Source: Lunularia cruciata (Eukaryota > Streptophyta > Marchantiopsida > Lunulariales > Lunulariaceae). Taken from it: a stretch of DNA of 64,000 bases. The stretch is taken from positions 5,089,001-5,153,000 of the forward strand of contig OX419755.1 of assembly GCA_948567375.1 (NCBI GenBank), read 5' to 3'. This document shows, in pieces, positions 1 through 64,000 of the stretch. Every line of letters starts with the position of its first letter. The stretch's first letter is position 1. The position numbers and the translations under genes are program-made. The notes beneath the pieces were generated by a model. The model did no database searches, was not told the origin of the DNA, and saw only the letters and a program-made list of their open reading frames with translations.

Positions 1-518
1 AAAGATGTCCATGCGTATAAGTTCTAAATAGTGGAGATCCAGGTGGGACGGGAGCACAAAATCCGGTTTGAGTGGGTCAATGAGGAAATAACATCTCACC
101 GAACTTTTAACTTGTTTCTCTTCTCCAGAAATTGCCGAAGAAGTTATATAAAGAGCTTTAGGACTTGGTAAAATCCACTAAAGATGTTATGATAACGACA
201 GTTCTGGCAAATTCCTACCCAAGCAACTATATTAATAAGTGTGAATTTCAACCCGCTCCTCCATCCCCGTTCGTTGAAAAGGAAGGAACCTGTCGAAGTG
301 GTCGTAAACTAAGAAGATGTTGGAAAGGAGAGGCTTTCTCACCTTCTCTGTCTATAGCAAGCACGTTTGACAGGAAAAAAGGCGACCGCGTAGGAAAAAT
401 GAAGGACGGGAAGACCCCATCAAGCCGTACAAGGGAGAGACAAAAAAAAGGTAACATGGGGCTAAGCCCCAATAGAGTCTGTATGAGAAATCGTTTCACC
501 GTACACTCTGTATCATAA
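1..518. other. Unassigned sequence, no gene recognised
   Basis: I see no recognisable gene. An open frame of 117 codons (165-518, plus) and an 83-codon frame on the other strand overlap each other. Neither shows a known motif, and the plus frame is Lys/Arg/Ser-rich without domain structure. A short readable stretch (31-170, plus) is closed by a stop directly upstream. This may be decayed transposon or intergenic DNA. Confidence 0.4.
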
Positions 519-835
519 AGCCTTAAATGTGGAGTATATATGTGAGTGACTTTATATGAGCACTTTTGGCATTAGCATAGAGCCTTAAATGTGGAGTATA
601 TATCTGAGTAGGTTTATGAAACCATTTTTGGCATTATCATAGTGTTAGATGTGAAATATGTCTACATGAGAGTGAGTCAGTTTATAAGCACTTTTGGCAT
701 TATCATAGAGTCTCAAATGTGAAATATGTACGTAAGCAAGTTTAAATGAACAGTTTTGGCATTATCATAGAGTCTTAAATGTGCAATATGTACGAATGTG
801 AGAGACTGAGTATATATGTATGTGAGTTTCTAGAA
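519..835. repeat. Tandem repeat, about 62-bp unit, five copies
   Basis: Units begin near 519, 581, 641, 709 and 771, each opening with a variant of AGCCTTAAATGTGGAGTATA and containing the core TTTTGGCATTATCATAG. The spacing is 60-68 bp and the copies are diverged. The last copy is partial and runs into a TATATGTATGTGAG stretch. Function unknown. Confidence 0.85.
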
Positions 836-1320
836 TACAGAAAAGAAAACCTGTCATGGTTATCGTTCAACTAAATGCTGTGATTTGACATTTGTCTAAA
901 TCATTAAAAGTCATGATGTACTGTATGAAGCAATACATGAGAAAGAAAAGAGAGGAGACACATAAGGAAGTTTAAAGTATTCTATAAAACATTCCCAAAA
1001 TAGAGAGAAAAGGCAAAACATGATAAAGTTCTCTTTAGAAAAGAAAAAGAAACAAAGAAAAACTTCCAAGGTACGAAAGAAAAAAAACTATACACCAACG
1101 ACCGTCCGCAAAGTCGAAAAACTGACGTTAAACAGGCAGTTAGGGGTAATTACAATACACGTGTGTAGACATGATACCGCGAGTACAGGCTTAGAGAAAC
1201 TTCTGATCCAGATCAAAGTTATCGGCACCGTATGCGGTTTAAGATCTGCCATCATTTCTTTCTTGAGCATGCTCATCGCAACCTCGTGTTTGACCCAAGA
1301 TGTTCATTTCAGTTGAAGAT
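836..1320. other. Unassigned, purine-rich stretch
   Basis: This stretch is A/G-rich (many AAGAAA runs near 940-1090) and includes a 98-codon plus-strand frame (1020-1316) with a Lys-rich start. The frame resembles no family I know and its N-terminus is low complexity. I do not call it a gene. Confidence 0.35.
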
Positions 1321-2254
1321 ATCCCAAAGAGAGCTGTAGGATTAAAGAAATTAGTCATTACCCATATAATTGTGCTATACATTCTAAAACATATTATAAT
1401 AAATTATTTTCATTTTTAATGTATTTTATTGTCATTATACACTAAATCAAAAGAGGAAGTAAAGTAATTTATCTGATAAATACATACTTAACCAAAAAAT
1501 GAAGCCAAAGTGTGATAAGTTTATTAACTTACTTATACTTATCTTGAATACTTTTCTTTAGATAATTAGAACCAACTTATGGAGAAATATTCATAGCGTT
1601 CGATGTTAAAATAAATATCTGTTGTTCAACTCCTTATGTGGGTCCTAATTTATTAGATGCTTGTACTACGAATGCCAGACAAGAAGAAAAGCGGTAAATT
1701 AAAAGGAAACTTAATTTATCCATAAGTTGCTGCATAGAATAACATATTTCTTTCTTTCAAAATCAAGTGGTTCGCCTTGTTAGAATTTTGATGCAAATGA
1801 GTTTCAATTGATCGTTGGTGACTTTCCATAACCATTCCGTATAAAACTTCATAACGTTTTAACTTTTCTGAATAGAAAATGGTGCGGAATGTGGTAAAAG
1901 ATAGATACCCATAAATATTCAGGATCTAAGTCTCTCATCAGAAATTCAGTTAAGTTTCATAACGTACTTGAGTCCATCAATTTTTGAACCTTTAATAAAA
2001 ATTCATACTACTCATTTACTTTTACTAGAAATAAAAATTATGAGATACCATAAAATTTATATGGATTCTAATGTCATTCTCATAATCATATCATAAAATG
2101 AGATGTGAAAGGTTATACATTATTTTTGTAAACTATCATGGATGATAAGAATGAAGATCATGGATTTCTTTCATAGTGGCTTTTCATATTTTATAAATAA
2201 TACATACATTACTGGTACATGACTCCAGTAGAAGCCATCTTACTTAGGAATCAA

Positions 2255-2850
2255 TATTATTACCATTTGATACTCACTTTTTCCACGTGAATGAATCTTG
2301 ATAAGATTGATATAGACTATAATTTACAAATTTATGTATTAAAATTAATGTAATATGGTTAGCTTTTAGGTGCAATAAGTTGTGAGTTTGTATCTATTCT
2401 TATTTACTTTGAACATTGGTTCTTTAACCATACAAATACACTTTCAGAAGTAGAACATCATTTAAAAAGGATTTTTTATAAGTAGTTCTATGTCTTTCAG
2501 ATTATCCTTTTAATATCCTCATAGTGTAGATAATGTCAAACACACACAACTCATTAGGAACCATAATAATTAGATATGGTTCCTAATATTATATTAGGTT
2601 AATATTCTAATGTAATACTCACTGGTTTCAAGTGAATAGATCTAAATTAAAATTTAAAATTATTATCATAAAAATTTAATTAAATAATTAAATAATTAGC
2701 TTCTAGGTGCCATAAGTCCCAAGCTTATATCTTTTCTTATTCATCTTGACAATAGTACCTTTACCTCGGGATGATAAGTTTAGAAGCAACAAATTGCTTT
2801 TAATGAATTTATAAATAATTTTCTGTCCTTTAGATTTATTTTAATTTTTT
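2255..2850. repeat. Diverged direct repeat, period about 340 bp
   Basis: Two copies align by eye. TACTCAC at 2271 and 2616 is followed in each by a CAAGTGAATGAAT-like stretch. TTAGCTTTTAGGTGCAATAAG (near 2359) matches TTAGCTTCTAGGTGCCATAAG (near 2696), followed by TATCTATTCTTATT versus TATCTTTTCTTATT. The copies differ by many substitutions and small indels, so the duplication is old. Confidence 0.55.
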
Positions 2851-3099
2851 AAAATATTACGTAATTATTCTATATATTTCATATTCTAAATAAAAAATCT
2901 GTATTTTCTAATAAAAAGTGAAAAATAAAATATTAGGATATATTTTTTAACCTCATGATAATACTTCAAGTTCAACCAAATAAAACTTTATATTTAGATT
3001 TAGATTTAGATTTATATCAGAGAAGAAGTGTAAGCAATCAACAAAAGATACATCTTTTGAATTCTTCATATTTTAATAAAAATATTGATATAATTTTTT

Positions 3100-3600
3100 G
3101 AGCAATTTGTATAGTCTTATACAAATCTTATGTCTTAAGAGTTTGTGTCTATCTTATATGCAACCAAGTTTGTATGTATTATCTATAACTTACATGTATG
3201 TGGTTTGTGAGATGATAGTAATATAATAGAAAATATTTTAAATAGAGCTTGATAGTAAAGTAGTTATAGATTTAAAACATCTATTTAGTAAATTATAAGC
3301 TACAAAAGGCACCTCCTTTTGTATCCTTATCAATAAATTAATATCATATTTTAAGGAATTAATACACTCTTATAATGGTCTCATGTTTTAAAAGCTTGTT
3401 CTATTCTTACATATTATTAAGTTTCTATGTATTATATTGAATTTTAGGTAGTTGTGATTGGTGAGATTTAGTAATATAATATTAAATATTAAAATGGTTG
3501 TTGAGAAAAAAAATAGTATTAATATTTTACATCATCTATCTAGTCATTTATTTGCTATTCAAGTAAATTATTATTATTGATAAAAAATGGTACTTCATAG
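3100..3600. repeat. Diverged direct repeat, period about 253 bp
   Basis: AAGTTTGTATGTATT (3166) recurs as AAGTTTCTATGTATT (3419). Similar downstream order follows in both: GTGATTGGTGAGATTTAGTAATATAAT-like text and then a CATCTATCTAGT-like end. The GAGTTTGTGTCTATCTTAT core also resembles part of the unit near 2375, so both repeat sets may derive from one satellite-like family. Confidence 0.5.
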
Positions 3601-4682
3601 AAAAAATAAATTTTAAAATGAATTGTTATTAACAAAAAAAAAAAATTTAAGTTTCAGTGTATAAAACATGCTTTATAGATCACAAATTTTCCAATATAAC
3701 AAATATATTCTTATTGCAAGGACTTGGAAATTAATTGAACAAACTTTTATCCAAAATTAAGGCTTAATTGATCTTTGTAGGATGTTTCTAGACATACAAA
3801 TTTTATATATTTATAAAACTAAGGAAGATAGTTGCCATGAATTAGATAGGATTAATTAGCTCATTAAATTTTATCAATAAAAAGTGATTTGAAACATATA
3901 AAAACTTTTTTATTAAGCAAGAAAAGTAAAATAGATGAATCATTTGATATGAGTACAATAAGATTAAAACTCCTTCAACTATAATGAGAGGATCTATTAT
4001 CTATTTAGATGTTTCAAATACACACACTAATTGTTAACTTATCAACTATAATAATTTTTGTATGATGTAATTTTATTAGAAGAGACGAGAGATATTAGAA
4101 TATAGATATTTTAAAAATTAACCTTTTAGTTTTATACTTTTATTTTTATTTATAATCATCTTGACATTTTGTTAAAAAACAAGGAATAATATCTCCTCAT
4201 AGCTCTTTAAATTGATCTTATTATTTTGACATGTTAAATTTCCTTTTGGTAAAATCACCTTCCCTTATAGTCATATACTTATGAATTGAGTAAAAGCATA
4301 TGATTAATCAATTTATGAAATGTTAGATTTTATCTCCTTATATATTTTTTATCTTATTATACTTATGAATCTATCAAATATATAATTTGTATAAGAATCA
4401 TTCATTCACCAAACGTGATATGCAATGTTTCAAAATATACAAGTTAATCATGATTTTTTGGGTAAAGCACCTAAATCTGCTACATATTTGAAACATATTT
4501 GACGCAATGACAAAACTACATTAAATGCATAATGATCATTAATACATAAATCAGAATACTAATTAGTAGTGATTGTGCCCTACGCTTTCAGGAGTTAGTA
4601 GAGAACCATCCCCTTTGATTAAACTAGCCAAATAACCATCAAGCTTACTGCCTTGTGGCTTAAATTTGCCCAAACTTGGCAC

Positions 4683-4735
4683 TGTCTAGCCGTTGGTACT
4701 CCCTATCTTTACAAAGAATTCAATTTCACCGAGTC
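4683..4735 (-). pseudogene. Fragment resembling organellar large-subunit rRNA
   Basis: On the minus strand about 53 nt read GACTCGGTGAAATTGAATTC followed by a short diverged stretch and then GTACCAACGGCTAGAC. This order matches the conserved domain V stretch of bacterial and organellar 23S/26S rRNA just before the peptidyl-transferase centre. In that stretch GACTC-GTGAAATTGAA-TC-TGAAGATG is followed by GTACC-CGGC-AGACGG. The match stops abruptly on both sides, so this is a short relic, probably a nuclear insertion of mitochondrial or plastid DNA, and not a functional rRNA gene. Flanks 4560-4682 are less AT-rich but I could not place them. Confidence 0.55.
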
Positions 4736-5641
4736 TTTGTTGGAGATAACAAGGTCTGCAAAATCTTATTAATGATTGTTTAGGGCTTTTCAATTAGGAA
4801 TTTTATTAGTTTTCTTTGACATCCCAGAAAAGACATAAAGATTTTGACAAATAACCATAAAGAAAAGATTGTGAAATTGAAACATTTGTAAAATAAATTA
4901 TGAGAAGCAATAAAGTCTGTGGCACGTTTCAACAATCTCTTTTAGCACAAGCAACAAAAGGGTTATTGGCGTGATTAGCAAAGATTAATAATGAAGGATT
5001 AAGTATAATTGTACTTTAGACAAATGTTAATAGGCCATGTATCACCACCAAATATGGGGAAATGTGATTGATATTTGAATGTACACATGTTTGCATGCTT
5101 GCTAGATATATAGAGACTCAATGCAAAGTGCAAAGAATTTCATGAGGAATGATTGATATTTGAATGTGCATGCTTTAGTTGTTGAAGAAGAGGTACTCCA
5201 ATTTATATATTTGGGTGGGTAGTGAATTGAATTGAATTCACCTCTCACTTAGCTTAGTTCTCCCTCATTCTTAAATCTTTCAAGCTTGTGCGGACAAAAT
5301 TGAAGATGTGCACAAGTGTTGAAAAGCACTTAGCTTAGTTCATCATCACTCTTAAATCATTGTTGTTAATTAAAGTTGGTGTAGACCAAATTGAAGATGT
5401 GCACAAAATTTGATAAGCAAGTAATACACAAAGTTGAGACTCAAATTCTTGGCATGTGATCCGCCAAATGCACAAATTTGTGAAGCAAATGTTGTACATA
5501 TGATCCACCTACTACTAACAAAAATCATTAATTTTGCATCGACTTTGAGGTTCTTGAACTAGTATAGAATTGAGGAGGATGAAGACTTTGTAGAGCATAT
5601 TTGAGCTAGATATTGTCACGAGGAAGGATGATATCAAAATA
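4736..5641. repeat. Unassigned sequence with an 82-bp direct repeat
   Basis: Two copies start at about 5246 and 5328 with CACTTAGCTTAGTTC and end with AAATTGAAGATGTGCACAA, roughly 82-90 bp each. GATTGATATTTGAATGT also occurs twice (near 5068 and 5150). There is no coding signal here. Confidence 0.55.
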
Positions 5642-6743
5642 GTGTCTTTATCTCCATCCAATGAAGATATCAAAATAGCATGGACTTTATTGCACTTCTT
5701 CCCAACCAATTTGCTAAATCTTTTACTTGTTTCTCCTAGATCCCAAGACCTTCTAAGTCGAGTATCAAGTGGATCTTCCATTGGAATTGGAGGAGACTCA
5801 ACTAGTCAATATTGTTCCAAAGGATCAATAGGTACAAAGGAGGAGGAAGGACAGAGGTTTAGAGTGATTCCATTTCATTATGCTCAGCTTTTGGATTACT
5901 TAGATAATCCCAAACATTTCAAAAAAATTCACAAGGGCTATCAAAAAAACTTGTAAAACATTCAATCATAAGGCCACCTATTTGGTGAAGTTTTGGAGAG
6001 GGTTCCATAAGTCTATGAATGGTGAGAAGTTATATAAAAAGTGTGCAAGGTAAATGAAGTACTATAAGTTAGCTTGCAACCGGAAAGATAAATCTTTAAG
6101 AGAAGGATTGATTGAAAGTGAGGTGAAGTGAGGATGGAAACCAATCAAGGGCAAATTGAATCACAAGTGTCTACATTTTGGGCGGATGGATGAAATGTTT
6201 TGTGGATAGGCCATAACTCTCCACCTATGTTGGTAATTTTAGGGTCCAACCATTGGGGATAAGGTTTCAAGAGGTGCAAAGAGGATGAGATGGAAGTTTA
6301 CCATGGAGATGAGGATGAGATGGACTTAGATGATACTTCCCTCTTGTCAAGAGTTTTAGGAGTTTCATTTGTGGATTTAGTTTCAAGTACCCAAGACCCC
6401 TCTATTTTAATATCACCACAAGGAGCACCCAAATATATTCCTAGGATGCATGAGGAAGAGAGCAAATCTTATTCAACTTTGAAGTACATCCCATAGTTAC
6501 ATACAGATGCTTGTGAAATTCCTCCCACTCAAACAATTAATGAAGAACCAAAATTGGTGTGGGACAAGGCTTTGGGATCAATAGAGGAAGAAAGGTGGAC
6601 CATGCAACCACTCCACCGCCAATAGAGGAGGAAAGGGCCAATCCCAATAAAGAGTTTCAGGACAAAAGGGTGAATTTAAAACCAAGAAATGAAAAAGGGC
6701 CATGTATGTAAAAGACCAAGACCAAGGAGAAATAGGAGAATGG

Positions 6744-7485
6744 TGTAATACCAAGAGTTAGCCATATGATCTAGATGTGAAATTTGGTTGGTAACATCTA
6801 GAATGATGTTATACATGATGGTCAAAATAGATCAGATAGAAGTATCACCAAAAGAGTACTTCTACTAATAGTGCAGAAACCGAAATAGACTTGAGAGCCT
6901 TAGAACCAATAGCTAGACATATGATTTAAAGGTGAGAATTGGTTTGGTAACATCTGAAAGGATGTTACACATGATGGACTAAACAGATCAGAAAGAGGTA
7001 TCACCAAAAGGGGACTTCTACTAATAGAGTAGAAACCAAAATATGCCTAAAATCTTTGAAGGCAATTTTGGAGGCCTAAACGGATGAACTAGGCCTCGAA
7101 ATTGTGCAGATTCCCCCCCCCCCAAATGGAGGAAAGGCTGGCCTTCCCTCCCCCTTGCTTTTTCTCGTCGAGAGCTTTCCAACGGTACCTTACTCACGTG
7201 ATTCTGAGATTCCTACAGGAAGATTCCCTAAAAGATTCCCTCCGGTCAAAGCTTGTTTGACCAACCAGATAGGACCTAGACCAGACATGTCACCCATCCA
7301 AGTAAGTAATCCAAGGGTGGAGCTTGCTGACATGTCACCTATCTAGGTCCCTAATCCTATGGTGGAGCTTCCTTGGAGGAGATCCTCTTTGCCTATATAA
7401 TTAAGAGAAGGTGCTCCTTTGGGGCATCAATGGTTTGAGTGTGCAATCGGTGTTTTCTCTCTTCTCTTGTCCTCGGAGTATTACA
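6744..7485 (+). mobile_element. Family B solo LTR nested in the A1 LTR
   Basis: This 742-bp segment has inverted termini TGTAATAC/GTATTACA and is flanked on both sides by the perfect 5-bp duplication AATGG (6739-6743, 7486-7490). Removing it restores the family A LTR sequence seen at 12728. It matches the LTRs of B1 (15211-15797 and 34884-35452) in reverse orientation. It carries an internal duplication (about 6762-6885 and 6905-7035, both containing GGTAACATCT and TACTTCTACTAATAG), a C10 run at about 7112-7121 and a TATA-like CCTATATAATT near 7391. No internal coding region remains, so it formed by LTR-LTR recombination. Confidence 0.93.
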
Positions 7486-7702
7486 AATGGAAGCTCACAT
7501 TGGGACACTTGAATGTGGAAACTCCAAATGCCTAGCATGAGTTTTGGCTCTTGTATTTACAAGGATCATACAAGGCTCTTGAGAAGCTTTTCAAGCAGCT
7601 TCCTTGAGCCACTTCCTTGGAGTGCAAGTCAAGTTAATTAGGAAGCTTCCCAAGAAGCTTCCTTCTAGAAGCCACTTACTTGGAGTGCAAGTTAAGCTTG
7701 TT

Positions 7703-7718
7703 GGAAGCTTCTAGAAGC
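7703..7718. promoter_or_regulatory. Perfect three-unit heat-shock-element match
   Basis: GGAAGCTTCTAGAAGC fits nGAAnnTTCnnGAAn exactly. It sits in the U3 part of the A1 3' LTR among several further GAAGCTTC palindromes. The match to the HSE consensus is direct; function as a heat-shock-factor site is inference. Confidence 0.5.
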
Positions 7719-7860
7719 TACCTACTTGGAGTGCAAGTTAAGCTGGCCGGGAAGCTTCCCCAGAAGCTTCCTAGATACTTCTAGAATATTTTTGGCTAAT
7801 TTGTCTTATTTGCTACTTTGTTAGCCCTACCAACTTTGTCATTAAACTCCATATTGTTAC

Positions 7861-10800
7861 ATATTCCCCCACCGCTAGTTGGTGATGTCTTCATTGCTAG
7901 TGAAGCTTCAAACTCCTGTATGGCCAGTCTTGCATTATGGAAATGAGAAAGAGGTTCCTATGTGACATCATGAAGGGGATACCCTTTCCAAAGGACCTTG
8001 TACTCCATATGTTGTTGACGGCCTCATTGAATGTGGCAACGTGCAAGGATACAATCAACTTTGTACTCCTCATGATCATTGATAGGGATAGGAGGAGGGG
8101 GAGGTTGGACTCAAGAGGAAAAAGAAGATAGGTTAGGAACAACGGTTTTCAACATGGAAACATGAAAGACAGGATGGATGTGCATATGACAAGGCAAGGT
8201 TGATAAGCAACAAGAGAGACAATTTGGGTGACATCAAAGGGTCTTGTCCAATTAGGGGCAAGATTACAAACTTGGGTATCAAGTGAGAGAGGGAGGTTAT
8301 TGAATGAGAGCATGACCTTATCACCAACTTGAAAGCTAAGATCACAACAATGGTGATCAGCGTATTGTTTTTGCCAATTCTGAGCAACAAGGAGATGAGA
8401 TTTGGCTTGATGGAGGGATTAGGAGATGGTGGTCAAGAAGGTAGAAGTATAAGTGACATGAGATGGAGGAGGAGCAAGAAGGGAATCTGGACCAAGTGAG
8501 TCTTGGCCAAAATTCAGAAAGAAAGGAGAAAATCCAATGCTTGCTTATTTAGAGTTATTATAGGCAAACTCCGCAACTATAAGACATTCATCCCAATTGG
8601 TATGGTGAATGTTGACAAAGGCACAAAGCATATCTTCCAAGGTGTAATTTTCACGTTCAATTTATCCATCAGTTTGAGGATGATAGGCCGTGGATAAAGT
8701 AAGCTTGGTGCCAAGTATTTGGAAGAGTACTTGCTAATACTTTCCAATGAAGCAAGGATCACGGTTGGAGATGAATACATGTTGGATCCCATGACGCTTG
8801 AATAAATTGTCAAAGTAGATTTACACCAAGGTTGGAGCACACACAATATCAACCATTGGTGCCAAATGGATTTGCTTACTAAGCTTATCTACAAACACCA
8901 CAATTGTTGTGTGATATTACTTTGTCTTGGGCAAGGAGGTGATGAGATCTAAGCTCACATGTTCCTAATGAGTAGATGGAATGGGTAGTGGTTGAAGAAT
9001 TCCACTTGGTTTCTTGTTACTGGCCATGTTGTGTTGGCAACTCTCACATGATCAAACAAACTCCAAAACATCTCATATCCATGTTGAGCTACCACCATTG
9101 GCGTTGGAGCGTACCCAAGGTCTTGTCCATACCCATGTGACCAGCAATTGGTAAATCATGGGCTTCTTGAAGACACACAAGTTGAAGATCACCTTTGGTT
9201 GGAACATAGATCTGGTCCTCATGAAATAGAAGGCTTTCCTTGAAGGTGAGGGTGTTGTACTCCTTATTGCATGCTATAAGATGACCATGTACCATTTGGA
9301 AGAAGAGATCTTGTTGTAAAGCTAATTGAAACTCATTTTGGACCTTTGAGTCAATTGACACTATCATAATTGCCATCGTGATGAGAGGAAGAGACTTCAA
9401 ATTAGGTCATCGTGATAGGGCATCAGGGATGACATGGAATTGACCTGGTTTTTACTCAAGTTTGATGTCAAATAATTGGAGTTGCCCTCCTATTGATGAT
9501 GGTGACTCTTCATGTGTTCCAAGTGTAAGGTCTACAAAAATGGTTTGTGATCAATTCACATGACACTTATTTCCCCAAGAGGTAATGCCTCTATACCTTG
9601 GTGGCATATACCATTGCAAGTTATTCCTGATCTTAAGCTGAGTAATTTCTTTCAGCTATATTTAGTCAGTGAGACACAAAGGCAATAGGATGTAGTCCAT
9701 TTGGGAATTCTTATTGCAACACGGCTCCAATTGTAAAGTTAGAAGCATCAAAATCAACCACACAAGGTAGTTGAGGATCATATGGATGAAGAATAGGTCT
9801 TGACGACACCATATATTTCAACTTTTGGAATACTTCTTTGTGCTTGGTGGTCCATTGAAAGCTCCCCAAGAGCTTCCCCAAGAGGTTAGTCAATGGTGCA
9901 ACAACATGAGCATAATAGTGGATGAATCGTTGATAAAAATTGGCCAATCCATTAAATATCTATACCTTTTGTAGCATCCTTTGGAGTAGGGCAATTAATA
10001 ATGGCCTTGATTTTGATCAGTAATTTTCCCCTCTTCCATCTTGATCCCCTCCGATGAGATCTTGTGGATGAGATCTTATCCAAGAAGGTAACTTCCTTAT
10101 GCCAAAAGGCACACTTTGACTTCTTGTAGTAAAATTTCCATTGTCATAGTCATCTTAGGACTTCAAGTACATGATTCACATGTTCTACCTCTATCTTATA
10201 TTGATAAAGATATCATCCAAGAACACCACCACATACTGATCTAATAGTCTATCCAACAATCGATGCATTTGATCCATGAAGACAATTGGAGCAATAGCGA
10301 GCCCGAAAGGTAGAACTCTCTACTCAAAATGCCCATACCTTGTGCAAAAAGCAATCTTTTGAACATCCTCCCTATCAATGGAGATTTGCCAATAGTTGCT
10401 TCAAAGGTCCAACTTGGAAAAGTATCATGCTCCACTCAATTGATCAAGCAAGTCATCAATCCAAGGCAAAGGATATACATTCTTCACTATTTGCTTATTG
10501 AGCCCATGGTAATCAATACAAAAATGAAGTCCTCCATTCTTCTTTGGAATGAATAGTAGCGATGCTCCCCAAGGAGAGGTACTATGTCATATGAATTCCT
10601 TCTCCAAAAACTCTGTAAGTGCTGTTTGCAACTCCTCCACCTCCTTTGGTGAGAGCCGATAGATTAGCTCACTCACTAGAGTACTATGTCATATGAATTT
10701 CTTCTCCAACAACTTTGTAAGTGTTGTTTGCAACTCCTCCAACTCCTTTGGTGAGAGCCAATAGATTAGCTTACTCACTGGAGTACTCCTTGGCAATAAG

Positions 10801-12714
10801 TCATTCTTGAAGGGCATACCACAATACAAGGGTAATCCCTTTAGCATATCATCCAAAAACACATCTGCAAACTCTTGAACTATCTAATCAACCATTACTT
10901 GATGAGGCTATTGCACTCCTTAGATTGTCCTTGTGCAATCGGCTTGATCCACACCGCAAAAATAGACTTATCTTCCTCCAAAGCTTGCTCTATGGTGCTT
11001 CATTAACAAACTTCCCATCTAGGGACTCATCTCTCTCCAAAGCTTGCCCAGTGGTTGCCTTCTTGGCAAACTTCCCAATTTGAGATTGACTATTCTTAGG
11101 TGTTTTACTTAGAGATGCCAAACAACCTAATTGTAAATTCTTACCTTGGTGTTGTACTTGAATTTTTCATCGGGTCCAATCAAATTGAACCTTATGATGT
11201 TCAAGCCAAAGTAATCCTAGAATGCCATCATAGTGTAGAGGTGCCATAACAAACCTCATACACTCCAAATACTCCTTCCCAATCTTGAAGGTAATAAGAT
11301 GCAAGGTACAAGATGCAAAACCCTTTCTACCATCTACCATCATCAATCTACTTCCAATTACTAGCTTGATAGGAATATCTAATTCCTCTGGTACTTGCAT
11401 AAACATACAATTCTCTAAAATTCCAAAATCAACTAAAATCCTACAACCCCGATTAGATAGCATACCTTGCAAGTGACGCAAACTTGCATAGGTCAAACTT
11501 TCAATCTCATTGGAACTAATCAAGCTCCCAATAGGAAGCTCAAAATCTCATACTAGGATTCTTTATTTCCTTGATCATTTTTCTCCATGAACTCCATTTG
11601 GGTGACTTGTTGAGGTTGCACATTCTTAAATGGACATTCAACAATGCAATGTCCAATTTGGCAACAATAAAAATAACCATCACTTTGTTGCAATCTTTCT
11701 TTATTAGTAGTGCCAAATGGTCTCTATTTAATGGCATCAATCTCTATTGGTGCCAATTCTTCCACTTGTATTTAGTAGATTGGTAGGTTTTGTGGAGGTT
11801 GAGGTTGGGACTAAGTTGTGACCAAGGAAACAAAGCATTCAGCCAACTGATGGCTTCCTCCAAGTCTTGTGGCTCTTGCATTGTTACTACTAATTTGGTT
11901 TATGACTTCAAGACCTTCCCAAATCTATCCAAAGCTTCACATTCTAGTATATCTGGAATTTGCATGATGGTGTTCTGGAATTGCATGATATAACTCCTTA
12001 CGTAGCCAATCTACTTCAATTTTTCCAACTTATCTTTTGCAGCCCATGTGGTATTTATAGCTTGGAACCTCCAAGGGTAATTATTTCACCCTTGAACTCT
12101 TCCCATGTCAAGATTTACATAACAACATGCCGCTCTGCTTGCTCTACTTGGAATTGCCACCATAGTTTTGCCACTCCATCTAATTGGCTTGAGGCCAATA
12201 GAATTTATCTCCTTTCATCTTGGAGGTTTGTTGCTTCAAAGTATCATTTGCAATCAAACACAAAAAAAATTATTGCACTTGGAAGATTCTTTCCTTCAAA
12301 CACCTTTGGCTTCAGAAATTGGATTTGCTCTTCTCTTTCTTGAATTGGTGCTCTCTCCGCCTGCTCTAGTCGTTGACAATCTCGTTCATCCAACAATCAA
12401 GTAAGGTGCTCTATTTGTTGCTGCATAGCAAGGATAACTTCTGGCATCACCGCCATGACTACTACTCTAACACCCTATTCCTAATTGATCTAATTTATTA
12501 ACATGTAAATGCAACACATCCATCGTTCTCCATAAGTTACAACCAAAAATACCAAAGGTTCCTCATACAAGGTGATTGTATGTAAAAAATCTCGTCCAAA
12601 ATGTGAGGTGATGAATTGTGAGGAATGATGCTTGGGTAGTACTTGGACACAAAAATCCCAATGGTTTGGCGATAATGGATTTGGTGATCCATAAATTCCA
12701 TCCATCCCATTCCG
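7861..12714 (-). pseudogene. A1 gag-pol remnant (gag, protease, RT, RNase H, integrase, chromodomain)
   Basis: The order in sense runs from 12714 down. Gag comes first, with a zinc knuckle near 11690-11630 (QIGHCIVEC; the first Cys is lost). A retropepsin-like stretch at 11523-11167 reads ILVDFGILENCM followed by ILGLLWLEHH. Decayed RT lies at about 10830-10080. RNase H follows at about 9947-9480. The integrase HHCC/core region (9400-8500) includes HMGMDKTLGTLQRQWW. A chromodomain-like end lies near 8085-7905. All parts contain stops and frameshifts. The retropepsin motif reads DFG instead of DSG/DTG, as in A2. It is not translatable as a polyprotein. Confidence 0.85.
10579..10782. repeat. 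102-bp tandem duplication inside A1 RT
   Basis: GTACTATGTCATATGAATT occurs at 10579 and again at 10681, each followed by the same CTTCTCCAA...GGTGAGAGCC text and differing at several sites. The other family A copies have the segment once, so the duplication arose in this copy. Confidence 0.85.
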
Positions 12715-12726
12715 GCTCTAATACCA
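12715..12726 (-). other. A1 primer-binding site (tRNA-iMet)
   Basis: The sense strand reads TGGTATTAGAGC directly after the 5' LTR end (TTTTACAT). It matches the plant initiator-methionine tRNA primer site TGGTATCAGAGC with one C-to-T change. Confidence 0.88.
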
Positions 12727-12727
12727 A

Positions 12728-13137
12728 TGTAAAAGACCAAGATCAAGGAGAGAAATAGGAGATTGGAAGCTCACATTGGGATACTTGAATGTGAAAACTC
12801 CGAATGCCTAGCATAAGCTTCAGCTCTTGTATTTATAGGGATCATATAAGGCTCTTGAGAAGCTTCTCAAGAAGCTTCCTTGAGTTGCTTCCTTGGAGTG
12901 CAAGCCAAGTTAATTGGGAAGCTTCCCAAGAAGCTTCCTTCTACAAACCAATTACTTGGCATGTGAGTTAAGCTAGTTAGAAGCTTCTAGAAGTTACCTA
13001 CTTGGAGTGCAAGTTAAGCTAGCCGGTAAGCTTCCTAAGAAGCTTTCTAGATACTTCTAGAATATTCTAGGCTAATTTGTCTTATTTGCTACTTTGTTAG
13101 CCCTACCAACTTCATCATTATAATCCATATTGTTATA
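12728..13137 (-). repeat. A1 5' LTR
   Basis: A 410-bp LTR. In sense it carries a dense run of GAAGCTTC/TTCTAGAA palindromes, then a TATAAAT box (printed ATTTATA, 12831-12837), then the R/U5 end TTTTACA. The outer terminal base pair is mutated (printed TGTTATA). This LTR keeps its TATA box while the 3' LTR has lost it. Confidence 0.92.
12979..12993. promoter_or_regulatory. Three-unit heat-shock-element match in A1 5' LTR
   Basis: AGAAGCTTCTAGAAG fits nGAAnnTTCnnGAA. It lies about 140 bp upstream (sense) of the TATA box at 12831-12837, a plausible promoter-proximal place. Confidence 0.5.
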
Positions 13138-13439
13138 ATGTATGCAAAGGTGGTACCTTCACCCATCTTGGCATCATTTTTGCAAGATCTCCCAACCAAT
13201 CCAAATTTTGAACCAAATCCTTGAAAACCAAGGAAAGATGCAAGTTGGTAGAAACCAAAGCTCAACAAATGGCAAAGATATAAAAGCTCAGAGTCAAAGT
13301 AAAGGTAGAAAAGAAACTGAGTTGTGAGAAGATGAAATAAAAAAATAGAGAAGCTCTGCATCAAAAAAATCAGCCAATCAAGGTACTTCCACCCCATGAT
13401 CATAGAATCAACTAGGTTAGGAAAAACACCAAATGAAAT

Positions 13440-15210
13440 GAAAATTATAATGAAGATGTTTAATGGGATAAATTGTATGTTTATGGAGATGCCATAGATG
13501 ATGTAGGTAATGCTTATGTTGTTATTTTCACGATATTTATGGTGTTGAATTTAGATTGATCAAACATTGGAGTGGTATGTTAGTAGTCATAGGTATTTTG
13601 GTAGTTATTCACATACCACTTGTTGGTGGTCTGATTTCATTAGGACTACTTATCAAATGGTGGGACCCACCATCACTTGCACCATTTGCACCATAGGATG
13701 TACCATCAATGGCATTGTTAAAGTTGGAGACCTAGGTTGAGATTAGGAGTATACCTTTGAAGTGCAACTCCAAAGAGCTCATTTCTTTGATGTTGAGCCT
13801 TGACTTCTTGACTATGGTGGACAAAGGCCAATGAATGTCACATGGCGTTTGTTAGTTAGAGTGGGTGTGGCAATGCACGATTATTAGCAGAGTGTTGAGT
13901 GAATGAAAAATATTAATATATTTGAGTGTGATTCAAGTTGAAGAAGAATTGATTACATCAAAGAAGTGAGAGTTAAAGGAAATTAGATGCAAGAACTGAG
14001 GATGTTGGTAATATCTCCAAACTTGGTTGATCGTTGGTACCTCAATTGTGATTCAAATTTCCTTGAGAGTGATTGTGTGCATAAGCTCTATGTGAATTGA
14101 TGTAGATTTGGCAATGGGGCAAACGGTGTACAAAAGCACTGGCAAATGTTTGAGAATAGAGCCAATTTCACATAGTAGTGTCAATTTGAGCCCAAGAGGT
14201 GAAATCAAGGCTTATTTGGTGCTAATTGAGCTTGAAGTTCAAAATTGAAGGTGGAGTTAGGAACTCATCCCCTTGAATTAGGGATTTTGATATCCCATTC
14301 CTTCTAATTTGGCTTAAATGGAGATTTAGCGGAGGATTTGATGGTCAGCTAACTATAAAGGAGCTACTTCAGATTTAGTGGAGGCGTTATATGAGATTTA
14401 CGTTAGATTTTGGCTCAAGTTGGGTGAAGCTTGGCCAAATTTGGAGAGGGTTTGAATTGACAAGAAGAAAGGTCTCATTTGGCTGAATTTTAGATTTGGT
14501 TGAGGAGTTGTATTAGATTTACGTTAGATTTTGGCTTGAGTTGGGTGAAGGTTGGCTTGATTTGGAAAGGGTTTGCATTGGCAAGAAGAAATACCTCATT
14601 TGGTTGATTTAAGAAGTTTTGAGCCATAGGTTGTGTGCTATGAGAGGCTATGAAGGCCCAACAAGCCAACTTGTTGGCGTGATGTTAGCTAGTTTAGATG
14701 AGTTTTATTGGTCATTGTTTGGCAAAATTTGCTCACCTTTCTAGATTGTACACAATAAGGTTTGAACCCTAGATCTTTGGTTTTTAGATTGGTACCCTAG
14801 CCAATTGGTACACCTTCACTTGTCATCCTAATGATTGTTCCTTTGATATTTATACACATGTAGCTTGGCTAGGAGATGCAGTTTGATCTCATTCTTTGTG
14901 ATCTTGGTAGCTTAGGAAGTAGGTAAATACTCCAATTATGTCAAATATCAAATGGCGGCAGAGTCAATCTTGTGTTGATTTATGAGATGGAATATTTTTT
15001 TAGACTTCTTGTGATTGGACCCCCTCCATTCTCTACTTCATGTCTATGCACCATGTTTGTGTGAGGTGCCTTGACTTAAGAGCATTAGTGCTCTAATGTG
15101 CTATCATTAGTGAGGTTGGAGTGATGACCAATCAATCTACCTATATTTCTCTTCAATAAGGCAAGAAGTGATGACATATAGACTATGAGAGTGTGTGTTG
15201 TAATAGCAAG
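13440..15210 (+). mobile_element. Family C copy C1, left part (LTR and leader)
   Basis: This is homologous to the C2 LTR and leader (about 38960-40640). Shared landmarks include CACCATTTGCACCAT, the GTTAGCTAGTTTAG-like block, the tRNA-like segment, and GAGGCAAGAAGTGATGAC just before the B1 insertion point. Its continuation lies at 35453-36545, after B1. The left boundary is only approximate. No start of gag is present in this part. C1 shows heavy substitution relative to C2, so both are old. Confidence 0.8.
14745..14825 (-). other. tRNA-like segment in the C1 LTR
   Basis: On the minus strand an A-box-like TACCAATTGGCTAGGG (14795-14810) is followed about 35 nt later by a near-consensus B box, GGGTTCAAACC (14759-14769). 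The spacing fits an internal pol III promoter of a tRNA or tRNA-derived SINE. The same segment occurs in C2 (40174-40229), so it belongs to the family C LTR. I could not fold a convincing full cloverleaf, and no terminator run of T follows. Confidence 0.5.
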
Positions 15211-15797
15211 TGTAATACATTGGGGACAAGAGAACTCTCAAGAGAGATACAAGAGAGAAAACACAAACTTCACACTCAAGACTTTGATGCCCCAAAGGAG
15301 TACCTTCTTTTTATTATACAGCAAAGAGGATCCACTCAAAGGAAGTGCCACCTTAGGATCAAAAACAAGGATTGGTGACATGTCAACAAGGTGTACTCTT
15401 TGATTAGTTGCTTATATGGGTGATGTGTTGGTCTTTTTCCTATCTAGTTGGTCAAATAGATTTGACCAAAGGGAATCTTTAGAGAATCTTCTTGTAGAAA
15501 GTTCAAAATCATGTGATTGAGGTACCATTGGAAATGAGCTGCTATTGAGATGAACCATGGGGAGGAGAAGGTAAGCCTTTTCTACTTGTGGGGGACCCAT
15601 TTTATTTTCAAGGCCTAATTCATCCATTTAGGCCTCCAAAATTTACTTTGAAGTTTTCAAGCTATTTTTTACTTTTGCCCTATTAGTAAAAGTACTCTTT
15701 TGGTGACACTTATATCTGATCTACCTAGCCCATCATATACAACATCCTTCAAGATGTTACCAAGTCAATTTTCACCTATAGATAATATGGTTTTACA
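15211..15797 (-). repeat. B1 3' LTR
   Basis: A 587-bp LTR with printed ends TGTAATAC and TTTTACA. It aligns with 34884-35452 and, reversed, with the solo LTR 6744-7485. A purine-rich tract (sense AAAAAGGAGAGG, printed near 15801-15815) lies directly inside it and fits the polypurine tract. Confidence 0.9.
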
Positions 15798-18332
15798 GAC
15801 CTCTCCTTTTTAAGACACAATGTCCTCATTGTAAAACTGTTGCTCCAAAGATTGAACTAACATAGGTGTGTTGGTCAAGTTGGTTGTTGGCTCCCATGTT
15901 GCCTCATATAGTGGGTACCTTTTTCAATGTACAAGGTATTCCACACATGGATGGCAAGTATACCGGATGCATTTTTGTAGAATGCATTTGATTTCATATT
16001 CCTTCGTATCATCAATGAGGGTTGAGCAAGGTGGACTTTCTTGGATGGAAGAGAAGGGAGGAGTCAAGGTGCATATCTTTGTAGTAAAAAAACATGGAAG
16101 ATTGGATGGATATTTATGTGTGGCGGTAGCTTGAGGTGGTAGGCCATTGCGTTGATTTGACAAAGAATGGAGAAAGGTCCAATAAAACAAGATTTGAGCT
16201 TGTGAGGGCCAACTACCATGAGGTTGGTGGTTGATAGCTAGACTTGATCTCCAACATTGAACTCCATGTGTTAGCAATGTGCATCTATATATTGCTTTTG
16301 TCAATTTCAGGCAATTTCCAACCTGTGCTTGGCATTCTCCACCCTTGTTGGATTTTAGAAAAAAACAAGTGTTGATAGCATCAACCTTGGTAGCCACCTG
16401 ATGGACCTTCATCAAGCTTGAAGTTTTGAAAGGATGCTCACCATACATGAGGAAGAATGGCGTGACCTATGTGGAAGCATTTACTAAATTGTTGTAAGCA
16501 AATTCTACCAATGGAAATAAGGTGTCCCACCTCTCCTACTCATCTAAGGTAAAGCTCTAGAGCATGTCCTCAATAGTGTGATTTTCCCTCTCTATTTGTC
16601 CATCAATATGTGGATGGTAAGCTATAGATATGGCCAATTTGGTTTTGAAGATACCAAAGAGTGTTCTCCAAAACAAATTAGTGAATTGAGTGCCTCTATT
16701 TGTGGTGAGCACTCAAGACCGGCCGTGGTGAGAGAAAATTGCATTTAAGTACAATTGAGCTAGTTGCTTGGTGATAGGCCACACATAAATCATTTTGTTG
16801 AGTCAGTCAGCAAAGACTACAATGGAATCAAATCCTAAGGTGGTCTTGGGTAACTCACAAACCAGATCCATGCTTAATTGTTCCTAACATTGTGTAGGAG
16901 TGTGGAGGGATTGAAGGAGTCTTGTGGGAGCTTGATTAGAAACTATTTTTTGTTGATAGAGTAGGAAACTCCAAACATATTCCATCACATTATTGCTCAT
17001 CTTGGGCCAATAATAATGGTGTTTGACTACATCTAAGGTCTTGTCCATTCCAATGTAACATGCAATGGCAAAATCATGACATTCTACAAGGATGGTAGTT
17101 CTTAGATCTATGGCATTTAGGATCCATAAGTTACCATCACTAAAGGTGAGTCCTTGGGTGTTGGTGATGCTTTTGGATGATTGAGCAACTACAATTTGTG
17201 GATCAATTTTTTTTTAAACAAGAATCCTTGGCCATAATTCAGGCTCATCTTGACTTCCACCACTAGATTGTTTGTCATTGGTATCCAAGTGAATACATCT
17301 ACAAGCTACTTCTTGCCTTCTACATATATTATCATGTTGATTATCATGTTGAATTATTGTCTCCACTCTGCTCACCAAATCTATTGACGAGAAAGATCTT
17401 TATGTATCTCAAGGTAGACTAGAGGTTTGTGGTCCATCTCTACCACAAATGCCTTCTCACCAAGATAGTGCTTCTAATGCTTGGTTGCAAGGACAATATC
17501 CAACTCTTCTTATTCAATGGTATGATAGTTACATTCTGTTGGTAATAACTTACAAGAGAAATACCATCCGTCCTACCATTCTTGTTATAGGACTGCTCCC
17601 ATTGCTATGCTTGATGCATTTGTAGCCATCTTGATAACACGTTTTGGGTCATACCATTTCAAAATTGGTACATATAGTAATGTCTCTTGAAAGGCCAATT
17701 CCTTTGTGGTTCCCCACATCCACTTCTTCTTCCTGCCCAATAGTGTTGTTAGAGGCTTTGCAATCTTAGAGAAGTCCTTGACAAATTGATGATAAAACTA
17801 CACCAATCCCAAGAAACTCTTGAGTTGAGTCTGATCTTCTTGAGCAATCCATTTTTAATGACCTCTGTTTTATCTATTAGCACTTGGATACCTTATGCAC
17901 TTACTCTATGCCCTAAGTAGTCTACTTCAAATTTACCAAACTCACACTTTGAGATTTTGATTCTATTAGAGAATCTAGAGGACTTATCATAGATATTGCT
18001 TGTGCTCTATCATCATCTTATTGTAGACTAAGATGTCATCAAGGAAAATGATAACAAATTTTTCCAAGTATGGATGAAATATGTCATTCATCAAACTCAT
18101 GAAAGTGTCTGGAGCATTGGTGAGGAAAAACGGTATCACCAAGTACTCAAAGTGACCATACCTTGTTTGAAAGGCCATTTTGTGTATATCTTCCTCTACA
18201 ATCCTGATTTGGTTGTAAACACTCCACATATCAAGTTTGGTGAAGTGCCTTTCCCCATTGAGTTGATCAAACAAGTCATCCATGCAAGATAATGGGTATT
18301 TATTCTTCACTATTTGTTGATCCAGTCCCCGA
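15798..18332 (-). pseudogene. B1 pol, 3' half (RT, RNase H, integrase, chromodomain)
   Basis: The RT segment at 18310-17987 is open for 107 codons and reads MDDLFDQLNGERHFTKLDM through FLDDILVYN (the catalytic FLDD box, one variant of YxDD). RNase H text follows at about 17760-17390, and integrase remnants run from about 17160 to 16500. A chromodomain lies near the end (about 15990-15828): EYLVH, stop, KRYPLYEATWEP, where a TGG-to-TGA change replaces the Trp. The chromodomain places family B among chromoviruses. RT is cut at 18332 by the 3-kb insertion and its N-terminal part resumes at 21338. Confidence 0.85.
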
Positions 18333-19254
18333 TGTCACAAGGAATGTTTGGTCTTGAGGGTGCTCCGGGCACATGGCTACTTGTGCTCAGTTTGTCCCTA
18401 TTGTCTTTCTTTAGGATTTTCCCGTTGTCACGGGGTGGTTGGTCTTGAGATTGCACTGGCACCTGGCTGCTTGTGATTAGATGGCTCTGTTTATCAATGG
18501 CTCACACCTTGCTTTTCAAGGTCCTATTCTTGCACTCTTGTTTGGTCAGCAGTCCTCTCTTTGTGGTTTCCCAAGTTGGGCTTGTCCAAAATTATTATTT
18601 GTCCAAGTTCACTAGCTAATGTTCAAGTTAGCTGGAGATGGCTTATATTTACCGGGGCAACAGTGAACTTTGTCTGACAAGTCCTAACCCTTAAGCCAGT
18701 TTCAGATCAACATGATCAAATAGTGGGAAGGATCTCCCTATGTAGTATGACTGGAAGCTCCTAGAATAGAGTCATCCTTGACACTTTCACAGATTGAAAT
18801 ATTCAAATTTAACCATGGAGAACCACAAATACACCACAACATTAGCCTTGGAATTTACAACATTGGGGAGAAATACCCAACTCTAGACCAAACAGGGATC
18901 ACCTAGTTCCAGCTATCCAAGCACATCAAAAGACAGATTCAACCAAGTTCCATTCCCTATCTCTTACAGTCTGTTGCCTTCTTTTCTTGTTGCAGCTGTC
19001 TCATGACCCACCTCAGGTCCTCCCTCTGTCCGGTCTTTCCTTTGTGAGTTCTCCTCTATCCAGCATCTCCTTCAAAAGTTCTCCTCTGCCAACACTCCCC
19101 GCAGCCAACACTCTTCACAGCAAAACCCACAGCAAACTCTCATTTGAATGACTCTCCTCTATCCAGCCTCTCCTTCATGAGCTCTCCCCTATCAACACTC
19201 ATTCTTGCAAACTCTCCCTCAAAAATTCACTTCCCTATCACACCTTGCTCTTTT

Positions 19255-19590
19255 GAAAACCCTCAAAAGAACCTCACCACTGTCAACATTCATAGCATAT
19301 ACTCTCTTCCTTTGAGAATTCAACCTCTTGTCTCAGCTGCTCTTCTGAAAACCCTCAAAGAAACCCCACTTCTGTCAACACGCACAGCATATACTCTCTT
19401 CATTCAAAAATTCAACCTCTTGTCTGAGCTGCTCTTCTGAAAACCCTCAATGAAATCTCACTTCTGTCAACACGCACAGCATATACTCTCTTTCATTCAA
19501 AAATTCAACCTCTTGTCTCAACTGCTCTTTTGAGAACCCTCACAGGAACCTCACTTTTATCAACACTCACGCAGCCAACACTAGCATATA
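19255..19590. repeat. Tandem repeat, about 91-bp unit, 3.5 copies
   Basis: Units start near 19257, 19348, 19439 and 19531 with AAACCCTCAAAGAAACC-like text and contain CACAGCATATACTCTCTTC and TTCAACCTCTTGTCT. The plus frame 19144-19440 is open across it only because the unit lacks stops; I do not call it a gene. Confidence 0.88.
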
Positions 19591-19904
19591 CTTGAAATTT
19601 CATCTCCTGTCCAAGGCCAAGTTCCTCCTCTTGAAATCCTTCTCCAGCCTCTATGTGGGACCAAACCAAACCTAATTCAAATCTTCTCCCTCTCTTCTCA
19701 CTATCACTCACAAAGCTGAACAGAAAACCCTTGGAAATCTCCTTGCTCTCCTTCCTACTCCTATTCAATGCAAGGCAAACCTAGGTCAAAAACCCTCATG
19801 TCACCTTTTATTGCTCAAAGAAAAGCAAAATCCTTTGAAAATCTCCCTTTATTCTCCCTCTTAGCCAAGGCCTCCAAAAGCATTTTCTACTCTTTCCCTG
19901 GTCT

Positions 19905-20830
19905 TGTCATTGCCCAAAGCCAGCCCTTGAAATTTCTCCTTCCTTCCTATCCTATCACAGGCCATGATAAGCCTTCAAAAATTTCCCCTTTACTCTCTTC
20001 CTACAGTTCAAATCAAGCCAAACCCTCCTGACATTTCTCTCCTTGCTCCTGCACAGCCAAAGCTAGCCCTCAAAATTTCCCCTTCCTTCCTGTCCTATCA
20101 CAAGCCATGACAAGCATTCAAAAATTTCCCCTTTACTCTCTTCCTACAGTTCAGAGCAAGCCAAACCCTCCCAACATTTCTCTCCTTGCTCCTTTACAGC
20201 CAAAGCCAGCTCTCAAAATTTCCCCTTCCTTCTTGTCCTATCACAAGCCATGACGAGCCTCCAAAAATTTCCCCTTTACTCTCTTCCTACAGCTCAGATC
20301 AAGCCAAACCCTCCTGATATTTCTCTCCTTGCTCCTGCACAGCCAAAGCCAACCCTCAAAATTTCCCCTTCCTTCCTATCCTGTCACATGCCATGACAAG
20401 CCTTCAAAAATTTCCCCTTTACTCTCTTCCTACAGTTCAGATCAAGCCAAACCCTCTTGACATTTCTCTCCTTGCTCCTTCACAGCCAAAGCCAGCCCTT
20501 GAAATTTCCCCTTCCTTCTTGTCTTGTCATAGGCCATGACAAGCCTTCAAAATTTTCCCCTTTACTCTCTTCCTACAGTTAAGATCAAGCCAAACCCTCC
20601 CAACATTTCTCTCCTTGCTCCTACACAGCCAAAGCCAACCCTCAAAAATCTCCTTCCTGCCTATCCTATCACAGGCCATGACAAGCCTTTGAAGATTTCC
20701 CCTTTACTCTCTTCCTACATTTCAGATCAAGCCAAACCCTCCCGACATTTCTCTCCTTGCTCCTGCATAGCCAAAGCCAGCCCTCGGAAATCTCCTTCCT
20801 TCCTGTCCTGTCACAACCAAAAGGCCTTTC
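19905..20830. repeat. Tandem repeat, 143-bp unit, about 6.5 copies
   Basis: GCCATGACAAGCC-like text recurs at 19961, 20104, 20247, 20390, 20533 and 20675, an almost constant 143-bp period. Each unit contains TTTCCCCTTTACTCTCTTCC and AGCCAAAGCCAGCCCTC. Copies are roughly 90 percent alike by eye. The sequence is strongly pyrimidine-rich on this strand. Confidence 0.92.
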
Positions 20831-21337
20831 CTCTTGAACCTTCCCTTTCTGCCCAAAACCTATCACTCCTCTGTCACTTACTTGTCACCTCTCCTGTAGG
20901 AAAAAATATCCCCCCTTTGTCCCCTGTCTATCCCAACCTTCTCAAAGGCCTTCTTTGAGAATTCCCTTCACAGATCAAGCACTCCTCAACCAACATTTTA
21001 GGAAATTCCCAAAAAAAGTTCTTTTGCTCAAAGTGCCCCAAATAAACTCTTGAGATCCTTTTGCTCAAAAACACTAAATGAAATACTCACATAATACTTA
21101 TTTGCTCAAATGGCACCAGATGAAATATTGCCTGAAGATTTATTTGCTCAAATGACACTAAATAAATATTCTCGAGATTCTAGTTCCATAAACAAGTCAT
21201 GTGTCGATGTATCACAAAGTTAAGCTCCGAGTGTTTTGTAACACAAAGAAACTCTTGAGCTTAGGTAGCACAAAGGGAAACTCTAGAGCTCACCAAATGG
21301 CACCAATTCTCCGTGAATCATTTTCCCAATGGCACCA

Positions 21338-22437
21338 GTAGTCAATGCACATGCACATTGTTCCGTCCTTCTTCACAAACAATACAGGAGCCCCATATGG
21401 TGATATGTTAGGTTGGATAAACCCCTTCTATAAAATATCCTCAATTTGAGCCTTACACTCCTCCAATTCATGAGGTGATAGTCAATATGGGGCCTTACAC
21501 AGAGGTAACTTTCTAAGAATTATCTCAATTTTATGATCTACTCTCCTTTTTGGTGGTAAACCCATGGGTAATTCATCCAAAAAGACACCTTGAAACTCAT
21601 TGACCACATCTTTCAATTTCTCAAGAATTTTTCTATTATGTTGAGCACTCTAGACTTCTTTTAAGAGACCCATGAAACATCTATTTGTCTTACCAATAGA
21701 TGTGGTTCCTATGACATAGAGAGATATCTCCTGCCTTTTTGATCTTTCTTTCACTCCCAAGATCTTCCATTGACTATTCTTACTACTTTCTTTCTCCAAT
21801 CCACCATGGAGTTGTAATGTTCCATCCACAATATGCCTAAGATTGCATCATAACAAGCTAACTATATCACCCGCCACTCAATTGCTTTTGATACTCTCCT
21901 ACATAGAGTACTACCTTTCTAAGTAATGACTCAATCCTCTTTGTTGACCATTAGGCAACTCTACTTCATCATTCTCATCCTTCTCTAGTTCTATCTCCAA
22001 CTTTATTGCAACCAAAATAAGAAATTCTCTATTGCTCTAGAGTTTATCAAAATTCTCACCGGATTGCCTTCTAGGATACCATTTATGACAATTAATTGTA
22101 TGTTTGTCTTTCTCCACCTTTGCACACTTTTCCTTTTGCTTCCTTAGCTTACACTCTTCTTCACCGAGCCAGTAAGACCGTGAGGTTCACTTTTTGGTGA
22201 TCTTTGTTTTCCAATAGGATTTCAGCATCCTTCTCTTTGATTCATCTCTCCATGTGATTCAAAGGTTGCTTGTATTAAGGAAAAGGGCCTCTAAGGTTAT
22301 GAGCATGGCAATTGATAGCTATGTGCCCAATTTGGCCATAATTTTAGTAGAATCATTGTTCTACTTGAGCTCCTTCTTCTTGTGGAACTCCTTCTCTTCT
22401 TTCTTTGATCCGTCCTCGTTCTCCTTGGAGGGGTCTT
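21338..22437 (-). pseudogene. B1 gag end, protease and RT N-terminus
   Basis: In sense this runs from a degenerate zinc knuckle (QIGHIAINCH, near 22340-22300) through a decayed protease region to the start of RT at about 21480-21338, where [18 protein letters not shown] is readable before the 3-kb insertion. The block is interrupted at 22437 by A3 and its upstream gag continues at 33423. Stops are frequent. Confidence 0.75.
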
Positions 22438-22582
22438 TGTAACAATATGGAGTTTAGCAACAAAGTTAGTTAGGGCTAATGAAGTAGCCAATAGGACAAA
22501 TTAGCCTAGAAAATTCCAAAAATATCTAGGAAGCTTCTTGGGAAGCTTCCAATTATCTTAGCTTGGATGCCAAGTAAGTGGC

Positions 22583-22611
22583 TTCTAGAAGAAAGCTTCT
22601 TGAGAAGCTTC
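22583..22611. promoter_or_regulatory. Cluster of heat-shock-type GAA/TTC modules upstream of the A3 TATA box
   Basis: TTCTAGAA (22583-22590) and GAAGCTTC (22604-22611), with further GAAGCTTC copies near 22535, 22546 and 22665, lie within about 150 bp upstream of TATAAAT (22691). The arrangement is like heat-activated plant LTR promoters. Activity is inferred. Confidence 0.45.
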
Positions 22612-22690
22612 TCTGTTAAATTGGCTTACACTCCAAGAAAGTGGCTTAAGGAAACTTCTTGAGAAGCTTCTCAAAGCCTTGTATAATCCC

Positions 22691-22697
22691 TATAAAT
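22691..22697 (+). promoter_or_regulatory. A3 LTR TATA box
   Basis: CCTATAAATG fits a plant TATA box at a suitable place in the LTR. The 3' LTR has TATAAATA at 33307-33314 in the same place. Confidence 0.65.
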
Positions 22698-22792
22698 GCC
22701 AAAGGAAAGATCATGCTAGGCATTTGGAGTTTTCTACACTCATGTGATCTTCCATTCTCTTATTTCTCTCCTCAGTCTTGGATCTTTTACAT

Positions 22793-22804
22793 TGGTATTA
22801 GAGC
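22793..22804 (+). other. A3 primer-binding site (tRNA-iMet)
   Basis: TGGTATTAGAGC lies directly after the LTR end and has one mismatch from the initiator-Met primer site. Confidence 0.9.
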
Positions 22805-22902
22805 AAGAATGGGATGGATAGAATTTATGGACCACCAAATCCATTTCCACCAAACCATTAGGATTTTTTTGTTCAAGTACTACCCAAGCATCACTTCACA
22901 TA

Positions 22903-23314
22903 TGTAAAAGACCAAATTCGAGGAGAGAAATATGAGAATGGAAACTCACATTAGGACACTTGAATGAGAGAAAACTCCAAATGTCTAGCATGAACTTTGG
23001 CTTTGGTATTTATGGGTAGCATACAAGGCCCTTGAGAAGCTTCTCAAGAAGCTTCCTCAAGCCGCTTTCTTAGAGTGCAAGCCAAGTTAACTAGGAAGCT
23101 TCTCAAGAAACTTCCTTCTAGAAGTTGCCTACTTGGCGTGCAAGCTAAGCTAGTTGGAAGCTTCTAGAAGCTACTTACTTGAGGTGCAAGCTAAGCTAGC
23201 CGAGAAACTTCCCAAGAAGCTTCCTAGATACTTTTGGAATATTCTAGGCTAATTCATCTTATGTGCTACTTTGTGAGCCCAACTAACTTCGTCGCTAAAC
23301 TCCATATTGTTACA
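22903..23314 (-). repeat. A2 3' LTR
   Basis: A 412-bp LTR, printed ends TGTAAAAGACC and CCATATTGTTACA. A C/G tract (printed CCCCCGCCG, 23320-23328) inside it is the polypurine tract. The TATA site reads CATAAATA in sense, a one-base change. Confidence 0.94.
23156..23171. promoter_or_regulatory. Perfect three-unit heat-shock-element match in A2 3' LTR
   Basis: GGAAGCTTCTAGAAGC fits nGAAnnTTCnnGAAn. A second short unit TTCTAGAA lies near 23115 and GAATATTC at 23237-23244. Confidence 0.5.
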
Positions 23315-26300
23315 TATTCCCCCGCCGCTAGTTGGTGATGTCCTCGTCGCCAATGAAGCTTCAAATTCCTAGATGGCCATTTTTGCATTCTAGAGGTGAG
23401 AAAGAGATTCCCATGTGGCATCATGAAGGGGATACCCTTTCCAAAGGACCTTGTTCTCTATATGTTGGCTACGGCCTTGTTGAATATGGCGACACGCAAG
23501 GATACAATCAACTTTGTACTCCTCATGATCATTGATAGGAATAAGAAGAGGGGGAGGTTGGACTCAAGAGGAAAAGGAAGAGGGGTTAGGAACAAAGGGT
23601 TAGGAACAAAGGGTTAGGAACAAAGGGTTTCAACTTGGAAACATGAAAGACAGGATGGATATGCATGTGACAAGGCAAGGCAAATCGATAAACAACATGA
23701 GAGACAATTTGGGTGATATCAAAGGGTCTTATCTAATTAGGGGCAAGTTTACAAACTTGGGTATCAATTGGGAGAGGGAGGTTACAAGAGGATAGCATGA
23801 CTTTATCACCAATTTCAAAGGTGAGATCACGACGATGGTGGTACACATATTGTTTTTGGCAATTCTGAGCAACAAGGAGGTAAGACTTGGCTTGTTGGAG
23901 AGATTGGGATATAGTGGTCAAGAATGTGGAAGTATGAGGAACTTGAGATTGAAGGGGAGCAAGAAGAGAATCTGGAATAAGCAAATATTGACCAAAATTG
24001 AGAAAGAAAGGAGAAAATTTGGTGCTTGCCTATTTGGAATTGTTGTAGGCAAATTTTATAGCTGCAAGACATTCATCCCAATTGGTATGGTGGACATTGA
24101 CAAAATCATGCAACATATCCTCCAATGTATGATTTCTAGGTTTGGTTTGTCCATCAGTTTGAGGATGATAGGCCGTGGACAAAGCAAGCTTGGTGCCGAG
24201 TATCTGCAAGAGTGCTTGCCAAAACTTCCCGTAAATCAAGGATCACGGTCGGAAATGAGTACACATGGCATCACATGATGCTTGAAGACATTGTTGAAGT
24301 AGATTTTTGCTAAGGTTGGAGCATCCACGGTATCACAGGTTGGTGCCAAGTGGATTTGCTTACTAAGCTTATCCACAAACACCACGATTGTGGTGTGTCC
24401 TTGTTTTGTCTTTGGCAAGGATGTGATGAGATCCAAGCTCACATGCTCCCAGTGAGTGAATGGAACGGCGAGTGGTTGAAGGAGTCCACACGGCTTCTGA
24501 TTGTTGGCCTTGTTACATTGGCAGCTCTCACACAATCAAAAAAGCTCTCAAACATCTCGTGTCATGTTGGGCCACCACCATTGACGCTGGAGGGTACTCA
24601 AGGTCTTGTCCACACCCATGTGACCCATGATGGGTAAATCATGGGTTTCTTGAAGGTGCACAAGTCAAAGATCACCTTTAGTTGGAACATAGATCCGGTC
24701 CTCATGGAATAAAAGGCCCTCCTTGATGGAGAAGGTATTGTACTCCTTATCGCATGTCGTAAGGCAACCATGTACGATTTGGAAGAAGAGATCTTGGTGT
24801 AGAGCTGACTGAAACTCATTTTGGACCTTATAGTCAACTGACACCGTTCAAATTGCCATTGTGATGAGAAGAAGAGACTTCAAATCAGGTCGTCGTGATA
24901 AAGCATCAGGGATGACATGGAACCAACCTAGTTTGTACTCAAGTTTGATGTCATATAGTTGGAGTTGGTCCTCCCATTGATGATGTTGACTCTTCATGTG
25001 TTCCAAGTGTAAGGTTTGCAACAATGGTTTGTGATCAATTTGCATGATCACTTGCTTCCCCAAGAGGTAATGCCTCCATACCTTGGTGGCGTATACCATT
25101 GCAAGTTGTTCTTGATCTGAAGCAGAGTAGTTTAAACCCTTTAACTTTTGGAATGCTTCTTCATGCTCGGTGGTCCATTGGAAGCTCAAATTCTTTTCCA
25201 AGAGGTCAATCAATGGTGTAGCCACATGAGCATAATAATGGATGAACCATAGGTAAAAACTGGCCAATCCATTGAATGCCCGTACTTCTGTAGCATCCTT
25301 TGGAGTAGGCTAATCAATAATGGCCTTGATCTTCTCTTCTTTTATCTTGATCACCTCTGAGGAGATCTTATGATCCAAGAAGGTAACCTTCTTCTGCCAA
25401 AAGGTACACTTTGACTTCTTGTAGTAAAATTTCCATTGTCGTAGGCGTCTTAGGACTTCTCACACATGATTCACGTGTTCTACCTCTGTCTTACTATAAA
25501 TTAAGATATCATCCAAGAACACCACCACGGACCGATCCAATAGTCCATCCAACACCCAATGCATCTGATCCATGAAGACTGTAGGAGCATTAGTGAGTCC
25601 AAAAGGTAGAACTCTCTACTCAAAATGCCCATACCTTGTACGAAAGGAAGTCTTTTGCACATCCTCTCTCTCAATGGGAATTTGCCAATAGCTGCTGTGA
25701 AGATCCAACTTGGAAAAGTAGCGTGCTCCACTTAGTTGATCAAACAAGTCATTGATCCAAGGCAAGGGGTATGCATTCTTCACGGTTTGCTTATTGAGCC
25801 CACGATAATCAATATAGAAACAAAGTCCTCCATCCTTCTTTGGAACAAATAGTACCGGTGCTCCCCAAGGAGAGGTACTATGTCGTATGAAGTCCTTCTC
25901 CAACAACTCTATAAGTGTTGTTTGCAACTCCTCCAACTCCTTTGGTGAGAGCCAATAGATTGGTCTACTCACTAGAGTACTCCCTGGTAATAACTCAATC
26001 TTGAAGGGCATACCTCAATCGGAGGGTAATCCCTTTGGCAGATCATCAAGAAACACGTCCGCAAACTCCTTAACTATCCAATCAACCATTGCTTGATGAG
26101 GCTCTTAGTACTGCATAGATTTTTCTTGTGCAATCGGCTTGATCTACACCGCAAATACATACTTATCTTCCTCCAAAGCTTGCTCTATGGCTGCTTTACT
26201 AACAAGCTTCCCTTCTAGGGACTCATCTCTCTTCCAAGCTTGCTCCATGGTTGCCTTCTTGGCAAAATTCCCATCTTGGGACTCCATTTCCTTCAAGGTT

Positions 26301-27974
26301 TGCTCTATGGCTACCTTCTTGACAAACTTTCCATCTAGGGATTGATTATTCTTAGGTGTTTTACTCAGAGGTGCCAGAAAACCTAATCAAAAATTCCTAC
26401 CTTGGTGTTGTACTTGAATTTGGCATTGGATCCAATCAAATTGAACCTTATGACGTTCAAGCCAAGGTAGACCCAGAATGATATCATAGTGTAGAGGTGC
26501 CACTACAAACCTCATACACTCCAAATACTCCTTCCCTATCTTGAAGGTAACAAGATGTGGGGTGCGGAATGTAGAACCCTTTCTACCATCCGCCATCATC
26601 AAACTACTTCCAATCACTGGCTTGATAGGAATACCCAATTCTTTTGCTACTTGCATAGACATGCAATTCTCTGAACTTCCAAAATCAACCAAAATCCTAC
26701 AACCCCAATTAGATATCATACCTTGCAAGTGAAGCAAACTTGCATAGGTCGAGCCTTCCATCCCATTGGAACTAATCAAGCTCCTAGTAGGCGGCTCAAA
26801 ATCTCCTACTGGGATTCCTCGTTTCCCTGATCATTCCACTCCACAACCTCCACTTGGGCAACTTGTCTAGGTTGTCCATTCTTGAGTGGACATTCAACAA
26901 TGCGATGCTCCAATTGGCGACAATAAAAACAACCACCATTTTGTTGCAGTTTCTCTCTATTTGCTATGCCAAGTGGTCTTCATTGAATGGCATCAATCTC
27001 CATGGGTGCTGGCTCCTCCACCTATGTGTAGTGTATTGGTAGGCACTATGGAGGTCAAGGTCAAGATCGAGACCAAGTTGTTACCACCAAGGAATCAAAA
27101 TGTTTTGCCAACCACATGGCTTTCTCCAAGTGTTGTGGCTCTTGCATGGTTACCTCTAATTTGGTTCTCACCTGCAAGCCCCTCACAAATCAATCCAAAG
27201 CTTCACCTTCCAATATATCTGGAATTTGCATGATGGTGTTTTGGAACTGCATGATGTAACTTCTTACAGAGCCAATCTATTTCAACTCTGCCAACTTATC
27301 CCGTGCAGCTCGTGTGGCATTTATAGCTTGGAATTGACTAATTATTGTGCTCTTGAATTTTGCGCATGTCAAGATTGGTGCAAAAAAATTTCATTCCGTT
27401 TGCTCCACTTGGAATCTCCACCATAGCTTTGCTACTCCATCCAATTGGCTAGAAGCCAAGAGAATTTGTTTTTGCTCATCTTGTAGATTGGTAACTTCAA
27501 AATAACATTCACAATCAAACACAAAATTCTCCATTGCATCCAAAGATTCTTGCCTTCAAATACCTTGGGTTTAGGGAATCTGATCCGCTTTTCTCTTTCT
27601 TGAATTGGTACTCTCTCCACCTGCTCTTGTTGTCAAAGATCTTGTTCATCCAACAATCAAGTAAGGTGCTTGATTTGTTGCTGCATAGCAAGGATAACAT
27701 CGTGTATTGCCGCCATGGTTGCTACTCTATCACACCACTCCCAATCTATCTAATTTATTAACACATAGAAACAACACGTCCACTGTTCTCCATAAGTTAC
27801 AATTGGAAGCACCAAGGGTTCCTCAGATATGGTGATCATATGTAAAAAAATCTTGTCCAAAGTACAAGGTGATGAATCGTGTGAAACAATGTTTGGGTAG
27901 TATTTGGACGCAAAATCCCAATGGTTTGGTAGAAGTGGATTTGGTGGTCCATAAATTCCATCCATCCCATTCCT
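23315..27974 (-). pseudogene. A2 gag-pol (near-complete but inactivated)
   Basis: In sense from 27974: gag; zinc knuckle CFYCRQLEHRIVEC (26931-26891); retropepsin region 26779-26387 with ILVDFGSSENCM (DFG in place of DSG) and ILGLPWLERH. RT at 26011-25616 shows [36 protein letters not shown] and [13 protein letters not shown]. RNase H at 25267-24848 shows QIDHKPLLQTL and ending DALSRRPDL. Integrase at 24837-24030 has the first two acidic residues (HVSLDLI, ISDRDP), but the third reads DGQTKPRNHTLE, with Lys where the catalytic Glu is expected. A chromodomain-type end lies near 23545-23370. It is related to Tekay/Reina-like chromoviruses; the exact clade needs a tree. Confidence 0.9.
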
Positions 27975-27986
27975 GCTCTAATACCA
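27975..27986 (-). other. A2 primer-binding site (tRNA-iMet)
   Basis: The sense strand reads TGGTATTAGAGC just after the 5' LTR, with the same one-base deviation as in A1 and A3. The deviation is therefore a family trait. Confidence 0.9.
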
Positions 27987-27987
27987 A

Positions 27988-28383
27988 TGTAAAAGACCAA
28001 ATCCGAGGAGAGAAATAGGAAAATGGAAACTCACATTGGGACACTTGAATGAAGGAAAACTCCGAATGCCTAGCATGAGCTTTGGTAATTGACAGTCAGC
28101 TTGAGGAAGCTTCTCAAGAAGCTTTCTCAAGTTGCTTTCTTAGAGTGCAAGCCAAGTTAACTAGGAAGCTTCTCAAGAAACTTTTTTCTAAAAGCTGCCT
28201 ACTTGGCGTGCAAGCTAAGCTAGTTGGAAGCTTCTAGAAGCTACTTACTTGAGGTGCAAGCTAAGCTAACCGGGAAGCTTCCTAGAAGCTTCCTAGATAC
28301 TTTTGGAATATTCTAGGCTAATTTGTCTTATGTGCTACTTTGTGAGCTTGACTAACTTCATTACTAGACTCCATATTGTTACA
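27988..28383 (-). repeat. A2 5' LTR, TATA region lost
   Basis: A 396-bp LTR. Compared with the 3' LTR it is shorter at about 28080-28110: the TATTTATGG-type print is replaced by GTAATTGACAGTCAGC, so the TATA box is missing. A three-unit GAAGCTTCTAGAAG match sits at 28227-28240. Confidence 0.92.
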
Positions 28384-31300
28384 ACATAGTTCATAACCTC
28401 ATGTTTTGGGCAAAAATTTTTGAATGCAATTGCCTTGTCTGAGGCACCCTTGATACTTCTGGTTGTAACTTATGGAGAATGGTGGATGTGTTGCATCTAT
28501 GTGTTAGTAAATTAGATAAATTGGGGATATTGTGATAGAGTAGTAGCCATAGCGGCAATACCCAAGGTTATCATTGTTGTGCAACAACAAATCAAGCACC
28601 TTACTTGATTGTTGGATGAACAAGACCAACAACGACAAGAGCACGTTTCAAGAAGAAGAAGACCAAATTTGATTTCCAAAACCTAAGGTATTTGATGGCA
28701 AGAATCATCTTGGCAGAGTGGAGAATTTTGTATTTGACTATGAATGTTATTTGAGGCTACAAATCTTCAAGATTAACAAAAAATAATTCTCTTAGCTTCA
28801 AGCCAATTGGACGTGGCTGCAAAGCTATGGTAGCAATTCCAAATGGAGTGAGCTAAAAGGTAGTTTTTTTAACTAATCCTAACATGCAAAGAATTCAAAG
28901 GTCCAATAAGTGGGTGATTCCAAGCAATCAATGCAACACAAACTGCACAAGATAAGTTGGCAGAGTTGAAGTAGGTTTGTTCTATAAGAAGCTACATCAC
29001 ACAATTCCACAACACCATTATGGAAATTCCAAATATAATGGCAAGTGAAGCTTTGGATTGATTTGTGAAGGGCTTGAAGTCAAAAACCAAATTAGAAGTG
29101 ACTATGCAAGAGCCAAAATACTTGGAAGAAGCCATGCAACTAGTAGAGCGCTTTGATTCCTTGGTGGTGATAACTTGGTCTCGACCTTGACCTTCATAAA
29201 ACCAACTAATACATTACACACATGTAGAGTAGCCGGCACTGATAGAGATTTATCCCATCCAATGGAGACCACTTGATACAATAGATTGAGAAATATTATA
29301 GCAAAATGGTGGTTGCTTTTATTATCACCAAATTGGACATTGTATCGTTGAATGTCCACTCAAGAATGTGCAATCTCGACAAATCACCCAAATGGAAGTT
29401 GTGGAGCGGAATGATCATGAAAAAAAGCAATCCTAACTGCCTATATGGAACTTGATTAGTTCCAATGGGATTAAAGGCTTGATCTATGCAAGTTTGCTTC
29501 ACTTTCAAGGTATGATATCTTATCATGGTTGTAGGATTTTGGTTGATTTGGGAAATTCAAAGAATTGTATGTTTATGTAATTAGCAAAGGAATTGAGTAT
29601 TCCTATCAAGCCAATAATTGGAAGCAGATTGATGATGACGGATAGTAGAAAGGGTTTTGCATTCCATACCTTGCATCCTGTTCCCTTCAAGATTGGGAAA
29701 GAGTATTTAGAATGTATGAGGTTTGTAGTGGCACCTCTCACTATGATGTCATTCTAGGTCTACCTTGGCTTGAACGTCATAAGGTTCCATTTGATTGGAA
29801 TCAATGATAAATTCAAGTACAACAGCAAGGTAGGAATTTCCAATTAGGTTGTCTGGCACCTCTAAGTAAGACACCTAAGAATAGTCAATCCCAAGATAGA
29901 AAGTTTGTTGAGAAGGTAGCCATAGATCAAGTCTTGAAAGGAGATGAGTTCCAAGATAGGTAGTTTGTCAAGAAAGCAACTATGGAGCAAGCTTTGAAGA
30001 GAGATGAGTCCCTAGATGAGAAGTTTGTTAGTGAAGCATCCATAGAGCAAGCTTTGGAAGAAGACAAGTCTATTTTCATAGTGTGGATCAAGCTGATTGT
30101 ACAAGGAAAATCTAAGGAGGGTCAAGAACCTCATCAAGCAATGGTTGATTGGATAGTTCAAGAGTTTGCGTACGTGTTTCTGGATGATCTACCAAATGGA
30201 TTACCTTCCACTCATAGTATGCCCTTCAAGATTGAGTTATTGCCAAGGAGTGCTCCAATGAGTAGACCAATCTATTGGCTCTCACCAAAGGAGTTGGAGG
30301 AGTTGCAAACAATGCTTACAAAGTTGTTTGAGAAGGATTTCATACAACATAGTACATCTCTTTGGGGAGCACCAAGACTATTTGTCTCAAAGAAGGATGG
30401 AGGAATTTGAGTCTGCATTGATTAACTTGGGCTCAATAAAAAAAATAGTGAAGAGTGCACATCCCTTGCTTTGAATTGATGACTTGCTTGATCAATTGAT
30501 TGGAGCACGATTCTTCTCCAAGTTGGATCTTTGCAGCAGCTATTGGCAAATCCCCATTGATGGAGAGGATGTGCAAAAGACTACCTTTTGCACAAGGTAT
30601 GGGTATTTCTAGTGGAAAGTTCTACCTTTTGGGCTCATTAATGCTCTAAAAATCTTCATGGATTAGATGCATCGGGTGTTGGATGGACTATTGGATTGGT
30701 ACATGATGGTGTTCTTGGATGATATCTTAATCTGTAGCAAGACAAAGTTAGAACACGTGAATCACATGTGAGAAATCCTAAGCCAACTACAATAATGGAA
30801 AGTTTACTATAAGAAGTCAAAGTGTGCCTTTTGGAAGAAGGAAGTTACCTTCTTGGGTCACAAGATCTCATCAGAAGGGATCAAGATGGAAGAGGAGAAA
30901 ATCAAGGCCATTATTGATTGGCCTACTCTAAAGGATACTATTAAATGCCCATACTAAAGTATGGGCATTTAATAGATTGGCTAGTTTTTTCCAACAGTTC
31001 ATCCATTATTATATCTATATGGCCGCACTATTGATTGATCTCTTGGGGAAAAACTTGAGCTTTCAATGGACCGCCAAGCACAAAAAAGCATTCTAAAAGC
31101 TAAAATATATGGTGTTTTCAAGACCCATTTTTCAACCATACGATCCTCAATTACCTTGTGTGGTTGATTTTGATGCTTCTAACTTAGAGATTAGAATCAA
31201 TATGCAATAAGAATTCCAAAACGGATTACATCCCATTGCCTTTGTGTCTTGCTAATTAAATATTGCTAAAAGGAATTACTTTGCTCAAGATCAGGAACAA

Positions 31301-33053
31301 CTAGCAATTGTATATGCCACCAAAGGTGTGGAGGCATTATCTCTTGGGGAAACAAGTGATCAAGCAAACTGATCACAAACCATTGTTGCAAACATTACAT
31401 TTAGAACACATGAAGAATAAACATCATCAATGGGAGGAACACTCCAATTTTTTGATATCAAACTTCAGTACAAACCAAGTCGGTTCCATATTATCCCTAA
31501 TGCCTTATCATGATGACTTTATTTGAAGTCTCTTCCTCTCATCACGATAATCATTACAATGGTGGCAATTGGCTCCAAGGTCCAAAATGAGTTTAGGTTA
31601 GCTCTACAACAAGATCACTTCTTTCATATGGTACATGATTGTCTTGTAACATATAATAAGGAGTATAATACCTTCTCCTTCAAGGAAGGACTTCTATTCC
31701 ATGAGAATTGAATATATGTTCCAACCCCCTTTGACTTGTGCGCCTCCAAGAAAGCCCATGAAAACTTACCAATTGTTGGTCACATGGGTGTGAACAAGAC
31801 TTTGGGTACTCTCCGATGCTAAGGGTGGTAGCTCAACATGACACAAGATGTTCAAGAATTTATCCGATCATGTGAGAGCTGCAACAAGGCCAGCAACCAA
31901 AAACCAAGTGGACTCCTTCAATTACTCTCCATTCCATATGCTCAATGAGAACACATGAGCTTAGATTTCATCACCTCCTTGCCCAAGACAAAGTAAGGTC
32001 ATAGAGCAATCATGGTATTTATGGATAAGCTTAGTTAGCAAATCCATTTGGCACCAACCTTTGATACTATGGATGCTCTAACATTGGTGCAGATTTGTTT
32101 CACAATATCTTCAAGCATCATGGAATGCCTTGTGTACTCATCTCTAATTGTGATCCTTGATTCATTGGGAAATTTTGGCAAGCACTCTTCCAAATACTCG
32201 GCACCAAGCTTGATTTGTCCATGGCCTATCATCCTCAAGCTGATGGACAAATTGAACATGCAAATTGCATCTTGGAAGATATACTTTGTGCCTTTGTCAA
32301 CATCCACTTTACTAATTGAGATGAATGTCTTACAACTACGGAGTTTGTTTACAATAATTCCAAACATGCAAGCACTGATTTCTCTCCTTTCTTTTTCAAT
32401 TTGGGCCAAGATCCACCTATTTCTGATGCCCTTCTTGCTCCTCCTCCATCTCATGTCCCTCATATTTCCACCTTCTTGACCACCATATCCCAATCCTTCC
32501 AACAAGCCAAATCTCATCTCTTTGTTGCTCAGAATTGACAAAAACAATATGTAGACCACCATCATCATGATTTTGCCTTTCAAGTCAGTGATAAGGTTAT
32601 GCTTTTCTCTAGTAACCTACCCTTTCCACTTGATACCCAAGTTTGTAAACTTGCCCCTAATTGGATAGGGTTCTTTGATATCACCCAAATTATCTCTCTT
32701 GTTGCTTATTGACTGCCTTGCCTTGTCATATGCGTATCCACCCTATCTTTCATATTTCTAAGTTGAAACCCTTTGCTCCTAACCCATTTTCTTTTTCCTC
32801 CTGTATCTAACCTCCTCCTCTTCTTGTCTCTATCAATCATCATGAGGAGTACAAAGTTGATTGTATCCTTACGTGTTGCCATATTCAACAAGGCCGTCAA
32901 CAACATACAAAGTACAAGGTCCATTGGAAAGGATATCTCCTTCATGGTGCTACATGTGAACCTCTCTCTCATCTCCAGAATGCACATACTACCATCTAGG
33001 AGTTTGAAGCTTCAATGACGACAAGGATGTCATCAACTTGCAATGGGGGAATA
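28384..33053 (+). pseudogene. A3 gag-pol remnant
   Basis: Domains in order: gag and zinc knuckle (about 28560-29370); protease 29470-29800, where the active-site text is ILVDLGNSKNCM; RT about 30200-30790 with the catalytic box VFLDDILI (FLDD at 30712-30723). RNase H follows at about 31290-31510 (QTDHKPLLQTLHLEHMK), then integrase 31690-32370 (GHMGVNKTLGTL; AYHPQADGQIEHAN keeps the third acidic residue). A chromodomain at about 32836-32980 reads HHEEYKVDC and YKVHWKGYLLHGATCEP. Numerous stops and a small inverted duplication at 30939-30974 disrupt it. Confidence 0.87.
30939..30974. repeat. Perfect 17-bp inverted repeat with 2-nt loop
   Basis: TATTAAATGCCCATACT is followed by AA and its exact reverse complement. 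In A1 and A2 the same place has only one arm, in the form GGATGCTAC-GAAGTACGGGCATTC. The left arm is an extra inverted copy of about 16 nt inserted in A3. Confidence 0.93.
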
Positions 33054-33417
33054 TGTAACAATATGGAGTTTAGCAATGAAGCTAGTTAGGACTAATAAGG
33101 TAGCCAATAGGACAAATTAGCCTAGAACATTCCAAAAGTATCTAGGAAGTTTCTTGGGAAGCTTCCAATTATCTTAGCTTGCATGCCAAGTAAGTGGCTT
33201 TTAGAAGGAAGCTTTTTAAGAAGCTTCTCGGTAAACTTGGCTTACATTCTAAGAAAGCGGCTTAAGGAAACTTCTTGAGAAGCTTCTCAAAGCCTTGTAT
33301 ACTCTCTATAAATACCAAAGTCAAAGCTCATGCTATGCATTTGGAGTTTTCTGCACTCAAGTATCCCAATGCAATCTTTGATTCTTTTATTCTCTCCTCG
33401 GTCTTGGGTCTTTTATA
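33054..33417 (+). repeat. A3 3' LTR
   Basis: A 364-bp LTR beginning TGTAACAATATGG after a GGGGGAATA polypurine tract. The TATA box TATAAATA is at 33307-33314. It ends TTTTATA, then the GTCTT duplication. Confidence 0.94.
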
Positions 33418-33422
33418 GTCTT

Positions 33423-34870
33423 GCTCCTTGGTCTCGGAACCAAATGTTACCCAATTCCATAGTAATTGGTCCCCCAAAATGGTATGTCTTAGCCTAATAG
33501 TTTTGCATGGAAGTTGCCGCTCCACCTCCTCCAAGTTCCCCTACTATTCTTTGAGCACAAGCAATGGCTTCAAAAATAGTGAGAGGATTTTGTACCATTA
33601 CCTCTTGATGAATTTGATCTTTTAATTCCCTTTTGAAATTGTCAAGAGCTTTGGTTGGACTCATATTGGTTATTGCAACCTGTAGATCAAGAAAGGCCTC
33701 CACATATTCTTGTATATTATTCTTCTACTTCAACCTCCAAATTTTAGTTTGGGCCATTTGCATAGAATTCACAAATTAAAAATTCTTGAGCAACCCTTTT
33801 TGCATGGCTATCCGAATGACCTCTCTTCCTTCTACCAGCAATGATTGTTCCCAAGCATCATACCATGTGAGAGCTTTATTGGTCAAATACCCAAATGCAA
33901 ACACCCCTACCAAATGATCAGTGATCTTAGTTGTGAATAATTGAAAGTATCAATTCATTCTTAAAATCCAATTTTCCATGACTCCCATGAAACATTGTCC
34001 CTTGTAAGGATTGATGTTGCAGCTATTTTTCACTCATAGTTACAATGTGGGTTGGTTGTTGACTAGGATCGGTGTCCTTGGCATGAGTAACTCTATAGGT
34101 ACTTTGATCGTTGGCACTAGTTGTTAGGATGGCTCCTTTGCTTGCATTACTTGATCATTCTTGACGGTACATACTTGATTTTGCAATCCATTCATGGTCA
34201 TCTTGATCTCTTGGAACTCATTCAACATCCTCTACACTCCTTGCATCAACTCCTATAGTTGTAGATCCATGATTCCTACACACGGCCCATGTTCAATTGC
34301 TACTTCCTACTTCAATAGAGGGTTAATATGATCACTCAAGAGAGAGCATAAACTATTGGAATGACAATTGGGACCTTAGAAGCTATCATTTGTTGATAAT
34401 ATTCCTCACCAAAATTATGGACTACAAAATCTCTAAACATCACTTTTGTTCTAACAACATAATGGATTTTTACTTTCATGTTGAAAGGATGAGAATTTAG
34501 TACATTCATATCCATAACATCATAATAGAATGTAGATTTTCAAGTCTCATTCTCTGTCATATAACCCCCATAAGTAGAATCACCAGGTTAGGAGAATTCA
34601 TCACTTTGTCCATGAATTTTGCTCCAAAATGATAAACAAGGGATCCTCTCATTTGCTCGTGTTGGATATACATAATCTTGATATGGAATGGATTCAAGAA
34701 TGGAAAACTAGGTGCAAGAAATTTTCTTCCAAGTGCCTCCATCCCATCCTCTCTTTAAGACACCCCCAAGTCTAACAATTGTACTACATTTTCTCCCCTT
34801 AGAATTACTTAGTTTCAATAGCTTGTGTTTTTCCAAGAGGGTTGATCCACTCTCTTGGACAAAAGCACTT
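33423..34870 (-). pseudogene. B1 gag remnant
   Basis: The leader and gag of B1 lie upstream (in sense) of the A3 insertion. The best-preserved stretch, 33703-33494, reads LDNFKRELKDQIHQEV and FEAIACAQRIVGEL, typical of the C-terminal part of chromovirus gag. An earlier open stretch lies at 34742-34557. Stops and frameshifts break the rest. The zinc knuckle is across A3, near 22340. Confidence 0.75.
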
Positions 34871-34882
34871 GCTCTAATACCA
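34871..34882 (-). other. B1 primer-binding site (tRNA-iMet)
   Basis: The sense strand reads TGGTATTAGAGC two bases inside the LTR end (GTATTACAA). Families A and B use the same primer type. Confidence 0.88.
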
Positions 34883-34883
34883 T

Positions 34884-35452
34884 TGTAATACTTTGAGAAC
34901 AAGAGAACTCTCAAGAGAAAAAACACAAACTTCACACTCAATACTCCAATGCCCCAAAGGCGCACCTTCTCTTTATTATATAGCAAAGAGGATCTCCTCA
35001 AAGGAAGCTCCACCTAGGATCAAATACAAGGATTGGTGACATGTCAGTGAGCTATACTCTTATATTCGTTGCTTGGATGGGTGACATGTTGGTCCTTGTC
35101 CGATCTAGTTAGTCAAATAGGTTTGATTAGAGGGAATCTTTAGAGTATCTTCTTGTATGAAGCTCAGAATCACGTAGATGAGATACCGTTGGAAAGCTCT
35201 CAATGAGATAAACCATGGGGGAAATAACAAGCTTTTTTAATAGAGGGGGAGAAATCTTTTCATTTTCAATCTTTTCATCTATTTAGGCCTTTGAAATTGG
35301 CTTTGAAGTTTTTAAGGTATTTTCAACTTCTGCCCTATTACTATAATTACTCTTTTTGTAACACCTCTATTTGATCTACCTAGCCCATCATACACAACAT
35401 CCTTCTAGATGTTTCCAAGTCAATTTTCAACTATAGATAATATGGTATTATA
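34884..35452 (-). repeat. B1 5' LTR
   Basis: A 569-bp LTR whose printed left end is TGTAATAC and right end TATTATA (one change from TATTACA). It shares CACTCAATACTCCAATGCCCC and GATCTACCTAGCCCATCAT-like blocks with the 3' LTR at 15211. Confidence 0.92.
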
Positions 35453-36545
35453 GTAAGTTACAAGTCATTCTTTCTCTTAATGTAGTTGTCATAGTTGAGA
35501 TACTTTAATGGGTGGTATTTAGTTGGTGTTTGCACTTGGTGGTGATCCTTGGTGGAGTACTTGTGGTGGTTACAATTGTAGTTTGAGTTACATTGTCATG
35601 ATAGAATTCTTTGGGGATTCTTGACAAGATACCACAATAATATGCAACAGATTTACTCAAAGTGGTGCTTAGTATCAACTTGTATCTCAAGTCCTAGTGA
35701 GAGAGTAGATTGACATTGACTTGGAGTTTGATACATGAGCTTATTCAATTGAAAGTGCACTTGGTTTGTTCACACTATTGTTGTGGGACATGGATAAGAT
35801 TTATAGGATCTCTAAAGGCCCCAAGTGCTACTCCAGTATAGTGGGTACCACTGAGTTGGATAATTTCCTCCAAGAGTTTGATTTTTGATGTAATTTTAAA
35901 TAGATGCAAAACCCAACTTTGTTTATACCCTTCATGGCATGGAAGGAGGTTGTTTTAGTACTTGGAAGGTCCACCTATGGATGATTATCATGAGTTTAGA
36001 AGAGCTCACTTGGAAGAGATCAAGTTATGGAAACAATAATGATCTTTGAACTACATTTCTATCACTTCAGGCTTGGTTGTTATGGATAGATTGATAGTAC
36101 CTAGAAGTTCTAGCTCTAGTGGTATTGGTAATTCTAGTGGAGGTGCACTAGTTGGAAATGGTAGTACTACAAGTTGGAATACCAGTATAGGAGGTATTAC
36201 TATAAGAGGTGGTGTAATACCAAGGTTTAATTCCGTGGTGAACTTCTTCTAGTGCTTGAGGTAAAATTACCAAAGAGTGTGGATTGACAAGTTGAGGAAC
36301 TTATAAGAGGTGGTGTAATATTAAGGTTTAATTCCATGGTTAAATTCTTCTAGTGCTTGAGGTAAAATTACCAAAGAGTGTGGATTGACAAGTTGAGGAA
36401 CTTGTAGTAGTTCCAATGGAAAACTAAGCAAAACTAAGCAAGTGTATGATTATATACTTGTATGAAATGGTTGATCAATTTTACCCAAATAGTTAATGAG
36501 CACAAGCAATCTAGTTCTAGTATGGAACCCTAGATAATGAATTGT
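35453..36545 (+). mobile_element. Family C copy C1, right part (gag region, truncated)
   Basis: This continues C1 after B1 and is homologous to C2 40630-41640. Readable gag text includes LLWDMDKIYRISKGPKC and the Ser/Gly-rich stretch PRSSSSSGIGNSSGG. Homology stops near 36545, before the zinc knuckle, so C1 has lost protease, methyltransferase, RT and the rest. A 101-bp tandem duplication lies at 36201-36402 (TATAAGAGGTGGTGTAATA twice). Confidence 0.82.
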
Positions 36546-38889
36546 GACATAAAGTACACTTGACAAGAACACCGTTGTTCTAGAGCATAAAATTAATAGA
36601 CTAAATGAATTCAAACTTTGAACCGCATTACCTTCATCCACTTGGGTCACCTTCATGCGTGCTTAATTTTGATTCTGCACTAAATTGCAAAAATAATGCA
36701 TTTATTATGCACTTAATTGACTATGGAATTGGTGCCATCCCTAACCAAGATGATTTTTTTCTAGACCGATCACTTCCACTCTCCAGCAAAACAACTAGAA
36801 AGAGTCCAAATTAGTGAGACATACGTCAATGAAATAATGCCTTCCAGTCAACATTTAGAGAATTATTTATTCATTCTAGATATCACATTTTGCTACATTT
36901 TTTATAGTCAAAAAACCAAGATTTGATGAGTAATGACTCTTTTTTTTGGCTCCTCAAGTGCCAAAATGCTAATCCCTCATAGAAGATTTAATCAATACAA
37001 AAATGAATTTACAATGCTTTCAAAGAAGAGATAAAACAACTCAAAGCAAAGTAGACCATGAGGAAACTTTCCTCAACATTCAAGGTGGATCCCAATGTTG
37101 TATGAGGAGGGGAGGAAACAACCGCATTTCACTAAATCAACACGGTTATTGGTCAATCTGTTCCTTAACTTCAAGAAAATTGCAAATCCTCTTGAATGAG
37201 CTGTTCATAGACTTCTTCTCATCTCAAAAGGCGGATCTAGTACTCTTGAAATCGGTTGCTACGCCTTTTATGGGTTGTCTAGTCACCGGCACTACACCTC
37301 CATAAAATCAAGAGCTATTGGACACCTAAAGCAAAGTGGACCAAGAGAAGGAGACTACCATAGTGGATCAAGAAATAGACTCCCCCCTCAAGAGTCAGGG
37401 TAGATCCAAGCATGCATAAAGTCTACTCACCGGCATTGCACCTCCATGAACTCAATAGCTATTGAACTCAACACCCAAGCAAATAGAAGCTATCTCACAT
37501 CATATGCCCGAGATAACACTAAAACACCATTCCTGATCATCTTGAATGTGTGTACAAAGCCCTCTTACCTGATTCACATGGCTCCATCATGCTTACTAAA
37601 AGACAAAGTCCGGCAATGATGATTTTGACGGAGCACTGACAGAGCTCGTATCATGATGTGCAAACCCTTGTCTGAGCCTATATGTCAGGCAGCTCTAGTT
37701 TTGTTTCAGCCCTTTCAAACCAAGATTTTTCTAGGTTAATGGATTGGTGATACAACGTGCAATAGAAAATCAAAGTTCCCTTTCTATGATAGGTTTAAGT
37801 TTTCCCAAGAGTGAGCCGTTTGACTTCCTGTCTTCACAAGTCATCTTTCCAAGCAAATACCTATTTGGATTTGATTTATAACCTTCAAGATTGGATCCAG
37901 ATGCAATGTGTTTTAATTTTTTCAAGAACCAACACCAGAACTCTAGAGAAGAATCTTACTCCTATTCAAAACTTATTTTTTTTCTCAACAATGTGATTAA
38001 TTTCATGAGATTTTTTATTTTAGACTCCATTAATCATAAAATATAAGATCATAAAATCCATTTTGAACTTATGAAGAAAGATTGAAATCTGAATCTGATG
38101 ATTTTTTTTCCAAAATGAATATGAGAGTCAAAAGATATTGATTTGCAAACCCCAAACTCCTTACCCTAGTTTGAGAGCTGGTTACCTATTAGTGCCAATC
38201 AATAATCCAAAGTGACCTGCCATAGCATATATATATAAGGTTGATGCACGTCAAAGTTAACTACCGGACATGTGCCCTCCCGTGGACACATGAAGATACT
38301 CTTTCCCCCAATGTTTTAGAGGCTAACAAATGTCAAAACTGAAGTACATCATCAAGCCATATGAAGTGGCCTTCTATCGAAGAAAAGATGGGTAGTTACT
38401 TTGAAGAGCCACACTACCTTACCTTCATAGTTTTGAACACTTAAACCTCCCTTCGAGTGAGTAGTGACAAATTCAAAGAAGAGTAGAAAGAGATATTTAC
38501 AATGACAAGAAGTGGTCACTCCCAAGGAAAAAATGCATAATCTTTGGAGTGAAGGGAGAAATAGTCCAAAGATCCAAAGGGAGAGTGGATAGGATTCTAA
38601 ACTTTGAGTGGATAGGATTCTAAACTTTGAGTGGATAAGATTTTAAACTTTGTCCAAAGAGGACATTAAGGAGTATACGTTCTTGCACATGTGAAAGGAT
38701 GCCACCTCGAAGAAATAAAAATTGTTATTGGTAATGATGGCTACCCAATCTGCATTGCCAAATAGCATGATTCTAGAAAGGACAATGGCACTTTTGTGAG
38801 AACTCAAATAAGCCCATATGGTAAACCACATTGCTTGATTGACCGGGGCAAGAGCGCATATAGCCAATTTGTTGTTTTGCAAATTTTAG
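36546..38889. other. Unassigned sequence with short repeats
   Basis: No gene recognised. A diverged repeat of 100-160 bp recurs at about 37030, 37270-37330 and 37420-37490, sharing CACCGGCACTACACCTCCAT and AAGCAAAGTGGACCA. The frame 37003-37305 is open but has no family signature. The stretch looks like a decayed transposon edge between the two family C copies. Confidence 0.5.
38583..38652. repeat. 23-bp tandem repeat, three copies
   Basis: GAGTGGATAGGATTCTAAACTTT begins at 38583, 38606 and 38629; the third copy has small changes. Confidence 0.95.
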
Positions 38890-40500
38890 CTTGTGTTTGA
38901 AGAATAGAATCACCTTTACAATGCGCAAGTGTAGTGATGTCTGGTCAAGATGGTTTGAGACATTACCTTGAATATGAGTTCTGTCATGCCATTTGTAGTG
39001 TTATATCTAGATTACTCAGACATTAGAGTTGCATTGATAGTAGTAGAGGTATTTTAGCAATTTCCTATAGACTACTTTCTGATGGTCAGATTTTGTGTTT
39101 GAGGTATTGATTTCATGGTGGTGCCCACCATCACTTTGCACCATTTGCACCATCGAGTGTGCCATCAATGGGACCGTTAGGGTTCTAGACCTAGACCAAG
39201 TTTAGGGGTATACTTTTGCAGTATAGCTCTAGAGAGCTCACTTCTTTGATTTGAGCCTTTGAGTTCTTGGCTATGGTGGACAGAGGCCGAGGAGTGTCAC
39301 TTGGATTCTCTTAGCTAGAGTGGATGTGGCTTGACTATAGTTAGTGCTTAGTTGTTGGCAATTTATAGAGTGAAAGATAAAATACTGATCTAAGTTGAGT
39401 TGATTCAAGAATGTAAATGATCTGATTATATCAAAGAAGTGAAGTCAAAGGGAAATTGGTGCAAAAACTACAAGTGTTAGTGGTATCTCCAAGTGCAATG
39501 GATCTCTGGTAGCTTAATCAAAGTTCAAGTTTTCTCTGGTGTGCACAAGCTTGTTGCTTGATCTAGATTTAGCAATAAGGCACACTGTGTGTGGAAGTAG
39601 TGGCCAATTTTTGAGCAAAGAAGAACCAATTTTTAAGCAATGGTTGTGATTTTGAGCTCAAGAAGTGAAGACATAACCAATTTATTGTGAGTTGAACTTA
39701 GAAAGTAAAATTGAAGGTGGAGTTGGGAACTTATTCTCATGAATTTGTGATTTGGAAAAACATGTTAATTTAGTTTGGCTCGAGTGGAGAGTTAGCGGAG
39801 GATTTGGTGGTAAGCCAAATTTAGGATTTATATCAGATTTTTGCTAGAGTTTACGTCAAATTTTGGCCAGATTTGGAAGAGTTTTGCTAGATTTGGAGGA
39901 GTTTTGAAGTTGCAGATTTTGGTCATAGTTAGTGGAGTTTTGCTAGATTTGGATGAGTTTTGCCAAATTTAGATGAGGTTTGAAGTGGCAAGAAGAAAGG
40001 CCTCATTTGGCTAAATTTTGACATTTTGAGACTTTGAGGCATAAGGTTGTGGGCTATGAGAGGCTACAAAGGCCTAGAAGGGCTAGCTTGCTGGCGTGAG
40101 GCTAGCTAGTTTAGAGTAGATCTTGATCATTGTTTTGCAAAATCTGCCCATCCTACTAGATTGTGCGCAACAAGGTTTGACCCTTAGATCTCTTGTTCCT
40201 CAATTGGTGCCCTAGCCAATTGGTCCACCCTCACTTGTTGTCCTAGTGATTGGCCCACTATTATCTATACACTTGTAGCTTTGGCTAGGAGTGGCAGTTT
40301 GATTTCTTTCTTGGTGATCTTGGTAGCTTAGGACGTACATACAAACTTCTCTTATGTCAAATGCCAAATGGTTACAGACTCAATCTTGTGTTGCTTTATG
40401 AGATGGAGGTTTTTGTTTAGATTTCTTGTGATTGAACCTCCTCCATTCTCTACTTCCTATTTGTGCACCACATTTGTATAAGGTGCCCTAACTTTTAAGC
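38890..40500 (+). repeat. C2 5' LTR (boundaries approximate)
   Basis: Homology to the 3' LTR runs from about 38930 to 39400 and to C1 over most of its length. Both family C copies contain the tRNA-like segment, a poly-purine AAGAAGAAAGGCCTCATTTGGC block, and GTGCTCTAGTG just before the gag leader. The exact ends are not resolved. Confidence 0.65.
40165..40232 (-). other. tRNA-like segment in the C2 LTR
   Basis: The minus strand carries an A-box-like GGACCAATTGGCTAGGG (40210-40226) and a B-box-like GGGTCAAACC (40174-40183), in the same place as in C1. The B box is one base from consensus; the C1 copy is closer. Confidence 0.5.
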
Positions 40501-40898
40501 ATTGGTGCTCTAGTGTGCTCTCAATAGTAAGGCTAGAGTGATGACTAGTCAGACTACCCTTGTTTCTCTCCGGTGAGGCAAGAAGTGATGACCTATAGAC
40601 CGTGAGAGTGCGTGTTGTTATGGCAGGTTATAGGTTGCCCTTTCTCCTAGTGTAGTTAACTCAATCATAGTTATATTAATAGGTGGTGCTCCATGGGTAT
40701 TGGCACTTGGTGGTGCTCAGTTGGTGTTGGCTCTTGGTGGGGTACTTGCAGTTGCAATTTGTGGTTCTGATTTGCAATTCTGGTTGTGGTTACTTTGTCC
40801 CGATGGAGTTCATTGGGGACTCCAGAGGAGTTAGCCTTGCAATATGCAGTGGGTTTACTCAAAGTGGCACTTGGTATTAGCTTGTATCTCAAGTCCCA

Positions 40899-42360
40899 AT
40901 GAGGGAGGAGATTGACTCTGAGTTGGAATTTGACACAAGAGCTGATTCAATTGAGAGTGCACTTGGCGTGTTCACACCATTGTTGTGGGACATGGACAAG
41001 ATTTATGGGGTCTCCAAAGACCCTAAGTGTTACTTTGGTACAATGGGTATCATTGAGTTGGATGACTTCATCTAGGAGTTTGATGGTTAGTGTCATTTGC
41101 AACAGATGCGGAACCCGACTTTGTTTACATCCTTCATGGCATCAGAGGAGTTGTTTCAACATTTGGAGGGTCCGTTGATGAACGACTACCATGAGTTTAA
41201 CAAAGCTCATTTGGAGGAGATTGAGTTATGGAGACAATATTGTCTCTAAACTATATCTCTATCACTTTAGGCTCGGTTGCCAAGAGTAGATTGGTTGTAC
41301 CCATAAGTTCTAGCTCAAGTAGTGTTGGTGGAGCTAGTAGATGTGCACTAGTTGAATATAGTACTACCACAAGTGGAGGTACCACTGTAAGAGGTAGTGT
41401 GGTATTAGGGTTTAACCCCATGGTGGAGTTCTTTTAGTGTTTGAGGCAGAACTACCAAGGAGTGTGGATTGACAAGTTGAGGAGCTTGTAGGAGTTCCAA
41501 CAGAAGGTTAGAGAAAGCTTATGCAAGGCATACACTCGCATGAGATGGCTAATTGGTTTCACTCATGGAGTTATTAAGGCCCAAGCAGTCCAATTTTTGG
41601 TATGGGATATTGGACAAGGAGTTGCAATGTAGAGTTTGTGATGTCATGATGTTATATGCTACTTCGCCTACTTTAACAATGGTCTTTGGTTTGGCTGAGC
41701 CTATTGAGCTCAACATGGTGGAAGAGAGAGTAGTGATATCTGGATTTGGTAAGGAGACCTCATCTATTATAGCTATGACTTCTTCTAGAGTGCAGTAGAG
41801 TGCACCACATCCAATTGGTTTTTGAGGACAAGGTGGACAGCCCAGGTCCTATGGAGTGAGTGGAGGGTCTATTGTAGTTAGACCTTTACCTTCATTTTTG
41901 GGTCAATAGCAACCAGTGAGTAATGGTGTTGCTTGTTGGAGTTGTGATGGACCTCACCATAGGAGAGAGTGTACTCAAGGCAATGGACCTGATACCTCTG
42001 GTGCATCATAACCAACACAAAGGCAGTGTGAACATTGGAGTTGTGATGGACCTCACCATAGGAGAGAGTGTACTCAAGGCAATGGACCTGATACTTCTGG
42101 TGCATCAGAACCAACACAAAGGCAGTGTGAACATTGCCACACATTTGGTCACACTAGTGACCGGAGCTTTGACCTACACTCTGAGTTACAGAGTAGTAGG
42201 GTTGCTATGGCAGGTAGTAGAGGAGCTCCAATTCATGGAGGACAAGGTGGTGGTAGAGGATCTACACCTAGTAGAGGTGTGGTACCTGCCCTTACTTTTG
42301 AATATAGCCATCGCTACTTGGATTGAGTAGTTGGAGCAGAGATTAGCTAGTATGGCCATT
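40899..42360 (+). pseudogene. C2 gag with zinc knuckles
   Basis: A plausible start is ATG at 40899 (MREEIDSELEFDTRADSIES), followed by LLWDMDKIYGVSKDPKCYF and HLEGPLMNDYHEFNKAHLEE. Stops and frame changes follow. Near 41925-42170 two copies of a CWSCDGPHHRREC knuckle appear, then CEHCHTFGHTSDRS, where the last Cys is lost. The knuckle region is duplicated in tandem (99 bp). Gag would package the element RNA. This copy is not translatable end to end. Confidence 0.75.
41936..42133. repeat. 99-bp tandem duplication of the zinc-knuckle segment
   Basis: TTGGAGTTGTGATGGACCTC begins at 41936 and 42035. The copies are nearly identical and the period is a whole number of codons (33), so the frame is kept and the protein would gain a second knuckle. 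Confidence 0.93.
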
Positions 42361-42942
42361 GTGCAGAGGAGATCAAATTTGGATGTTGAAGCTTCCATCT
42401 CATATGTTGGTGATAAAGATGCTTTGGACTTCATGTGCAGAGAAGCATAGGTGGATGCATTTGCAATAATGACTAGGAGTGCAATTTGTGCTCCAGAGCC
42501 TAGAGAAGCATTAGTGGAGTTGGACCCATAGAGAGGAGAGGTTTGGAGATAGGTCAGACTTCCCCAATCTTTCACACTATTTGAGGCATTATAGACAACA
42601 TCCATGGCTCCTAGACATCCCAATACAGGTGTGGTAGGTGGTAATGTGGTGCATGATGGACTACCTACTAGTCAACCACCAACTACTACATAGACTAAGT
42701 CTAGCATGATGTTAGGGGCGGCTCAACTGATTATGCGGTGCCCTTTATTTTCAGCCAATGACATATGTACATTGGGAGTTGACCCAACCCCAATGTTCCG
42801 GTTGGCTGCCATGCTTTGTGAGAGTAGGGATTATGTGGTTCCTACTACTAGAGCAAAGGTGGTTGATAGTGGAGCTAACTAGGTTGAGGAGCATGGGATC
42901 TGTTCAACAACCAATGGTTTATGGCAAGCAACAACGGCTAGA

Positions 42943-43170
42943 TTGGAGAAGTTGCCAACTAGACCGGCCTTTGAGAGAGCATGGTTCACACCTGGTGTTG
43001 TCCTATTGGATAACCAAAGAAGGTCTTTTTGTTTGGTGGGACCTTTAGGGAAGGTCTATACACCACAGAGAGTCTTGTTAGACTCTGGTGTGCAGCCCTT
43101 TGTGTTGGAGAAGGTTGCAATAGTCAAGCTGGAGTTACAAAAGACCAATGTGGAGAGGTGTCTAATTTAG
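42943..43170 (+). pseudogene. C2 aspartic protease
   Basis: An open stretch of 75 codons. It contains RVLLDSGVQPFVLEK, with the retropepsin active-site triad DSG, preceded by the hydrophobic strand VLL and followed by an EKVAIVKLELQ helix-like stretch, as in Ty3/gypsy proteases. It lies just upstream of the linker leading to the methyltransferase. Downstream text LVGGAVLYPMGF (about 43318-43353) is likely the end of the protease fold (ILG-like box). Confidence 0.78.
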
Positions 43171-43784
43171 ATCTAGACATCTCTAGGTGGTGGTTCAACA
43201 CAATACATCACACGTGGAGAGCTAGTTGTTCAGCTTCAGCCCAATCATCCAATTGATAGCTCGGTGATGAGAGCTTAGGCTATTGCAACAATACTTGAGT
43301 CATACGATGTGCTAGTTGGGGGAGCAGTATTATACCCCATGGGTTTCAACATTGATTATTGAGAGTCCCCTATAGACCAAGTTGGTAGATTGGTGAGAGA
43401 CGGGTATGTTGCCTACCAATACATTTCAATAGCTGCAATCTTGGCTCATTATAGTTTGGGACCATGGCAGCATCAATTTCAGCTTTCAATGGTGTAGTTA
43501 CTTGGCCTGGTGACTTGTTGGAGAGGAACGCACATGTAGAGGATACTTCAATACTAGAGAAGATCACTTGGATTTGGAGTACAAGTAGGATTTTTCCATC
43601 CACCTTGGATGTTTTATTGTGGAGTTCAGAGGAGGCATTGCAGCATCATACAGATCAATTGGTGCAACAAGCTTAGAGTGGAGCCTTCGTACCATCAGGA
43701 GATGAGTGTGAGGATGAGTCTCCAAAGTTGATTACCTTGACACCTCTAGATACCACACTCATTTCTTGGCAATATCCAATAGAG
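43171..43784 (+). pseudogene. C2 protease-methyltransferase linker
   Basis: Readable pieces include VLVGGAVLYPMGFNIDY and SAFNGVVTWPGDLLERN (43464-43676 is open for 70 codons). The second piece has no domain I recognise but looks conserved in style: aromatic, with GVVTWPGDLL. It probably belongs to the same polyprotein, between protease and methyltransferase. Confidence 0.5.
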
Positions 43785-44770
43785 GTGATATGTCTATTGG
43801 AGTTGTTTGGTGGGATTAGCACCGGACTAGCTACGGTATTACAAGCAGATATACGAGTACAAATATACTTGTATATGAGAGAGATGAGACTTGTATGTAT
43901 GTGGAGAGAGATGAGACTGCTAGGCAAGTCTCTCTATATCATGTGGCACACTTGGCCTATTGGTATTCAGAGTTATTGCCAATGTCAACAGTTAGGGGTT
44001 ACCAAAAGGCCCTATCAACAGACATTTCCTTATTGGGGGCGCATGATTTGGAGAGACATGGACATGTTCACTTGGTGATTTCTGGATGGCCATGTTAGGG
44101 ACATGTACGTGATGGTCAAGGTTTGGGTCTTTAGGATCCTCATTTTGGTGTGTTTTGGGAGATGTTACAACAACATCTCCAAGTTCATCAGTTTGTTTCT
44201 CCAACTTACATTTTGGAGAACACTCTTTTGATGGGTGATTCTTGTACCTGGGTAGTGGTAAGTTCACATTAGGTCCATTCTTGGATGGAACTTGTTGTAT
44301 TGTTAGATGCAGCCAGAGTAGGATCACAAGCTCATTGTCTTTGTCTTTGGTAGATGAACCTCTTACCCAAAGAGGTTTTATAGCGTGCTTATGATGGGAT
44401 TCATTGACTTGACCACATCCTATTGATGACATCTTGGATGTTGGGTGTTAGTCTCAGATAGTGGTAATGGTTGATATGTCACCTATAGAAGTGGTGAATA
44501 GATAGTCTAGAGTCGCATTTCTTGCACTCATGAGTCTCCCAAACTCTCATGCTTTTTGAGAAGGAGAACCTAGACTTATTTGGGACTCACCGTTATAGCA
44601 ATTAGTGGAGCTCAATGCTGATGAGAAAGAGTGAGTAATGTGTTTTTGCACCGGTATTACTGCTATTCCAATAGTGTTAGAGGTATCTAGGCATCATGTG
44701 TTAGGTCAGGCTATGGACTTGAATTGTTTGACCTGGATTGTGAGTTTTGGCTTGGCAAAGAAGCATAGAA
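43785..44770 (+). pseudogene. C5-cytosine DNA methyltransferase domain inside retrotransposon C2
   Basis: About 330 residues with the standard motif order of C5 methyltransferases. Motif I (SAM binding) is LELFGGISTGLATVL at 43797 on. A frame change near 43872-43900 is followed by YVERDETARQVS (motif II-like acidic residue) and DISLLGAHDL (motif III-like). Motif IV is HLVISGWPC (catalytic Cys at 44093-44095), where the next codon, usually Gln or Asn, is TAG. DPHFGVFWEML follows, then motif VI YILENT (44207-44224). Motif VIII-like VLLDAARVGSQAHC has R-to-C-type changes. Motif IX/X is CTGIT then LGQAMDLNCLTWIVSFGLA (about 44700-44757). The fold resembles DNMT3/DRM-like enzymes more than Dcm, by eye. 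It sits between protease and RT of C2, in the same orientation. Several TAG/TGA codons kill this copy. Confidence 0.87.
43877..43917. repeat. 27-bp tandem duplication in the methyltransferase
   Basis: GAGAGAGATGAGAC occurs at 43877 and 43904 within two copies of a TAT(G)TGGAGAGAGATGAGACT unit. The first copy also lacks one base, which explains the change of reading frame between motif I and the VERDET segment. Confidence 0.85.
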
Positions 44771-45190
44771 TGCGCTTGATATGCATCGCCACTTGTACAC
44801 TTGTGGGCCTTGTGCCTATTGAGACAATTTAGGCACATGCTGGAGGCAATGGACCGACTGGATAGGCTATTCTTGGGATACAATCAATGGCTACTAGGGA
44901 GAGTGGTCTACTTGGAGTCCATCCAAGTGAGTGTGGTCTACTTGGATTACACCCTTGGTCTACTTGGGATGCAACTAGAGGACGTATGGAGCTTGCAGCT
45001 AGATCATAGAGAGTTTTTCACACAAAGGTTGGGACCTCTAGTAGTTGGGTGCATGACACTATTGCTCCCAAGGGGCCAATGTAGTAGCCCGTCACCATGT
45101 CTTTCACTCCTACTATAGTTATAGAGGATACTTGGGAGCCTGTTCTTGGACCCAAGCTTATAGGAGAAGAAAGACAAAGGGTTTAGAGGT
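44771..45190 (+). pseudogene. C2 linker between methyltransferase and RT
   Basis: No domain recognised. The stretch after LAKKHRMRL is open in one frame (44801-45118) but that text is Leu-rich and frame choice is uncertain. A small internal repeat (GTGGTCTACTTGGA near 44901-44946) is present. It leads into RSYTNCFTFNMKDLGALKGLG, the start of RT. Confidence 0.4.
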
Positions 45191-45904
45191 TCTTGAGGAG
45201 CTACACAAATTGTTTTACCTTCAATATGAAGGATTTGGGTGCTTTGAAAGGACTTGGTATACGGATTGAGCTAATTAGCAAAACACTAGTTTTTTTATGT
45301 CTAGTTTTATCGCTATAGTGACATGGAGAGGATATTGATTCAGAGCCAGAGTAGAGACCTTTTTGAGGTTGGTTTGGTGGAGATCTCACAAGGAGAGTTT
45401 GCATCAACTACAATGATGCTAGCCAAGAAGGATATGCATGGAAACTACATAAATAGGCAGATGTATGGAGATTATCGTCCTATCAACCGATAGATTAGGG
45501 CTGATTGGTATACAATGCCTACATTGAAGGAGATTTTTGATATGATTGGGCATGTAAAGGTCTTCAATACTTTGGATCATTGAGCAAGATATCATCAATT
45601 GCCGATTAGAGAGGAGGAAAGTCCAAGACATCATTTTGGGCTAAATCACAGCAAGGATGTGTTAAATCAATGGATGTTCTTACTATTTGGGTTAAAGAAC
45701 ACTCTTGCCAAGTTCCGAAGGGTCATGGATAGGATCTTAGCTAGATTGGATTTTGCTCGGTGCTATATTGATGACATTTTGGTCTATAGCTCTACTATGG
45801 AGGAGCATGAGAGACAGTTGTTGGAGGTGTTTGAGAGGTTGAGATCTCATGGACTCAAATTACATCTTGGAGATTTTTCCATGAGCAAGTTGAGTATTTG
45901 GATC
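45190..45904 (+). pseudogene. C2 reverse transcriptase, N-terminal part
   Basis: Readable order: NMKDLGALKGLGIRIEL; KKDMHGNYINRQMYGDYRPI (45425 on); HQLPIREEE; GLKNTLAKFRRVMDRIL; and the catalytic box CYIDDILVYSST (YIDD at 45764-45775). The order and spacing are those of a Ty3/gypsy RT. The text is cut at 45904 by D and resumes at 53734 as HTIYPGGFGV. Stops occur before 45600. Confidence 0.88.
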
Positions 45905-46596
45905 TGTGAGCCGGCCTGTCTCTCACTCAAGATGAACCTCTGATGGCTATTATGGTAGCGCACCATGGACTAAGAAGGCAAGGAACCCCAACTCCATCAT
46001 ACTCCTCCAAGGCTAACACTCCAAGACTCAAGACATTGCTCACTAGAGAACTCAATGAGAGAGAGATAGTTGCAAATGAAAGGATGATGAGTACCTCCTC
46101 ACTCCTTGTTTATATACTTGTGAAATAGTTACGTACCAAAGTTACTAATTACCGTAGTAACTCAAGTTACTAGACTAAAAGTCAAGTAAAGTCAAAAAGT
46201 AGAAAGGAATATCCATTCACATGGGCATATTCCCCTAAGCATGTGGTCTTATCTTGACCCAACCACTAAAGCAAGGATTCCTTCACATGGGCTATCCTTG
46301 GACTAAAGAAGAATCCAAAACAAAAAGGCTTGCGGGCCCAAGAGTTCTCAACTCTTTCCCCAAAGCCAAACACCTAGGAATAATACCAAGTCAACACACT
46401 AAAATCCAAAATAGTGGTGCTCATCTTTTCTACTTCCTCTAAAGTAAGGTCCCATCTATCTTAGCTATGACTAACTTTAGCTAACCATGACTAATATAGA
46501 ACCATCCTTTATCTCTATATAAATAATATCTCTTAAGTACTTGTAATACCAAGCTAAATATCACAATACCACACACATGCACAAATGGGTGTTACA
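45905..46596 (-). repeat. D 3' LTR
   Basis: 692 bp, printed ends TGTGAGCCGG and GGGTGTTACA. In sense it carries a TATA box (TATATAAAC, printed near 46108-46120) and a run of GTTACT/AGTAAC inverted motifs upstream. Small open frames in it (61-62 codons) repeat identically in the other LTR and are not genes. Confidence 0.97.
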
Positions 46597-46641
46597 TTTA
46601 CCCCCGGACTAAGTTTTCACTTTGTCCTCAAAGAGAAGGTC

Positions 46642-49600
46642 TCTCTACCTTCTATGGTACATCTTCAACTTATCATGGTTAATCCTATCAAAGTGTCTTC
46701 CTCCCAACTCCTTGAGATCATAAGTGTAATTTCCCCACACCTTCTCTACTATGAAAGGTCCAAAGTACTTAGGCAAAAACTTCTTTTTTACTCTCTTGAA
46801 TCGAATGGAATCAAACAACATTACCCAATCACCTTCTTTGAAAGGCTCCACCTTCTTCTTGCCTTGCCTCTTGTCATAGCTCTCCTTTTGTTTCCTTTGG
46901 GCTTGCTCCACTCGAACCATAGCAACTGCTCTTGCCTCTTCCAACTCCATGAGTTGATCCTTCCTTGACTTCTCTGCATCACTTCCTTGTGCTTTCTTCA
47001 ATCTCCTATGAATGCTTTGGAAGGTAGGAAGATCAAAGTGAATAGGTAAGGTAGACTCAATACCATACACCAATTGGAATGGAGAATATCCAGTGGAAGT
47101 CTTCATGGTTGTCCTATACTCTCACAAAACTGCATGAATCCTCTTGTCCCAATGATGTTTAGCCCCCTCCATTTCTGCATCTTTGGCCAACATCATGCAC
47201 AAGGTCTGATTGGTTCTCTCTGCCAAGCCATTGGAATTTGGCTTATAGGATGTAGTTACTCTATGTGTGATAGAGAAATGTCGTAGCATGGTTGTAGTAA
47301 TGCTTCCTGTAAACTCTCCTCCTCTATCAGAAACCAACTCCAAAGGGCATCCAAACCTAGTGATAATGCGTTCATAAAGAAATCTACCCACTTCATCTTC
47401 ATTCTTGTCCCTCAATGGTCTAGCCTCAACCCACTTGGTAAGGTAATCAGTAACTACCACAATGTACCGATTGTTCCTTGGGGTTCTATTGAGAGGTCCT
47501 ACAAAATCAATTCCCCACTTCTCAAAGGGTCCTAGCAATGGAATTGATCTAAGTGGTGGAGTGGATGTAGACTTTCTAGCAAAAGCTTGACAAACATGAC
47601 AAGTTTTGCAATAATCAAGACAATCCTTGAAAATCCCTCTCCAATGGTAACCTGCATCTAGAATCTTGAAAGCAGTCACCTTTCCTGCAAAGTGTCCTCC
47701 ACATACTAAACCTTCATGAAACTCCTTTATGAGTAGGATAGACTCTTCCTTACCCACTGCTCTTCGAAGTAGACCATCTGCTCCTTGGTGAAAAAGAATA
47801 TCATCCACCATTGTGTAAGGTCTAGATCTTGCTGCAAGGGCCTTCCTCTCCCTAGCATGCATCCCTTCTGGATAGTTACCTCTTGTCACAAAATCCACAA
47901 TCTCCTTGTACTCCATTGGAACCTCTTGAGTGACTGAGATTGTCATGAGCTCCTCATCCGGGAAGGAATCATCTACTGGCTCATCTCCATCATGATCATA
48001 GGCTCTAGATAACAAATCAGCATTTGCATGTTTCTTTCCTGGCCTATCCTCAATTGTGTAGTCATACTCAGACAAGAGAATCATCCACCTTGCTAGTCTC
48101 CCTTCAACATTAGGCTTGTTGAAGATGTACTTCAAAGCCTTGTGATCCGTGACAATTGTGGCTTTCCCTCCAATCAAGTAGTGTCTAAACTTCTTGAGAC
48201 CAAAGATCACTGCCAACCCTTCTCTCTCTGTGACAGAGTAGTTCTTCTCTGCTGAAACCATCTGCCTACTAGCATAAGCTATTGGATGATCATGCCCATC
48301 TTGGTCTAATTGACTAAGAGTGCATCCTATAGCTACATTAGAAGCATCAGTGTAGAGGATGAAAGGCTTACTCCAATCAGGTTTAGCAAGAATTGGAGCT
48401 ACAACAAGGGATTGCTTGAGCTCCTCAAAAGCTTTGAGAGCCTCCTTGTCTTCCAAAATCACCATGTAATCTACACCCTTCTTCATGTAGATGGTCAATG
48501 CATAAGCCTTGTTGGAAAATGAGAAGATGAACCTCCTATAGTACCCAACCATTCCCAAGAATTGGCGTAACTTTGTCAAGCTTGAAGGGAATGGAAGGTC
48601 TGAGATTTTCCTCACCTTCTCAGGATCAACTGCTATTCCATCCTTGGAGATGATGTGCCCCAAAAGTAGACCTTCTTCACATCCAAAAATGCACTTCTCT
48701 GGGTTGAGTGATGCATTTGCCTCATCCAAGCGTTGCAAGACTTTGATTAGGTGCTCAAAGTGCTCCTCCTTGCTCCCATAGACACAAAAGTCATCAATGA
48801 AATCTCTCACAAATTTCCCAATGAAAGGTTCAAATACCTTGTTCATGAACCGTTGGAATGTGGCTGGAGCATTGCAAAGCCCAAAAGGCATGACCTTGAA
48901 AGCATAAGTTCCCCAAGGTGTGGTGAATGTGGTGAGTTGTTGATGCTCTGGTGCAATCTTGATTTGGTTATATCCACTATAACCATCTCCAAAACTGTAC
49001 CTCTCATGACCTGCAACCTCCTCCAAGATCTCATCAATGAATGGCAATGGGTAGTAGTCCTTCTTGGTAACAGCATTGAGCTTCTTGTAATCCACACATA
49101 CCCGAAGCTTGCCATTCTTTTTCTTCACAATGACAATTGGAGACACCCATTCTGAATTCTCCACCTCAAAGATAAATCCAGCCTCCTTGAGCTTATCAAT
49201 CTCCTCCTTCACAACCAAAGATATTGGTGGGCTAATGCGACGTTGCTTTTGGCGGATTGGTCTTGCATGTGACTCCACCTCTATCTTGTGCTCCTCCAAG
49301 GTGACTTCCTTCAAATCCTTGTAACTAAAAGCAAACACATGGATGAACTTGCGGAAAATCTCCTCAAATCTCACCTTCTCCTCCTTGGTAACATTTGGGC
49401 CATACTTGAGGGTAGATAACCTTCTCTCTACCTCCTCAAGTGTCAATGGTGATTTATCTGGGTCCTTCAAAACCTCTGGCTTAGGTGCAAAATCCATAGC
49501 ACACAAAGGATACACATCTGAATCAGATTCAGATTCATCCTCCTCCGTGGAAGTCTCCTCTTCCATGCTTGTGTCCACACCTGAAGCTCCTCCTTCAGAA

Positions 49601-49845
49601 TCAAATTCCCAATAATCAGAAGATGGGGTATCTGAATGTGAAGTGTTGGTGGTGTTAGTCACAGGAACAGTGACTCTATGGTTTGATGGCCCAATCCTTA
49701 AGTACCCTTTGTGCCATCGATCAGTTGTGCGTGTTGCTCTCAACCATGGCCTCCCAAGAAGTAAGTCATAGCTTGAATCCTTCAAGACTTGGAAAGTCAT
49801 GAGATTTTGAACTCCCATAACTGAAACTACCACCTTATCCATCAC
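46642..49845 (-). pseudogene. D pol: protease end, RT, RNase H, integrase
   Basis: This continues the gag frame. The protease tail reads YDLLLGRPWL. RT shows VCVDYKKLNAVTKKDYYPLP, the Tat/Athila-like FGDGYSGYNQI, and catalytic FIDDF (48801-48787). RNase H shows LYTDASNVAIGC, TDHKALKYIF and ANADLLSR. Integrase shows the HHCC segment (HEGLVCGGHF, CKTCHVC), KWGIDFVGPL, VSDRGGEF and NSNGLAERTNQTL, so D, D and E are all present. The frame stops at TGA (47124-47122) inside the integrase C-terminal part, where relatives have Trp (L-W-E-Y-R-T-T context). It then continues open in the same frame from 47121 to 46642 (YSPFQLVYGIES, FKEGDWVMLF). Except for this TGA and one at 49857, all catalytic residues look intact. 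Confidence 0.93.
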
Positions 49846-49854
49846 TCCTACTGG

Positions 49855-51471
49855 TCAAACTTGTTGCTTGTTTGCCATGCTCACCACAAATGTTGAAGCT
49901 CTTGAGGGTATCATACCCAACTTCTTCATCAACCTTTCTGACATGGCATTCACTGCTGATCCTCCATCAACCAATGCATCCTTGATGTTGTGACCATTCA
50001 CTCTCACATCAATCTTGGAGGCATATTCACAAGCTTCCCATGGTGCTGGCTTGGCATCCACCACCCCCATTGATATTGGAACTTTTGCCTTCTTCTTCTT
50101 CTTGCTCCTTGTAGAACTCAAACCACCTCTAAGCTCCTTTCTCAAGGTAGGGTTCAAAGCAATTAATTGGCCCACTGTGATGTTAGCCTTGTGACTACCA
50201 ACATCCTCCAACACATTGTAGTTCCATTGTTGCTTGGAGATCAAGAAGTCCTCCATCCCCAACTTCTTCCTTGGAGTCTTTGTTGTTGATGGTGTTGAGG
50301 TGCGAGTGCTCCTAGTAGACATAGGAGTATCCTTGCTTGAAGTAAATCCTTGAGAAGAGTGAACATCCTCTGCAAAACGAGCTCTCTTCTTCTCTTGTGC
50401 CAAAAGCTCCAAATTAGGACCCTTGGAGTTTGAGCACTCTCCCTTCTCATACTTGCTCTCAACCACATCTATGGATGCTATCCCCTTACCTTTGTTGGGA
50501 TTAGGAGCCACTTGGGTTTCACTACCTCCCTCTTTCCCTCTATTGGCTCCCTCATAACCCCTTCCTCCATGGTAAGTGGAATTTGGGCAATTCCTTTGGA
50601 TATGGCCTCTTCCCCCACAACCAAAACAATTTCTATCATTGAAATTGTTGGCTGGTTGGCCTCCTCTATATGGATGGTTTCCATAACTCCTAGGCCCTCT
50701 CTCTACATTCTGATCCACCTCTCTCTTCTCCCATAATTGCACCACATTGATCTTGAGATCCGCAAGTTGTTCTGTGATGGTTTGGAGTGGATCTTTTGGT
50801 GGAGGTGCAAGAACTGGAGCAACTACTACTTGTGGTGCAACCCTTGTCACCAAAGTATCAGAAGTTCCACCATACTTGTAGCCTTGAGGAGGATGCACAA
50901 CCTCCTTCACCACCAAATCACTTTCATCCCCTTCCAAACTCTCCTCCATACAAATTGCGATCTTGATAGCTTCAACCTTGGAAGAAGGTTTCTCATATCT
51001 CACCTTGCTTCTAATTTGTGGTCTCAATCCTCCCACAAAATTCTTGGTGAGCATGGCCCCTATGCCAATCATTGTAGTCTCCACATCATCCCCACCCTTC
51101 CTCAACACTATGCGAAATCTGGACTCCAATTTTTCCACTCTTTCCACATAGACTCTCACTTTCTCTCCATCTCCTTGCTTGAGAAATGTAACCTCACTCA
51201 TCAATCTCTCATAACTCTCATCAGGAAGAAAGTTCTCAATGAGTGCTGAAGTCAAAGTCTCCCAAGACTCCTCTTCCCCCTCTCTCCTCTCTCTCTTTTG
51301 GTATTCTGACTCATACCATGTAAGTGCTGCATCCTCAAAGAAATCTGGTAATAATGAGGCCCACTCATTCTTCCTCCTCTCATTGTTTCCTATGCAAGCT
51401 CTCTTGAAGTCTCTCACAAAGGCCTCCACATCTTCTCCATCCTTGCCAAAGAAAACCGGAAGTTTCCCCAT
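49855..51471 (-). CDS. D gag with zinc knuckle and start of protease
   Basis: 538 codons from ATG (51471-51469). The N-terminal gag domain includes FFGKDGEDVEAFVRDFK and ALTWYESEYQKRE, then IENFLPDESYERLMSEVTFL, the usual plant gypsy gag core. The CCHC knuckle CFGCGGRGHIQRNC lies at 50628-50587 (about residue 282). The end reads DALVDGGSAVNAMSERLMKK, where DGG stands at the retropepsin active site (usually DTG/DSG). The frame then meets TGA at 49857-49855 and continues open in the same frame as pol. CGA-to-TGA change, or stop readthrough, could explain this. It starts 237 bp downstream of the extra ORF. Confidence 0.9.
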   Translation of the reverse strand: MGKLPVFFGKDGEDVEAFVRDFKRACIGNNERRKNEWASLLPDFFEDAALTWYESEYQKRERREGEEESWETLTSALIENFLPDESYERLMSEVTFLKQGDGEKVRVYVERVEKLESRFRIVLRKGGDDVETTMIGIGAMLTKNFVGGLRPQIRSKVRYEKPSSKVEAIKIAICMEESLEGDESDLVVKEVVHPPQGYKYGGTSDTLVTRVAPQVVVAPVLAPPPKDPLQTITEQLADLKINVVQLWEKREVDQNVERGPRSYGNHPYRGGQPANNFNDRNCFGCGGRGHIQRNCPNSTYHGGRGYEGANRGKEGGSETQVAPNPNKGKGIASIDVVESKYEKGECSNSKGPNLELLAQEKKRARFAEDVHSSQGFTSSKDTPMSTRSTRTSTPSTTKTPRKKLGMEDFLISKQQWNYNVLEDVGSHKANITVGQLIALNPTLRKELRGGLSSTRSKKKKKAKVPISMGVVDAKPAPWEACEYASKIDVRVNGHNIKDALVDGGSAVNAMSERLMKKLGMIPSRASTFVVSMANKQQV

Positions 51472-51707
51472 CTTAACCCCTCACTATCTTTCTTTTCTCT
51501 CAATTTTTTTTTTCCTCTTTTCTTTTCTCTCACTCTATTACTAATAGAGTATATACATGACTAACACCATCTGAGAATAATCCACTCTAGGGAACACAAA
51601 AGGTTCAGGTTGCTCCAAGATTTCTATAGCAACATCAAATCCTAGAGTGCATATTAATCTAACTCTCATGGATAGTTTATCCATAAGTTGAAAGATTATC
51701 TCCATCA

Positions 51708-52205
51708 CTAATCTTGAGAACTAGCTGATGAAGGTGGTAGTATTTCTGTAGCTGTACTAAGACTCTCTCCAAGATCCTTCACCAAAGTTTCCAAAAGTGC
51801 TTTTACTCCACTACACTCATGTCCTTTTGGAAGTCCTTCAACTCCACAAACCTCACACAACTCTTTGGTCTTAGATCTTCTCCCTCCCAATCTTGGTGAA
51901 GAAGGTCCAACATGCAAACCCAAGTCAAGTAAGCCTCTCCTTTCCCTCAATCTCTTGCTCTCAAAGGTCAATGGACATGAACTTGCCTTATGTCCCTTCT
52001 CTCCACATAGAAAGCACTTAGACTCACTCTTTCCTCCAAGTGGTGTAGGTTTTTGGATCCTCTCAACACTCTCTTCAAATTCTATTGTAAACTCTCTTTT
52101 CCTCAAATCCACCCCTACAATCACCTCAAACCCTTGGGGAACCTTGCATAATCTCAATTTCCACTCTTGATGACTCTCCATGTTCCCCAAGATGAATCTA
52201 AACAC
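51708..52205 (-). CDS. Extra zinc-knuckle ORF between D 5' LTR and gag
   Basis: 165 codons. A CCHC knuckle, CFLCGEKGHKASSC, is followed by an Arg/Ser-rich stretch and a second Cys/His cluster, CEVCGVEGLPKGHEC. It resembles nucleic-acid-binding knuckles and is distinct from the gag knuckle at 50628. In-frame text upstream (DLMHEKFEINKKHV, TGA, VFRFIL) suggests the ORF was longer and has lost its N-terminus. Another frame at 52342-52154 reads KCAKFQKTVTYWLGDLNDIV, possibly the original start. The function is unknown: a captured cellular fragment or an element-specific accessory protein. Translation in D is not proven. Confidence 0.65.
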   Translation of the reverse strand: MFRFILGNMESHQEWKLRLCKVPQGFEVIVGVDLRKREFTIEFEESVERIQKPTPLGGKSESKCFLCGEKGHKASSCPLTFESKRLRERRGLLDLGLHVGPSSPRLGGRRSKTKELCEVCGVEGLPKGHECSGVKALLETLVKDLGESLSTATEILPPSSASSQD

Positions 52206-53020
52206 TCAAACATGCTTTTTGTTGATCTCAAACTTCTCATGCATGAGATCTCCACTCTGCAGAATTGACCCTTCCTCACAATGTCATTCAAATCTCCCAA
52301 CCAATACGTCACAGTCTTCTGAAATTTTGCACACTTGATCACAACTCCAGGGCGTCTCTCCCTGCAAAATTTCAGATCTTTTCATTGAGCCATTTGGCCT
52401 AGACACCTTTCTATTCAGCACCCATATTTCAGATTTGGTCTGAAAACCACCCCCCTCACTTCAAAAACTCATCACGCCTTGCGCAAAAACGATCTCTCTC
52501 TAATTTTTGTGGCAGCAGGTAGGATACAATGCACTGAATTTTCTTGGAAATTTTTAGGACAATTCACTGAAAATTGAAGAAATGGCAGACTCTGTACAAT
52601 TTTCCAGAGAGCATGCAGTTGCGGGAGCACTTTACCCTATCAACTTTCAAAAATTCTAGCCCAGTGCGCATAGAAGCTCTCTCAATAATTTCAAGTGTGC
52701 TAACTGAAAGATAACCCAAGCTATCATGTGTAGAAATCTCAAGTCCAGATCTCAAACTTGAGATTTTGCCCAAAATCACCTTAATCCCCAAAATCTGCAA
52801 TCCACCTCACACAATCTCTCCAATTCCTCTCATGTGTACAAGATGTACAAAATCACCTCAAAGACATCATAATGAACTACAGGGTATACAAATGGATCTT
52901 GGTTCTCTAACATAAGTTCAGCCCTCTCCTCTCCTAATGTTCTCTCCAAGTGAGCTCTCATAGCCTCCTTCTGCCTAATGTAGAATTGGACGCGGAACAT
53001 TATCTTGCCTTCTAGAGAGG
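52206..53020 (-). other. D 5' leader
   Basis: A non-coding leader between primer-binding site and the extra ORF. It contains short open pieces (52342-52154, 52800-52564, 53063-52830) that overlap other frames. The 52342 piece may be the lost N-terminus of the extra ORF. I see no other feature. Confidence 0.5.
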
Positions 53021-53037
53021 TCCCGGCAACGGAACCA
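53021..53037 (-). other. D primer-binding site (tRNA-Asp-like)
   Basis: The sense strand after the LTR end GGCTCACA and a TTTT spacer reads TGGTTCCGTTGCCGGGA. It differs by two or three bases from the tRNA-Asp primer site TGGCGCCGTTGCCGGGG used by many plant Tat/Athila-type elements. Confidence 0.75.
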
Positions 53038-53041
53038 AAAA

Positions 53042-53733
53042 TGTGAGCCGGCCTGTCTCTCACTCAAGATGAACCTCTGATGGCTATTATGGTAGCGCAC
53101 CATGGACTAAGAAGGCAAGGAACCCCAACTCCATCATACTCCTCCAAGGCTAACACTCCAAGACTCAAGACATTGCTCACTAGAGAACTCAATGAGAGAG
53201 AGATAGTTGCAAATGAAAGGATGATGAGTACCTCCTCACTCCTTGTTTATATACTTGTGAAATAGTTACGTACCAAAGTTACTAATTACCGTAGTAACTC
53301 AAGTTACTAGACTAAAAGTCAAGTAAAGTCAAAAAGTAGAAAGGAATATCCATTCACATGGGCATATTCCCCTAAGCATGTGGTCTTATCTTGACCCAAC
53401 CACTAAAGCAAGGATTCCTTCACATGGGCTATCCTTGGACTAAAGAAGAATCCAAAACAAAAAGGCTTGCGGGCCCAAGAGTTCTCAACTCTTTCCCCAA
53501 AGCCAAACACCTAGGAATAATACCAAGTCAACACACTAAAATCCAAAATAGTGGTGCTCATCTTTTCTACTTCCTCTAAAGTAAGGTCCCATCTATCTTA
53601 GCTATGACTAACTTTAGCTAACCATGACTAATATAGAACCATCCTTTATCTCTATATAAATAATATCTCTTAAGTACTTGTAATACCAAGCTAAATATCA
53701 CAATACCACACACATGCACAAATGGGTGTTACA
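53042..53733 (-). repeat. D 5' LTR
   Basis: Same length as 45905-46596, and no difference seen when read in parallel. It ends at GTTACA before the second GATC. Confidence 0.97.
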
Positions 53734-54420
53734 GATCACACTATCTACCCTGGAGGATTTGGTGTTTAGCAGACCAAGGTGGAGGCTATTGCACATATTC
53801 CTTGGCCTATGAATGTGAGTAGAGTGCAAGCATTCCTTGGGTTGGTGAACTTCTATTGCCAGTATGTTAGAGGATTTAGTGTCATTGCCAAGGCCTTGAC
53901 GAAGTTGACCAAGCTTACACAAGAGTGGTGTTGGGGAGATGAGCAGGAAAGAGCTTTTGTAGAGCTCAAGGAGAGGTTGATATCTGCTCCTATTTTGAGG
54001 AGACCGATCAGAGGATGACTATTTTAGGTTCATACTGATTGGAATATGTTGGGGCTTGGAGCAGTGCTCACCCAGCATGATGATGAGGGGAAGGAGTTTG
54101 TGGTGGCCTATGCTAGTCGCTCCAACAATTCAATGGAGGTGAAGTATAGTTCATATGAAGAAGAATGCTTGGCAACACTTTGGGCAGTAGTACATTTTTG
54201 ATATTACCTATTTGGTAACCACTTCACTCTCATCATTGATCATCAGCTGTTGAAATGGTTGATGGAGTCCGACAAGCTTTCAAGGAAGCTTGCACCATGG
54301 ACTTTGATTGTATAGGAGTATGATTTCAAGGTTATTCACATATCTAGAGTGATGAACCGTGATATGGATGGGTTGAGTAGAACCCATGTTCCAACCAGCA
54401 GGATCAGACCGGAGCACGTT
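53734..54420 (+). pseudogene. C2 RT C-terminus and RNase H
   Basis: After D the text continues HTIYPGGFGV, then VSRVQAFLGLVNFYCQYVRG, the connection domain typical of gypsy RT. RNase H follows: [40 protein letters not shown] and IDHQLLKWLMESDKLSRKLA. This ends with DMDGLSR (54361-54381), the usual RNase H tail. Stops at 54019 and elsewhere. Confidence 0.88.
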
Positions 54421-54739
54421 GGCATGGTGAGACAGATGAGGAGATGGTGCCAGGGTGGCATGCATTGGCCTTTCTGTGTATATTTTTTGAGGCTTTGGTG
54501 GTATATCTCTCTGTGTATACAGGAGGAGTTATTGAGGTCGCAGATCCAGATAGTGAAGATATTAGTACAGTTCAGCGAGACATTCATGGTGATGTCTTAG
54601 TGATGGATTGTCTTTGCACTTGTGTTGTAGGTGGCACAATTGGGGCAAAGGAGAGAGATAGTGTCCTTTAGCAAGCCAAACAATTCAAATTGGAGGGCAG
54701 ACACCTTTGCATGTATGGGAGGATGGTAGAGTGTGAGTA

Positions 54740-55640
54740 GTACCACTTCCATCTCAAAGACCACAGTTGGTCCGTCATGCTCATGAGGAGCTATGACATT
54801 TTGGAGTAAAGCGTACATATAGCTTACTTCAGAGTCATTATTGGTGGCATGGTATGCAGACTGGGGTACAACAATTTGTTGCCAGATGTGTGGTATGTGA
54901 CCGAGTTAGAGCATCATTCAATAATCTTATGCCATAGTTACACCCATCACCTATCATGGGATTGGGCTACCATTGGAGTTTGGACTTTTCTGGACCTTTA
55001 TTGCTGATTGTGAAACATCATTGGTATGTTTTGGTGATGGTGGAGCACTTCTCCAAGTACATTGAGTTGGTGGCACTTTCTGACAAGTCTAGTGAAGGGA
55101 CCGTCTATTTGTTCATAAGATTTTGACTGATTAGGGTATAAAGTTCTTGGGGGAGTTTCAGATCTTGTGTGACAAGGCTTTGATTGATCATTGTACTACC
55201 TCCCAAGATCACCTTGATGTAGATGGCTTAGCAGAGAGAGTGGTCCAAAGGGAGAAAAAAGGATTGCAAAAATATGGTTTGCAAAGAGGCCACTTGGGAG
55301 ATTAGGTTCTCCAATTACCTTGGTTGGCCATGGGCTATTGGTTCAGCCAGCAAGCCTCTTTAGCATTCTTCTCTCCTTACTTTCTACTCTATAGATGAGA
55401 CCCAAATTTACCTATAGCCATTCGTCGAGATGTTACAATAGTTTTGGACTTGGATGATCCAGATGTATGGATGAGTGCATGTTCTCAATGGGCAGAGATC
55501 TTTCAAAGAGTGATGCCGATGGACTTTGAGAACTTGGTGATTGCTCAGCATAAAGATACCTTACACTATACTACCATTCAAGGAGGAGGTTATAGACCTT
55601 CAATCCATCGATTTCATCCAAGAGACTATGTGTATCTATA
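54740..55640 (+). pseudogene. C2 integrase
   Basis: The zinc-binding HHCC segment is at about 54776-54903: HAHEEL, stop, HFGVKRTYSLLQ, then CVVCDRVR. The catalytic core begins YHWSLDFSGPL (Asp at about 54983) and continues MVEHFSKYIELVALSDKS. The second and third acidic sites are in heavily mutated text (55150-55260). The C-terminal part at 55444-55641 is open (VIAQHKDTLHYTTIQGGGY). It would insert element DNA but is non-functional here. Confidence 0.8.
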
Positions 55641-55653
55641 GCATAAAGCACCG

Positions 55654-55985
55654 ATGACACTTGATTTTTTGATAGGCTACACTATCTTGAGAGTGCATGA
55701 GGTTTTGCCATTTGGAGTCCTTGTGTTGGAAGGACGTGATGGTATTGTTTGGAAAGATCATGTGCACAATTGTGGGCCATGTCACCTCCCAAACATTGAT
55801 AGTACTATGGACCCAAGCTTGGCACTTGTACGTGTAAGCTTGAGGTGTATGTTATGTGGCTCTTCTGGTGGAGTTGCTACTATGTTAGTGTGTGATAGTT
55901 GTTCAAGAGGATAGCATATGGCATGTATGACTCATCTCCTCACGATGGTTTCTTAGGGATAGTGGTTATATCCTAGATGTACTTG
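55654..55985 (+). pseudogene. C2 C-terminal tail with PHD finger
   Basis: The tail reads VLVLEGRDGIVWKDHVHN, CGPCHLPNIDSTMDPSLA and then CMLCGSSGGVATMLVCDSC (55846-55902), SRG, stop, HMAC, ending WLYPRCT. Spacing C-x2-C, C-x2-C, x4-H-x2-C, W-x-C-x2-C fits the C4HC3 PHD pattern. Two changes spoil it: a stop before the His and Tyr where the seventh Cys should be (a TGT-to-TAT change). PHD fingers bind histone H3 tails. Here it replaces the chromodomain found in families A and B. It lies directly after the integrase C-terminus. Confidence 0.82.
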
Positions 55986-56153
55986 ACGTACAACTAGTTC
56001 ATTTTTTATATGGTATAGATCGCAGACAGACGACTAACAATGAGGCTACGTAGCACTTGATCTGTTGATCTTTGCCTATCATAGGGTACACCATATATTT
56101 AGAATAGATGGCTATTTGGAGTTAGAGAGACCTAATCGTCAACTAGGGGCGAT

Positions 56154-56800
56154 TGTAACACTTTAGAATCTATGAATGATTTATGTGTGAGTTGTACTTC
56201 TATAATGTATGATATTGATAGCAATGTATATTGTGTAACAACATATATACGCATGACAATTTTCATACCATTTGTAGTGTCACATTTAGATTACTCCAAC
56301 ACTAGAGTTGTAATGATAATAGTTAGAGGTATTTCAACCATTTCCCATAGATTATTTTTTGACAATCAGATTTCGTGTTTGGGATAGTGACTTCAAGGTG
56401 AGGCTCATCGTCACTTTGTACCATTCGTATAGTCAAGTGTATCGTCAATGAGACCGTTAAACTTTCAAACTTAGTTTGAATCCAAGGGTATACTTTTGAA
56501 ATTCAATTACAGAGAGTTCAATTTTTTGACATTGAATCTTTGAGTTTTTGGTTATGGTAGACGGAGATCAACGAATGTCATCTATATTTTCTTAGTTAGA
56601 ATGGATATGACTTAAGTATAATTGATATTTACTTATTTATAATATATAAAATAATAAATTAAATATTAATTTAAACAAATTGATCAAATTTATAATTATT
56701 TTAATTATTTTAAAATCTATATATAATTTACATATAAGTTATACATATATAATATATAATATTGACAATGATATATGATATATATATAACAAATATATTG
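56154..56800 (+). repeat. C2 3' LTR, truncated
   Basis: It begins TGTAACACTTTAG after GGGGCGAT. It aligns with 38930-39400 through the GTAGTGTCACATTTAGATTACTCC and GTATACTTTTGAAATTCAATTACAG stretches. The last part (56580-56780) is AT-rich with many C-to-T changes. It should be about 1.6 kb; the rest, including the tRNA-like segment, is missing. Confidence 0.75.
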
Positions 56801-58687
56801 GTAAATGAGAGCAGAAGCCGTTCAGGGAATGGGTTATCCAAAACTCATGAAGTGCACAAGTGCACATATTCGATAAACATGTACTTGAATTACACCACAT
56901 GTACTTGAATTACAGTGCTAGTGTAATATGAAAGCTTGAATGTAAAATGCATCAAAAATAACTTGCAACAAAAGTATAAGTGCAAAAAAGTAACCTGCAA
57001 CAAAGGCATAAGTGCAAGAAATTGAGAATACCGTACTGCCAATGGACAATAATGAACTTGAAATCGAGAGCAGTAAGGCCAACGTGAGCATGGGTTAGAA
57101 AGCTAGATGTAAGAGTTCACCAGTAAAAAATAATGAAGTCGAGAGCAGCAATGCAATCAAAAGCGAGAGGCATAGGAAACGTGCTATGTGCTATAAGAGC
57201 CAGAATGCATTGTGTGGATGAAGCGAGAGGAATAGGAAACTTGCTGTAAGAGCCCACCAGGATACAATGCATAGATGAAGATGAAGAACGTGGGATGGAG
57301 TGGGGGAGGAACACTGGAAATAGTAGAGAGCGAGGCAAGAAGCAATCAGAGAGCGAAGGGAAAAGACTAGGGAGTGAAATGGTACATGAATGTATGGATG
57401 TGGCAGGCATTTTGTGAAGGATATGGCTGCAGAAATGAGTAGAAATGTAAGGGTGTAACCAGAGCAAAGCGTAAGAGGACAGGATAAAGTATATCACTCC
57501 CAGCGCTATGGACACTGGAGTCCGGATACGCAAAACAATTGAAGGAAGCATAAGGCAGCCATAATAAACCTCCACGATAACACCAACTACTTCATTAGTG
57601 CCTCACGCAGTGCCGAAGTAGCTAAACAATTGTCAGTACTCCTCATCCCAAGTTTCTGCTCAAAAACTCATGAGTGCCAAGGCAAACTCGGTTGCTTCCA
57701 ACAGCGCCGCTTGAAGTAATAAACAGCCATCTTTCAATAGTACTAAATGAAATAATGAACCGCCAGGGGAAGGTTACAAAAATGGAAGGCTACAAAAATG
57801 AACAATTGGAGCTTAAAGTCCTAAAAGAGCAGAAATAGTACGAATGCATAATGTAGGTATGAACAAAATTGTGAACAAGAGAAAGAAAAAAAAAATCAAC
57901 AGCAGGAGAATGTGAGTGATGTGAGACATCCCCAGAAAAATGCCTGCAAGGACAAAGTTTATCAAGGTGAGCAGTAAAAGAGAGCAAAGCACAAAGAAAC
58001 CAAGAGGAGTTAGTAAGAAAACAAAGGAATGAGCCAGTGTGAAGCTGAGAGCTAGAGAGTAGAGAATAAGGCAGAACAGACAGGCATGAAAAAGTGGAAC
58101 TAACGAGGGAACGCACTATGAGTTAAGCAAGAAACTATAAACCAAATGAGCAGCAAGCAAAGGAGAAGGAGAGGGTTTCTGAGGGAAGGATGGCCTTGGG
58201 GGTTGAGAGAGCCTCAAGAATTGTGAAGGAACCAAGTGAGATGGTCATACGTGTGAGATGATGCCATGTGTAGCTATGCTACTTATTACTCTACTTGTAA
58301 TATCAATGTATCTTGATGTATCCTTATCAACGGGAAAGAACAGATATACTGAAACACGTAGTCATGTAAGGAGTGTAAGTAACAAGTTGTAATTGAAGAC
58401 CTACAACTCAAAAATACACTGGTCCGTTTGGGAGAAACTGAAAATGACAAACTGTTCAGAACACATACAAGTGAACCATGAAGTAAAACAACAAATGTGA
58501 GTTGGGGCAAAAGGGAAGAAAGTGGATAGTAACATAGCTGAGAATGGGCGATGCATCAAACATGAGACATGTATATATGTATATGAGAACATAAACTGTT
58601 CTGACCAGTGCCTAAATAAACAGTCAAGAATAAGTCCCGATCACCGGTATGGTAAACAAGCCTATAGTGAAAGCTAATGGTGGGCTC
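56801..58687. other. Unassigned, purine-rich sequence left of the D solo LTR
   Basis: No protein signature. The printed strand is A/G-rich, with short tandem units such as GCGAGAGGCATAGGAAAC / GCGAGAGGAATAGGAAAC (57163, 57221) and AAGTGCAAGAAATTGAG/AACTTGCAACAAA-type repeats (56950-57030). It may be the 3' non-coding tail of the Penelope-like element whose RT lies across the solo LTR. This is a guess from position. Confidence 0.4.
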
Positions 58688-59396
58688 TGTAACATCCATT
58701 TGTGCATGTGTGTGGTATTGTGATATTTAGCTTGGTATTACAAGTATTTAAGAGATATTATTTATATAGAGATATTGTTTATATAGAGATAAAGGATGGT
58801 TCTATATTAGTCATGGTTAGCTAAAGTTAGTCATAGCTAAGATAGCGGGGACTTTACTTTAGAGGAAGTAGAAAAGATGAGCACCACTATTTTGGATTTT
58901 AGTGTGTTGACTTGGTATTATTCCTAGGTGTTTGGCTTTGAGGAAAGAGTTGAGAACTCTTGGGCCCGCAAGCCTTTTTGTTTTGGATTCTTCTTTAGTC
59001 CAAGGATAGCCCATGTGAAGGAATCCTTGACTTAGTGGTTGGGTCAAGATAAGACCACATGCTTAGGGCAATATGCCCATGTGAATGGATATTCCTTTCT
59101 ACTTTTTGACTTTACTTGACTTTTAGTCTAGTAACTTGAGTTACTACGGTAATTAGTAACTTTGGTTTGTAACTATTTCACAAGTATATAAACAAGGGGT
59201 GAGGAGTTACTCATCATCCTTTCATTTGCAACTATCTCTCTCTCATTGAGTTCTCTAGTGAGCAATGTCTTGAGTCTTGGAGTGTTAGCCTTGGAGGAGT
59301 ATGATGGAGTTGGGGTTCCTTGCCTTCTTAGTCCATGGTGTGCTACCATAATAGCCATCAGAGGTTCATCCTGAGTGAGAGAAAGGCCGGCTCACA
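58688..59396 (+). mobile_element. Family D solo LTR
   Basis: 709 bp, ends TGTAACATCC and GGCTCACA, flanked by the 4-bp duplication GCTC (58684-58687, 59397-59400). It is the sense orientation of the D LTR. It differs from the D LTRs by several substitutions and a roughly 18-bp tandem repeat of TTTATATAGAGATA (58760-58795), so it is older. A TATA box (TATATAAAC) lies at 59186-59194. It is inserted in the Penelope-like element. Confidence 0.95.
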
Positions 59397-61676
59397 GCTC
59401 AAACTAGAGCTCCCTGATTGGAAGAAAAAATGGATATTCTTAAATCTCTATAGATACTAAGCCCAAGAAAACCATGGATATCTTTTTCCATTTGTAAGAT
59501 AGAGCAAAATTTTTTCTGGATCATATGAAGAGGGTAATGTTCAGAGATAAAGCTATTTATAAGTTTCCTACAAGCTAAAAGGAATGACTTTTTGGAATTA
59601 CATATCCTTCAATATCTAACACACTCCAATTTTATAATACCTAATTTAAATTTAGAAGAAATGTCAGATAGAATGTGTGGGAGCAAGATTGTCTTGATTT
59701 GAGCAAAGTGAGTTAGCTCTTTCTTATCATAGATAGAGACAAAGATATTGAAGTCATCTTGGGTAATGCGGCAATCGAGGTAATCACAGTGAGTGCCAAA
59801 ATGAGTTTGAACAACCTCACAAGAAAGTCTGGGATAGATCTCTCCTCCTCTAGCTGCGTCCTCCATATACATAGAATCCTTGAAATAATCAAGTCCCGAG
59901 CCAACCACCAAAAGATCATCAACATATCGGCAAACTTGGGACAAGTCGTGCAACAATGCAACATCATTGGCATCCAATAGTCTGCGGATAAAATCAAGTT
60001 CATAGGTGAAGAGGTATAGGTTAGCCACAAAGACAACACAAGGTGTCCCATAGGAATCCCTATCTCTTGACGGAAGAGCTGATTCATGAAAGTGATGTAG
60101 AGGTTATCAAAAAGAAATAGCATCCAACAGATGAGAGTTTCCTCATCAACAGCCATGAATTTGAGGTGTTTTTGCTGATTGAGAGATATTGTTTCTATTT
60201 TTAAGCCATCTATATTTGAATTCAAGTGTAGAGGTCTTTACTAGTAACATAGTTTCCCTATTCCATTAGTGAACCTATAATGGAAGATAGATCTGATGAG
60301 AGTAGACAGCCTTGTTTTGAGATCGTGAAGGTGGATCTTTGTATAAAGGGTGGTGAAATCAAAACTTTGAAAAAGAACTTTTTCCAAGGTGGCAAGAGTC
60401 TACTACGAACCAGAGTCTATGGGAGAAGAGGATCTAATCTTGCGTAGTCTTTGCACCTGCTCCAGTAAAATGGGAACACCAGAAGAGTTGTCCAAGATCC
60501 AGCAAGAGTCGACCATCAACCCCACATGTAAGAATTCAGTCCTCCAGAGATCATTTGTAGAAGGTAGCACTACTTTCAAGAATGAGCTTAACCAGTGAGA
60601 AAGCTCAGATAAAGAAGTAGAGTAGCTTGCAGCAATGAACCTAGGAACAACGGGAGACTTATGGAATTTCCAAGCACAATAGAAGTAAGGGAGTTTCTCT
60701 GAATCCTTGGAAGTACGAAAGCCCTGAGAGGTATTGAAATTGTGGTGAGAGAGTAAGAGATGGGTTTGAGGAATCAATGAGAGTTTATAGGTTGCTGAAG
60801 GAGAATGAAGCTCGTTAAGTAAATTTTGAATGTAGAAGTGTCTACAGACAAATACAAAATTGTTGGGACACTTGTCCATATAAGTAATAATGAAATGGGA
60901 CTTAAAATGATGAAGAAGTTTTCTATCCTGAGATGAAAGGAAAAGAGGGTCTATAGAATTGAAAGCGTCGGCAATGGGAGGGAGATTAAGTAAAAGTTGA
61001 ACTTTTTGTAGAATGGTGACTTTCCATTGGTCAAAAATGCCTTTGGTGCCCAATATGGCTTCATAGTAAAGAACAAAGTTGTGAATACAAGTTTGAATCG
61101 CAATGAAAGTAGAGGGGGAGAGGTGGGCAAAATACAAAACTTGGTTCCTCTGGAGAAGAGAAGTGACAAGTTGTAGGAAGGTAAAATCTGAAGTGAAGTT
61201 GTAATGACATGCCCGTGTGAAGGGTTAATGAAACCTGGATGTTGAAGGCAATTGCAAGGGGAAGGAGGAGAGGAAAAGTTGGATAACTTCCGTGATAGTG
61301 AAGCAAAGTTAAAATGTAAATGGCCTAGAGTTTTTCCATACTTAAAAGCAATGATAGGGATAGTAAACGGAGTACCTGGAGGTAGAGCCAGAAAAACTCC
61401 CGGGCCCCTCAACAAAGATTGCAAGTGAACTTTGTCTATCTCCTTAGAGGTAAAAGGGAAAATGATTAAGATGGGACGAATGTCTAGAGTTGCTCTACAA
61501 TGCATGAGGTATGGAGACAGGAAGAGCAAAAGGCTATTGAGTAGTTTAGTGATGTTTGACGCAGACCTGAGTAAAACTGCAGAAGAAGTAGTTTTAAGGA
61601 CGTGAATGATCCTCAGCAAGTCCCGCACTCTAAAACGTGCGAGAAAAGAATCAGAGAGGGTATTGGAGTCAAGCAT
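59397..61676 (-). pseudogene. Penelope-like reverse transcriptase element, decayed
   Basis: Readable order in sense. The N-terminal part (61676-60951) contains PCNCLQHPGFINPSHGHVIT and LSLLFSRGTKF. 61137-60403 reads THLLLSHHNFN, DKCPNNFVFVCRHFY, LPYFYCAWKFHKSPVVPRFI, AASYSTSLSELSHWL. Then FDFTTLYTKIHLHDLKTRL (about 60372-60316) and LFRQEIGIPMG (about 60080-60050) appear. YLFTYELDFIRRL follows, with CRYVDDLLVVGS as the catalytic box. The FYxxxKxHK, GIPMG and RYxDDL combination, with a conserved GHV block upstream, matches Penelope-like RTs of the Naiad/Chlamys sort, not LINE or LTR RTs. At least three frame changes. No GIY-YIG endonuclease found. The solo D LTR interrupts its 3' end. Confidence 0.78.
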
Positions 61677-62246
61677 TAAGAAGAGATGAGAAATTTGTCA
61701 GAGGTAATTTCTATAGGCATATCATCTAGAAAGGGGAAAGTTGGACACAGGGGATGTAAAAAAGGGAGAAAGATACACATTAGAAGAAGCAGAAGATGTG
61801 ATAGAAGAGAGAAGAAAGGAATTTTCTCTCTGATGACGCCTAAGGTCGATGCGAGATGCTCTTCCGCGAATATTGTACCCCCGCAAATATATGCACAACG
61901 ATTCACTCTATTTGAGAAATCCCATCATCAACCCATGGGACACATACACATGAAATGGTTTGAGTGAAATACTGCGTTTGAGTGAAATACAGCATTCGAG
62001 AAATGATTGAGAAATTGCGTTTCTCTCTTGGAGAGTATGTGGGAATGGAAATCAAGTGTGATGACTCGATTGGCGCCCGGGCAGTTGCGAGGCAACCTGC
62101 GATCTTGGAAGGAAACCCGCTGGAGGAGAGTGTTGGAAGAAGACAAATGGATTGGAGAAGGGCTGCCATTTAATTCCACTTTTGGGAATTTGAGTCACGT
62201 CAACAAAAAGTTTTTAATGACTGGATTCTGTGGTAGGATGAGATAG
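61677..62246 (-). other. Possible Penelope-like 5' region
   Basis: Open minus pieces 61906-61676 and 62179-61928 are next to the RT element and may be its leader or N-terminus. A tandem TGAGTGAAATACWGCRTTYGAG-like doublet lies near 61961-62001. I see no GIY-YIG motif. Confidence 0.35.
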
Positions 62247-63389
62247 ACTGGTCAGAGACACCGACATGCCGAACCTCAAATATCTCAAGTGTGATTAGGG
62301 TAACTTTCCGTCGTCACCCAACATTGCCGTTCCTGATTCCTCATGAATAGATGTTTTGGGGTTCTTGCGAGCTAATTCTTGCGAGTCGTTTTCCACCCCC
62401 TACGACAGAAGAACGAGACGAGTACATAGATGATGTTGAATGATCTTAGCACCTATGGATTTTGTTTGAAGACTTGCACTTCCCAAATCCTCGAAATTCT
62501 CTGTTCCATTTTAGGTCGTACATACAGACCGCATATGCTACGCATATAGTACTGTTCTACACCAATCATGACCTTGCTCCATCTAGATAAACACCGGCCT
62601 AAGGATCCCAGTGGGCCCAATCTTAAATTTCTTTAGAAGTATCATCGAACAGAAGGTACAAATCGCACATGACCTGCTCTTGATCGTTTTCAAAGTAGTC
62701 ATGTGCCTCCGGCAAGACAACAACGAACTACTGTATCTAGCAGCAATTCTAACCTCTTTGAGTCCGCATCGAACATGTAAGAGCAGTATCTAGGTCACTA
62801 TCACTAGCGAAAAGTATTGGGAGTACTCTGTCAAGAGGAAGTTGTGTCAAGGATGTTTGAAAGCGACTAACAAACGAAGATTGTTAAGTAACGCTAACTT
62901 CAGGTTACGAGGACTGACTACAGATCAATGTAGAGTCAAGGACTTCAAATTAAAACAACATTGTCATAGAGGCGCAAAAGCCGTTGTCAGGAGAAACAAA
63001 AGGGAACATTGTTTTCGGAAGATTACATCAGGACAAAAGCGAGAATAGAACGTGTTGCAGACGTGGTCATGTAACAATCTGACAATGAGAATGTCTCTGA
63101 AACAGAAACCGTGTCCCAGCAAACGACCGTTCCAATGCCACTGGCAACGCGACAAAGAACTCAAAAGAACACCTAACATCTAAAAGTCACTAAACATGGC
63201 CACATACTATCATCCAAATCATCAAATCTTACAATATGAAGAAACTCTTTAGATCAAGATGAATAACTAGCTGTTCCATCGCCAACTCTTCTCAACAGTT
63301 ACAGAAACAAAAGAAAACGGGCATAACAAAAGTTAACGGACTAGTTGCCCGAAAGATACCAAAATGGATGCATATCCATACAGGACAAG
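62247..63389. other. Unassigned sequence upstream of the Gly/His-rich gene end
   Basis: No domain recognised. Base composition is more balanced than in the retroelement nests. Part of 63180-63389 is probably the 3' untranslated region of the minus-strand gene at the right edge. The plus frame 62842-63048 (Lys/Arg-rich, with MCQGC and CRVKDFKLKQHCHRG) is open for 68 codons but has no recognisable domain. Confidence 0.4.
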
Positions 63390-63553
63390 TTTCATAACTC
63401 CCGAAATTTACCTCAACCTCCTCCTGCATAACCATCTCCAGCAGCAGCCTCACTAAAATCCACCTCCATGGTTTCATAGCTCCCGACGTTTACCTCAACC
63501 TCCCCCTGCATAACCATCTCCAGCAGGAGCCTCACTAAAATCCACCTCCAAAA
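63390..63553 (-). repeat. 82-bp duplication, possible tandem terminal exon
   Basis: Copies at 63390-63471 and 63472-63553. In minus sense each has the acceptor-like GGATTTTAG, then text coding for GDGYAGGG and a TGA stop. The two copies differ by a few bases. This looks like a duplicated 3' exon of the Gly/His-rich gene, with each copy carrying its own acceptor and stop. Confidence 0.6.
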
Positions 63554-63735
63554 TTACTTACTTGCACACCTCCAAACTCCAAAATTACTTACTTGCACAC
63601 CTCCAAACTCCACAATTACTTACTTGCAAACCTCCAAACTCCACAATTACTTACTTGCACACCTCCAAACTCCAAAATTACTCACTTGCACACCTCCAAA
63701 CTCCAAAATTACTTACTTGCGCACCTCCAAAATGG
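63545..63735. repeat. 31-bp minisatellite with repeated splice-donor-like motif
   Basis: CCTCCAAACTCCAAAATTAC starts near 63569, 63600, 63631, 63662 and 63693, period 31 bp, with partial copies on both sides. On the minus strand every unit contains GCAAGTAAGT (one GCAAGTGAGT), a strong 5' splice-site match. The first (63716-63711 in minus sense) directly follows the Gly/His coding stretch. Confidence 0.92.
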
Positions 63736-64000
63736 CCTCCGCCCACACCTCCATGGACACCGCCATCGTGACCACCTCCATGGTGATCGACATGGTCACC
63801 TCCATGGTGACCGCCAAGAAGACCGCCATGGCCACCTCCATGGTGATCGACATGGCCACCTCCATGGCCGCCGCCAAGGAGACCTCCATGGTGACCTCCT
63901 CCATGGTCACCGCCACCGTGACCGACATGGCCACCTCCATGGTCACCTCCTTGGTGCCCTACATGGTCACCGCCATTGTCACCTCCATAATGACCGCCCA
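63717..64000 (-). CDS. Gly/His-rich protein, 3' coding part (partial)
   Basis: The frame read from 63998 downward is open for about 94 codons with repeats such as HHGGGHGG, GGDHVDHHGGGHDGG and GGLLGGGHGGGHVD. Gly and His dominate, with Asp, Val and Leu interspersed, like plant glycine-rich cell-wall or metal-binding proteins. It ends GGAQ just before GTAAGT (63716-63711), a likely splice donor. A plausible acceptor TTTTAG lies at 63540-63535 and a short terminal exon would follow, but the codon phase is not resolved. The same DNA has another open minus frame (Met/Val/Glu-rich), which looks like a shadow of the GGAGGT repeats. The gene start lies outside the window. Confidence 0.5.

Follow-up and report, generated by a model that had tools for sequence, protein, structure and literature searches.

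A Ty3/gypsy-type retrotransposon family with a DNMT3-type methyltransferase in the liverwort Lunularia cruciata

The closest described system is KnitGypsy-Dnmt3 of the green alga Klebsormidium nitens, for which DNMT3-bearing Gypsy elements with split repeats have already been published (de Mendoza et al, 2018, PMC5890265). The Fig 4 legend of that paper ascribes to the K. nitens elements the layout A-coding region-B-A-B, which has been described for DIRS elements, and the acquisition of the methyltransferase (MTase) was inferred to have taken place in the K. nitens lineage (PMC5890265). Two Symbiodinium elements, SymbioDIRS-Dnmt3 and SymbioLINE-Dnmt, likewise carry C5-cytosine MTases (PMC5890265). 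SymbioDIRS enzymes methylate CG in yeast, and the Klebsormidium domain gave no methylation there, an outcome called inconclusive by the authors (PMC5890265). A 2025 paper places some DNMT3 members in retrotransposons, namely LTR Copia and DIRS, and refers to earlier reports from streptophytes and dinoflagellates (PMC12344493). The accessible text of PMC6453930, PMC9246332 and PMC6338049 contains nothing on retroelement MTases of this kind, and searches of the open-licence literature yielded no report of a land-plant case or of a PHD finger in such an element.

Here we describe C2, an element in a 64,000-nucleotide stretch of the L. cruciata genome (the window; contig OX419755.1, positions 5,089,001 to 5,153,000). 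C2, an old and dead copy, belongs to a Ty3/gypsy-type retrotransposon family that has split direct repeats and a high copy number; the family forms a land-plant branch of KnitGypsy-Dnmt3, the type already published. Like KnitGypsy-Dnmt3, it has a DNMT3-type MTase with normal motif order within the Gypsy Pol region, DIRS-like split repeats and purifying selection (PMC5890265); its MTase forms a clade with that of K. nitens KFL_009030040 (P0100, equated with KnitGypsy-Dnmt3 by content), whose RT to integrase part is collinear with C2. Unlike KnitGypsy-Dnmt3, it occurs in land plants, has a fixed and probably leaky UAG, and reaches over a thousand junction sites in one genome. It also has a PHD finger behind the integrase; the term PHD is absent from the main text of PMC5890265, and P0100 ends too early to show one. 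SymbioDIRS resembles the family in its DNMT3 type and A-coding-B-A-B repeats but has a tyrosine recombinase in place of the DDE integrase found here, and SymbioLINE is a LINE, unlike the gypsy-type family (PMC5890265).

Anatomy of the C2 element

C2 extends from about position 38981 to 56670 on the forward strand and, without a nested insert, has the domain order Gag, protease (PR), MTase, reverse transcriptase (RT), RNase H, integrase (IN) and PHD finger, all on that strand. At its left end stands a 5′ A repeat (38981-39428; 81% identical to its counterpart in a young copy). The decayed Gag region (41016-42330, right end approximate) was recognised by tblastn with Sphagnum P0089 and Marchantia P0062, whose pieces fall within 41016-42224, and the aspartic protease (42943-43359) by tblastn with Sphagnum P0007 and by its DSG motif (43075-43098). 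The broken DNMT3-type C5 MTase (43767-44775) is followed by a TAG (45082-45084) where, between MTase and RT, the family has its fixed in-frame stop; the bases after it are decayed in C2. The first part of the RT (45308-45904, YIDD at 45764-45781) was found by tblastn and by Pfam RVT_1 (7e-13 on 45584-45943). Behind a nested insertion follow the end of the RT with RNase H (53734-54707; tblastn with Marchantia P0054), an integrase with H2C2 and DDE core (54713-55458; tblastn with P0094 and P0100) and a PHD finger (55846-55980; Marchantia P0116), which lies above the Pfam cut-off despite internal stops (30.2 versus 24 bits). The 3′ end consists of a B repeat (56152-56258; 83% to B of the young copy) and a diverged A repeat (56263-56670; 68% to A of the young copy); a terminal B repeat of C2 was not found, and the whole window contains a single B match.

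C2 aligns to one young copy over 3089, 3912 and 2926 bases at 82-86% identity and is thus an old member of the same family. Its A repeats were not used for dating because the 3′ A is odd, being 68% identical to the young A as against 82-86% in the long C2 stretches. C2 is collinear with Klebsormidium P0100 (RNase H-integrase E 2e-117, RT 3e-27, MTase pieces 2e-8 and 3e-6) and, from integrase to PHD, with Marchantia P0116 (65% over 283 residues, 55135-55983). An Rfam search gave no match, and the pattern TGGTATCAGAGC, which we take to be that of a primer-binding site, was not enriched (seven found versus 5.2 expected from shuffles).

The nested insertion, which interrupts the RT of C2, is a gypsy element on the reverse strand (45905-53733), separate from the MTase element, with identical 692-bp LTRs (45905-46596 and 53042-53733) and a flanking GATC on both sides. 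Its long open frames encode 910 and 541 aa, and an extra frame with a CCHC zinc knuckle (51708-52205) lies between its 5′ LTR and gag; another LTR of its family, on the opposite strand and 95% identical, lies at 58688-59403. The window also contains C1 (13528-15211 and 35443-36555), a more diverged relative of C2 that is split by other elements and 70-73% identical to the young copy, and a tandem array at 19914-20819 with a step of about 143 bases and copies about 90% alike.

The first-pass annotation had reported C5-MTase motifs in the canonical order on one strand, with PR upstream and RT (YIDD) downstream. This arrangement was confirmed, with the motifs spread over three forward-strand frames: LELFGGISTG (43797-43826) in frame 3; SGWPC (44078-44104), YILEN (44207-44221) and DAARVGSQAH (44306-44335) in frame 2; and LGQAMDLN (44701-44724) in frame 1. 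Of the support that a C5-MTase profile was expected to give, none came from the separate C2 pieces, which had no Pfam match, while intact relatives match the stretch 43767-44775 strongly by tblastn (E down to 9e-89, best single piece 181 bits; the best score in 100 dinucleotide shuffles of the window was 30.8 bits). The stretch has 10 in-frame stops, a count leaving out those at 44392 and 44410, which sit at a frame change, and at least two frame changes. Several of the stops replace a Gln, Trp or Arg of the relatives, which fits C-to-T change; the pattern is unspecific, because CpG is depleted across the whole window (observed/expected 0.24; 0.19 and 0.31 in two C2 parts, 0.14 in the young nested element). 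The earlier reading of the element thus stood, and to it are added the broken state of C2, the PHD finger, the probably leaky stop and the split repeats.

Genomic copies, selection and the fixed UAG

A PF00145 profile search of the L. cruciata genome (565,766,749 bases, 74 contigs) gave 123 scored matches from 2161 first-look candidates, host genes included, and many of the matches have long open frames. Twenty copies were fetched for their MTase and picked by long open frames; they are therefore no random sample. All 20 have the order PR-MTase-RT-RNase H-IN, and 19 have a PHD finger 3′ of the integrase, the exception (L022) being cut within the integrase. For a sample free of MTase bias, 10 copies were taken at even ranks from 150 listed RT-only hits, and 500 bases per copy were viewed. 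Nine of the 10 have the MTase at the expected place, four of them with stops or a frame change within the 500 bases; the remaining one (L055, G000:C1:46468394-46468893) has at this place DNA unlike any of the 20 fetched copies. The same genome has host MTase genes, of which two are DNMT3-like (L002 and L005), one is a DRM (L003) and one is an unplaced C5 MTase (L004).

Complete copies begin at the 5′ end with an A repeat about 450 bp long and finish at the 3′ end with B (about 108 bp), A and B. This A-coding-B-A-B layout is present in the complete young copies; C2 shows A, B, A. Both ends were located in 14 of the 20 copies; all 14 have TG...CA termini, and 11 of them have an exact 4-bp target duplication. 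The A repeats are 88-99.8% identical within 16 copies and at least 96% identical in 13 of these (L016, L022, L026 and L027 gave no usable pair), which points to recent movement. The C2 family is young and common in the L. cruciata genome. This bears on self-limitation, a role in which the MTase would methylate the element's own chromosomal LTR-like repeats, with low transposition and long coexistence as the outcome. It is one of the options proposed by de Mendoza et al (PMC5890265), and the window is CpG-poor as in a methylated genome, but unspecifically with regard to the C2 family. Against it, the copies are many and young and hosts silence elements without such help; we regard self-limitation as unlikely.

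The MTase domain is under purifying selection. Among the L. cruciata copies its dN/dS amounts to 0.40 in 10 stop-free copies (jackknife s.e. 0.06) and to 0.43 in 18 copies with stops skipped; its odds are 0.61 against a null that preserves base and CG/CHG context; pairs are non-independent, and decay after insertion dilutes the signal. The corresponding values are 0.35/0.26 for RT, 0.36/0.33 for RNase H, 0.33/0.38 for the PHD finger and 0.35/0.35 for the C-terminal part of the integrase, and PR has a dN/dS of 0.19. For the N-terminal part of the integrase (0.58/0.65, s.e. 0.31), no constraint was seen against the context null (odds 1.2). The first-pass annotation had called for a test of constraint on the MTase and of its intactness in other copies: the test of constraint included 10 stop-free copies, and four of the nine RT-picked MTase copies have stops or a frame change.

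Selection could also act on something other than catalysis, if the MTase had little catalytic power and were retained because it binds DNA or RNA or serves as a structural part linked to Gag. The lack of methylation by the Klebsormidium domain in yeast (PMC5890265) would agree with this, as would the faster change of the MTase: between species of the Klebsormidium group, identity is 72-79% for the MTase versus 84-93% for the RT. In the 80 fetched domains, however, the catalytic Cys is present in 75 of the 76 that have a residue there, the motif VI Glu in 79 of 80, and the motif VIII Arg is nearly invariant; we consider a weak enzyme improbable.

A TAG stands at one position between MTase and RT in 20 of 20 copies, and the reading frame continues beyond it into the RT. 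Of the 1711 codons read, 68 positions have a stop in at least one copy; the next most shared stop is present in four of 18 copies, and 50 are confined to single copies. When the junction was searched with a free codon and exactly matching flanks, the genome gave 1144 exact sites, of which 1105 have TAG and 39 another codon; the pattern read backward gave 0 sites. The first 100 listed sites comprise 96 TAG and four TAA. CAG-CCA or CAG-CTA follows the TAG in 19 of 20 copies (L012 has CAG-CTT), so that these 19 match UAG-CAR-YYA, the motif at which tobamoviruses show type I readthrough (Firth and Brierley, 2012, PMC3542737). The stop codon and the six next bases are thus shared with tobamoviruses, and here the motif sits between the MTase and RT of a retrotransposon; in the table of the same review, gamma- and epsilonretroviruses stand under type III readthrough (PMC3542737). 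At the protein level, relatives from Calypogeia, Sphagnum and others end shortly 3′ of the MTase, and some Marchantia gene models continue into the RT; the stop may therefore not be universal. From the fixed codon and its context, we consider it probable that the UAG is read through, and the likely products would be Gag-PR-MTase and, via readthrough, the full polyprotein.

Relatives, enzyme type and the PHD finger

A one-frame reading of the C-terminal half of the C2 MTase retrieved 47 proteins, among them ones from Riccia sorocarpa, Sphagnum jensenii, Calypogeia fissa, Marchantia paleacea and M. polymorpha. Two further protein searches (68 and 105 hits, the latter scoring only the 8000 candidates that shared most words) added Sphagnum troendelagicum, S. 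fallax, S. tenellum and K. nitens KFL_009030040. No hornwort, fern or seed plant appeared among the organism-labelled protein matches, which are a minority of the matches in a search that needs shared exact words. Other genome contigs gave no relative, and viral contigs one distant locus (L001; 39%, query residues 2-58).

In an unrooted tree with four non-retroelement rows (host or human), 17 retroelement MTases form a single clade (100/100), which cannot be rooted because there are only four such rows. The K. nitens MTase falls within this clade in a different subclade from the bryophyte rows, and the tree gave no sign of host DNMT3 as a recent donor. The tree speaks for the reading of the first-pass annotation in that the retroelement enzymes, Klebsormidium included, stand apart from host DNMT3 and DRM. 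An RT tree of 16 rows, in which two further gypsy elements from the window served as outgroups, grouped the MTase-bearing elements weakly, at 91/96. By profile and by fold, DNMT3 is nearest to the family MTase. Its motifs I to X are in normal order, and those of the host DRM (L003) are rearranged, so it is not of the DRM type; likewise, relatives have Integrase_H2C2 and rve, and the L. cruciata copies mostly have the 4-bp target duplication, which separates the family from DIRS elements with a tyrosine recombinase instead of a DDE integrase.

Layouts vary among the relatives. P0110-P0112 show MTase-IN-PHD, P0114 and P0115 show MTase-RT-RH-IN-PHD, and in P0106 and P0107 the MTase follows RNase H and precedes the integrase; judged from this position, it has either moved within the polyprotein or been taken up again. 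With relatives among liverworts and peat mosses and in the green alga Klebsormidium, the MTase-carrying family looks like a long-lived lineage and no accident. Taken on its own, the window, with one broken MTase copy and a C1 in which no MTase was found, might suggest that a host MTase pseudogene had landed by chance in a single element. The genome copies and the relatives in other species refute this, and the host DNMT3 and DRM genes lie outside the retroelement clade; the probability left to such an accident is negligible. A retroelement lineage with its own MTase, as first proposed from the window, is borne out by the 20 of 20 fetched and nine of 10 RT-picked copies, by purifying selection and by the relatives, and we hold the anatomy and lineage of the family to be practically certain. 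The shared clade suggests an origin older than, or shared beyond, the K. nitens lineage.

Among 12 proteins with an integrase match, seven have at least 180 residues beyond the integrase, and the other five end too early. Six of these seven have a C4HC3 PHD finger; the tail of P0094 is Cys-rich but divergent and gives no Pfam PHD match. The nearest fingers in the PDB include those of AIRE, CHD4, DPF3, PHF12, KDM5B and PHF21A, several of which are readers of unmodified H3. At the position that we take to be the cage tryptophan of K4me3 readers, all six PHD proteins have Gly or Ala, and C2 has Gly. The arrangement differs from DNMT3A and DNMT3B in that the MTase is part of a Gag-Pol polyprotein and the PHD finger lies far downstream, in place of the ADD domain that adjoins the MTase in those enzymes; a PWWP domain, unlike in DNMT3A/3B, was not found in the family.

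Possible roles and implications

In the explanation that we somewhat favour as a whole, C2 is a dead member of an MTase-carrying family that combines readthrough, cDNA methylation and PHD-guided insertion. Most ribosomes would stop at the UAG between MTase and RT, and the MTase would therefore be synthesised together with Gag and enter particles in roughly capsid amounts, with a minority of readthrough events adding RT, integrase and PHD finger. Inside the particle, the MTase would encounter double-stranded cDNA and methylate it, and the new copy would integrate already methylated. Methylation of cDNA has also been suggested by de Mendoza et al (PMC5890265); that cDNA is the main substrate seems to us a nearly even proposition.

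The MTase might instead act in trans, on host loci or rival elements or by disturbing host silencing, more than on its own cDNA. It would be abundant if made with Gag, more than a thousand junction sites are present in the genome, and the protease could release free enzyme. In the retroelement proteins seen with RT or IN, however, the MTase stays within the polyprotein and is therefore tied to the particle, which makes predominant action in trans rather unlikely.

For the particle-bound enzyme of the favoured explanation, the PHD finger of the integrase would bind H3 tails without K4 methylation and guide insertion to silent chromatin. Such steering is possible, though we would not count on it. 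New copies would be silenced upon arrival and would burden the host little. Animal DNMT3 enzymes pair a reader of H3K4me0 with a de novo MTase, and MTase and PHD finger together would repeat this pairing within a mobile element. More tentatively still, the lineage may be older than the split between Klebsormidium and bryophytes, or have been passed between them, and may pair capsid-level supply of the enzyme, set by a leaky stop like that of tobamoviruses, with PHD-guided insertion into heterochromatin, as a self-silencing parasite whose new copies arrive methylated.

Transposons rank among the main targets of DNA methylation, and an abundant transposon with its own DNMT3-type enzyme reverses the usual story. 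The earlier green case was one alga with few copies; here there are young copies besides the many junction sites, and the shared clade calls into question an independent acquisition of the MTase element by Klebsormidium. The putatively leaky UAG predicts the amount of enzyme, the PHD finger predicts the landing sites of copies and, since relatives occur in the model liverwort Marchantia, the role of the enzyme is directly testable.
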